From Bryoerythrophyllum caledonicum (lineage: Eukaryota > Streptophyta > Bryopsida > Pottiales > Pottiaceae): 64,000 nucleotides of DNA. The position numbers and the translations under genes are program-made. Every line of letters begins with the position of its first letter. Position 1 is the first letter of the stretch. The notes beneath the pieces are model-generated. The model saw only the letters and a list, made by a program, of their open reading frames with translations. It did no database searches and was not told the origin of the DNA. Shown in pieces: positions 1 through 64,000 of the stretch. Location of the stretch: NCBI GenBank assembly GCA_963971425.1, contig OZ020519.1:5658028-5722027 (forward strand), written 5' to 3'.

Positions 1-1676
1 TCTCCATGTCCGCTGACGAGGTCACTACAGTCGACCATCAGTCCTGGTTGTCTATTCATTGCTATGTCTGTGTTCAATTTAAAAGAATCCCCATTCTGTT
101 GTCCTTGAGTCGATTAGAGGAGGGGAATGGGGCCGCGGCTGTTGGTAGTGCAATACATGAGCAGGTTGCTTTTGACACTGGCTTGGACGATTTGGCTTTG
201 GCTTTGGCTGGTCGAATTGTATGCTTTGGGGCGGATGGGGATAGTGTATTCCAGGGATGCCGAAATGGTGTCACTGTAAGCATGAGAAACCATGCTGCTC
301 CATTTATGTTCGGTGTGCACTGCATGGCACATCGCACGAACCTAGCTGTAGAGCCACTCTCTAATCTTCCCATGGTAGCGAAATTAGAGAACCTCTGCCA
401 TGCCATGTTCTCTTACTTCAGCAAGAGTCCTAAACGGCATTTGGAGTTCCAAAAATTCGCCGAGATAGTGGAAATAGAGGGCCTTCGGATGCTCCGAAAT
501 GTCAAGACACGTTGGATTTCGTAGCTTTCTCCTTTGCGCAGGATCATGGCGGAATACAAGACATTGTTGGTGAAGATGTGCGAGGACGCTGCAGTGAAGG
601 AGCCGGAAATGACTGTGAAGCAAATGGCTGCTCGGGAGTGTGCTCGTCGGAATTACAATTCCCTTTGTGATGTCGGCACCTTGCTGGCCATGCCCTGCAT
701 TCTGCCAATGCTGGAATCTGTAGATTTCTTAATGAAGTTTGTTCAATCCAATAACGTGTTTGTTGCTGATTATGTTGCTCCAGTCCGGATTTGCGAAGCT
801 GAACTATACATGATGTACAGTGACGATGCTACGGCTTGGCAGGAACAGCATTTCGGCATGTTTTTTTATATTGTTAACAATAATTCCTACGCTATAGTAG
901 AGGAGTGGGTTACTGACCTGAACACTGGAGATGTGCAGTTGTCATTCAGAATTGGTGACCATACGTATCCTGCTCACTCGATCTGTGCCATCAGCGGGAA
1001 GAAGGTGTCGGTGTCTCAACCGGATTTGGAGCGTATCATTAGCTCAGTCAAGGGGCAATGCCAAGATGCCGTTGAGTTGCTGCGGCTGGAACTGGACACG
1101 CGGTTTCCTGAGGTAGAACTCATGAATGCTTTGGGAATAGTATTCCCACAGTACTGGCTGCAACCTAACGCTGATGATTTGTTCCCCTTGCATTTGAAAA
1201 CCTTGAAGGCGCAGTACAGTGTGTGCTGCCAGGTGAACTTCGGCACCACTGCAGAACCTGAGATGAAGCAGATTGACCCAATCGTTGATGGGCGAAATCT
1301 TAGCTTGCAGTCCAGTCTCTTTAAGCTCACGATGAAGTCTCATGCCAAGGCTGCCATGCAAGAACCGCACGATCAAAATCCTGTGACGAAGCTCCGGTCT
1401 CGGGTTGGCCAGAATGCTCTTATGCTCAATCGGCTTTCAGAGTATATAAAGGTGACGGAAATCGCCATTACGGCTGTGTTGGGCAGTGTGGAAGATGAGA
1501 GGACTTTCTCCACATTAAATTTCGTGAAATCGAAACTCAGGAACCGCCTCGGTGGGCACCTGGACTCATGTGTCAGGCTGTATTCACAACAATTCTTTAC
1601 CTTGGGAACGTTCCCTTTCCATGCTACGATGAGCAGTTGGCGAGATGAATGTGTGCGAAGGGGTGCGGATCAGTAA
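1..1676 (+). pseudogene. hAT-like transposase-derived ORF, cut by window edge, one in-frame stop
   Basis: A single reading frame runs from the left edge to 1676, broken only by a TAG at 522-524. Before the stop (172 aa from the first visible Met) the protein has the FQGCRNGV and HCMAHRTNL motifs, then VKTRWIS. After it, 380 aa run to a hAT-type C-terminal dimerisation block with LGSVEDERTFSTLNF and KLRNRL near residues 315-340. Both halves belong to one protein of the DUF4371/ZNF862-like hAT group, so the stop splits a former single gene. The N-terminal zinc finger, if there was one, lies outside the window. No terminal inverted repeats are visible, so it could be a decayed transposon or a domesticated gene. 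The long open frame with only one stop suggests recent activity or past constraint. Family call is firm; functionality is doubtful. Confidence 0.75.
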
Positions 1677-2230
1677 GTGCTTTGTTTCCACTATCTCGGA
1701 GAGTATTTGAATTCAGATTAAATACGTTACTAACTTGGGTGGGGGGGTGGGACTACTACCTGCACCGGGTAGGGCCGATATCGGCTGGGGTTCAACTCCT
1801 CTTAGTAGAAAACCAAACTGATGTATTTTGCTTGTGTGTGATACGTGTCATATTTTGATTATGCTTATGTCTAGTTTTTATGATGTTTGTCGCCGTTTGT
1901 ACCACCCAGGACTCCCGAGCCTCGCCATATTTGCTCCACTTCCACTGTCCATATGGCCATTAACATAGTAGAATTCTGAAGTTTGTCGCCACAATGAACA
2001 GTGAACTATATAAATAGTTCATACGTAACTGTAGAATCAGTCGCCGGTGACGAGGGGTGAGATGCGAAAAGTAGCCACTTTTACAGAGTGGTGAAAAAAA
2101 AACGCCACATCGGCTACTCTGTGGACCCTGAGGTCGCGTGTCGCACACCCCTCCGAATTTCATAAAAAATTGGTTGGTTCAATGCCAATGTCATCAATGA
2201 CACCACCAAACAACCGCTTAGTGGCCGTCA
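1677..2230. other. Intergenic, no gene seen
   Basis: Downstream of the hAT-like ORF there is a G-run (1738-1750) and short palindromic AT-rich sequence (1990-2040). No open frame resembles a known protein. Terminal repeats for the hAT element were looked for here and not recognised. Confidence 0.5.
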
Positions 2231-2545
2231 TACTTTCATTCTCACAAGTTCCTAAGAATCTTCAAAAGAATCTTCAAAATGCATCAAGATCCGTCAAATT
2301 ATTCCAGAATATTCTCCAACATTCTCAACATTCCTCACAAGATTCTCCAAAAGATTCCTAAAAAGATTCACAAAAGATCCCCAAAATATTCCTACAAGAT
2401 TCCTCAAAACTCTCCATGATTCTCTAGGATTCCTCCAAATTCCACAAAATTTCTCTACATTTGTCTATATTCCTCAATATTCTGTAATATTCCTTTATAT
2501 TCCTCAGAATCTCTTAACATTCCTCATTATTTCTCATTATTTTTT
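2231..2545. repeat. Degenerate AT-rich minisatellite
   Basis: About 25 imperfect copies of a 10-14 base unit resembling AAGATTCCTCAA follow one another, with variants such as ATATTCCTC and AGAATCTTC. The spacing drifts, so this is a decayed tandem array, not a regular satellite. A T-rich tract and a CACTAAATGTGCACGAG segment follow. The reverse complement of part of that segment is found inside the MITE at 11487-12439, so this array may be the interior of a related element. Confidence 0.6.
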
Positions 2546-2719
2546 TTGCAAGCCTTTCTTTTTTTCCTTGTTTTTCTTGCAAGTTCTGTTTTATTTAATC
2601 AACATTCTTCCTCCAAATGGTTGTTTTTTGTCTTAATGAACATATTATGTTTTTTTACTTTTCATACACTAAATGTGCACGAGTAAAATAAAATCCGTTA
2701 CAATTTTTCCTGAAATTCA

Positions 2720-3142
2720 GAAGAAGAAGAAGAATGCCGATCCCCGAAGGGGGCCGGCGTGAGTAAAGTGTCCGTTCGTTCCACCACTAAGTCCATGCCC
2801 ACCGGGCATGGGTTAGTAGTATGGAACTACTTCCCCCTTTCGAGGGTGGACACTATGTACCCAGTAGCAAGTGACCAGTACCAAAGGACCCAAGGTCCCA
2901 AAAAGTCCTAAAAGAGGGGAGGCAAGAACGGTGAAGTGCAAAATGCAAGTGTAGATCTATGGAGGGGGGTTTAAAGCGTCCGGAAGGGGTTGATTGTTTT
3001 CAAGTTTACGTTTATGTAGGAGTATCGACATAGCATGTTGAATTGCAATAGTGTTAATATTTGAAAAGGTGGTTTTGATTGAAGTGATGGGGATTTTAAA
3101 GGTTTCTTCAAGAGTTGTCATTGAGGGGATGAAGGTGGTGGC
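2720..3142 (-). mobile_element. 5'-truncated LINE copy with 13-bp target-site duplication
   Basis: TTCCTGAAATTCA is repeated exactly at 2707-2719 and 3143-3155 and flanks the insertion. On the minus strand the element ends in a GC-rich stem-loop (about 2735-2757) followed by a (TTC)n tail, seen as GAAGAAGAAGAAGAA on the plus strand. Its upstream part matches 34100-34340, the 3' region of a longer LINE copy, and holds the decayed end of that reading frame (2957-3142, -). A perfect duplication plus 5' truncation is what target-primed reverse transcription produces. The lineage of the LINE is not determined. Confidence 0.85.
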
Positions 3143-3488
3143 TTCCTGAAATTCACATATAGTGTAGTCTTTCACATTTACTATATGGTTATGTCACTAT
3201 ACCAATTTCGAATTTTGCATTTAGTGTATGGCTTCGCATTTAGTGTATGCTACACTAAATGTGATCTTTAGTATAGTTGCAAACCATGCATTCAATGTAG
3301 GGACAAAATGTAGAGTTGACAACTTAGATACATTATTTCCAAATTTAGACCTTTGTTGACAACATCAACAAACGAGCCTAATTGCTTTCAGTGCGTATAA
3401 CTAGAACCTTATTGACATATTCGGGAAGTGGACCCCATTCTGTTACATCAAAGCTCAGTCCTTTCAACTCAATAGTTTACAAAATGGA
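3143..3488. other. AT-rich spacer with short CATTTAGTGTA palindromes
   Basis: No gene is seen. Several copies of CATTTAGTGTA and its complement TACACTAAATG occur at 3218-3265, the same short motif that makes up the ends of the TA MITE at 11487-12439. This may be a fragment of a relative. No clear boundaries can be drawn. Confidence 0.4.
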
Positions 3489-4439
3489 TTAACCCCTAAA
3501 GGACCAAGTGTCACGAAATGGCAATTTGAAAATTCGGTCAGGTTTCTACGGTGTCAATTTCCAACATTTCTCTTTGAAATTTTTATTATAGAAAGGCATT
3601 ACTAAGACCTTAGTGGACAAACGATTTTTTCCTAAATTGGGCATCTGATGAAAAGGTTATAGGGTTTTGAATTTCAAATGGGGAGAGCGGGCACCTCGGG
3701 CACCTCCAAAACTTTTGCTCGGACACTCTATTGAATGTGAGATTTTCAATACTTGCAAGTAATATTGTTTCCCTTCATGTTGTCAAAAAAAGTCTCTTGT
3801 CTTTAGTGAAAAATAACATACCAACCCAAGTCAAACATTTTCACACATTGTCACTCATTGTCGGGCAAGGTACCAAAAAAATTCTTCTTTTCCACATAAA
3901 TTCTAGATAACATAATATTTTTCACTTTTTATTTTTCCCACAACAATGTGTGGTGTAAACCTCCTTATTGACCATTCGGATTACCAATCTAAAACATAAC
4001 AAGTTCACAAAAATTTAAAGTGTAAATTGGCAAATTTTGAACCTCCACTCCTTGCACAATTGTTTTGAATATACTACACCCGTCCTCTACCTCCAAAAAT
4101 TGGTGTGTAAGGAACTAACATCATGCTTAACAAGATGGTAATGGATTTAGACCTTGTGTAGTTCAAAAATTTGATACCAAGTGAAGTCAAAGTCTGTTGA
4201 TCCAGTGAACGCAGGAAAGAAAATGAACCATGTGCTTGACTTCAAACACTATAATCTTTCAATCCGTGCGGTCAAAGTTTATGAATTTTTTTGAGTATGT
4301 TACTGAATAAGTCTTAATTGAGATTGTACGGTCAGAACTAGAAGTCAAATTTTTTGTTTCCTTCTTTGTTCATTGCACTAGAATCCAACAATTTTGAAGT
4401 GTTTTTGGATTAAAACTGTCACAGAACCTTAGGGGTTAA
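3489..4439 (-). mobile_element. TTAA-flanked MITE, about 950-bp family, copy A
   Basis: The segment opens TTAACCCCTAAAGGACC and closes CCTTAGGGGTTAA, giving TTAA at both junctions and CCCCTAA/TTAGGGG ends. The interior matches copies at 13411-14361 (opposite orientation) and 46349-47286 (same orientation). Shared landmarks are a GTGCAAGGAGTGGAG-type motif, a CACGGATTG-type motif and a block around TTTGACTTCACTTGGT. It is 951 bp including both TTAA, with no open frame. TTAA duplications with CCC...GGG ends are typical of the piggyBac superfamily; no transposase is present, so that assignment is inferred. Confidence 0.75.
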
Positions 4440-5394
4440 TCAATTTTGATCCAAAATACCATACTAGTATGGAAATCATTGTTTCAAATTAAAAATAGAG
4501 GTAAATGCTAAATAATTGATTCAAGTCAAGGTTGGATGAATCACTTTCAAAGATGATATGTTGAAAAGAGTGTTTCTTAACCGCCTAGAAACCAAGTATC
4601 ACTTGAGGGACAACTTTTTTCACTTTGACTGCAATTATCTTTCAATCCATACAGTCAAAATTCACAAAAACTTTACCACATCATCTCATATAAGTTCATA
4701 AGAAGATCCTATGGCTACATTATCAGAAAGTTTATTTTGGCACTTTTTTATCGATGAAATCAAGATTCCTCTTAAATGTCTTGGTCCTTTTCCTATCAAC
4801 AAGAAAATGAAGTAGGTAAGATTTTGTTCACAATCCAATACATAGATGCTTGGACCATAATAATCAGGAAAACAATGATGACTAAATAGTCTAAGCACTG
4901 TATGAATATTTAAACTATTCTCCGTTTCGATGATAAACTATCAGAACTGGTCAAGGCTTATAATTGGTCTGGACTTTTCATCATGGAAAACCACTGTGCA
5001 AGTTGTATTAGATCGAGAGCGTGTATGTGGTGGGACAGAGTAATCAGATCTATTGGGAAGTGGAATGTGCTGGCGCTCAAAACTGAAAAATCTGCAAACA
5101 AAATCTCATGAAGTAGGTAATACAAGATGAAAATGGTTTCCTTTCATTTTTGTGTCCATTAAATACCCTGGAAGACGGATCAATACAACCAATAATTTTA
5201 GCAGTCTATGCAGTCTTGATGCTCCAAGAAAATTATCCCCTAGAAGACTAAGAGTGCAACTTCGGAACCAACTTTTCCACTTTGACTACAAATATCTTTC
5301 AATTTGTACAGTCAAAATTCACAATTTTTATCACATGTAATCTTAGAAGACAATCCTACAATTATATACTCAAAAAATTCATCTTGGCAGCTTA
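4440..5394. repeat. AT-rich repeat mosaic, no gene seen
   Basis: Fragments of the TTAA MITE family recur here. They include TTAACCGCCTAGAAACCAAG near 4578 and CCCCTAGAAGACTAAG near 5236, each followed by the family block with CACTTTGACT and ATCTTTCAAT. These look like broken or nested copies. No coding potential is recognised. Confidence 0.5.
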
Positions 5395-5830
5395 TAACTC
5401 CTAAAAACAAAGACAATTTCACACTAAAAATACTTCAAAACTGATGTTTCTAGTGCAATGAGTAAGGAGGGAATCAAAAACTTTTACGTTTACGTTTGAC
5501 CGTAGGATCTCAAATAAGACTTACTGAGTTACATACTTGCAAAAATTTCACAAACTTTGACCGCACGGATTGAAAGATTACAGTGCTTGAAGTAGAGAAG
5601 ACGGTTCATTTTCTTCCCTGTGTTGAGTGGGATCATACTTTGACTTCACTTGGTGTCAAATTTTTGCACTACACAAGGGTCAAAGTTAACTACCATCATG
5701 TAGAGCATGAAATTAGTTCCTACCACACCGATTTCTAGAGGTAAATTAGGGGTGTAGCATATTCAAAACAATTGTGCAAGGAGTGGAGGTATAAATATTG
5801 TCAATTCACGTCATTAATTTTTTTGTAAAG
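5395..5830 (+). repeat. Partial copy of the TTAA MITE family
   Basis: The sequence from about 5395 matches the plus-oriented copy at 13411-14361, with CTAGTGCAATGAGTAAGG, GACCGCACGGATTGAAAG and GTGCAAGGAGTGGAGG in the same order. Compared with copy A at 3489-4439 it is inverted, so the two flank about 1 kb as inverted repeats. The left TTAA end is degraded (ATAACTCCTAAA) and the right half is missing. Confidence 0.6.
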
Positions 5831-6569
5831 TCTTGGAAGAATTTTCGTAGGCTACACCTCGGAAGACGAATCAAGGAATAGCACCGTTGAAAATGCACAC
5901 GCTCCAAGAAGCTATGGTTCTTTCAGGTTGCAACTTGCCACTGAAGATTGCGGCACTCATCACGCTGACAATTTCCTGCAACATAGTTATATATGGATTT
6001 TTCTGCCCATGATGTGCAGCATTTATTTCTAACGACTGATATCTCGAATGTAAAATTCGCCTCATCTCACACACTGTTGCACATGCACCAGAAATAATAA
6101 CCTTCCTTCCCTCTCGTTGCTGTGAGATGGAGATCTACAGTTGAGCCACTGTGCTCTTCAAGTTGAACAGCATGAAAAGACAACGTTTCGATGACGTCCA
6201 TCTCTTGCATGCCAGACAAAATATGTAAGCATATTCCGAAACTTGCGTGTTTTATTCCAGGTCAAAATCTAGTGTAATTACAGTATGAATGGAAGCGTAT
6301 AAAGTATGAATGAAGTTATTACCGATCTACAAATCACCGCTATCCCAGCTATGTAACAAATTCGGAAAAATTATGTATCGTTTTCTCAGCTATTCTGGCG
6401 ATGTACAGTTTCCCTCGGATCCTAATAACATACCTACTATCTGTCAAAACTTGCTGTAAGAAGAGTTTCGTGCCGGCTTGAGTCGAAGTTGTTGCTTGTA
6501 ACACCTCTGTGGACACAAGTCTCGGGTGCGCTTGAATTTTGTGTACGACATCTCAAATATAGTATCCTC
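5831..6569. other. Probable 3' flank of the remorin-like gene
   Basis: Less AT-rich, apparently single-copy sequence directly downstream of the remorin-like stop at 6570. It probably includes that gene's 3' UTR. I recognise no separate protein here. Confidence 0.4.
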
Positions 6570-8271
6570 TCATTCCTTATCGAAGAGAAAGAGGCACCCA
6601 CGAGGAAATTTGCTGATCCGTTTGAAGCCCTTCTCTGATTCCGTAGGAGTGGGAGTAGTTTCTCCTCTTGCTGCTTTCTCACCACGCTTCGCTTTCTTCT
6701 CCTCTGCCTTGCGGCGTGCCGTTATGATGTCATTCTTCACCTTTAATTTTGACAAAGAGAACGTCAATGCAGTCCAAGGGAAGATAAGATTCTCTCATCA
6801 TCAAAGATTGCTTTCAAGTGATCGTCCATTACAGAAGCTTGAGAAGATTGCAACCGTTTGACGTAATGTGCAAGCAGGCTCCTAATTATCTGAGTCCAGG
6901 TTACTAACCTCGGGGTGCTTTAGAGTAGACGCAGCTTTCACTCGCCGATAATCTTCCCAGGACGTGATCTCTTTCTCCTCCCTTTCGTATCTAGAACCAA
7001 ATAACAACATCCAACTCGAACAGTCAATTACGGCTTGACAAATCCAAATGGAGGTATGTGGAACACAAGAGAGGGATTGAACGTACCGGGTGATTATCTT
7101 CTGTTTCTCGGTTTCGTCAGGTGTTTCTCGTTTACAATTGAAGCTCAACGAGTCTCGCCTCGACAGTCGCCGAGTAGAACTATGGTCTGAAACATTCAAA
7201 GGATTTATTGTAAATGAAACGTCATTAATGGCTCACATTCGTACATGAGTATTGAAGAGCAAGCTTGAAATTTACCAGGTCTCTTGCCCGCGGCATCGGT
7301 TTCTCTTTCTGACTTGTCGTCGTCCATAACAGCCGCGCCGGAAAGCTCCAAGGACCGGCTCCGGCGGTGAGTCAATTTCGGAAGTGGCTTCGGCTCGAAC
7401 GCGTCGCAGTCCAGGTCGGAGATGTTGAGCGGCAGCTCCTCGCCCGGGGTCTCGTACGCCGAGTTGCTCCCCGTGCTCTTCGTGCCGGCCGCCAACATGT
7501 TTTGCCACTCCGACGTCAGGCTGAACTCACTCCCACATTCCTCGATCCTCAAAGGCTCGACGTGCTCGTCTGTCGACGCATGCTGAAACACAGGCGGCGC
7601 AGAAACGCCGCGATCTGCACAAAGAGAGTTCCCGAACCCGTCAGCGCTGCAAACTCGAAAACGGAAAGTAAGGACAAGCGAGTGCAGCGAATTACGTTGC
7701 GCATTCTTGAAAGCGAGCACGAGGAAGCTCCCCCCGCTGGTGTAGTGCGCGGGATCAATCCTGGACAAGTCGACCGAATTCCGATTCGCTGATCTCGGCG
7801 GCGAAATCGTTCTAGACTGGAACAGAAGAAAAAGCAAAAACACCGTGAACATGGATCCTTAAGATTCAGAGAATAATCCTTGCAGACATGAAATGACGCT
7901 CCACTCACCCTAGTGTGACCGGGATTCGGGTTCGTGCTCCTGGACGCGTGCATCGGAAACCGAGTCGTGTAACTGAGATGCTCGATGGAGCCCGTAGGCG
8001 ATGAGTCGAACGACGAAGGCCCGCCGCTCTCGTCGTCCAGATCCTCCAGTACCGACGTCGGGCTGGACTCCAGCCACGCCCTCACCGTCTCCCGCGACCG
8101 GTACATGTGCTCGGACCCGACCGCCGCAACCGCCGCTTTGCTACTACCTTGCTCTCCCTCCTCGTGCGGGTGCCGGAAGTGGTGCCCCGGCCAGTGCCGA
8201 GTGTGCGGCACCTTCTCACCCCCGCTCTGCACACATTGCATCGCCCGCACCACGGACATCTCCGCAACCAA
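6570..8271 (-). CDS. Remorin-like protein (six coding exons)
   Basis: Coding exons are 8271-7909, 7816-7696, 7614-7276, 7186-7087, 6990-6909 and 6740-6570. All junctions are GT-AG, the phases close, and the product is 391 aa. Residues 1-290 are Ser/Pro-rich and probably disordered. The C-terminus carries the remorin signature: ITSWEDYRRVKAASTLKHPE, then VKNDIITARRKAEEKKAKRG, ending RISKFPRGCLFLFDKE like the membrane-anchoring tail of remorins. Remorins are plant-specific scaffold proteins on the inner face of the plasma membrane that organise nanodomains. The coiled-coil is about a dozen residues shorter than usual between HPE and VKND; either a small exon was missed between 6741 and 6908 or the protein is truly shorter. 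The start was chosen at the first ATG below a GA-rich leader; the next Met, four codons on, is possible. Confidence 0.72.
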
Positions 8272-8274
8272 GAC

Positions 8275-8291
8275 TCTCTCTCTCTCTCTCC
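8275..8291 (-). repeat. GA microsatellite in presumed 5' UTR of the remorin-like gene
   Basis: A GAGAGAGAG run (minus strand) lies a few bases upstream of the chosen ATG. GA/CT-rich leaders are common in plant genes and often influence expression; this role is inferred. Confidence 0.5.
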
Positions 8292-8501
8292 CTTAAACAC
8301 GCCAAACTCCCTCCAAAAACCGCTCCTCAAACAAAGAAATTCACAATCTCGACATCGCTCCAGACGCTTTCGATAGATCGGTGTCGCCCCGCCGAGAGCT
8401 GTTATTCACTAGTAAGATACTAGTAAGTAGTGAATCGCCGACTCGCGAGGCAGATCAATGACTGTCACCGCGACTGCTGAACCGACATACGCTCGCGTCT
8501 C

Positions 8502-8509
8502 TAAATATA
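8502..8509 (-). promoter_or_regulatory. TATA box for the remorin-like gene
   Basis: TATATTTA on the minus strand sits in GC-rich flanks, about 235 bp upstream of the ATG at 8271. Transcription would start near 8475, giving a leader of roughly 200 nt. Confidence 0.5.
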
Positions 8510-8519
8510 CCCTGCGCCC

Positions 8520-10914
8520 TGCGACAGCAGTGCAACGCGGGTATCAAGGTATTGGCGCGGGTATCCGGGGAGTATCGACGCGGTATTGAACTTTTTTAGG
8601 ATTCCGAGTTCGCGGTGGGTCCCAAAACTGGCAGGCGTCGGTTATCGGCTCTATTTTCTTTCCTCCAATAGAGCTTTAAAGTAAGCTTCTCATATTTATC
8701 CGACAAGGATTGCCACGTGGTGGGGACCGGGTAATTGTGGGCTGATGTGGAGTTAATATCTCGACGAGGGATGGATGATAATGACGTGTGTGGATGAGAA
8801 TTTTGATTCTCTGGATGATATCCGTCGGGTTACCGCCACCTGTGCGTTTGAGGTGGGGGCATGTGTTTTTTTTTAAGTGGTATGGGGTGGAAATCGACTA
8901 CAGTAAAAGGTATATCAGGGCGGGAGTTGAATATGGAGCTGCCCTGGGCTTGTGTTGAATTTTGAGGATCCGAGGAGAAAGTTGTTTATTTTTAAGAAAT
9001 TTACGTACTTTTGATGTTTTTGAGTTTTACTTTTCTAAGCTTTCCAATGCAAATTTTTGGAGCATTGATTACAAGTAGTACCACCCATACTAATTTTTTA
9101 CACAATATGAAAACTCTTTATGCATAATGGAATTTTTAATTGGGAGGAAATGTTACTCGAAGAAGACCTTTCTTGTTGATGAAATTACTCATCCTATATA
9201 ACATTTTTGAACCAATTAGGATAGATGACACTATAAGAGATAATGAGTGTAATGAACCACATTTAAGTAGGGCTTTTCTTGATACTAGTGAAAGGGAGTA
9301 ACCTTGTATGTCACCCCATACTTTATGATCGTATGTTAATAATTGGAACAACATGGAGAAGGTGACTTGGCTTGGAAAAGGTGCATGGAATTGTTGAATC
9401 AGGTGTTTAGAATATTGGATACTAGGGAGCTTTAGCTTGTATTAGGTAGGATCCAAGCACATTGATTTTTTTTCCTACTCATATATTCCATTGGTGCGGA
9501 GAAGGAGAGTTTGGAATTTCACATGCTTTTTTTCCCCCTATCTTAAACCCCTTAAGGACATCTTCCCCTCATGGAACTTTTGAAAGTTTGGAGAGGTTCA
9601 TAACGCCTATAGTTCAAAAATCAAAATTTAATTTGTTTTTCCTAATAATAGGCATTTTGAGGAACATTGTAGGGTTTTTTTGGGATTTGCTAAGGAAAAG
9701 TTACAATGCTTCAATCATCAAAAGTTGGACTGTAACCCCTAAAGGACAATTTGTGCCTACGGGGAACAAATCGATTTTGGGCAGGTTCCTAAAAATCCAT
9801 TTTCGAAGATGACTTCTTGAATTTTTTATTGCAAATAGGAATATGGGTTATCTTTGTTGGGATTTTTTTCTTTCTTTTTTTGGATGTACAAGTAAAAAGT
9901 TGTGATGCCTCAAACATAAAAAGCTCGACTCTTTTGGCAACTCAACAAGGTACTATAGAGATGAATAGTGTTGCCATAGGATTAACAATTGCACTTTATT
10001 TAGGCGGGTAGTAGTGGAGGAAAGATCTTGGTTACCTTCATTGTTTCACTAAAAAAAACCCATAGAAATTTTTCTTTCTTTGAAAAATTATATTTTAAGA
10101 CAAATACATACTAATTCTATTCACTGTTTGGATTTTTGATCCAACAATTATTCCTTTATTTAAAAAATAAAATCGATTTCCTAAGCAAAGAGCCACTTTC
10201 TACACCCCTAGTTGTTGTAGGTCCATTTTTCTTATCGTAAACACCTCCATTACTTGTGATTTTTGGGGAGCAATGACCTAATACAAGGTAGAACATAGAT
10301 CCATTGAGTTTATGCAATGTGTAATGGGAAATATTGCCATTATCCTGAGTCAAAGTACGCTGAACATATCCGGGCACAATAGAATGGTATGGTTTTTAAA
10401 GGGGTGTAGTACGGAAGGAAAGCCTAGAGAAATGATGTTGAGATGGATTGTGTTTATTACAAATGCATAGAAATGACATAGAAATTAAGGGTTTCCTTTT
10501 TTCAAGATGGTTTTATCCTCTATCAGAAGAAGACATGATGATTTCATGTATTGTTTGGATTTCAGATCCAACAACTATTTATTTGTATTGAAATAACCAT
10601 TGTTATTCTAAGGTTGTACTCAATATCCCGGATATTGCACAAATCATTTCCTTATCCTAAACCCCTTTTCTACTTATGAGATTTGGTTGTAATGACCTAA
10701 GACAAGGTAGAACATGGTTCATAAAATTTAAGCAATGTGTAGTGGAAAATTACGCCATTTTTTTTTGGAAAGTACATTGACCACGTCTAGGGAGGGTAGA
10801 AAAAACTACATTGCACGATGATGTACCTTACAATCTCTACGGTCAAAATTTACAAGAAATCAAATTCAAATCTCTTCTTGAAGTACTAAACTTCAAAATA
10901 ATATGGTTAAAAAC
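8520..10914. other. Upstream flank grading into AT-rich repeats, no gene seen
   Basis: From 8520 to about 8960 the sequence is moderately GC-rich promoter flank. Beyond that it is AT-rich with short frames lacking recognisable domains. Fragments of dispersed families occur: CCCCTTAAGGACATC near 9548 and AACCCCTAAAGGACAA near 9733 resemble TTAA MITE ends, and 9460-9540 resembles the AGAGAGCATG repeat of 21-24 kb. Two diverged copies of a GTAGAACATG-containing segment lie near 10250 and 10690. Confidence 0.45.
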
Positions 10915-11293
10915 AATAAGACTTTGTTTAAATTAGTCTCATTATATCTCACCTTAAAGAGGTATTTTTGGAGAAACATAGACACAGTCTTTTAGGAAAT
11001 AAATCTCATCCTCTCTTTCTCTTCTCTTTTCTCTTTTCAGCAGCTTCCAGGAAAACTCCATTAAAAGTTATATTCTTTAATTTCTATCTCTGTGTTGTTT
11101 TGGGATGATTGGGTCCTAATTTTAGAATTAAAAATGAACCAGCACGGAGGAATTGTGTGTTTTTTGGGGAATTGTAGAGAAGCCAGCTCATGTTGGAAAA
11201 TACACGAGGTGCCAGTTAGAATGGTTGGAACTTGTGCATACCTTGGAAAATGTTGCAAAGGGAGGTGGTGGCCAAGCAAGTTCTTCTAACTAT
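10915..11293 (+). repeat. Left arm of a long inverted repeat (partner 14783-15150)
   Basis: About 375 bp here is the reverse complement of 14783-15150 with only scattered differences. Landmarks are a CTCTTCTCTTTTCTCTTTTC tract, CCAGGAAAACTCCATTAAAA and GAGGTGCCAGTTAGAATGG. Short frames that appear in both arms mirror each other and are not genes. Confidence 0.8.
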
Positions 11294-11486
11294 TTTATTT
11301 TTAATATTACAAGTGGGTGGAAGGTTCTCCATTCCAATTTTCAATTCTCTTATTGGATTATATTTTGTCATAATGCAATATTCCTTTTAGAAGAAGAAGA
11401 AGAACTCCGATCTCCAAAGGAGAGCGGCATGAATATAGTGTTTGTTCATTCACTTCACTAAGCAAATGGCCACGGGACATAGGCTA

Positions 11487-12439
11487 CACTAAAAGTTTCA
11501 TTTAGTGTAGTGGACACTAAATACGAACCCATACACTAATTGTCAACTACGCAATTAGTGTAGTGACAAAATAGTACACTAAATGTGAACTACTACACTA
11601 TTTGTGAACTTTTGTAAAGATTGGAATATTAACTTTTTTACTCGTGCACGTTTAGTGTATTGAAAGTAGAAGAGAATTATGTGTACAAAAAGGTGAAGAA
11701 GAGAAAAAATAAAACTCACAAAGAAAAAATTGGAAAAAACAACAATTTGGGAAAACAACAAATAGGAAAAAACAACATTTTTGCGAAAACAACAATTAGG
11801 AAAAAACAATTAGGAAAAAACAACATTTTTGAAAAAAACAAGAACTAGGGAAAAACATCAATTCGGGGAAAAAAGACAACTTACCTTTTGAAAAGGTAAA
11901 CTTTTGTAAAAATATGCTTTTCCAAATGTAAACATTTGAAAAAGTAAAGATTTGAAAAAGTAAACGTTTGAAAAGTAAAAATTTTCAAAAATAATCCTTT
12001 TCAAAAGTATTTTTTTTCAAAAGTATACTTTTGAAAAAGTGAACTTTTGAAAAAGTAAACTTGGAAAAAAGTATTTTTTTGAAAAAGTAAAGTTTTGAAA
12101 AAGTAAGGTTTTGAAAAAGTAAAGTTTTGAAAAAGTAAGGTTTTGAAAAAGTAAAGTTTTGAAAAAGTAAAGTTTTGAAAAGTAAAATTTGAAAAAGTAA
12201 ACTTTTAAAGAAGTAAAACTTGAAAAAGTAATCTCTTGAAAAAGTAAGCTTTAAAAAAATTATATTTCCATAAAGTGTACTCCGATAAAGTAATCTTTGA
12301 TAAAGTAAATTTTGATTGAATAATCTTTTGAGAAAGTACACTTGTTTGCAATTAGTACACTATATGTCAACTTGTTCGCAATTAGTGTACTAAGGTAAGT
12401 ACACTATTTGTGCCATTACACTAAATGAAACTTTTAGTG
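11487..12439. mobile_element. TA-inserting MITE (Tc1/mariner-like) nested in the SINE
   Basis: The element starts CACTAAAAGTTTCATTTAG and ends with the exact complement; the perfect terminal repeat is 23 bp. The flanks read GGC-TA before and TA-GTG after. The intact SINE at 48565-48914 reads GGC-TA-GTG on the same strand, so this is a 953-bp insertion with a TA duplication. The interior has no transposase. It holds short CACTAAAT palindromes and a long degenerate AT array (about 11660-12340). TA duplication and short TIRs fit Tc1/mariner-derived MITEs. Confidence 0.85.
11870..12340. repeat. AT-rich minisatellite inside the TA MITE
   Basis: About 25 imperfect copies of a 14-18 base unit of the form GAAAAAGTAAAGTTTT, most regular at 12040-12190. 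Preceding it, 11700-11870 is made of a different unit around GGAAAAAACAAC. Apparent Phe/Lys-rich frames here are by-products of the repeat. Confidence 0.75.
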
Positions 12440-12671
12440 TAGTGTAATAGAAGTACTAACCCCTCTCGAGGGTAAACACTTTTCTACACTAATTGCCTTA
12501 GAGACAACCGACATGTCATCTCCCCGAAGGGCTTTGTAGGTCCCCATACAACAAGGCCTTGGGACCCCCCACCATAATTGGGTGGACTGTGGTGGTAGGC
12601 ACCACGCCGGCAATAGGACTTGAACTCACAACCACTACACCAAGGCCGTGGTGCCTTTATATTCTTTTTAG

Positions 12672-13410
12672 GATTATGGTTGAGCGTTGCCACCATATGC
12701 TACTGAACGTTTGTGTCGCCAGTGCAAATACAATGTGATAATGTCCATCTTCTTTTATCTGTTATATATTTTCTACAATGATTGATTGTTGCTTTGGTTA
12801 CTTGAAATGCCTTCATCTATACCTCTTAGTATAATTAAACAAAACTAATACTTTATGAAGCCGAAACCTATGCACAATATCTTGTTCTAGTGCAAGACCC
12901 TGTTAAGTGATACCTCAATATACGTGTACGTTGTTGGCAACCGCTCTTGCCACGGCACGGATGACTGGGATCTATAGTGTTTCTAATAAAATATGATATT
13001 AAAAAATAAAATAATATACATGTTGATCAAATTTTATGTCATTTTGTTTTTAACTCTTTTATAAGTTTTAAAATATTATTGTATTATATATTAAGCAATC
13101 TATTAGATAGTGAAGAATACTTTATGTTTCAAATAATTAAAGGACTATTTGACCCTCAAGGGACACTTCTCATCTTGCATGGGTTCCTACAATTTCAAAA
13201 TTTATCTTAAATATTGGAACTTTTTAATCCCTAAATTTCCTTGACAATTTCACACCTAAAACACTTAAAAATTGTAATAGACCATGTATAACATTATCTA
13301 CACAGAGCTTACATTTCATTGCAATTGGTTGTCACGGAAATCGTTGTTGTTTGCCTGTCAAACTCTAGTGCACATTCTCCGTATGCATTGGACGTGTACA
13401 AACGCAAAAC
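12672..13410. other. AT-rich intergenic, no gene seen
   Basis: No coding signal. The part 13280-13407 is an inverted partner of 15155-15300, sharing a GTATGCATTGGACGTG-type segment and flanking the TTAA MITE copy B. Confidence 0.5.
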
Positions 13411-14361
13411 TTAACCCCTAAATTTCCTTGACAATTTCACACCAAAAGCAATTCAAAACTATTCATTCTAGTGCAATGAGTAAGGAAGGAAACAAAAGAT
13501 TGCATTTCTAGTTTTAACCGTAGGATCTCATTAAACACTTGATACATAACAAACTCTCAACATTTGATCAACTTTGACCACACGGATTGATAGATTATAC
13601 TGTTTGAAGTAGAATCAATGGTTTGTTTTTATCACTGCATTGAGTGGATCAACAAACTTTGACTTCACTTGGTATCAATGTTTTGCACTACACAAGATCT
13701 AAATTTTATATCATCATGTTAATTGTGATATCAACTCCTTGTACACCAATTCTTAATGGTAAAAAGGGGTGTAGCATATTTTTTAAAATTGTGCAAGGAG
13801 TGGATGTCCAATAAGTGCCAATTCATGTTTCAATTTTTTTGGGAACAAAATATGTTTTAGAGTGATAGTACAAAGGGTTAACAAGAAGGTTTACACTATG
13901 TCTTGTAGTAGAAAAAATAAAAAATGAAAAATATGAAGATCTTAAAGTTTTATGTGGAAAAGAAGAAGTTCTGTGGTCCCTGGCTTGACAATGTGTATCA
14001 ATGTGTGAGAATCTTTGACTTGGGATGAAATGCATTTTTTCACTAAAGACAAGAAATGTTTTTTGACAATATAAAAGAAATAATATTACTTGCTAGTAAT
14101 GAAAATCTCAATTTTATTAGAGTGCCCTAGCAAATGTTTTTGGAGTTACCCGATGTGCCCGCACTCAACAATTTTTTCTTTACGATGGCATAACTCTTTT
14201 TTTACAAGTCCGATGAAAATAAAAATGATACTCTCATGTACCTTGCGACTTCTTGCATGTCCGTACAAAATTTCAAGAATTGCAAATATAAATTGCAACC
14301 ATGAGAACATGCCCGAGATTTGCAACAACCCACCTTGGGACTTGTTTCATTTACGGGTTAA
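13411..14361 (+). mobile_element. TTAA-flanked MITE, about 950-bp family, copy B
   Basis: Opens TTAACCCCTAAATTTCC and closes TTTACGGGTTAA, 951 bp including both TTAA. Copy A (3489-4439) has exactly the same length and is its inverted, diverged counterpart. The right third (14160-14350) is also found at 22340-22510 and as a fragment at 14700-14765. No transposase frame is present. Confidence 0.75.
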
Positions 14362-14782
14362 CTTCCATTGGAGATGAAGTATTGGTCCACCAAATTTGCA
14401 AATTACTCCAGAAGTGACAACCTATGTACCTCTCATCCTTAAAGGGTCAAGGTTTAGCACAAGAAGCAATGATTTGGATTCCACAAATAATTTATTTTGT
14501 AAAGCTCTTTCTTCATCTGGTAACTCAATCCCCTACTTTTGGATGTGGACCTAGGTTTAATTGGTAATTAAAAATTTAGCACTGTTCTCATTTTTTAGTT
14601 TATCGAAGAGTGTCTAGTTATTGTGTAAATTACTTTTGAGTTGTTTGCTTGTTGGTCTACTGCAACCATCTACTTTAACCCTAAAGACCGAGGCATTTTC
14701 AACCATGAGAACATGCCCGAGATTTGCAACAACCCACCTTGGGACTTTTTTCATTTAGTTAGAAGAAATAGTTAGGAAAAAC
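14362..14782. other. AT-rich spacer with a MITE fragment
   Basis: Repeats about 60 bp of the right part of MITE copy B at 14700-14765, next to a TTTAACCCTAAAGACCGAGG sequence resembling a TTAA MITE end. No gene is seen. Confidence 0.45.
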
Positions 14783-15150
14783 ATAGTTAGAAGAACTTGC
14801 TTGGCCACCATCTCCTTGTGCAACATTTTCCAAGGTATGCACAAGTTCCAACCATTCAACCTGCCACCTCGTGTATTTTCCAACATGAGCTGGCTTCTCT
14901 ACAATTCCCCAAAAAACACACAATTCCTCCGTGCTGGTTCATTTTTAATTTTAAAATTAGGACCCAATCATCCCAAAACAAAACAGAGATAGAAACTAAA
15001 ACATATAACTTTTAATGGAGTTTTCCTGGAAGCTGTTGAAAAGAGAAAAGAGAAGAGAAAGAGAGGATGAGATTTATTTCCTAAAGGATCGTGTCTATGT
15101 TTCTCCAAAAATACCTCTTTAAGGTGAGATATTATGAGACTAATTTAGGG
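14783..15150 (-). repeat. Right arm of the long inverted repeat (partner 10915-11293)
   Basis: Reverse complement of 10915-11293 over about 370 bp, ending at GAGACTAATTTA. It is followed at 15155-15300 by a second inverted match to 13280-13407, so the region is a nested inverted mosaic. Confidence 0.8.
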
Positions 15151-15300
15151 GTAAAGTTTTGCGTTTGTGCACGTCCAATGCATACGGAGAATGTGCGCTG
15201 GAGTTTGACGAGCAAACAATAGTGATTTCCGTGACAACCAGTTGCAATGAAGTGTAACCTCTCTGTAGATAATGTTATACATGATCTATTATACTTGTAG

Positions 15301-15952
15301 ATTCTCCAAGGCCTGTCACCCTTTAAGGGTTATTTAAAGGTGACCTAAAGTAGAAACCAAAAGGGAACAAGTCAAATACGCCATCATCGTAAAGGTGAAG
15401 GTTTATCCCGCTAATAATGCAATGGAAAAAACAAGCTCTAATTCCTATCATTCATCTTCTCATTTGCTAGCAACGATTCCTAAACTTACAAATCCCAGGC
15501 CCAGTCGAAAAAGCAAAACAAAATGCACGTCATCTGGAGGTCATGGTTCAGCAATCTGAAGAGCTGAACACAAATTTTTTAATATCTGCATGATGGCATA
15601 AACAGAGTCTCCTCCGAAAGTACGCAAGGCCCAACCGGATTCTCCGTTTCAGGCAGCAAAAAATAAATCTATACAAAAAATCTTGCCCTAAGAAGCGAGC
15701 TGCACGAGTGTAATCTTGTCCGAACTTTGTAAGAAGATGATGGCGCATTATGAAGGTTGTTCAGTTCCAGCACCCATTATGAACGCTTACATGCACTTAA
15801 ACAATGTCGACGTGAATGTCCTACTGCATGGCCGAGGTAGTACTCCAGAATCTCACCCTTCAAAGCAGCTTCACCTGAACCTCGAGAAATCACGGTGATA
15901 TCCACGTGAATGTTGATAAGCAAGCCTGAAGCTTCACGTGGTGGTCATCACC
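15301..15952. other. 3' flank of the receptor-kinase gene
   Basis: Mostly unique sequence downstream of the receptor-kinase stop at 15953, probably including its 3' UTR. A CCCTTTAAGGGTTATTTAAAG palindrome near 15318-15338 resembles degraded TTAA MITE ends. No separate gene is recognised. Confidence 0.4.
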
Positions 15953-18900
15953 TCACATGCACGTGACGATGTCGACGTGAATGTCCTTGAGCAGTCCCAC
16001 GACCTGCTGCATGGTGGGCCGCTTGGCCGGGACCTCTGCAGTGCACAGGTACCCGATTCGGAGGCACTCCAGCATCTCGCTCTCGACGCCCGAGCTCAGG
16101 AGCTTATGATCCAAGCACTTGTAGCCACGCTTCTCCCGAACGAGGGTCCGCACCCACCCGACCAAGTTCCCACCGTAGCCTTCATGGAAGTACTGACCCG
16201 TGGGGCGTCTTCCTGTGACGAGCTCCAGGAGCACTACGCCGAAGCTGTAGACGTCCCCGCGGGAGCTCGCCTTCCAGGCCAGCCCGTACTCCGGCGGAAC
16301 GTACCCGGGCGCGCCGGCCAGGACGGGCTCCGTGACGGTGAGCTCGTTCATGTCGTAGTAGCGCGTGGCGGAATCCACCAGCGAGGCGAGGCCGCAATCC
16401 GCGAGGTGCGGCTCGTACTGCGCGTCCAGTAGGACGTTGCTGGAGGTCACGTCGCGGTGGACCACGTTCGGCACGCAGCCGTGGTGCAGGAACGCGAGCG
16501 CGCGCGCCAGGCCCACGGCGATCCGGTGGCGGATGGGCCAGCTCAGCTCCTCGCTCACCACGAACTTCTCCTCCGCGTCCGCCCAGGTCTCCTTCGTCCA
16601 GTTCTCCGGGTGGTGCGTCTCTGTGTGCACATGCAGAGAGTGGTCCCGTTAACTAGTGACTTCATGAATGAAAAGTATTCCACAAATGTCTGTTTCTTCA
16701 CTTTTTAACTGATTTTCCTATGAAATGAATCCTTGTGAATTCATACTATGTTTACTAGTTGTAGAGGGGTGAGTTTCCATGGTTCTCTAGACTGCTACAT
16801 TGCCGGAGATGCCTGCTATGACAACGCAGACAATGCAGTAGCTTGAGGGTGATCATGGAAACTCACTCTGATCCATTCTTGTACACACATCGTCCACCTA
16901 TCACCATCCTCATAACGTTCCATTATATCATAAGGGGTGATGTATTTTAGCATTTAACTCTACTTTGAAGTGAAGTAACAAGGTGAGTTAGCTTGGCATG
17001 GCTTGGGACTCAAAAGATTCTTCTCCAATTCCTCTATATGGGCGAGTTTCCACGATTACTTCCGAAGTGCTACATTGCTGTAGAATCACGCGCCTCCACA
17101 GCAATGCAGCAGTCTAGAGGTGACCGTGGAAGCTCACCCTAACAAATGAACTCTGACATTCATTTATTACCATTGAGCGAGCCTGGCTCCATGACTTCAT
17201 CTACATTTTCGCTAGTGACAGTTCACTCACAGGAATTCAACCAATGCATCAAATTCATAAGACCAGGATGTGTACCTTCCAGAGCGTCGTGAAGCCTGGT
17301 ATGCACGTCGCCGTTCTCCATGTGCTCGTAAACGAGGAGCCGCTCGTCCCCGACGAGACAGTACCCAACCAACGACACGAGATTCTCGTGCCGGATCTTC
17401 CCAATCCCCTCCAACTGCGCCGCTTTCTGCAGCTCGTTCGCAGGCCCACCATCATAGAGCACCTTCACCACAATCTGCAAGCCCCCGGGGAGCACCCCTT
17501 TGAAGCTGGGTCCATATCTGCCGTCCGCAATCTGCGAGTCTTTGTGAAACTTGGACGTCGCCTGGAGCAGATCCGCAAATGTTAAATTCAGCAGTGGTTT
17601 CTCGAACATGATCACGGGGATGGATGCGGGCTGCGGGACCTGGGACGCCCACCCGCTCGGATCCGCCTCGAACGTCACGGGGCCTGTCAGGTAACTGGAG
17701 TGTCGCTTGCGCGGCTTGTATATTTTTTTCCTGTGGAAGAGCAGATATGTGCTGAGGAAAGCACAGATGGCGAGCGTGCTTCCTATCACGATCGCAATGA
17801 CGGCGCCGGCTTGCAACGCGCCGGGAGCGTCCTGGTGCAGGATGGACGGGACAATGAAGCTGGACGGGGCCGGCGCTGCCACCAGCACGGGCGCGGGGCC
17901 GGGACCGGGGCCGGGCGACGCGCCAAGACACGCCCTGTTCACTGCAATGCCGCACAGAAGCGGATTACCCTCGAACGACCACTCCGGAAACTCCGTCCAG
18001 GGCACCACCCCGGTCAGATTATTATACGACAGATCCAACCTACTCAGCTTCAGGAGCGAGACAAGCTCCGTCGGGATCTCGCCAGTGAGTTTGTTATGCG
18101 ACAGGTCCAACCCCATGAGATTATTCGCCTGCGAAAGCTCCACGGGAATGCTGCCTGTCACGCGATTCTCCGACAAGTCTAGCTGCAGCAAGCTCTGGAG
18201 CTTCCCAACGGATCTAGGTATCGACCCCGTCACGTCACATGACGACAGGTTCAGGTACGTCATGTTGCCGAACTCGAACCCGGGAAGCGTTTCTGGAGTG
18301 AACTCATTCCGTGCCAAGTTCAAGTACTGCAGCGACTGATTCAGCGACCCAATGCTCTCCCATGGAATGCTACCGTTGAGGTGATTCGATGAAACGTCGA
18401 GCTTCCGCAGGGAATGCAAACCTGTGAACGTCGACGGGATGGCGCCAGTGAGGTTGTTACTCCTGAGGTCCATCTCCTGCAATGCACGCGTCACGTTCGA
18501 AGGGACGACTCCAGTGAACCGGTTCCTGGAGAGCCGCAGAATGGTCAGGTTCGGCGACGAGAGTAACGCCTCAGGGATGCTCCCAGTGAGGAAGTTAACA
18601 CTGCAATCTAGGAAACTGATCTGGTCGTTCCCCCACGAGAGGCTCCCTGTGAGGTCATTGTTGGCGACGTCGAGAGAGTACAAATACGGCAGCCCGGAGA
18701 TGTTCACGGGGAGGCTCCCGTTGAGGTGATTCGAGGAGAGATGGAGCTTTTGGAGCTGGCGCAAGTTGTAGAAGTCGGGGATGGGGCCCGAGAAGTCGTT
18801 GTGTGAGAGGTCCAGAGTGCGGATCTGGTACAGCCAGCCGAGCTCCTGGGGGATGGCTCCGGAGAGGGCGTTCCGGCTCAGGTTCACCGTTAGAAGCTCC

Positions 18901-19556
18901 TGGATATAGAAGGTGGTGGGCGCGACGCCGCCCGTGAAGGCGTTGGCGGAGAGATCGAGGTAGTGGAGGTACTTGTTGTAGGCGAGCGCCGGCATCGGCC
19001 CGGAGAAGTTGTTGCTGTGCAGGTCCAGTTTCTGGAGGTAGCGCATATTGGCCCCGAACGAGTCCGGGATGCGTCCACTGAAGGCGTTCGCCGAGAGGTC
19101 GAGCTCCAGGAGCTGGTGCAGGTTCACCCAATTGGGCATGCCCCCGGTGAACTTGTTGTGGGAGAGGACGAGGCGCACCAAGTTGGGAAATGTCCACACG
19201 TCCCATGGCACTTCGCCAGTGAGAAGATTGTACGAGAGGTCTAGGTGAGTCAAGGAAGTGAGCGCGCCCAGCGTCTTATACGGAATGGACCCGTTCAACC
19301 CCAATCCGATGAGCGAGAGGCTCTTGATCCGTTGCTGCGCGCCGAGGCCGATGCAGGAGACGCCCTGCCACTGGCATGTGGGAACGGAGAAATTGAAGGG
19401 GGACGGATACTCTGGGAGCGCACTCTTGAGGAAGGCGAAGAAGCGCTGCTCGTCATCGCGCAGCGTTTGCGCCGCCGTCCCGTGCAGGAGCAGGAGCGTC
19501 GTGACGAGCACCAGAGCGGCAACCCCTGTCATTGATCTCGGGTGCAGCCTGGTCAA
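15953..19556 (-). CDS. LRR receptor-like kinase, At2g24230-like (LRR-VII type)
   Basis: Two coding exons, 19556-17276 and 16620-15953, join in phase (GAA-G/AG) to give 982 aa. Residues 1-29 form a signal peptide. About 18-20 leucine-rich repeats (80-520) follow a CQWQGVSC cap, then a Pro/Gly-rich linker (545-580), a transmembrane helix (582-607) and a cytoplasmic kinase domain. The linker after LLVYEHMENGD, including ENWTKETW, and the end MQQVVGLLKDI match the Arabidopsis At2g24230 group. Lys698 (VVKVL) is present, but the glycine loop is irregular (GRYGPSFKG), the catalytic loop reads HRDVTSSN (usual Lys now Thr) and DFG reads DCG. Such kinases sit in the plasma membrane; the ligand is unknown. 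Weak or pseudokinase activity is possible. Family call is firm; the start could be the second Met at residue 9. Confidence 0.9.
16767..16870. repeat. Foldback 1 in the receptor-kinase intron
   Basis: About 104 bp with imperfect complementary arms. GTGAGTTTCCATG at the left pairs with CATGGAAACTCAC at the right, and the inner arms pair around CTACATTG and CAATGCAG. It resembles a second foldback at 17040-17140. It could be a small MITE or a hairpin RNA precursor. Confidence 0.7.
17040..17140. repeat. Foldback 2 in the receptor-kinase intron
   Basis: About 101 bp whose 42-nt arms pair with roughly 12 mismatches: GAGTTTCCACG pairs with CGTGGAAGCTC (one G-T), and CATTGCTGT pairs with ACAGCAATG. 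Sequence and length match foldback 1, about 270 bp away in the same 655-bp intron. Confidence 0.7.
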
Positions 19557-20350
19557 TCGGAAAGAGCTAGAATATGTTTCTCTTCAGGGGAAGGCTTGTG
19601 GAAATAAATGTAGGTCCTGAATGGTGGAACATTGAAACTGAACCTGGCATTGACTGTCTTCCATTTCGAAGACTCATTCCTCCACGAGGTCACGTTCCTC
19701 ATCCCTCACGCTCTGTGTGCCCGGGGTCTATCAACTAGGGTCCAGTCATGTGTAAGCTCCTGCATCACCGTTAAGAAAGAACAGTCAGAAATTCTAGAGC
19801 ATACAGCTCTCAACATATTCGGTACGAAGACTAGCGCGTGCTTTGCTTATGGGACTATGCCAACTCTACAGATACACCTGACATACTGAAACTACTGGTG
19901 AACGCGAGCGTGATATCTGCCACCATTTTGGCGATGACATTGGCAAATCCTTGGATGCACCAGTATTGCGACATGAGAGAAAATCCCTGCAGCAAACCTG
20001 ATCCCACCTCTAGAGATATCTGCGAATGACATACTGGAACTACTTGCGAACACTCAAATAATATTCTTAATGCCAGGTGATTTTTCCCGAGGAAGTGATC
20101 CGCCTCAGTGATTCTACCACGCCGTGACCATCTTGGCGAATCCTTGGATGCAACCACTATATAACTTGAAACCCTGACCTGATCCCATGACACCCTGAAA
20201 CTATTCGCGAAATGCTCTGGAAATATGCGAGTTGTCTCAACGCGGGGGTGAGACGCCACGGTGATTCTATTGAATGCCACCATCTTCATACAACTGGAAG
20301 ATTCACACTAAGTTGGATTCCCAGGGTCTTTGCACCGCGACTAGATTACC
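19557..20350. repeat. Upstream region of the receptor kinase with a tandem repeat
   Basis: From about 19880 to 20230 a unit of 150-160 bp repeats roughly two and a half times. Landmarks are GAAACTACTGGTGAAC (19889), GGAACTACTTGCGAAC (20036) and GAAACTATTCGCGAAA (20198), and also CAAATCCTTGGATGCA (19946) with CGAATCCTTGGATGCA (20137). The array lies 330-680 bp upstream of the start codon, so it may affect the promoter. No convincing gene is present. Confidence 0.55.
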
Positions 20351-20392
20351 CACCCAACCCAAGCTCCAAAACTCTGGATCATTCACAGCTTC

Positions 20393-20837
20393 TCAAGCCC
20401 AGTGTAAACCGGCCCCAGCAACGAAACCTGAACCTACTGTAATGAATACAGGCACTGAAACCAAAAGAATGCTAGCTCTGTTAATCAAGAAACACCGCAC
20501 CTGTCTCTCCAAGAGCTCTCCACATTGCCGGTCGACCTCGCCATGCGCCATATTACCACCAAAAGCCCCAACAGTGCCCACTTCCGCAACACCACCATGA
20601 TGCGCTACGGCTGGGCTTCCGCTCCCGCACATCCTCGACCACAGACGCTGTTCCCCTGCAACTCCCAAGGGAGAGCGTGGAGCAGCCTGGCCTGATCGTC
20701 GACGTAATCCATGGTCGAGGCAGCGTGAGTTGGGGACCACATCGGCGACGAGCGCGGCGGAGAGGACTCGGAGCGAAAGGCGGATCTAGAGTGCACGAGG
20801 CGCCATTAATAGGCGCATGATCCCGCCTTCGTGACAT
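20393..20837 (-). other. GC-rich island with open frames, possible first exon, unidentified
   Basis: A GC-rich block (about 20570-20990) in AT-rich surroundings has several overlapping minus-strand frames. One starts at 20597 with MVVLRKWALLGLLVVIW, which looks like a signal peptide. A good splice donor, GAGACAG/GTGCGG, lies near 20500. I recognise no domain and can link no downstream exon. It may be a first exon, an alternative upstream exon of the receptor kinase, or a gene remnant. Confidence 0.25.
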
Positions 20838-20999
20838 CTCCGGAGTCCGCGCTGGTGCAACTTGGGAATCGGACCCTCTCGAATCCGGACTCCAAGTTGC
20901 TGGCTGCTCACGCTCCGGCTTCCATTCTCCTGTGACACCGCTTCATGCGCGGTGCGCCTTCCTCCCCGGCTCCCTCGGCGCTTGCACTTGCACCTCTTT

Positions 21000-21265
21000 A
21001 TGACAGTTTCTCACCCCCCTTGACTACAGAAAGTCCTTTCTGAAGAGGAAAGAAACCATGGGAAAGGCGGGGTGAGATTTAAATACGGAAAGAGAGAGAG
21101 CATGTGGAATTTCATGCTCCTTTTTTCTGCACCAATGAATTGCACCGTAATCAATGTTTTTGGGCAAACTAAATGGGTATCCTAAGTAGTTAAAAGAGTT
21201 GACCTGTAGTTTCCCCACCTTTCCCAAGCCAAGTCATCCTATCTAGTTACTAACATAAAACCATT
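21000..21265 (-). repeat. Dispersed AGAGAGCATG repeat, copy 1
   Basis: The sequence with AAAGAGAGAGAGCATG, TGCACCAATGAATTGCA and CCAAGCCAAGTCATCCT recurs at about 22545-22870 and 23990-24300, spaced about 1.5 kb apart. Inverted fragments occur near 9460-9540 and 57470-57570. The nature of the element is unclear; no terminal repeats or genes are visible. Confidence 0.65.
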
Positions 21266-21584
21266 AGAGCAGCCCAGGTGGGATTGCGGATGGGTTGGCG
21301 GATGAAAAGGAGGAGCCTCAGGTGCATTCGCTTAGGGACCCAGTCTAGTTCATGCAGGCTGGTGTTTATTACCAGAAATCGGTCAATCCCAAACCGTTGT
21401 CCTTCCGGCAGTGGAGTTGGTGGATGGCGGCCGGGAGGCCTGCATGGTGCCCTCCTCTGGCCACTTTTGCGACCGGTGGAGCAAATTATTGAAGAAGACC
21501 CCATGACGTTTGTCGGGTCTACGGATGAGTGGAGGTGCTCTATAGTAGGGAGTGGCGTGGAGGGTGACCCACTTTCACTTTTAG
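21266..21584. other. Moderately GC-rich spacer, no gene recognised
   Basis: Open frames of about 100 codons occur on both strands (for example 21278-21625, +) but show no domain, signal peptide or conserved motif. A plant-genome repeat search would settle whether this is an old insertion. Confidence 0.3.
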
Positions 21585-22516
21585 GTAAACTCTTACTAAA
21601 AGCACTTCAAAACTACTCATTCTAGTGCAAAGAGTTGAAAAATAATATGAAAGTCAATACTCTCATCTACGACCATATAATCTTCACCTACACATGATTG
21701 CAAATTTTCATAATCATTTACAACATGGGTTGACAGATTATAGAGCTTGAAGTTGGGAAATTGGTTTTTCTTCTTCCATGCCTTTGAAGGATCGACAAAC
21801 TTTGACTTCATTTGGTGTCAAGTTTTTGCATTACAAAAGTTCTAAATGTGAGTGATGTTAGTTCCTTGTCTACCAATTTGTAAAGGTATCGAAGAAGTGA
21901 AGCATGAAAACAAATTAAAATTAAATAATTAATTAAAAAATGAAAAAGAGGTTCAAAAGTCACCGATCCACATCTTGATTTTTAATTGATTTTTGTGTAA
22001 ATTGAAAATCCACATACTCAAAACTAAGGTTTATGATTCTTCTTGAAGAAAACTAAATTCAAATGAGAAAAGTGAAGATCTCTAATTTTTATGAGGAAAT
22101 TCATTTTGTTCTTGTGCACCTTGCCCAAAAAAGGTGAGCAAAATTTGACTCGTTTCGGAGAGAAAGTTTTCAACTATTGAAAGCTATATATATTTTTAAT
22201 TATCATACAAAATCATGTACTTGTGTTACAAATCTCATAATTGATAGAGGGTTGTGTGATAAGTATAATAAGAGGCTAATAATAAGGGTTAATAGAGGCA
22301 TATAATAAATTGCACAAAGTACAAATCCTAAACAATTTTTTTTAAAGATGGCATAAATTTTTTTCTATAGATCATAATGAGAATGAAAATTATATTCCCT
22401 TATATCTCTTATCTTCTTGATCTTTGTACAAAATTTCAAGAATTAGAAATATAAACTGCAACCATGGAAACGTACTCAAGATTTGCAAAAGCCTACCTCA
22501 TGACTTTTGGTCTTTA
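21585..22516 (+). repeat. Diverged member of the 950-bp TTAA MITE family
   Basis: The start (GCACTTCAAAACTACTC, then TTCTAGTGCAAAGAG) and the interior (TTTGACTTCATTTGGTG) match copy B at 13411-14361. The right end reads GGTCTTTAGAGGTTAA, with TTAA intact at 22513-22516. The left TTAA is lost. No coding frame is present. Confidence 0.55.
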
Positions 22517-22544
22517 GAGGTTAATAAGATAGAGTTTTCTTAAA

Positions 22545-24300
22545 AGTCCTTATAGAAGAGGAAAGATAAGGGAAACATAGAGTAATATTGTAATTTGAAA
22601 ATAAAGAGAGCATGAAAGATTCTATGCTTTGTTTGTTGCACCAATGAAATGCATGAGTGGTGATTGCAATCAATGTGTTTGGGCCCTATTCAATGCAAGC
22701 ATAAGCTCCCCTGTAATGCCCCAAATTCTTGAAGGGTTGATTGGTAGTTTTACCAGACATTCTCAAGCCAAGTCATCCTCTCTATGTAGTCATGATTACT
22801 AGATAAGATCATATAGTAGGGGTTGACATATGGGATCACCCTTTCATGTTAAAGAGACTCATAGTAGTCTTTATTCATTTGCTTCATTGCACCTATGGCC
22901 ATAGGAATGCCAAGTGAGTGGAAAATTATATTTTTCATTATCATGAAAGTATGTTTGCTTATCATTAAGTATGTTTAGAAGTACGCCCTTTAGAAAATTC
23001 CCTACGTGTAACCCATATTTTAGACCATTGGAAATAAAGACCTCACCCATAGAATATGGAACACAAGGCTACTTTCTTAATTTTAAAGAACCCATCCAAA
23101 CCAATTTATGTTAGGCCACACCTATATTCACTAAATGCCAAGGGCATGTATAACACATCATGTGCTATATGACAAACTCTATGGTTGTAAATGATATACA
23201 AATATTGAGTCTCCAACTCCTCAGTTTGTGATTATCTAGACTACTAGTTGGATAAACCTTCTCCTTCCAACCGTGGCAAATCCAAGGCATTGTTGAGTTG
23301 TTCATGTGTTATTATTTTGACTATACCCCATCTTAAGCTGAAGTTGAGCACAAGAAGAAGTTCAATTTGACCGCCTAATCTATCGTGATACTACACTAAA
23401 ATGATTGACACAATTGCTCATCACTTGACCCAAGATGAATTGAAATATCATTGTTATACTTACATTTTCAAAATGTATGTTGAAAAGTACAAAGCCTTGT
23501 AGAGAAACCAAAGGTCACTTAATCCCTAATGGACAAGCATTCCCCTTGGGAGACTAATTTCTTCACTTTGACTGCAATTATCTTTCTATGCATATGGTCA
23601 AAAATCACAAATTTTTAATCACATCATATCATATAAGTTTAGAGGAAGATTTTATAGTTACATTCTCTAATAGTTTACCATGGTGGTTTTTAATCGATGG
23701 AATAGAGATTCCTCTAAGATGCCTTGGTCCTTTAGGAGATAACTTATCCATCTGAGGTGCATGCATTCTAACTTCTCGCACTAATACAACGAAGAAAAGA
23801 TTCACACATCTAGAATCTCTTTCTAGGTTGAATGCATGCTAGAATCTAAGCATAATAATATTGTTATAATAATCTGAGGAAAACAATGAGGAGATTTGAT
23901 GGCATTTATTCAAACTTGTATCTCATCAACCATGCTCACTCTACAATTTGGTGCATGATAATACTATTTGTTTGCTCTAAATAAGTTTACCTAGAAGCCC
24001 TTCCAAAAGAGAAAGAGAGGGTGGGATTTGAATGGAAAAAGAAAGAGAGCATGAGAGATTTCATATTCTCTTTTTTAGCACGTGAGTAGTGATGGCAATC
24101 AACGCTCTTAGGCCCCACCCAATGGAAGTGAAAGCTCTCCAACACTACTCCCAATTCTCGAAGATTTTGACTAAAGTTCTACCCACACCATTCCTAAGCC
24201 AAGTCATCCTCTCTGTGTAGTCCCTCTTACTAACATAAGACCATAGAGTAGAGGGTGGTATACAAGGTCACCCCCTTTCATTTTCAAAAAGATTTCAATA
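22545..24300. repeat. AT-rich repeat mosaic with AGAGAGCATG copies 2 and 3
   Basis: Copies of the AGAGAGCATG repeat lie at 22545-22870 and 23990-24300, similar to 21000-21265. Between them, CTTAATCCCTAATGGACAAG at 23520-23539 looks like a TTAA MITE end, followed by the family's CACTTTGACTGCAATTATC block. No gene is seen anywhere in this stretch. Confidence 0.5.
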
Positions 24301-24576
24301 GCTATTAGATGTGGAAGAGCTTAGTGGTATTGTGCAACTTTTTTTTCCTCGCAAGAAAGTGACAAAACAACATTGCTGTTAAATGTGGATTCGGTAATAA
24401 ATTGGAGGGAAGGTCTAATAGTGGCAAATAAGGAAACTTGAAGACGGAAAAAAAAACGTTGATATTGTGACTATAATTTTTTTAATTAAGTACTAGGTGA
24501 AGAGTTTGGGGGTCAAATTTCCGTAGAATTTCCTCCATGATGCACGGTCATGGGATTGACAATCGGAATGATGCCT

Positions 24577-25277
24577 TTAACCCCTATTGGACCAAGGAGC
24601 CAAAAAGTGGCTTCTTGAATGACATTTCAAGGATGATAACTGATGTGAATGATCTTTTTTCACCCATTCTTTTTTGGAGAGTTCATTAGATGTGTAAGTA
24701 ATAGATGATGATGAAACTTGCTTCATTGAGGTAGTCATGTTTTATCTAGAGAATAAAATCTTTGTGACATGGATCTCAATGTAGTGTGTTGTAGAAACTT
24801 TTAGCTTTTGCTCTAAATCTAAATTCGAGTCATTCGAATGATACTTTCCGAATTTGAGTCCAACTAATGAAACAAAGCTTATGAAGTCTAGTTTCCATTC
24901 CAATTAATTTTTTTGGAAAAACATAAAATTGAATAAGTTATTGTAATTTGACATTGAGCCTATAACCATAATTGAATGATTTACTAATTCTAGATGAACA
25001 CGGAAGTTTCATCTACACTCCAAGTTTTGGCACTGCTATGTACACCTTTGGTGAAATTTTCAAAATTTTAACCATACTTTGTATTTGATATGAATTTTCT
25101 TCACTTTTTCCTCACAAAATCACAATAATTATAAAATTTCACCAAAAAAATTGCAATTTATCTGACATAAGCAAGACATGTGATCTCATCTGTGAAAATA
25201 AACCAAAAAAATTCCACCTATATATACTGAAAAAAAAGAGTACACGGTGGAATTGAAATCTATCCTTTAGGGGTTAA
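24577..25277. mobile_element. TTAA-flanked MITE, about 700-bp type
   Basis: Begins TTAACCCCTATTGGACC and ends ATCCTTTAGGGGTTAA, giving TTAA at both junctions and matching CCCC/GGGG ends. Its interior differs from the 950-bp family, so it shares only the ends. No open frame. Confidence 0.65.
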
Positions 25278-25639
25278 AATCACCTGCAAATATTCCATCA
25301 GTTTAGAGGTCGACATCACGATTCAGGATGTGCTTCGTCCAAAAACAATTCTACAAACGGACACATGAATGAAAAATTAGGTGGATTAAAATTAATCAAG
25401 TTAAACTATAATATTTTAATAATTATTAGCTTTATCTGATCCTGATATATGTTATTTAATGCTGAAATAAGAAAATACAATTTACGAAGGGTGACAACCT
25501 TTTTATTTAAGAAAAGAATGTTTGTTGCAAGAGTGAGACCCTGCTATGGTGCTACCGTGTATTGTACAAAGTGGTGACTTTCGGACACTACCTACCAAAT
25601 GTATTATTTTTCCAAATCATAATGGTTCATACACAATGG

Positions 25640-25735
25640 ATATCAAGGAGTATCACCTATACATTACATGAGTATCACCTACATATTACATGGGTATCAC
25701 CTACATATTACATGGGTATCACCTAGACAAATCTC
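25640..25735. repeat. Short minisatellite, unit about 22 bp
   Basis: Four consecutive copies of a unit of the form TATCACCTACATATTACATG, the last partial. The surroundings are AT-rich and non-coding. Confidence 0.8.
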
Positions 25736-26767
25736 TTGAAATTTCCAATTTTTTTGAACATTCTCCATTTTGAATCAATTATGTACAAAATTAACCATTG
25801 TGTAGGGTACCCACATTTTGGATTTGGGATCCATTGCAACACATTGCTAGCTATCTATGGATGTTCTCAATTTGAGATGTCAAGTTGTTTCACGGCCTAG
25901 TGATAGTTTCCTCGCCCACATCTCTTTGTTTGTAGGGCCTTCTTAATTATAGGCTTGTCAAACTATGCCTCCCCCACGCTAGGAGTCTAGAGCTTTGAGA
26001 GCTCTTCATGTCGCTCTCTAGTCATAGTTAGAGCAAGAAAAAAGTATCCAAGGTTAATCACATAAAGGCTAAGCAACTTCAACATGAAGTTTAATGAAAT
26101 TCCTCCAATAAAAATTGCAGAAAAGTAGGTTGTATACTTGTCTCATTTATAGGCTAGGGTTAGAGTGCGCTCCCCTTCATGTGGCTCATATTTTTTCTAG
26201 GCTCACTGGAAAGTCCTTCATTTATTGGTTGAAGGCCTAAGTTCAAGGCATTTGTCGAGGATGCTCTAAATTTATTAAAAGGTGACAACTCCATTTCCTT
26301 ATCTTAGGCTTCAAAAAATAATTAACATGATAGTTTTTCCAAGCTAAAAGAGCAACTTCATTCAATGAAGATTAGATACTCTTTTTAATAGAATCACACA
26401 GTGCTCATTTATTTGTATATGTATTGAGAATCTTTATTAACTCTTCATGAGCATTCTCAATTGTATTCTCTTGTATTAAATTTTACACACATAGACCACT
26501 TTTTCTATTAGCTTTATCAGATAATGAAGTCAATCTTTTAATAATTATAACTCCAAAATATATAACACAAACAAATAAAACATACTAAACATGTAGTCGT
26601 GCCGTTTCACTAGTCGATAGATCCTCCTCCTCCGGAATATCAACTCCCAAATCATTTAGTGTGTCTAATATGGTTTAAGTTAATTCTTGATGTAAAAGTA
26701 AATGTACGGGTTTTTCTAAACCACCAGGACACATCTCAGAATAATTGTAAATGACACAATTGCTTAC
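25736..26767. other. AT-rich intergenic, no gene seen
   Basis: No frame longer than about 60 codons and no recognisable element ends. Probably old repeat debris. Confidence 0.4.
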
Positions 26768-27001
26768 TTAACCCTTAAACGTCAGCCCGGAACCGTATAT
26801 ACAAGACCATATTTTACTATGTAGAATACCAAAAATGTATTAAAGTTTAGCAAGATTTACACCTTTGGATTGAAGAATCTTCAATTAACATCTTTCATTT
26901 GGGAGTCATTTCAATATTTGAACCTTATCGTGTTCAAATACAACACCATACATGTAGAAAACGTTGGCCACCAGTGGCACCTTATGACGTTTAAGGGTTA
27001 A
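26768..27001. mobile_element. Small TTAA MITE with perfect 17-bp terminal repeats
   Basis: The left end TTAACCCTTAAACGTCA and the right end TGACGTTTAAGGGTTAA are exact reverse complements. With TTAA taken as the duplicated target, the element is CCCTTAAACGTCA...TGACGTTTAAGGG, the classic piggyBac-like arrangement. It is 234 bp including both TTAA and has no coding capacity. The perfect ends suggest it is the youngest of this group in the window. Confidence 0.8.
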
Positions 27002-28225
27002 GGATACAATACTGAGTGAGGTTGAGAGAACCACCTAAATGTACAACTTCTGTGGGCTTGGCCAATGGGATTTTTGCATTTGCATCCAAGTTGTAAAATG
27101 GGATCGTCAACTTTTGGTTCACTTTCTCAGCAAATTCTACATAAAGTTTGGATCAAATCAATATTTGGGTCAACCCTTTTTTTGAAATGAAAATCTATAT
27201 TCCGAAAAATCATACAACATATTCTCACGATTAGAGATTTTCAAAGTATATTTAGATATGCAATTCACACAATGAAACTAAAAGTATCCCGTGTATTGCA
27301 CCTTTTAAGGGTTAATAGAAAAGATTGTTTTAAGCCCTGGATCCTGTAAATCCCTGGTAACCGTAAATGTGGGATCCTCTTCCTTCCAATCTACGGTTTC
27401 TTTGCTGGGAAAACTAGATTTTGATGAAAACATGATCGTTGATTCAGTGTTGACGTTGAATTACTCGGACATTTTCGAATTTCTCGGTGGTGAGAAATGT
27501 TGCTTTGACAGGCGATGTGAGGGCCGTTCAGAAGGCTGGCACCTGTAAGCTGGCCAGGATTTATAACCCCATTACACTAGTACTAGTATTAAATCAAGAT
27601 GAAAGCATTGATGAGTCAAAGAAGCTAATCATTAAGGTTCTATATATGACCAAAGGTGTAAAGCGAATCATAAGAAGGCACTGTGAAAGAAAACTGTACA
27701 CAAAACTGGTACTGATGTGGAAGATGAACACAGCAATCGAGGAACTTGAATGAATCACCTAGTATTGTTGCACTAACTGTATTGCATTGAAGCTCTATTG
27801 CCGTACCTTCCAGAATCCGTATCCTTGTCCTGACAGACTGGACCTATGCAGCGGAGCTTCAATGCTCGAAGCCCTCTGGAACTTACAAAAATAAAGACTG
27901 CAAGCAAGGCCTGGTTGTAAACATACCAATGCTTATAAACAAGACAAGCGCCAGTTGGTCTTGTCAGATCCAGCGAAGGCCTAATCTGGGGACGTTTTTC
28001 ATGGCACCACACCATAGCTATCGGGGCAAACCATACTGCATTCAACAAACAGAACATGATGAGAACCAACCCATTAGCAAAAAGGGAAGCGCTTAGCATG
28101 GAAACCAGTCACTCCCTGGTATTTTCTGACTTATCACTTCCACGAAAACCTGATCAAGAGACATGACTATGCAGTATTTGCACAGGTAATGACAGAAGTG
28201 CATATCTGGCAAGCGAAGGGCACAC
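27002..28225. other. Spacer and probable 3' region of the MAU2/SCC4 gene
   Basis: Another TTTTAAGGGTTAA end lies at 27302-27314. The stretch 27770-28225 is less AT-rich and carries minus-strand frames (27773-28099) that may include the last exon of the MAU2/SCC4 gene, which I could not place. A plus-strand frame at 27487-27753 has no recognisable domain. Confidence 0.35.
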
Positions 28226-31200
28226 CTGCAAAAGAGGCGCATGGTAAGGGGTTGCATGAGCCTCTTCAATACGCCGATGAAGCTCCTCAAGCTTCTTACC
28301 CTCGGCCTCTGCATGCTCGGTTTCCTTGCCAGGCTCTCCAGAATCTCGGAACATAGCTGAACAGAGTAAACCATCACCGACCAATCGGACACTGATTAAA
28401 AAACCTCTCAAAACAAGAAGACACTGCAGTATCATCCAACAGAGTAATTTCTGAAGGAAATAAGAGCAAGGTTTACCTCGAAGCTCCGAAAGGACCGTCA
28501 CTTGAGTTGGAATGTCATGAAGTGACTTTGCCAGTGTGAATGAGGACTTGAGAATATCTCGGGCTTGAGTTGTGTCATGCATTTCAATAGCTAGGCTGCC
28601 AAGAACCGTAAGATACTGGGAGACCAGTTGATGGTTACCAAGTTGTTTGTGAGTGATTTTTAGTCCCGTCGCCAATCGTGTCCTGCAACCACAGCGTGAA
28701 GCACCATTCAGTATGCACAAGGTATGTTAGCTGAAAACAAAATTTAAATTTAAGAAAGAGAAAGTTGGAAAGTACCGAGCTTCTTGCAGATTATGTTGCT
28801 TCTTCTGTAGGATACCCGTTGCAAACAGAACCAAGGTTTTCTCCCTTACCCCTAAATACGTGTCTATATTCCGATAGACAGGAGCAACAAGGTCCAACGC
28901 CTGCAATTGCACTCAAAGTCAGTACATCCCATATCCTGAATGCGTTGCCATCATTCAAAGAAAATTCACAATTTTCATTCTTCCTGATCGAAATAGACTT
29001 GGACATATACGTCTTTCAATGTCACGTAGACGATGAATGCGACAGGATGACTAAAACAATGGATGCAATAGGTTAGGAGTTCGACATAACGTCATCAATG
29101 GCAGCCTGCTTACATGTGAGGATGAATCTGGATCATCAAGACAGATATACGATACTGCAGCATTCACTTGACATACAGCTCGCAAACCATCGCCCTTGGA
29201 TACCTGCAGGCACCATATAAAATACACCTTAAAGCAAAATATCTACGTGTTTGCTGGATATTAGAAAATTAAAAGAGTGTACATCGTCGATAACTGTGCA
29301 TCCTGTTTCAGTGCAGGTACTGTTCTCAGGAAATCCAAAAATACTGCTCCAGGCTCCAAGAACTCTAGACAGTGCACTAAGAAAAGGTACCATATGACAT
29401 CTCAAGGAAAGATAGGACGTCATTTACCTTGGATGCCTGCATAAAATGAAGGGCTGACTCACGGAAACAACCCATAGAATGTGCGTAATGACCCAAAAGT
29501 AACTGAATACTGCTGTCGCTTCCTTGTAGCATCGTAGGAAATTTCCTCTTCCACTCCACCAATTGAAGCAAAGACTGGTGTTCCGTATAGACAGCACGAA
29601 AAACAATTAGCATACGCTTGAAGGTGATTTGCTGGTTGCAGAAATCCAATCCCGACGATAAATATGCAATTTAGAAACCGAGCATGGCTTTGATTGGCTA
29701 TCAGAACAATGGACCAGAACACTACGAAAGTTGGATACCTTTTGGGCTCCCACATAATCAGCTTCGGTGAGCTCAATGACTATTTTGTTTTCAAGCAGTT
29801 GTGTCAACAGCAGCAAATAAACACCTCCCGTCCACATTGCCCAGTGTTGTAGGTCTGCCTCTGTTATTTCGATCGGTGATGGTCAGTTCTTATTCTGATT
29901 CACTAGGTCTAAGTTACAGTGGCTATTCTCACAGCAACTCCAGGAACCTTGCTGGTAATAGATCACATAGGTAACCCTGGAATAGAAATCGTTTAAATAG
30001 ACTAGGCAAAACACTGATCTTATTTGCAAAATCAAGACAGATAAACACCACGGATATCAACCATCTCTAACATGCAAGTAAACTTCAGAAACATGTGCTT
30101 CTATCAGCATACCTGTAACTTGAGTCGTGATTCCAAGCTTCTGCAGTTCTCCTTATCAACAAACAAGGAAAGGAAAGAAAAAAAATCAGCAGGAATCGCA
30201 ACTCATCTTATTGAGCCAAATAGCTTTTAGATGCCGCTTATTCTCAGGACACTGTTTAGAGATCTCAAATGAGTGGATGAAGTAAATTGTATTCCAAATC
30301 TAGTCGTCTTACAGAGTTTCATACCATTGACACGTTCCAACCCCGAGGCGATTCGTGATGTACAATCTTTGAACATTCCTTTTGGTCTTGAGCAGATAAC
30401 GGACATAAGATCAACAAGAACGTGGACTGCAACCTTCGGAATCCACTCCTCGTCTAAAGGTGCAGGACCCAACGGTAGCCTGTTACGATCTTCCTGGGGT
30501 TGGATTACAGGGTTCCTGAACATGCAGCCAGTCTCTTATTCGATAGTAAAAAAAAGCAAATTGCACTAACGGGCAAACACTCATAGGGGACGTAAAACTG
30601 ACCATAACTTCAGCAATGCAGTCCAAATGCGTATTCGAGAAATAAACATTACAAATATTAATCAAGTTTGTGGTCTTAATAGGAGGTATACCTTAATTGT
30701 TCATATTGAAGGAGCTGTTGGTGGATTAAACCATAATGATATTGCAGATCTGCGATCCGCTGGGGTGGGGCGCCTGGAAGTTGTAGTTCAATACTCAACC
30801 AATCGAGTTGATTCCGAAGTTCTTGATATACAACAGGATCAAAAACAGGTTGTTGCACTGGTACTGCCTGTTCCAACTCCCTTAGGGTTGTGTCCAAATC
30901 AGTCACGCGCTCTTGGCCTTCCTTATACTCACATGCCCGCAGAAGGTAAAAGACGTAAAGAAGTTCCTTGTAGACATGCAAACCTGCATGTGATCGTCTC
31001 TACAAAAAGCCAGAGACCACCAGATTGTAACTCGTATGAAAGACGTAACCAGATTGTTAACAGTGTCGAAAGCTAATCAGACGAAAACTGAACAATTAAA
31101 AGATGCAAATTGCACCGAAATAGGAAGATAGATAAACTCTCTATCACCTACCTTTAAAACATTACATGGAAGCAATGTGCGTTCCGTTCAAAAAACTTGC

Positions 31201-32944
31201 CACATACTGCATAGATGCCAAGTCATACCTGCTGTGGTGGAATTCTCTCAAGCAACTGATCGCATAGAGCAAGGCTTTGTTCAATGACTTGAGGCTCCTC
31301 CCACTGCATTAGCTGAACATGCAGTCTGGCAGTTGCAAACACCATCTGCTAAATTGAAACGTTGTAAATTACAAGTTTCATACCCCTCATTCTGTAAAAA
31401 AACAAGTATGAAAGAGAAAACAAACAATGACTAAAATACTGGGACAATGTGCTCTCGAGAAGCGCTTGTACCTGAGGGATGCACCGCTACGCAAAAAACA
31501 AACAAAAAGAGTGCATACTTCTACGTTGCAGATGCCAAGCTTTGGTGACAAACAGAAAACATGATAGGAAATGATAGCCTATGATGCAACGGGCAATTTG
31601 ATTGATGAAGAACCGACCTCAAGCTGGGGCTTACTCATGGCCGATGCCAACTTCGAGGCGCTTTCCAACACTCGTAATGCGCCAGGATAGTCACTTTCAC
31701 TTGTGAGAGCTTTCGCAAGTTGCAAACTGAAGTTGCAAGCCCACAGTCGCCCCGCATCACTGCCAAAAGAGGCGTTCTCAGGAGCGTGCAAACGAGTCGG
31801 CCACAAGTCATACTACATCAAAAATCTGAACCGCGGTTGATGCGCAAGAACAGAATACAAGCCAGTCCCTCTCTCTCTCTCCCTCTGTAGAATGACGGAA
31901 ATCTTACAGTCAAGGCCTTCAGTGAAACACATACCCGGTCGCTGCGTTCGTGGAAAGCTCTAATCCCTTCCTCAAAGTCTGCTTCACGGCAGCAAGGGTG
32001 CCTACCAGTTGATAACATCGACTCAACAAACTAAGAGCTCGAAACTTCAGCTCAAAACAAGTAGGAATCTGTTTCAGTAACAATTGCTGCAGCCAAGGCC
32101 AAAAACAAATCCTGTCACTTCTTCGCTTGCATGAAAACCAAATTATTCTCTCTACTAAGATATCAAAATCCAAACACTATTTTCGCTACCCTAACGGGGT
32201 TCCCTAATATCATCGACAATCCGAGGTGCCGTTTCTCAACGTAAAAACTAGCTACCGTATGCATACTCCATTAAATCAATAACCTACAATCAACCCGTCC
32301 AAGAATTAACAAAGGTGTTTCCCCCTAAACTACAGATCAGCAAACTTAAGAATCCTGCAACCTAATTTCCAGGTTCTAATCCCTCTTAACTCTAATATCA
32401 CTCACAGAAACTTCCAGACGCAGCGCTAACCACTCTGCAATTCATCTCCACTCTCGGTGCCCACATTCCGAAGCTCCATAGAACCAAAACGAAGATCGTT
32501 TCCCTGAACAAAAATTCAGCAGCACAAAAACTCCTTCAACTAAATCAACAAGCCTCCAGCCTAAGTTCCAAGCTTCCAATCCCTCTTAACTCAAAAATCA
32601 CTCACAAAAACCTTCAGACGCGTCCCAAACACTCTGCATTCCACCTCCACTCTCAATTGCCAACTCCCGAAGCTCGTATTCCTAACGATAACAACACCAA
32701 AACTCCTCCGATTCACGAGTCTCAAACCTACCGCGCGCTCCAGATGCGCCTTGGCGTGCGTGACGTTGTCCGTGTGCTGCAGAAGCAGCGTGGCGATGCG
32801 CAGGCGCGTCTTGACCTCGATCACGGGCAGGAACGACACCTGACTCTGGCAGATGGCCTCCAAGCACTTGACCGCCTGCGCGATGCAGCCGCCTCGCTCG
32901 TGCTGCTCCGCCAGCTGCCACAGCCCCTCCGCTATCGACTCCAT
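28226..32944 (-). CDS. MAU2/SCC4 cohesin-loading factor (at least 13 coding exons; 3' end unresolved)
   Basis: Exons are 32944-32732, 32086-31935, 31759-31618, 31345-31229, 30999-30692, 30515-30325, 30151-30113, 29860-29739, 29574-29428, 29203-29114, 28900-28776, 28682-28477 and 28356-28226. All are GT-AG and in phase, giving 661 aa before the tail. MESIAEGLWQLAEQHE, VKCLEAICQSQVSF, RPKGMFKDC, GVYLLLLTQLLENK, YAHSMGCF and LGNHQLVSQYLTVLGSLA follow the order of plant MAU2/SCC4 (Arabidopsis At5g51340). The protein is TPR-like and, with SCC2, loads cohesin onto chromatin in the nucleus. Exon 7 is a 36-39-nt microexon with two possible acceptors. Translation past 28226 would stop at 28154; otherwise a further exon is needed. 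The upstream in-frame Met at 33172 was rejected because homology starts at MESIAEG. Confidence 0.9.
32340..32685. repeat. Tandem duplication inside intron 1 of the MAU2/SCC4 gene
   Basis: A unit of 200 bp occurs twice. CCCTCTTAAC at 32381 recurs at 32581, and CACTCTGCAATTC with CATTCCGAAGCTC recur in order as CACTCTGCATTCC and CAACTCCCGAAGCTC. Divergence is perhaps 15-20 percent, so the duplication is not recent. Confidence 0.75.
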
Positions 32945-33172
32945 CGCCACAAACACTCCGTAGAGGAAGAAAACTGTCCCCGCAACCCTACATGGTCTCC
33001 GCTCTGTTTCAATTGCCACACAATCTGTCGAAAGCTCTCTCCACCGCGGTTGTGGCTGTGGCCATGGCGATGGCGATGGTGTCTGCGAGGGAAACCCTAA
33101 TTCATGGAAGGGAGCTTCACAGCTTCTGCTTGTTTCGTGAACGAGGCTCACTTTGAGTTCAACACAGTTCAA

Positions 33173-33692
33173 ACCAATTCCCTCACAAAATTAAGACACG
33201 ATGCAAGGTAGGACAAAGTAATGTTTTAACATCACTTAGGAGCATTTTACATTCTTCCATCAACCAGATTTTGGTCGCCCCGACGTTTAAGGGTTAACCC
33301 TGAAGGACCCAGGCATTTCAGAAGAATCTCTTCTCTATTCATTATTAACTACTGGATGAACTTTTTGAGAATGCAAATGTAGGACCTTCTTCTAGACTTA
33401 CATGAAATAATGTGGTAAATTTTTGTGAATTTTGATTGTACGGATCAAAAGAGGATTGCAGTGAAAGTGAAAAAAATTGTGCCCTACACGGACACTTGGT
33501 CCTTTGGGGGCTATTTTTGTATAATTCCCCGATTTTAGCGATGTGATGTGGTCTTTCATTACACCGCTTGTGAATTCATTGGTCGTTAGCACACAAATTT
33601 TGTTTTGGATATTAGGAATTGAAAGTATTCAAATGCCTTCATGTCATGACACCCACCACTACATTGATTGTAAAATTTGAGAAGTCATTACA
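33173..33692. other. Upstream flank of the MAU2/SCC4 gene with a degraded TTAA MITE
   Basis: TTAACCCTGAAGGACCC at 33294-33310 and CACTTGGTCCTTTGGGGGCT at 33492-33511 look like the two ends of a short TTAA-type element of about 220 bp whose right TTAA is lost. The block CCGTACAATCAAAATTC (reverse strand) between them is shared with the larger family. It lies 350-570 bp upstream of the start codon. Confidence 0.5.
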
Positions 33693-33704
33693 TCCATGAA
33701 AACA

Positions 33705-33796
33705 GTCCGGTGGGCATGGTCTTAGCAATGGAACGAACAGACACTTTATTCACGCCGGTTCCCTTTGGGAATCGGCGTTCTTCTTCTTCTTCTTCT
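33705..33796 (+). mobile_element. Very short LINE/SINE 3'-end insertion with 12-bp target-site duplication
   Basis: TCCATGAAAACA is repeated exactly at 33693-33704 and 33797-33808. Between the copies lie only about 92 bp of the family 3' end: a region like GGTGGGCATGG, then a 10-bp stem (GCCGGTTCCC with GGGAATCGGC, loop TTT) and a (TTC)n tail. This is a severely 5'-truncated retrotransposition product. Confidence 0.9.
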
Positions 33797-33939
33797 TCCA
33801 TGAAAACAAACTTTGAAAAACTGGAATGAAGAAGGTGATAACGGTTATGAAATTACACAAGCAAGTAGAATGCAAGGCCATGTCAAGCCCACAAATTCAC
33901 CTATTGTCATTACAGTATAATCCTCATCACTATACTCTG

Positions 33940-35600
33940 GAAGAAGAAGAGAACTCCAGTCCCCAAAAGGCCCGGTGTGAATAAGTGTCTATTTGTTCCA
34001 CCGCTAAGTCCGTGTCCACCAGACATGGGTTAGTAGTATGGAACTACTTCCCCCTCTTGAGCGCAATTCACACTCTGTAACACATAACAAGTAACTAAGA
34101 ACCTAGAACTAATGCCACCAAATAAGACTTATGAAAAGAAGAGTTTAGCAAGTTTTCATGGGGGTCTAGCGTGTCCTTTTAACGGGTTCGTTGTTTTTAA
34201 GTTTCCTTTGTGTAGGAGTACGGGCATAGCATGTTGGATTACAATAGTGTTAATATTTGTAAATGTGGTCTTGATCGAGGCCATGGGGATTTTGAATGTT
34301 TCTTCAAGATTGTCATTGAGGGAATAAAGGTGGTGGCTCTAGCACCCACGGTAATGACAATGAGTGGGGTCTACTTTCCATTTTAGTGCTTAAATATTGA
34401 GGACTGAGTGGTATTTATTTATTTTGTTTGCAATAGCTTCCAGTGAAAATCTATCATTACAATATTTGAATTCAATAAATTGAATTATGAGATTTGGGTC
34501 TATATGGGTTGGTGGGAGGTCTTTGTATAGTAGCCCTACTATGTGTAACCTACTATGATTTAACACATAGTAGGTCGGGTTTAAATCTTGCATTACAATG
34601 GCATCTTTGAGTACCACATGTGCATGGTAAGAGCCACGGGGGAACCATACTTTTTTGCGGATTGTCGTTAAAGGTTCCGGCATTCATGAGGATGAAGCAA
34701 CAAGATTTGTTTGATGACACAATTAGTTTTTGGATTGCCCACACCGCTTTGTTGTGGCGTTTGACAATTGTGGCGGAATGTATATGGGGGTTTTGGCATT
34801 TGAGTAAAACATGTAGCCACGTATCCGGGTCTGTAGTGTTGCACATGTGATGGAGGGAAATTCTTCTATGTATTGTCCGGTGCGGAATTTGACTAGGCAT
34901 TGTTTTTGTGAGTTTGTAATTATAGGGTTTTTCCAAAAGTTGGTGGATAGTTCATTGTCAAGGATTGGATTACCGGTCCATTTAACAATGTTAGGGAATT
35001 TTTCCACAAGTCTTTCCAAATTATTTTTGAGGTCGTGTTTTTTGAGGTATGTATCTAAGAATCTTATGGGACCTTTGTGTCGAGGGTTTCTTCCATAGAG
35101 GTCCAATCATATCTATGAAAGTAGTATGGGGTAGCATAGGCATATTTATAGGGGTGTTTGGCATCTTAGTAGGCTTTATGTCTACCTTCTTTTGCTATTT
35201 TGTCAGCTTGTTCGTTGTCGTCGATATTAGCGTGAACTCTAACTTTATAAAGTGTGGTGATTGGTGTGCAATTTTGGAGCATTCGACCATGGATGTTAGG
35301 ATAGCTTGGTTCGGGTGACTATTGTGTAGAGTGGGTTGATTTATGTGTATATTTAGAAGGTACAATATATTGATGCAATCCGTGAAAATGTGTGCCGGTT
35401 TGTTAGGGTATTGCATGGTAATTATCTCAAGGGTTTTATGGATAGCTGTCATTATGCCTCTATTAATATTTTTGAGTCGTGTAGTCTTTTGGCTAGTCTA
35501 TTTCTTTTGGTAGGGTTGCATATTCAGCAATCAGCTTTTGCTGGGTGCCAATATCCTGGGCTTACTTTAGTTGGTTCTTTGAAGTAACCGATGGTATAAT
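33940..35600 (-). mobile_element. LINE copy with RNase H and zinc-knuckle region (decayed)
   Basis: Minus-strand frames 35452-35195, 35106-34723, 34936-34553 and 34683-34390 overlap in different phases and together follow the LINE copy at about 60200-63157. They contain an RNase H core (HIFTDCINILYLL), RFLDTYLKKHDLKNNLE, WKNPIITNSQKQCLVKF, then WLHVLLKCQNPHIH of a zinc-knuckle-like end. Several frameshifts have destroyed it. The 3' end at 33940-33985 (minus strand) has the family stem-loop and TTC tail. The 5' boundary is not defined; the target-site duplication could not be found. Confidence 0.75.
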
Positions 35601-36900
35601 AACTAAAGTTGGGGTCAAATTTTAGAGATGTGTGAGTTTGGTAGTCGGGAAGTGGAGGAGTTGGAGTGGTTAGTGGTGTCAAGTTGTTTATAGAAGGAGT
35701 TTTGGACCATTATTTATTGCGGTTTACACGGGTTAGTCTGGATGTAGGTGGAGCAGTTGCGATATATTCATTATTGATGTTGAGATTTTTTGCAATAAGT
35801 GTGATGCCACGGGACGTGGCGTCAAGGGCCTCTCCGTATCGTAGTTTTAGCGTAGATTAGTTTGTTACTAATCTACGGGTGTTTAGGATCAAATGGCGGC
35901 CAACTGCATTTATCCGTGGATGATTTCCATCCACGTAGGGTTGTATGCGTGTGCGTATAGCACCGCACACGTCCTTGACTTTACGTCTTTGTTAAGTCAA
36001 GTTTTGTGAGTGAGTTAGAGAGTATTAGTGATTATCTTTGCTTGTAAGTGATTGTTTATCATTAGCAAAGGCTCCGCATTCTCCTACACTACTTGGACTC
36101 ATTGATTCCCCCTTTGTGGAGTGCGAGACGCTTGACTTGTGAGTGATTTCATACTTGTTCACTTGACAAAGACCTCCCCACATATCCTTCTTTAGCTATG
36201 AAATTAGAGCTTAGAAAGATGAATTTTTTGTGGGTATTTAAATTGATGTTGTAGTGAGCGTTTAGATGAGTCCAAACCAACAAACAGCCCTTGATTTGTA
36301 CATTTTTGGAAGAAATTGCGGGCGGTGAAAGTTTGGAGTGAAGAAGGACAACTGCTGGACTTGCTGCCGACAACTTTATCCATTATTCCAATTTTCATCC
36401 GTCGGTCAACTATTCATCTATCATACAATTTTTCATTCATTGGACGATTTTTCAACCACGGTCGCAATTTTTATCCACTGTGAATGAAACTATAATTTTG
36501 GGAGATTCATTTAAGTGTGAGTTGATACTTTCCAAAATAATTGCTATTTTTGGATTTTGACTTTAGACTTCAGCTTCTTCAAGGGATTTCTTCCTAGAAT
36601 GAACGAGAAGCTTTTTCAAAAACCACACTTTTGTGAGTGAATTTTAAAAAAAATAAATTAGTCTAATCTTTGAAGTTCATTTGTGGAGGCAATTTAGCTC
36701 AGGTTTGAGCAAAATTTGCGCTTACTTTAAGTGAAATTTGTCAAAGAATCCATTAGAATAATTGAATTGGCATCTCTAGTTGATCTTCAGCCCTAAATGA
36801 TGATTTTTAAGGGCTGAATTGTGTTTTTAAACACCAACTTCTATAAATTTCCATAGAACTTCAAGTTTTGAGACTTGGTGAAACACTTTCGAGTGTTTCT
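35601..36900. other. Unassigned sequence between the LINE and the gypsy element
   Basis: It may contain the 5' part of the LINE and the 5' LTR or leader of the gypsy element. No LTR match to the far side of the gypsy copy was found by eye, and no gene is recognised. Confidence 0.3.
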
Positions 36901-39900
36901 CTTTGATTTGTAGATTTGCGACTCGGGCCATCCATTGCAGGTGTGTGTCAGTGGCTCTGACCCCTTGTCTTTTCTGCTTTTAGGCTGTTGGGGGAGAAGT
37001 TCCAGTTTTGATTTGTGGACTATTGTGCAATACCTCCCCCGTGTTGCGGGCTTGTTGTCGGTGTTTTCTGATGGCCCTATCTCTTGTTATAGTAGATCGT
37101 GATAGGGTACTGTAGAGGTGAAGTCGGCTTTATGGCTGGCAAGACCTTTCTATGTGGGGGGTTGTGGTTGGACACGTGCTAGCTGTAGGTGATGACCAGT
37201 GAACCACAAAGTTTGGTGGTTTTGTAGGTGCAAGTTGCCCGTTCGTACCTTTACCCTTTAGGTAGTACCCGTAGATAGGTCTAGAGGTGGTTGTTGTTTG
37301 TGGGGAGTACACAGAGTCGGTATTACCGCTTTTCCTCACCAGATCACTTGGAGAGTGCTTCCTCCATAGACTTTGGGCCAAGGTCAGATACCGACGAGGC
37401 TTTTGAGCCTGTTTCGGCGTTGGATACAATCCATAGGCTTTGGGTCTGGGGCGTGGGCACGTTTGACGACATGGAGGATGATCTCCGTCATGTCGTGCGA
37501 GACAGGTTCTCGGGGCGAGCTGGGGGCATCTCCCTGCCCGATTGGCGGCTCTGATTCCAAGCTTGGATAAAAGAGAAGCGCTAGCGGACGCCGTCGTTTA
37601 AAGATTGATATGCATTTGAACTCTTGCCCCAATATTTAGAGCTCGATGCCCTTCAATCATACGAGCACCGGACCACGCAGCATGACGCACAGTTGGGCCC
37701 CGTTGAGGAATATTGGCTCCAGCGCGTGGAGTTGGTAATTGTACTCAAGGAGAGTGCGGTTGCCCAACCCTCGACTTCCACTGGAGAGCCCAAGGCGGAA
37801 GAGGGTTTCTTCGTTGACGACTCTAGGTGCAAGGGCATTGCCGTTGTGGCCAAACGGTCTGACATAGGGGCCATGTCAGGTTTGGCCGTGGCAACACGTG
37901 CGGCATTGATGGCGGTTAGCAATCCGATCAGCGTTCGATCCTTTGGCGCAATTCATAGTGCACTTGGAGGTGGAGTATAGGGGATTCAAGCGTGATAAGA
38001 TGTAGCGCATCTAGGATTTCCGCCAGAGAAAGACGATACCCCTCGCACTATGTATACCCGGTTGGCACCATTGTCAGGAGAGACCGGTGATATATTCACA
38101 AAGCGCTAGCTGGTGAAGATCTTCATTTCCAGGATGGACAAGCGGATGATAGAGTTGATTAGTCGACATCTTCTTTTCTGATACCATGGCAACGCCACTT
38201 TGGCGCAAGCGTTTGTCGAGGTGGAGGCGCTTGATAGAGCGTTGGACGTGAGTGAGGCCACGGATTTGGTCACGGCGCTAATGGACGCTCCTAAACCCAT
38301 GAAGCTTGCCACGGCGACCGGTAGCTTGGCGGAAGCAAAACTTGAAAAGGTTGTTTTGTTGGGCTTGTGGGGTGGCGGGTCATACCAAGAAGGACCTGAA
38401 TTGCTCCAAGAAGATGGGGGCAAGCACCGTGAAGACCAAACCAAAGATTGAGGCGACCAAGACTATAGAGAAGGTTGGACGCAAGGAGAAGAAGGCTGCG
38501 ACATGCTCTCACTCTAGCAAGTCGGACTACAATAGTGAGAACTGTTTTGCTCTTCACCCAGAGAAAAGCCCAGGTTCTTCAGTTGCTATATCGAATGTTG
38601 TAAAGAAACTTCACGCCAAAATGGCGGAGCTGAAGAAGTAGATGAGCACAATGGCTTCTTTAGAGCAAGTGACCGACACACAACCTCCGGTGAGGGATTA
38701 GGGATCACCTTCAGCCTTAAATTGCTATTTGTATGGCGCTTCAGGGGAGGTGGTGGCAGCAGCGGCTACTCATGCTAAATCTATCACACAAGCGGTGGCA
38801 CCTTCTTCTTCTCTAGCCGGGGGTAGTGGCCGTCCACGCCACATAGGTTTGGCGGACAACATTGGTCAGTCCTGAATACCTTTTTTGTATAGCATCGCGG
38901 ATGAGGCGACTTCTACTGCTACTCCGACTTCGACCTTGATCCCACTGGTTTCTTCTAGTTGTAGAGATGCTACACAGACCTTGGCGTATAAGGTGTTGCG
39001 GTTGCCGGTGTTTGCCAGTGTAGACTTTCTGATACCAGATTTTCAATCATCCGGTGAATTCCATTTAGCCAGTAGTATATTGCAGGGCAAGGTGCCCATG
39101 CCATCGTTGGAGGTGTCGCAAGCACTAATGGCTCCATCCACCGGGGAGGATTTGGTGGCAATGCGGACAAAGTTGGCGGTAGAGGCTATTTCCGCGTTTA
39201 AAGCCAATGCCACTTCTACACCTATGGAGCAGTCCTCCGGCGATCAGTCTTTGATTTCTAGAGTGGCTTATTTGTCTGACATTGCAGCCCGGTCGACACA
39301 GGAGCAACACATTGTGCGTCGAGGGATGGTACGCTTGGTAAACGATGACGGAGTCATGGTGGTTGGTCATACGGACGGCAACCCCACCCGAGCTACCCTC
39401 CTCCATGATATGTTGGATTTCGGAGCTTAGCCAGTGATGATTGACAAGCAGCTAGCCCAAGATTTTGATCTAGGTGCTTCGGACCTCGAGCCTTGCCCGT
39501 TTACGATTGTTGCATCGCTCGGGGGTACTGAGAAGGCCATGGGCTACACTCAACATCCGTTGTAGTTGATGTTCGGCGTGGCATCCGGTCCTTTGTTCTC
39601 CCACGTATCTCTCCACTACGTTGTGACTCGCACCACCAACTACTATATTTTGGTGGGTCTGTAGACGCTTTATCTACTTGGTTTCGAGATAGATAATTGG
39701 ACGGAGGAGGCCTGGATTAGGCCTGGGTGGTCTGCCGGTGATGGCATAAATGAGCTCATTTCGGTTGTCTTCGCAATTAGCACCATAGCTTCCACGGCGG
39801 ACGCTATGTTCGAGTGCACTACTTTGGCATCCAATTTGCCATGTGGTTCTACGCTTTTGGAGGGGACATATGCTTTTATGTCAAAGGTAGCGGAATCACG

Positions 39901-42900
39901 TGAGCGTAGATTAGTGGAGGACCCTACATGTCATCGCAAGGATCACTTCCTCTTTAGGGAACTGAGTTGGAGCTCATACTTCACAGTCGGGAGATTAAGG
40001 ACGCTATTTATGCTCCACAACTCTCAGTGGACTCTTCCACTCAGTTGTTGGCTCGCACTATTCAATGGCGACCACCAAATGACGGTATTAGCCTTGTAGA
40101 GTTAGTTGCCGGTATTGATACGGGGCTTGTGGCTGTGTTAGAGGCAAGACTTAAGGTATGACAATACATCCATGTTGATAGTGGCTTTGCAGCCAACCGT
40201 GCCGCTCATCATCACATTCAACGTCTTCTAGCGTCGTATCTGAAGCAATTACCATCTTCTGCTATTCGCGGGTGTTTTGGCAAGTTGCCACGTGATGTGA
40301 TGTTGATCGGTGAGGATGATCTTCGCCGGTTAGGTCACGTGGACTTGGTGATTGCCAGATGGCCTTGGCAATGCCATTTATGGGTTAGCAGTGGGCGCGG
40401 CTTGGATGATCCACGATCAAGTCTCTTTGTGGATTTGCTCAGGCTTATCCAATGGTGGATTACCAACCAATCGACGTCGCCGGAATACATTTCTGAGAAT
40501 GTACTCCCATTGGAAGATACACGGACAAAGGTGCGTGAAGATGGGGCATACATCCATCACCTTTTTGGTCCCTTCTACGTTTGTTGATGTCGGGCATGTG
40601 GTCCGGGCATGGTTTGGAATTCTTCTTCCCAAACTTACGAAGAGCCTTCTCCCTATGAGAGGGAGCGGGCGATGGGCCTTTTGATAGGCACCACCGCCAC
40701 ACCGGATCTCTCTAAGGGCCAACGTCGTTATTTGTTGGGTCAAGCCATTGACCTCAACACCCTCGTTTAAGTTTGTGGCCTCTGTTTTGCAATTCAGTGC
40801 CATTTGAGTGACCATCCACGCGTGCTCGGCGCAGACTCAGATGGGCAAGGGGCAACGGTGCCACATCTCACAGAGATTGAGACAACATAGTTGTTTTTTT
40901 GTTAAAAGAAGGATATAGTTGAGGAGCTTCGTGCAGAGCGGGTCTTTGCAGCCTTGGGCGAGGACTTTGGGGGAGGGGATGCGCGGTATATCTTTGCCCG
41001 GTTTTATCATGACAACGCGAGATCTTCTGTGGATCTCGTGAGTGAGGAGTCCGGGGGCATCAATGCCCTCTTTGCTACCAAGTAGCACTCACCGTCCATG
41101 TTGGTATGCGGTGAGTCTTCTACGGTGGAGAAAGAGACCATTGAGTTTGATGATTGGCCTTTGGATTTGGGGTCACATTATGCCGGTGCCGAGGCACGGA
41201 AGATACGAGCGTTTATACGTTTGTATCGTAGTTGTTTTGCGTTTTGTCTCCATGATTTGGAGGGTTACAGAGGCAAACCAATACACATCGAGTTGGAAGA
41301 CAACCACCCGATCTTTCGACGACCGTACAAGCTCAGTCTCTTTGAGAAAGTTGGGGTCAGACTCGTTGTCAGTAGTTGTTGGCCGCCAACTTGATTGAGC
41401 TCTCTAACGGCGAGTACGCTTGTGCCACAATTATGCCATTAATGAAGGATATCTTTGGCAACTGGACAAAGAAGCAAATGTGTGGGGATTACAGGCCGGT
41501 CAATCGCAAGACCAAATCGGACCAATATCCCATGCCCACGCCGGAGGGGTTGTTTCATGATGTAGGCCACCCTATAGTATTTGGTACTCAAGATTTGCGG
41601 TCTAGTTGTCACCAGTTACCATTCATGGTGGATGCCCGAGTAAAGACTGCATTTTGGAGATTTGATCGGGATGGGAAAATATCAACTCTATCATTAAAAG
41701 TTTTTCTCATTTTGCCTAAAAAATGCACCCGCTGAGTTTTAGAGGGTAATGGATCGGGTGTTGATAAGTTTACCGTTTGTCTATTGCTACATTGATGATT
41801 TTATGATTTTAAGCAGCAGCCCATAGGAGCATGTGAGGCATCTTTAGGTGGTGTTCGAGAGGTTACGGTAGTTAGGATTGCGCTTGCACTATGGCAAGTG
41901 CAAGTTCTTCTACAATTGATTGCCATATTTGGGACATATGATTGTTCTAGGGGGTCTTGGTGTGCAGCAGGCCAAGGTGCATGCGTTATAGAAGATTCTT
42001 GCCTCAATCGACGTGTCACGGCTGTGAGCTTTTTTTGGCTTGGCAAATTACGATCACTGGTTTGTCATGAACTTTAGTCTGATTGCTAAGCCATTGACTA
42101 TTTCCACGGAAAAAGGATCAACCATGGACTTGGGGACAGGAGCGGCAATAGGCATTTGCTACTTTAAAGCTGAAGCTCGGTTCAGCGCGTGTGTTGCGGC
42201 GTTCAAATGCTACACAATCCATTCAGTTACATACAAACTCAAGTGCTGTGGAATTGGAGGTTGTGTTAACTTAGAAGGATGATGAGGGACGGGAGTACAT
42301 TGTGGCATTTGCTTCTAGGAGCAATAACAACGCGGAATCCAACTATTTGTCATATGATGAGGAGGCCTTGGCCGGGTTTAAGCCATAGCCCATTTTAGGC
42401 CCTATTTATATGGGCAACAATTTACGTTGATGCCCGACCATCAGCCTTTGAAGTGGCTTATGGAATCTGACAAGCTTACTAGCAAGCTCGCCAGGTGGAC
42501 TTTGTTACTTTAGAAGTATGACTTTGAGGTTGTACATCGGGCCGACATCACGAACTTGGATGCAGATGGTCTATCTTGCAATCCAAGTCCTTCGGAGGAG
42601 GATTTGATTGGTGTCAAGTGGCATGGGGACTATGACAGGGAGTTAGTCCCGGGGTGGTATACAACGGCTTACCTCACGCTGATGTGTAGCTCCACCTGGA
42701 TGTTGCCTAATTTGGCAATGGATGAGGAACTGGATAGGACCCAAGTTGTTAGCGATGTGTGGAAAGACGGTCCAGTCTTGCACAAGCTGGAACATAAGAC
42801 ATTTCTTCATGCTCTTTCTACTATGGAGCGTGATCGAGGTACGCACCGAATAGCAAGTTTTTGTTGGATGAACGAGCTTCTATTATGGGTGTAGCTAGAA

Positions 42901-44520
42901 GGGACTAGGCGTATAGTCCGAAGCCAGATCAGAGGGCTTTGTTGGTATGGCAAGTACACGAAGACCTATGACATTTTGGTGTGCAACGGACTCATTTGAT
43001 GTTGCGCAGCCAGTATTGGTCAACCGGCATGTATCAACCGGTGGCCACGCATGTTTCTCGATGTGTAGTATGTGATTGAGTTCGATCTAGCTTCAACACT
43101 TTATCACTCCAGTTGCAGCCTTTGCCATTATGGACCTAAGATGCCGGTGGTCTTTGGATGTTGTTGGTCCACTTGTCGTGACTTCACGCGGAGCCAAGTA
43201 TATCTTGGTGATGGTGAAGCATTTCAGCATGTGGATTGAGCTTGTGGCCCTTTCGCAGAACACTTTAGAATGGCGGCCATGGCATTCCACGACCGGGTGT
43301 TGGCTCGTTTTGGAGCTCTAGCTGAGGTTCTCACAAACCAGGGACATGAATTCTTTGGGGCATTTGAAGCTTTGTGTACCAAGGCTTTGATTGACCATAG
43401 TACCACATATCAAAATCATCCGGAAGTAGACAGTTTGGGAGAGCATGTAGTTCACACCGTGAAGCGAGGCCTTTGGAAGTATGAACTACTTTAGGGTGAC
43501 CACCGTGATTGGGATCAAATGAAACCATGGATCGCCATGGGGTTCCATTTTGCGTGTTGGCTTCATTGGCTGCTTTCAATCCATATCAATTCTTGTACAA
43601 GCGGGAGCAAATTTTACCGAGTTCCTTTTGGAAAAAGTTGGCTCCGATTGTGGATTTGGAGGTGTAGGCCTAGTGTCTACGGGATTGAGCGGACTTTTGT
43701 AAGCGGGCTATGCCCATGGCCATGGAGAACTTGTCTATCGCTCAACACCGTGACACCTTACAGTACACTTGTATCTGTAGCGGTGCCTACCAACCTCAGC
43801 TGCGACGTTTCTCTTTCAGGGATTATGTTTATCTGCAACGGTAGCCGCCCACGACGTTGGACGTCAAGGCTAGGCGCACCATTCTTCGCGTGAAGGATGT
43901 GTTGCCCAATGGCATCTTGTTGTTGGAAGGCAAGCATGTCCGGTAGTGTCGAGAGCATTCTAAGAATTGTACTCCCTGTCATCCGGAGTTGGCAATTGTG
44001 CTTCGCAGCCTCCGTATTTTGTGTGTGGTGGGAAGAAAGGCGTCGCTACCATATTGCTTTGTGACCATTGTCAGTGTGGTTGGGATATGGCTTGCTTGAC
44101 GACGCCTCTTTCTACTTTATAGTCCGGGGATTGGACTTGCCTTCGTTGTCGGAGGTCTTTAAGCCACGTTTCACATGATGAAAAGGCTTGAATTTCTCGT
44201 AGACTTGTCAGTATGTGGTGTGTTGTTATCTAGTTGGAGTTCCTGGTTTCAATTCAAGGATAGGCAACATGAAGATTGACCAAGGGATTGGCACCAAAGT
44301 TGCTTAAGGCGATTAAAGATGGGACTCACATTGCACGTGGCCTACCCTCTCTTTGATACTTCTTTATACGCTTATTGATACGGCGATTGGCGACATCTTC
44401 GATTGGATGCATAGAGTTGTTGCAACAACATCATTGTGGCGTTTAGACTTGTTAGTGTTGTATGGTCCTAGTTGGATAGAGGGTCTCTTTATCCGCTAAG
44501 GGGGCACTTAAGGGCGTATT
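36900..44520 (+). mobile_element. Decayed Ty3/gypsy LTR retrotransposon
   Basis: Gag-like frames occupy about 37290-38640 and include a zinc-knuckle-like CWACGVAGH at about 38361. The protease region (39340-39720) has DFGA where DSGA is usual. Reverse transcriptase (41260-41900) contains GDYRPVNRKT and YIDD. RNase H (42290-42600) and integrase (42900-43560) follow. The order PR-RT-RH-INT is that of Ty3/gypsy. Most interruptions are TAG, with a few TGA, at places where Gln or Arg is expected, for example 39429, 41740, 41824, 41845 and 41869; the last four share one frame. A purine-rich tract near 44496-44506 may be the polypurine tract. LTRs were not identified. The copy cannot encode working proteins. 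Confidence 0.8.
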
Positions 44521-44589
44521 ACGTATACTTGTTTTAGTGTATGTTTTTCATTTATTTGATGTTGGTTAGAACTCTCGATCTGCTGTGGT

Positions 44590-45050
44590 TATCAATCTTT
44601 CTTTACACGAGAACTTGTCACTCCAAATGACACAATTCCAATCTTGAGCAGTCCACTTATTGTGTTGCAAAGCAAACTCCAACTCCATTGCCTTGTGTAC
44701 ATTGCGAAGGTAAGGCTTCTTTGCTGTCACTCATGCAAAAAATCCAGTAGATTAAAAAGCCTTCCTGACAGTGTTAGGGCAAACCTTCTTTGGCATACTA
44801 TTTGTGATCTCGGCCAAGGTAGCACGTCTATTGCCTTTAACCTTGCGCACTAAAGTCCTAACATCCCTCTCACTTAGTTTTGGAGATCTATCCGGGCTCT
44901 TCTTTGGATGAATTGACTCCCTTTCTTGGACCTGCTTCAATATCCTCTGGATTTGTCGTGCCGATTTCCACATTTCAACAACAATCTCAAGCGCTTTTGA
45001 ACTTGCGACCTTCATTCTAGTGATATGGGCCTTCTCTTCAAGACTCAAAA
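44590..45050 (-). pseudogene. Tc1/mariner-type transposase remnant
   Basis: The minus-strand frame from 45048 encodes a helix-turn-helix N-terminus (ARQIQRILKQ, then SPKLSERDVRTLVRKVKGN and ATLAEI) typical of Tc1-like transposases. After a frameshift near 44750, the next part reads LRNVHKAMELEF and WNCVIWSDKF, matching the region that carries the first catalytic Asp. The remaining two catalytic residues are missing, so it is truncated at the border with the gypsy copy. No terminal repeats are visible. Confidence 0.7.
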
Positions 45051-46348
45051 AATTCCTTGTGACGTTTGGAGTTCTATAGTTCTGTTTTGAGCATCAGAGA
45101 GCAAGAAGTCGGAGGGTGACGAATTGACGAGTGAGTGGAAAAGAAGAAAAAGGCGACAAACTTTATTAAAGGGTTCTATACAACAACAATGTGTACAACA
45201 ACTTAATTCATTAGCAGCTAAAACCCAAAAAATTAATTGACACAAATTAAACCAAAATTTAATTGCAAGGAAGAAAACAACATTTCTCTTCTACATGGCC
45301 AATTCTAGCACGTTTTTGTATCCCTTTGGCATTTTGCTGGTAAAATTTTAGTTAGTAGTTGGTGAATCCAGTAGGTACTTTTCATTCTTCAATAGGTTTC
45401 ACATACCTAACAGTTTTATACCCTTTACCTCAAATTCACCTACTTTGCACTAGAGTAGAATTCAACATTCATTTGTAAGTTGATTAATTTCAGTTGAAGG
45501 TTTTCAATTGAATTTATTCAAGTTTGAACATTCAACATTTTTTACGTCTTGCATTTCTTGTTCTACTTTGTTGCTTGCGTATGGTCCTTGCTGCTTCACG
45601 TAGTGCCTTCATTGTTTCCTTACAATTGCACATTTAAATTTGGATGGATTTACATCAATGTCAACGTAAAATTGTTTGAAAAAATCGAGAGGATATTGAT
45701 AAATACATTTGTGAAACTGAGTTAATTACTATTGGGTGTTTCAAGAGGTTTGCTACTGATGTAGTGAATATTTTGAGCCATAGTATTTGAGGCACTCCAG
45801 AAAGTATATTGCATCAGTTGCAGGTTGGTAAGCTTTGAAGCTTCAACTTCTTTGATTCTATTGATTGCACTCATTGCGTTTCAAAGGATTATTTTGTTGA
45901 TTGGTAAGAATCCGTCATGGTGTTGCTATGGTATGTTGAAATGACAGATTTAAGCAACAACACCAATGTCTTCAAAAAATGCCCATTGATGACAAATTAC
46001 TTGCATGGAATAGGACCTCGTACAAAATCCACCATAAATAGGCATGATTATAGCACTTAGCAGATAAGATCTAACTTGATCGGACTATCTTCTAGAAAAT
46101 TATTACTGATCTCCAAAATGAAAAGAAGAATTGGTATGTAAAGAAGCAAGAGGACGCGCAAGAAAATGTGAAACGACTCACGAGCTTTTGAAATTTTATA
46201 GGCATGGTGGGCAATCATTTGAAATTCTGCACGACTATGGAGAGAGTCTCTCGTATAGACCATAAGGAGAACTTGTGTGATTTTGCACAACATGATTGAC
46301 GAGATCGTAATTTCAGCCATGACTTCTTCAAACCCACAAGCGCTATCG
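45051..46348. other. AT-rich intergenic, no gene seen
   Basis: No recognisable element or conserved frame was found. The minus-strand frame 46057-46428 overlaps the adjacent MITE and has no domain. Confidence 0.4.
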
Positions 46349-47286
46349 TTAACCCCTAAGTTTCCAAGAGTCTCCTCAAGGGACTCTAGCAGGTTTGAGC
46401 AAGTTCGTATGGTGTCATTTAATAACATTTTTCTTTGAAATATTTATTGTAGTTGGACATTACTAAAAGCTTTGTGTTAGTTCAATTTTTTTCCTAAATC
46501 CGACAATTTATGAAAAAGTTATAGGGTTTTGAAGTTCAAATGGGGAGAGTGGGCAAGTCGGGCAACTCTAAATTTTTTGCTAGGACACTCTATTGAATGT
46601 GAGATTTCCTATACTTGCTAATAATATTATATCCTTTCATATTGTCAAAAAATCTCTTGGCTTTGGTGAAAAAAGGCATATAAATCCAAGTCAAACATTT
46701 TCACACATTATTGTACATTGTCGGGCAAGGTATCAAAAAAAATCTTCTTTTCACATAAAACTCCGAGATCATGATATTTTTTACTTTTATTTTTTCCGCA
46801 GCATTATGTGGTGTAAACATTTTTATTGACCATTCAAATTCTCATTCTAAAACATACTAAGTTCACAAAAAATTACAACGCAAATTGACAATTTCCAACC
46901 TCCACTCCTTCCACAATTTTTTTGAATATGCTACATAATTTTTCTATTTGGAGTACAAGTAGCTAATATCATGTTTAACATGATGGTAATGAATTTAGAC
47001 CTTATGTAGTAAAAAAATTTGACACCAAGTGAAGTCAAAGTCTGCTGATCTACTAAACGCAAGGAAGAAAATGGACCCTTTTAACTACTTCAAACACTAT
47101 AATATTACAATCCGTGCAGTCATACTTTATGAAATTTTTAATGTGAGTTACTTTATGAGTCTTAATTGAGATCCTACGATTAAAATTAGAAGTAAAAGTT
47201 TTTTGTTTCGTCCTTACTCATTGCGCTAGAACGAGCAGCTTTGAAGTGTTTTTGGTGTGAAATTATCGTAGAAATCTAGGGGTTAA
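46349..47286 (-). mobile_element. TTAA-flanked MITE, about 950-bp family, copy C
   Basis: Opens TTAACCCCTAAG and closes TCTAGGGGTTAA, with TTAA at both junctions, 938 bp. It is collinear with copy A at 3489-4439: a GGGGAGAGTGGGCA motif, then the TGTGAGATTTCCTATACTTGC region, then the GTTCACAAAAAATTAC block. No coding capacity. Confidence 0.75.
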
Positions 47287-48553
47287 ACATAAAGAACACA
47301 AAAACTTGCTCGCCCCTTATCTTTTGATTAGATTAGAAGAAAGGTGGTCAACATTCAAGATGATAACATTTCCAACTTTGAAATGACTTAATAGGGTACC
47401 TTTGTGCCCTTAAGGGCAATATGTGATTAGTTCCTATAAACTCAATTTAGAAGATATAATTTTGAAATTTTTACTTAGAATAGAAATGTAGGATATCGTT
47501 GCCGAGATTTTTATTTTTCTGCAGTCATTGGAAAAAAATTGTGCTTCAAATATAAAAACCTCCACTGCAACTAGTACGGACCATGGAGCTATACATTACT
47601 ATTGTACGGTTTATAATAGGAATTTTTTCATGTGGATAGCAGAGAATTAGAGGTTTCAACAACCCTCAATGTTTCTACTTCAAAATGTATACACATCATG
47701 GATTTGGTGTGTTATGCAAAAACTATTTTTTTCCGACTACTACATGAAGGTCTGTTACATTCATTGGTTGTTTCATTTGTAGGTCAAACATTACATTACT
47801 TTCTCGACACACCACTATTTACAGTCCTAAAAAAAATACATTGCACAACATCTTTGACTTTCCTAGGTTGCACAAGTCCTAAACAAACGATGCAACACTA
47901 AAAACTAGTATGTGCTACAGTAGTTCACAAGAAATGAAGAAATGATGGTAACTAAGGGGAGTTTTGGAGTTCGTTGGATTGAGTAACAAAAAATTGGCAG
48001 CAAGTAGCAGCGGGTGGAAGTAGGCGGTGGCCATTGCCACGGTAGTTGTGACCTTAGATTACCATCTATTGCTCTCAACCTCCAACCAATGACTCGACCG
48101 TGGGGTGGACCCCCCGCGGATGTCCCCATGCTATCCAGCCAAGCTAATGTCTCCAAATGGAGATGCTCTTAATAAACTTTAAAAACTTATAGCTCATGAG
48201 TTTCACAAGATATGAAAAATATAATATTATACAAAATTACAAACAAAACCTCGAAAGGACCATAACCATTATTTGTACACAATAAAAAAGAATCCCCAGT
48301 TAATCTGATGTAATTTAGCCTCAACCCTCTTGGAGGTTAAAGGTCCATGTAGGACAATCCAAAACCGACCAACAAACCAATACCGTTCCTTTCTATACCC
48401 TTCCTAGATTGTCGGGAGGAAACAAAGCTAGTCTTTACTTGACTTGTGCATTAACCTATGAAATTTTAAGTGATGTGATGACCGGCTACATATCTTCTCT
48501 GAAATCTACCAAGAATATAGAAGGGAGTGGTATTGGATCGTTGGTTTGGTCTT
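47287..48553. other. AT-rich intergenic with MITE debris
   Basis: No gene is seen. A TGGAGATGCTCTTAA end at 48160-48174 resembles the termini of the element at 56967-57406. Confidence 0.4.
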
Positions 48554-48564
48554 AGGTTGTCCTA

Positions 48565-48914
48565 AAGCACCACAGCCTTGGTGTAGTGGTTTGGGTCACA
48601 GCACACCGGTGAGGTGGTTGTGAGTTCAAGTCCTATTGCCGGCGTGGTGCCTACCACCATAGTCCACCCAATTATGGTGGGGGTCCCAAGGCCTCGTTGT
48701 ATGGGGACCCACAAAGCCCTTGGAGGAGATGACATGTCGGTTGTCTCTAAGGTAATTAGTGTAGGGAAGCACTTAGTCTAGAAAAGTGTTTACCCTCAAG
48801 AGGGAGGAGTAGTTCTATTACACTAGCCTATGTCCCGTGGCCATATGCTTAGTGAAGAGAAGAACAAACACTATATTCACGCCGGTCTCCTTCGGAGACC
48901 GAAGTTCTTCTTCT
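48565..48914 (+). mobile_element. Intact tRNA-like SINE with LINE-type 3' end
   Basis: An 11-bp target-site duplication, AGGTTGTCCTA, flanks 350 bp (48554-48564 and 48915-48925). The head contains TGGTGTAGTGG, matching the Pol III A-box consensus, and GTTCAAGTC, matching the B box, about 45 bp apart. The 3' end has an 8-bp stem (CGGTCTCC with GGAGACCG, loop TTC) and a TTC tail, the same arrangement as the LINE copies at 2720-3142 and 33940-35600. It is non-coding; mobilisation would depend on the partner LINE's reverse transcriptase. Confidence 0.9.
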
Positions 48915-48925
48915 AGGTTGTCCTA

Positions 48926-50282
48926 TGTTAGACCTAATTAGTGCAACCTTTGAGGTTCACTGCTTGACTCACGGCACCAAATACTCATGCTTCCCGATTC
49001 ATCATGCATGAATCATTCAACGCATCGAGCTCGACATTCTCCACAATGATAACATGGATAAACCATCCCGCAACAACACCAGAAGACGCCAAACCATGAT
49101 CTCACTTCTACAGTGAGGGCTATATAAGTCCCAAACAATTGCGGCATCGACAAATCCCACTGAAAACCCGGGACGAGGGATGCAGCAAGCCTTACGCTCA
49201 AGAGGGCGGGGGAGGGTAGGGATAGAACCAACCCCTATTTTTATGTTGGAGGGAGGCCCTATTTGATCATAGGGGGCCTCGTGGGTTATTTGGAGCCGTA
49301 GACTTCAAATTTGGCAAAAGTTTCCCAAAGAAAGCCTCAAGAGTTCCGAATGTGAGTGGCTTGGTGCACCGCTCGTTGGGGGGAAAATAAAGGATCCGGC
49401 GTCCACTCTTGAATATCGGCATCGGCTCCCTGAAAGCCACACTTCCTGTTCATCACACGATATTGACTCTCGAGACCATAGTTACTTATTTTTGCCTCAG
49501 CCAGTTGGTCCAACACTCCAAGTTTAATCATCCATTGCAGTGCGTAATGAACTACATTACTTAAGGTGAATAGAGAAGTTACCTGGTAGAATTGGAAGGG
49601 TGCCCAAGCCCTCAAAATCTTCTCCTCCGTTCTGATACAAGTAGGGTCCCATCTACTATGTAGCACTCACGCTCCAGTATAATAACTGATCCATTTTGTC
49701 ATGATAACTACACAACTTCCAAACACTGGGAAATCGTGCGTCCTGCAGACATTTGATTATAACCACATAGTGAAAAGGAGAAGCCCTACTGTACCCTAAA
49801 ACAAATCATAATTCACAAAGGGGAAGAAATGTGAAGAACAGAAGAAGCCCTGTTGTGCGGCACATGGGCACGTCGGGAGTAGGAAGTCGCCACGCACTGC
49901 CCGCCGAGCGCGCCATCCCGGGCAAAGAAAATGAAAGAAACCAATTTCCCGTCATGAAATCCGGTGTCAACGCACTGTCTCACGCGTGAGTTACAGTAAC
50001 CCAGTTAACCTCATTGCAAGCTGGCGTTGCTTGGGTTTTCCCTCTTGCTAAAAACAGACGTTTACGGAAGGAGGCCCATTCCCTCCCCACGCTGCCCGCC
50101 ATCCGCGTCGTCCTGGGCTCACCCCCTTCTTGGCAACCTCCATCTCCCTGAGGTGTGCACTCCCCGCCGAGCACAACTGCAAGGCCACGTTTAAACGTTT
50201 ATCGTCACCTTTTGGTGGTGGTGGTGATAGTGCGTGTTTGTGGATCTGAGGAGAGAGAGAGAGAGAGAGGGAGCAGGGAGCG
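48926..50282. other. Intergenic region upstream of the RALF gene, no other gene seen
   Basis: From about 48970 the sequence becomes less AT-rich and apparently single-copy. Minus-strand frames at 49013-49231, 49337-49666 and 50048-50500 have no recognisable domain; the last overlaps the RALF gene. A GA run at 50250-50269 lies in the presumed RALF leader. Confidence 0.4.
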
Positions 50283-50657
50283 ATGGCGATGGTGGGCAGG
50301 ATGGGGATGGTCCTGCTGGTGGTGCTGGCGTCTCTGTTGGTGCAGTGCGTGGTGAGGACGGAGGCAGGATATGATTCCAACTCCATGGTGGAATTCACCT
50401 CGCCGTCGGGGCTGACTGACGAGGACTTCAGCGACTGGGCGGAACCGGGGGACGAGTTTTTCGACGAGCCCACGAGGCGCATGTTGGCTGCGCAGCGCAA
50501 GACCTACATCAGCTACGGGGCGTTGAGGGGTAACCGTGCTCCGTGCCCGTCTCGCTCCGGCAGGTCCTACTACACGCCGAATTGCAACCGTCAGGGTGGT
50601 AGCCCGCAGCCTTACCGCCGAGGGTGCAACCAGATTACTCGGTGCGCCAGAGGTTAA
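50283..50657 (+). CDS. RALF peptide hormone precursor (one exon)
   Basis: A 124-aa intronless precursor. Residues 1-28 form a hydrophobic signal peptide. An acidic propeptide ends at RRML (65-68), the RRxL site cut by the subtilase S1P. The mature peptide of about 56 aa has the YISY motif (75-78), which contacts FERONIA-type receptors, and the four cysteines of the family (88, 101, 115, 121) that form two disulfides. RALFs are secreted peptides that raise apoplastic pH and control cell expansion and immunity. The start follows a GA-rich leader (50250-50269). It converges on CDKA, about 2.3 kb away. Family assignment is secure; the paralogue cannot be named. Confidence 0.95.
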   Translation: MAMVGRMGMVLLVVLASLLVQCVVRTEAGYDSNSMVEFTSPSGLTDEDFSDWAEPGDEFFDEPTRRMLAAQRKTYISYGALRGNRAPCPSRSGRSYYTPNCNRQGGSPQPYRRGCNQITRCARG

Positions 50658-52978
50658 GCGCTTCGGAGCGTTCATCGCCCTGGTGAGCCCTCGGAGCCTT
50701 CCCTGTCAAATGCAATGCGGTTTTGTTGAGAACCAGCAGGATAGGTTTCGTGGGTCCTTCACAGAGACGGCATGTCTGCAGGGGTTTCCAGGGTTCCGCA
50801 ATGTCGGGGTTGCTTATCGGTGTTGTTTAAATGAGCTTCATACTTGAGGTCGTGGTTGCCATTCTTGTGTTGACCTGCCCAACTCGATGGGTGTTGGAAA
50901 TCGATTTCTTGGGGGAATAAAGCTCAGTCGTTCGGTGGAAGAGTGGCAGTCTTTTCATGTCTACTGTAACTGGACTAACATTCTTCGCAGTTTTACTCGG
51001 TTTGTAGCCGCAACGAGGAGCTTGTTCTCAATTATGTTGGATGTGGATCTTCACGCAGGTCTTTCAATCTCATACGAGATGTCGATGTCGTCGTCACTTC
51101 TATTTCAACCGCAGTAGTCGGAATGTATAATCGGCAGTCGGTTCGTGAGCTTGTGAGGTGGTGAAGGCGGCGTAGTCAGGGATTCGAGCCCAACTCTCCG
51201 GCTTTATCACGTGATTGATTTAGTGGTTTCTTAGGTCATCGGTTTTTTGTCCCTTCTTTACCTGAGGTGAAATCTTGAAAGTCAATAAGGACCATTCTTT
51301 GATGTAGTGACGTTTATAATATTCCCTGGGGCCTTCTTAGCGAAGGCCGGAATCTCGAGGATGACCAGACGTTTCTTACCACATTCAATATTTTCTGCAT
51401 TTCCTTTCTTTTCATGCCTCAATGTTGTACCTGTAAAAACAAGTCTTGGAATCAGAATTTGAAACAGTGATAGTACTGTAGTATATAATCTGGCAATATA
51501 TTTCTAGATGTGGTCATGTCAGAGTATTCCATCTCAACTTCTGCTCCTGCAGTAAGAGATTCAGAACATGGCTCTTCTAAGAGATTTTTGACATCGGTCT
51601 GAAGTAGTAATTTTTCTTGGTACAAGCTGCTCACTGCTTCTCCGTTGTGTTTAATCAAAGCACATGGCCCTTGCGCTCTCGTTTAATTGTCCTAATCGAT
51701 TACCCCGGTTGTACTTCTGCAAGTACCCCGGCGTCCAGCGCTTGTACTTCTGCCTTGTATTGACATTTATTAGTGCCTGTAAGAAACATGTGAGATACGT
51801 ACTGGTGCAACACGTCTAGCAGTCTAGCACCCGTGTAAGAAGCCTGAATGCGGAAGTGATACATGACCCAAATAAAGATCAGTCATGTACCTGTAGTGAT
51901 TGAAGTCGACTGCCTCGAGTCTCGTCTCATTAGCAAGCGACGACTTGCGAGAAGGCTCCAAAGTCGAGATAGAACTAACTGTATCATTCACGACTTGCAA
52001 AGTTTCAATACTTAACAAGGAGTTGACTTTGCCTAGAGTTCTCCATTCCCTAGGCATGAGTTGCATATGTCTTCCTTTCGACCTGTTCAATATCCGAAGA
52101 ATTGTCAACTCGTCCTTTTGTGAATGAGTAATTCACAGCTGGCTTCCAGCGCAGCCCCGACATGCCACTAAATCACATTGGAATTAGTGTCAGCACCAGC
52201 TTTGAATCTACATTAATTAAAGCACTAATAACTTGGAGTTGCTGAATTGCACAGAAAGAGAGTTCACGCGGCGAACTTTTTAATCTAATGATAACTTTCC
52301 AACTATCACTGTGCTATTTAATACACAATTTCTATTACCAAAAACCCTAGTAAATGGTATCCGGGATCCGCATCGCTAGCATCATTCAATTCCCTGGATA
52401 GAAACGACAGCCAAGGCCTGTAAAAAGCGCAACGAGGCTTATTATTAGGCATTGCAATTGGCATTGAATTCAAAATATTATACATTACGAACAGTGGCAG
52501 AGCATTCAAAAGTAGTTTAAGAAAGCACTACATGCCGTTAAAGCTATGCAAATATAACAAAGCTTTGAATGTACTCCACCACAGTTTATGTTTACGAAGT
52601 GACTTACTGTACATTATGCAGTTACAACGAAGATCGAAGATCCTTGGCTGCCTTTGACAGACTCAGACTCACAAAATCTCCTCTACAAAATTAGGTTCAA
52701 AACGGGAGGCAAAGCAACAAACTTTGCTTGGGCGTCCAGTCAAGCATGAGTTTCTTCTATCTGATATCAGATACAGAATAGCCGTATATCAACATGCACA
52801 CGACTGGTTCACATGATTTGTATCTACAAGGGCCGTTAACATGTGTCAAAAAAATGTTCGACTAAAAAATGAATTATTTCCGAGTAGGAAGGATGACAAA
52901 GGTACACTAATCTCGAGGTCTAAAGGATATGCCTTGCGGGGATGTCTATGGCACTATCTTACAAGAAGCATACATGAG
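50658..52978. other. Convergent 3' flanks of RALF and CDKA, no gene recognised
   Basis: The parts nearest each gene probably include 3' UTRs. Frames at 51452-51658, 51824-52108 and 52318-52509 (all minus) have no domain, and no transposon ends are obvious. Confidence 0.45.
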
Positions 52979-55705
<2,727 letters not shown>

Positions 55706-55739
55706 TTGAGACTTGGATAACGACACCGAGCCGAGACAC

Positions 55740-56324
55740 CTGATGCACCGCAGCAAAGGTACAGACTGAAGCCTAGTTCAAGAAACAACCGACTCCACAA
55801 TCGAACTCCAAGAAATGATGCACCGCGAACCCCGAGCCAGCCAGAACAAAAAACGCAAGAAACGCTTCAGAACGGACACTCTTACAGAAATAGTCACAAT
55901 GCGAACCAAGAACGCCTACTCGCTCCCCTGCAGCATAGCAAACCGCTGACACGCGCACTTCCTCTCTACATACATCTAAACAACCTAAATACTCGCACCA
56001 TATGCACCTGATCAAAACAATGACATCAAGAAAACAAGCAAACGTTGTCCTCATACTGAACTCTCATCCCTACAGCCACTCACATACACCTAAAGAACCT
56101 CAAAAACTCACACCATAAGCACCTGCACAAAAAATCCAGCTCAGATCAAGAAAATACGCACACTTCCCCCTTAACTCCGCAAAAGCACTACATACAGTTA
56201 AGCAACCTAAAACTCACACCACAGACGCTCAGACATCAAATTCAGCCCGAGAAACTGATAAGATCAAGAAAACACGCACACTTCTTCCTCATACTCTTAA
56301 ACAACCTAAGAAACTCACACTTAC
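55740..56324 (-). other. Predicted 5'-UTR intron of CDKA with internal tandem repeat
   Basis: The donor ATCAG/GTAAGTGTGAG (GT at 56324-56323) and the acceptor GCATCAG/GTGTC (AG at 55741-55740) define a 585-bp intron upstream of the ATG. Within it, 55950-56320 is a degenerate tandem array of about 110 bp per unit, three and a half units. Its landmarks are AACTCACACCATAAGCACC-like segments near 55990, 56105, 56215 and 56312, and CGCACACTTC near 55952, 56157 and 56274. Introns in plant 5' leaders often boost expression; that role is inferred. Confidence 0.6.
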
Positions 56325-56660
56325 CTGATAAAACAATCCTCCACGCCGTCGCACAACCTCTACGCCATTGCCGAAATTAGCACGCGAATTCCAGCACACA
56401 TGCAACACCAAGCATTCTCTCCAGCTCCCGATCCGACATCGCTCCTGTCACTTATAGTGCAGCCTGATTCGGGCTCCTCAAGGTCACGCCGGTGCGCGCG
56501 TGAGTGCGGGAGAGGAGCGCGGCAGGCGCTGCGGTGCGACGAGGGCGGCGGAAGTGCGGGGCGAAGAGTGTGTCGTCTTCGCGACGGAGTCTCTGTTCTG
56601 TTCGTGTATGATTGTGTCTTTGTGTCTTCTTCGTCTTCCGACGGGACTGAGATGTAACGA
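56325..56660 (-). promoter_or_regulatory. GC-rich 5' leader and promoter region of CDKA
   Basis: A GC-rich block just upstream of the predicted leader intron probably contains the transcription start and first non-coding exon. Frames here on both strands are by-products of base composition. No clear TATA box was found. Confidence 0.45.
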
Positions 56661-56739
56661 AAGCGTAGATGATGTTCTGAGTAGTGTACCACGGGTGTAG
56701 ATTCCTCTGTAAAGTAGGCCTTCTTCCCTCTATCGCCGA

Positions 56740-56845
56740 TTGGTTGGAGTTGGGATTGTGGTGGTAACTAGGAGAGAGTTACTGTGGGGTAACTTGGAGT
56801 GGGTTATTGTGGGGTGACTTGGAGTGAGGAATAGTGGAGGGGTTG
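56740..56845. repeat. Short G-rich direct repeats
   Basis: Two to three copies of a unit of about 26 bp of the form GTGGGGTAACTTGGAGTG occur at 56784-56845, with a partial one upstream. It lies upstream of the CDKA leader. Confidence 0.6.
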
Positions 56846-56966
56846 TTTGGTTTGCACATGGGGCTTCTTGCCAAGGAGTTGTTGTGGGGGGAGAGGGTGA
56901 CTTGGTTTTGGGAAGTAAGGGGGGCATAAATTACTAATCATCTCTTGGAAAATTTGGGGTACCATG

Positions 56967-57406
56967 AGAGCATCTCCATCGAGGCTTAAGTCGTGGCAAA
57001 AATGCTTGGTCCACCTAGCCGGGGTGGGTCGGCCTTTCCATAGTTGCCCGTCGGCTCGTTGTCCGGAACGGCAGGGCTGTGCCACAAAGGCGGCATTCTT
57101 ATGAACTTGCCGAGTGCACAACAAAACTTCTGAGCCTGCTATCTGAATGAGATCTCAACGGGTGGAGGCGCCCACATTTGCCAGTCAAAGTCGGAAGTGG
57201 AAGTCGGAAGCACACATGCAATTGCTTCCTGGAAGCAAACAAGTAGACGCCAACGTGGCGGAGATTAGTGCAGTTAACCGTGTGGCCCAAAGAACCCCGG
57301 CATGGCGCTGTAGGTTTGCACTTGCAAAACTGATTGCGAGATCGGCTTCTCTTGGTGGCAGATTGGGCCGTAGAGCCAAGGCCTTGAGGGAGGGTGGAGA
57401 TGCTCT
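56967..57406. mobile_element. MITE-like element with GAGCATCTCCA ends
   Basis: The left end GAGCATCTCCATC and the right end GGTGGAGATGCTC are inverted repeats about 440 bp apart. The interior is GC-richer than its surroundings and has a chance open frame (57147 onward) without domains. Another end of this kind is at 48160-48174. The superfamily is not assigned, since no target duplication is evident. Confidence 0.5.
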
Positions 57407-57419
57407 TAGGTTGCATTGG

Positions 57420-60180
57420 GTAAGGCATAAAAGTGTTAATTGTTGTTACTACTCATGTATTTTATTGGTAAAAAAAAAGCATGGAATCCTTCATGCTTTA
57501 TCTCTTTCCATATTTAAACCTCACCTTCTCTATCTCGTCTCTTTCTTCTTCAAGAAATTTCTATTAGAAGGTATCATACCTCTTGGTATTCCACGTGTAA
57601 TACCTCTTGAAGAGTCTTTGGAAGTTTATGGAGTTTTCCTTATTCATGTACTCATAATATGCTGTTAAGTTTTCCGTATACGATCAGCTCCTTATACAAC
57701 AACCTTGTGTGTCTTACCATTATCTATCAAGTCTGTTCCTTATATCTACCACAAGAAGAGATATTTCTCTTTAAAAGAACATTAGGGCTATTCTAACAAA
57801 TGGTGTAGTAAAAGGAGCTAATCAAATACAAAGGCTTGTGCACACAAGTTGCACATTGGTCCATAGACAGAGGGTGAAAAGTTCGGCACAAGCTCTTCCA
57901 TTAGGAATATGAAATGGCAGTAGGGCAGTAATGGTCCTTTTAACACATATTCATACTTTATTGTGTATCTTATGTTCCGTACAATTACAATACTTTTGTA
58001 GAATAGGTCCAATATAGTTGAGAGAAATCTTTTCCCACTGTAGGCTATGAACATGGCCCCTAGATGCCAATCTAAGTTGGGTTGCATAAATCTAGTTGGC
58101 TAGTATTGCTACTCCTTAACAATTGCATCTACTTGTTTGTTGTATTTTTCAATTATATAGCAGAAAGGATACATAGAAATGCTAATAATTGACGACTAAG
58201 TATTTAGAAGTTGAGCCTTAGCTAACCTTCTTGCCAATACCATAACTTACCCAAAAGAGAAGCAAACTATGCATACATTGGTGCAAAAAACTCCCTCAGA
58301 GACAATTTGTGCATACAAAGACAATAAGTATACAAGCACAAGCATGGTTACTTGCACACGATCATCCCTACAAAATGTTTGTATCTAGATAATTTTTTCA
58401 GTTACACTAATGTATAGCCACCTTCTTCTCGTCGCAAAACCAAATCCTGGATTTATCCCATTACATCGACATCTCACCATTAAACTACAACCACATTGAT
58501 GAAGCTCTTTCTACGATTAGAACATTTAAAATTCCCATAAGGAACCACCCCTAAAAGAAAGTCAATTGTAAAATGACTCACCTAAATTAGAATTGAAATT
58601 TTTTAACATGCATTACAAAGAAACTGACCACGATGTGTTCGTCATACAAGAAGATGAATACAATTGTTTTTATCTGGAAGAAATAAAAGTAGTTCTAACA
58701 AGTTATTGATCCCTACTTTCACTATTTCTAAATGATATCAACCATAATTCTATAGATTATGAAACATGATTCTAACACTCCTTTCTCAATAGTAAATAGA
58801 CAAGTGTACTATGTAAGTACATTCCGCACTAGACAATTTTTGAGGATGAGAGGCTGAGTACTTTGCGTTTCTAGGTAAGGTGAGCAACGAGTTAGTCTTG
58901 TAGACGCGCAATAAGCTTCCAAGAATGACACTGGAGTTGGTCCATTCTGAAAAGCGGAGAGAGAATTGTGTTGGCACCAAGCATCTGTCACTCACACAAA
59001 CCCGCTCTTTGTAAGGTCAAATATGTTTTCTACACAAAGAAGAAACAAACACACTCTCCCACACCTCAGTTAGGGACCACAATACAATTTTGAACTGGCC
59101 CGTGTACCACACTTAGTGAGAGAGCGCCTCAAAAGGGCACCATCTAGATCCAATATAGTCCATGCCCCTCTACATATCGTGCATTATGACAATGACACTG
59201 TGTAGTGCGACACCGTCATCAATTTGCGAGATAAACTCAACACACTCTTATATCCACATCACATTCAACGCACAAAACCTGCCAAGTGCAGTGAAGCAGG
59301 ACCGCTCGACTTGATCTTGTCCAGATTTGAATCTCTACAGCATCATCGCCCCGCCCACGCACATCAGCAGTCGCAGAACTTTCAAAATCAGGCAAAGGCA
59401 ACATCCAAAGTTACTGCGAGGCAACTCTGCCACTTCAGCTCAGGCTATCTCTTACCCTCTCATTCATTGCAAGCATTTTTTAGGAAGGATACTTTACTTT
59501 ATTGTTTTAAGCACTACATCTAACCCACTCACAAGTAGACTAGAAATCAACACACCATTTGATAGCTCACATGCACAACATAGCGATAATATACACATAA
59601 ACAACTTTCACAATACCCTTAGATCCGATCCTGAAAAGATCCAAAGTACTAATCCATTGATCTATAGATACAGTCTAAAAAAAAATTACTCTCTAATCCA
59701 AAGATGCACTATCCAAACTGCTACACATTAGACACCTTCAAATGTGACCTAGCACAAAAACATAGTACTAAGACGCAGTCCATATTAGTAGCTCTAAGAC
59801 AATAATATCTCTAAGTTGCTTGCGCAAGCGTTGGCCGATTGGATGCAGAGCAGAGTTACCACACCAGACACCTTGCAGTCCGGAGAAACGCAACAACATC
59901 TGCAAGACCAACAAAACAGAGAAGCAGATAAAAAAACCATCACCAACAGATTTCCATCTCCGCAAAACAATCTAGGTAAGTGCACTCACCTCCTTTTATC
60001 CCATTAGCACTAAAAACAAATGCAGAACAAAAAATACTAAGCCAAAAACAACACTTATAGCAAACTAGACTGCAATTTTTTTTTGTAAGTATCACGCATA
60101 CAAATTGAAAAATCAGTTGCACGGCATGATAGGATTGGTGAGCACCGTCTAGGTACAGAAGAACCACAAAATTTATTTGG
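57420..60180. other. AT-rich intergenic and repeat debris, no gene seen
   Basis: 57470-57570 is an inverted fragment of the AGAGAGCATG repeat of 21-24 kb. The rest has only short frames. Plus-strand frames at 59224-59731 could be the 5' part (ORF1 region) of the LINE that follows, but no domain supports this. Confidence 0.35.
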
Positions 60181-60199
60181 ACTAGAAGCTTTCTCCCTT

Positions 60200-63157
60200 A
60201 AAAATGCCTACCTTCGATGATTAGAGGAACAACTTCAAAATGCACTTAACGTCAAAGGTAGACTTGGAAAAATTTACAAAGGACTCATCCACTCTATTCT
60301 CGCCAAATATGGTGATACTAAAAACATTTTTAGAATAAACAAAGCGGATTGCATTAGATCACCAATCAGCCGAACACTTTATCTACCAAAAAATGAAGCA
60401 AAAGTTTATTTAACAGGTGCTTTCATAGATTTCCCTTTAGAGCCCTGACCTTTGGTACAAATGTGGCTACAGAAAACCCAGAATGACACGAGAATCAACC
60501 AACACCTCTCCCAAAAACTCTTACAAAAACTCTATCAGTAAATATTACCGATCTAAAATAACACTATCAAATGGAACACACATTATGAACCACAATGACT
60601 TCAAAATATGGCATGCTATACCATTCAAAATGTTGAAAGCACTCTTAATATTGCTCAACAACTATTTTGCTACCTCCCATGCCTAATACATGTGCCTCAC
60701 CATGCTCTACATATCCTAGTCCCCACACACTTAGAGACACATATGTCATCACCAACAATAGCATCCATTCCAGAATCAACCCCCCACTAATTCACCTCCC
60801 TCACCCGCCGCACCCTTATTTTCTTCCTCCCACAACATATATCCCCAAAAACCCGTCCACATATCCTATAGATCTTATTTTTGACCATAAACACAGAAAA
60901 CATATTGATTCAAACAAAATTATAAAGAATGATACCAAATATTTATGCCAATGACAACAAAAGAATTATTCCTACACCAAATGGATACCTCAACGAAACC
61001 TCTTTCCATGGCATGACCAAAGCACCTCCATCCATAACTCCATACAATTAATACGATACTATCAAAATACCCAAAGCAAATTTTACTCAAAAATCATTTA
61101 AACACATCATCCAGATTCCCCAAGAACAACCCTGCAACTCGAGATCCGTTATCCCACCCATAGTCATTCTTCTCCTCAATATACACACAACTAAATGCAA
61201 CCCCAAAAAAGATATTCTCACATCAAACAATACAATAAAAATTAATGAAAATCATGCACATATATACCATGACAATGGGAGACATCTAATCACTATTCCT
61301 ATCAGTAGACTCCAATGGCTTTGGAACCAATATCACAACAAACTACAAACTCCAATAAACATAGACCTAATAACTTAACCATTCAAAACTAAAATAGTCT
61401 CGTTATACCAAAGATATAAATACCACATCCCAAAAACTGACCACCTCAAACTCATCCAATATACATTACCCACACCCATTCTAAACTCGCTAATCTCATC
61501 CTTCAACATCCAACACTTGTACTTCTCATCGCCCGTTACATGCTCTATTCAACTCACTAAATTCCATTCACCTTTTGAAAGAGACAAAAATTTTGCTTAC
61601 TAAAAAATGCCTTTGACCATAAATGGATTGGAAATGGTATCGCTCACCTCCACACCAAAGAAGAAACGCAACAAGCAATACATTGGCCAAGACTTGCGGC
61701 CAAAAATAATCCAATATACACCTCCAGAGTCCACTCTTATTATCACACTAGATACGAACTGGTACCAAAATTTTAACCCACACTCAGCCTATTCCCAAAC
61801 TCTCACATCATTGTGTTACTCAAAGCAGACTCGATACCATATGAAGGACCCGCTCTCCCACCTGAACTAATATATAAACCAAGGATCAAGCCATCTACCA
61901 TGCAAATAATATGCATACATCATCAAAACAATACAATCGATATCATAGAACAACTTATCACACTCACCTCCATCTCAATTAAACTCAACATATGCCGGTT
62001 CTATACAAAAATAGCCCCACCTACTCCTTCCCAAACCCCGGTAAATAGAAACAAAATATGGCTCCAACTTGAATATGCAAACACAACACAAATCCAACAC
62101 GATACACCACCCTCCTTCCCCTCATATTGTGACCATACCGCTTAAAAATTTGATCCGGCATATAATTACTACACAAATGTTTCCTTCAAAGAACCAACAA
62201 AAGTCAACCCAAGACATCGGCATAGAGAAAAAGCTGGATATGGCATATACAACTCAAACAAAAAAATAAAAGATCCAAAAGACTACATGGACTACAAAAT
62301 ATCTTCAAAGCAGAATTGATAGCTCTCCATAAAACCCTACAAATTATCACTACACAATATGCTAATGAACCCGTACATATCTTTACAGATTGTATAAACG
62401 TCTTATATTTATCAAACACACAAATAACACACCCTATCCTCTACAATAGCCACCCCAACCAAGCCATACTAACATCCATGGTTCAAATGCTACAAAATTG
62501 CACACAACTCACAACCCTCTATAAAGTTAAAGCACATGTCAACATAGATGGAAACAAACAAACTGATAAACTAGCTAAAGAAGGACTAAGTAAATTCCAT
62601 AGAATTGCCAAATACCCGCATGAACATGCCCACGCTACTCCATACTACCTCCAACGAGAAAGTTGGTCCTTTATCAAAGACTCCCCAGATAAAGGCTCCA
62701 TTAGATTTCTAGATAAATATCTCAAAAAACAAGATTTAATTAACAACCTTGATCTAATCTCAGAAAGTCTCCCTAACATAAATAAATGGTCCGGTAATAA
62801 CAATATTGATAATGAACTTTCAATAAACTTTTGGAAAAATCTAACAATTACATACTCACAAAAAACATGCCTTCTCAAATTTTGTATTGAACAATATATG
62901 GAAAATGCTCACAAACAACTCTTCTTTGGGATTGAAAGATTCCCATCCATAACATGCCCCATATGCACCTCCACGGATCCGGACAAATGGCTACACATAC
63001 TCTTTAAATGCCAAAACCATCACATACACTTCCTAATCGTCAAAAGATACAACAAAGCAATATGAGAATTCTGAAAATTAATTATTTTCTCAAACAAATT
63101 CTGATGCTTTATACTAATGAATGTTGGAATCCTCAACAATAATCCACAAGAAAATAC
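60200..63157 (+). mobile_element. LINE copy with RNase H domain, interrupted at its 3' end
   Basis: The longest frame, 62316-63065 (249 aa), carries an RNase H core: a catalytic Asp in FTDCINVLYL, then VKAHVNIDGNKQTDKLAKEG with the typical His and Asp. It ends in a zinc-knuckle-like CPICT...WLHILFKC...H. A frameshift near 62270 separates it from the preceding part. Upstream frames (60667-62145) have several stops and no clear reverse transcriptase motif, so the copy is decayed and its 5' limit is approximate. It matches the minus-strand copy at 33940-35600. It ends abruptly at 63157, where a CACTA element begins, so its TTC tail is not seen. Confidence 0.7.
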
Positions 63158-64000
63158 CACTATAAGAAACCCGTGTTTTTTGTCACGTCCTGAATCATGT
63201 CCCAGGAGACATGTAGACATCCGAATTTACATCCCTCTGACGTACCAACGCGTGTAACACGCTATAACGCGTGGGGACATCACCAAAAACGCGAGGACAT
63301 TCCTGCGACAGGGACGATTTTCGGAGATTTTGGGAGGCTGGAAATGGTGCCAAGTGGGCGCCACGTAGACGACACCTAAGCGGCAAGATGACGGGCAGTG
63401 CCACATGGCCGGGAAATTCATCCTCTCCATTGGTGACGTGGCATCTGACGTGGCATGTGACGTGGACCCACGTGGCCTCTGATGTGGACCCGGGAAAGAG
63501 TGACGTGGCGTGCCACGTCAGCAGAGATTTGCGTCGTTTTTTTTCAGATTCATGTTTGCTGGGACGTCACTGGGAACATGGCTGCGTTTTACAAAACGTC
63601 CCAGATTGACGTGGAGATGTCGACGTGGATGTCTACAGCGACGCGTACTTGCTGTGGATGTTCGTTTTGTCGAACATTGCCATGTTGCACAGGACATGTC
63701 CATAGACATGACCAAGTTCTGAGGTACGTTGCTTATCCATGTACGTGGTTATAGAAGGTGTCATCGCGGATGTCTCATAAAATTTATGCGTGTCTGACGT
63801 GACATCTCCTGAGACATGGTATTGTTCACGGCGTGTATTTGATGATGTTTTGGAGGATACGAGACGTGCTGTAGAAGACACGAGTACTGTCTATGTGGAC
63901 GTCGTTGTGAACGCGCGGACGTCTATATGTTGACGTCATAATGTTCTTCAGGACGTCTCTGAAAACATCTACTTCAAATTTATGGATGTTATGAAATACG
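63158..64000. mobile_element. Terminus of a CACTA (EnSpm-type) transposon, cut by window edge
   Basis: The sequence switches at 63158 from LINE to CACTATAAGAAACCCGTG, the pattern seen at CACTA transposon ends in plants. What follows is crowded with short repeats around GACGTGG, GACATG and ACGT in both orientations (for example GACGTGGCA several times at 63430-63510), as expected of subterminal transposase-binding repeats. Small frames here have no domains. The other end and the 3-bp duplication lie outside the window or cannot be checked. Confidence 0.7.

Follow-up and report, generated by a model that had tools for sequence, protein, structure and literature searches.

The element at positions 48565–48913 of a 64,000-nucleotide stretch of Bryoerythrophyllum caledonicum DNA (hereafter the window) is very probably a non-autonomous SINE that is copied by LINE machinery through a shared 3' tail that is predicted to fold. 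We observed a SINE family, target-site duplications (TSDs) around its copies, SINE–LINE homology restricted to the tail, and 5'-truncated LINE insertions carrying the same tail. At the level of sequence comparison, the observed pattern supports a SINE/LINE pair with stringent recognition of the 3' end.

The SINE in the window and its genomic family

The window copy (copy 1) is a full-length element of 349 bp on the + strand (48565–48913), delimited by genome matches, an eight-locus alignment and an exact 12-bp TSD (TAGGTTGTCCTA) at 48553–48564 on the 5' side and 48914–48925 on the 3' side. The original prediction had described an 11-bp duplication and a SINE ending at 48914; an exact duplication is indeed present, but its length is 12 bp, and base 48914 is the first base of its 3' copy, so that the SINE ends at 48913. 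The element comprises a SINE-specific head and body of 220 nt (48565–48784, + strand), which matches neither LINE copy, and a LINE-derived 3' tail (48785–48913, + strand) with a predicted multi-helix RNA fold, a 3' hairpin and TTC repeats. The 3' stem-loop and TTC tail initially proposed for this SINE are both present.

Within the head, an A-box-like motif TGGTGTAGTGG (48579–48589, + strand) and a B-box-like motif GAGTTCAAGTCC (48622–48633, + strand) were read off the sequence by comparison with the box consensus, with a start-to-start spacing of 43 bp. ARAGORN found no tRNA in the 64-kb window, an Rfam scan of one SINE copy (L006, E up to 10) returned a chance-level miRNA match only and no tRNA, and Rfam at gathering score gave nothing over the whole window. 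The designation "tRNA-like SINE" is accordingly a tentative one that draws on the A- and B-box-like motifs, with no tRNA match from ARAGORN in the window or Rfam on L006 behind it.

The genome (437 Mb, 894 contigs) was searched by DNA, and the best 40 of 3774 first-look candidates were scored. Near-full-length matches numbered 40 at 94–100% identity, the window copy included, and the same table of the best 40 of 3774 candidates held three partial matches at 76–92%. Since the scored matches are the best ones, they overstate the typical identity, and typical copies may be more diverged. Eight aligned loci (L001, the window copy, to L008) start with (A/G)GCACCAC and end with GTTCTTCTTC, and they diverge by 3.4–5.2% (mean 4.3%, 28 pairs), a range that comes from a set biased towards best matches. 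The family is thus short, non-coding, dispersed and multi-copy and is flanked by TSDs, which score clearly for six of the nine copies examined. Three SINE copies on contig C9 (20415977–20461697) lie at a spacing of exactly 22,687 bp, and this even spacing probably reflects a tandem segmental duplication of about 22.7 kb.

A second copy in the window (copy 2; 11389–12658, − strand; TSD CTAAAA(A/G)GAATAT) is split by another element at 11484–12442 and is 88–89% identical to copy 1 in its main pieces. The ends of the insert are inverted repeats of about 40 bp with 92.5% identity, and these inverted ends are of the ACACTAAA type. By eye, copy 2 is missing the portion of the head that two GTGGTT direct repeats enclose.

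Target-site duplications

TSDs were scored by script in nine SINE copies (the eight loci and window copy 2), with 72 swapped-flank pairs as control. The results showed a score of at least 9 in 6 of the 9 copies (L001, L003, L004, L006, L007 and copy 2), while a single swapped-flank pair of 72 scored at least 8, namely 9. The threshold was missed by L002 (TSD 6/7, score 4), L005 (score −4) and L008 (TSD 10/12, score 6); at L005, TGGGACTA(T/C)TT can be seen by eye on both flanks, beyond the slack of the script. Clear TSDs of the SINE and LINE copies measured 12–15 bp.

LINE copies in the window

LINE copy a (2720–3142, − strand) is a 5'-truncated insertion flanked by a 13-bp TSD (TTCCTGAAATTCA; 2707–2719 and 3143–3155). 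It starts within an open frame that ends in ALNPPP and a stop codon, followed by a short 3' UTR, the shared tail and TTC repeats. LINE copy b (33940–35600, − strand) combines homology to the RNase H region with the shared tail and has the same 3' layout as copy a; no TSD of at least 9 bp was found for it in 34300–40000. Copies a and b are 85% identical at the ORF end and 83% identical over most of the tail, whereas the intervening stretch 2839–2983 was left unaligned by BLAST, although a gapped local alignment spans it. Because the ORF end and tail are kept while BLAST leaves the stretch between them unaligned, the LINE, too, seems to keep its tail under constraint. A 92-bp 3' stub at 33705–33796 (+ strand) has the same 3' end and a 12-bp TSD (TCCATGAAAACA; 33693–33704 and 33797–33808), and it belongs to a tail-bearing element, either the LINE or the 5S-headed element described below.

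A further LINE copy (62181–63154, + strand) contains an open frame at 62226–63065 with a Pfam RNase_H match (E 8.9e-9). The frame overlaps the LINE b homology, in which 34886–35587 matches 62181–62881 at 73% identity. No match to the shared 3' end turned up at this copy, the search with a tail covariance model included. Read by eye in this one copy, the frame contains KVKAHVNIDGNKQTDKL, an RNase H motif with H, and E, D, H and D stand at fitting places; the stretch where the first D would be expected is in a different frame, with the sequence YYTNVSF, and reads YYTIGYF in LINE b. Against NCBIfam, the frame matched the ribonuclease HI model with E 0.012, well short of its cut-off, and against PDB sequences it gave nothing at E up to 0.01. 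Additionally, Pfam assigned no family (E up to 0.1) to two stop-marked LINE fragments upstream of the RNase H frame.

Several other features were noted in the window. The stretch 3149–3276, which adjoins LINE copy a, has an end 78% identical to that of the insert in SINE copy 2, and by eye LINE copy a appears to be inserted into an element of the 11484–12442 type. A further dispersed repeat family (75–81% identity) occurs at 3544–4439, 46404–47286, 13411–14166 and 5412–5825. An LRR receptor-kinase-like frame is located at 17223–19583, and a Cohesin_load match at 32591–33190, both in keeping with plant DNA.

Tail-only homology between SINE and LINE

BLAST aligned SINE positions 48785–48914 with LINE a at 74% identity over 130 bp and positions 48790–48914 with LINE b at 71% over 125 bp. 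In a control with 200 dinucleotide shuffles for each comparison, the LINE side consisting only of the 3' parts present in the window, the SINE tail scored 96 against LINE a (shuffle maximum 28) and 71 against LINE b (shuffle maximum 23). The 220-nt head scored 23 and 19 against the two LINE copies, with shuffle maxima of 30 for both. Observed scores were the better of two strands while shuffles used one strand, which leans against the head result, and this result was negative anyway. The only match to the SINE head within the window was SINE copy 2. An exact search with the tail pattern in viral and prokaryotic contig collections returned 0 and 0 stretches, which is uninformative for a plant element.

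The claim that LINE copies with RNase H sequence or its downstream part bear the SINE 3' end thus agrees with tails that are 74% and 71% identical and score above all shuffles. The copies, compared with the 3' parts of the LINE, share a 3' end below unrelated heads, as in a SINE/LINE pair. The broader proposal of a partner LINE acting through a shared tail was also supported: similarity is limited to the tail, heads are unrelated, TTC repeats and TSDs occur on both elements, and the tail is predicted to form a structured RNA. At the level of copies, there is no sign of a shared stretch longer than the tail together with SINE copies that are all internal deletions of the LINE, nor of tails that fail to align.

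Predicted RNA fold of the tail

The LINE a tail was predicted to form a closed multi-helix structure with an outer stem AGTGTCC/GGACACT, a CCCTC/GGGGG hairpin and a long arm ending in CCATGCCC/GGGCATGG, followed by a 3' hairpin and then the TTC repeats. The outer stem of the SINE tail is AGTGTTT/AAACACT, with two double changes relative to LINE a. Folding z-scores were −5.64 for LINE a and −3.65 for the SINE, and 0 of 200 shuffles were as stable in either case. The LINE b tail alone gave a z-score of −1.98, with 11 of 200 shuffles as good and a different minimum-energy fold.

A hand-drawn structure of 39 pairs was scored on eight tails (three of them partial), the same sequences from which it had been drawn. 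On these eight tails, 89.6% of cells were paired, compared with 39–46% when the structure was slid. Changes on both sides were found in 5 of the 39 pairs (reached in 4 of 500 shuffles) and amounted to 8 cells (reached in 0 of 500), while further pair types showed no excess, with 383 of 500 shuffles reaching the count. Similarly, the first alignment gave five two-sided pairs (5/500 shuffles) and six cells (2/500) and no excess of further pair types (329/500). RNAalifold assigned this first alignment a covariation term of −0.03 kcal/mol and left out the outer stem. With tail sequences that are few and related, the fold is likely rather than proven, and these models lend partial support to a common fold of the SINE and LINE tails.

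Proposed mechanism and alternative explanations

The SINE would probably rely on RNA polymerase III for transcription, with the A/B-box head as promoter. Its RNA would be copied by the reverse transcriptase of the LINE lineage with the RNase H region, because it ends in the approximately 130-nt folded tail of that LINE plus TTC repeats. The LINE enzyme presumably binds the tail fold and would use the nicked target to prime synthesis at the TTC repeat, with insertion generating TSDs of about 12–15 bp.

We weighed three other explanations of the shared tail. Chance, or an effect of the TTC tract, might be suspected since some 10 nt of the tail under comparison are TTC repeat; the observed scores of 96 and 71, where 200 shuffles per comparison reached no more than 28 and 23, refute this, and we regard it as practically excluded. 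An internally deleted LINE, instead of a LINE tail joined to a head of separate origin, would also account for the common LINE 3' end and the common insertion type. The 220-nt head, however, did not rise above shuffles against either LINE copy and matched only SINE copy 2 in the window, and an internal deletion is therefore disfavoured and appears very improbable, as judged from the LINE 3' parts compared.

A closer question is which LINE serves as the partner. The SINE tail is only 71–74% identical to the LINE tails of the window, and the closest partner LINE may thus lie elsewhere. That the partner is a sister LINE family sharing this tail, rather than the family of 2720–3142 and 33940–35600, is a real possibility that we rate slightly below the alternative, and it would refine rather than contradict the best explanation. 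In its favour, the SINE tail differs by about 26% from LINE a while the eight best-match SINE copies are only about 4% apart, and several tail positions differ between all six SINE rows and both LINE rows. Against it, the tail model found no closer LINE in the window and the eight loci. Under either partner, the preferred explanation is that of a SINE mobilised by LINE machinery through the shared folded tail.

A 5S-headed element with the same tail

The tail covariance model was run over the window and the eight loci and produced 16 matches; E was below 1e-5 for 15 of them and 0.73 for the remaining one. Among the 15 strong matches, eight were members of the model and L001 repeated the window copy; the remaining six were the SINE copies at L003 and L004, two pieces of copy 2, the stub at 33705–33796 and a match at L002 (1211–1340, − strand). 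Upstream of the L002 tail lies a 5S rRNA at 1421–1303 (− strand; Rfam RF00001, 58.6 bits, gathering score 38). The resulting 5S-headed element spans approximately L002 1424–1206 (− strand) and starts about 80 bp downstream of the L002 SINE copy; in this one copy, it has the 5S rRNA head that characterises SINE3. Its best TSD, TGTC(T/A)AGGT, has a score of 6 and is outscored by the best swapped controls, and the ends of the element are therefore provisional.

With a second head joined to it, the tail may have undergone more than one capture. The L002 element could be a SINE3 of plants or else an isolated chimera. A one-off origin, in which template switching joined a 5S RNA to a LINE 3' end, is conceivable, though we lean somewhat away from it: a single copy was observed in the window and the eight loci, but its tail is 89% identical (65/73) to that of the stub, consistent with a family. 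The stub also matches LINE a (68/79), so that it does not demonstrate a family.

Comparison with known systems

In animals, the sharing of tails within SINE/LINE pairs is well established. In UnaL2-type recognition, a conserved 3' stem-loop is followed by short repeats. The tail described here likewise has a 3' stem-loop and short repeats, with a predicted fold that is larger. Tail sharing between SINE and LINE is a known kind of mechanism, and few plant pairs are on record. A 2013 review gives TGTAA repeats for UnaL2, counts three SINE/LINE pairs in flowering plants and contains five rows for Chlamydomonas (PMC3747384). Titles and abstract openings in the literature yielded no plant SINE3 and no TTC-tailed SINE/LINE pair, which is not proof of absence.

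The LINEs of plants fall into two superfamilies, L1 and RTE (PMC9033089), and one monocot L1 lineage has a conserved hairpin tail of 45 nt (PMC3747384). The pairs formed by maize/sorghum ZmSINE2 and maize ZmSINE3 with LINE1-1_ZM (L1 clade) resemble the present one in a hairpin 3' end common to SINE and LINE and in compensatory stem changes. As given in that review, however, ZmSINE2 and ZmSINE3 conserve the last 45 nt with one hairpin, in contrast to about 130 nt with several predicted helices here, and ZmSINE2 ends in poly(T) instead of TTC repeats (PMC3747384). The RNase H motif also differs, with R reported for plant L1 and H here (PMC4640811). In the archaeal-like RNase H of plant L1, R takes the place of H in the D-E-D-H-D set (PMC4640811); the H read here sets this RNase H apart from that type and is still compatible with other L1 types.

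The tobacco TS SINE and its RTE partner are likewise a plant pair whose repeat tail is not poly(A), but the RTE elements of flowering plants end in (TTG)n or (TTGATG)n (PMC3747384), whereas the tail here is TTC, unlike those RTEs. Chlamydomonas SINEX, paired there with RandI/Dualen or L1, offers a parallel in several SINEs per LINE group with tRNA or unknown heads (PMC3747384), and Dualen/RandI carry RNase H (PMC4640811), as does the present LINE. SINEX, however, is from a green alga, and its tails are (ATT)n, (CTTT)n or (A)n rather than TTC (PMC3747384). With its large tail and some covarying positions, the pair offers LINE and SINE sequences whose comparison can serve to map the recognised RNA.

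The L002 element, observed in one copy, resembles SINE3 in joining a 5S head to a LINE-tailed short element (PMC10886601). The same source presents the idea that Cassandra originated from a SINE3 insertion; Cassandra has LTRs, whereas none were noticed around the 5S-headed element (PMC10886601). Tentatively, and with rather less confidence than we have in the SINE/LINE pair itself, we suggest that the folded LINE tail of about 130 nt is a portable recognition module captured independently, within one plant genome, by two Pol III heads (box A/B and 5S rRNA), and that the LINE driving it has an RNase H other than the archaeal-like one of plant L1. The 5S-headed family would then represent SINE3 in plants, and it is from such elements that Cassandra has been proposed to derive its 5S sequence. 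If the 5S-headed relative is a family, the proposed SINE3 origin of plant Cassandra becomes testable.
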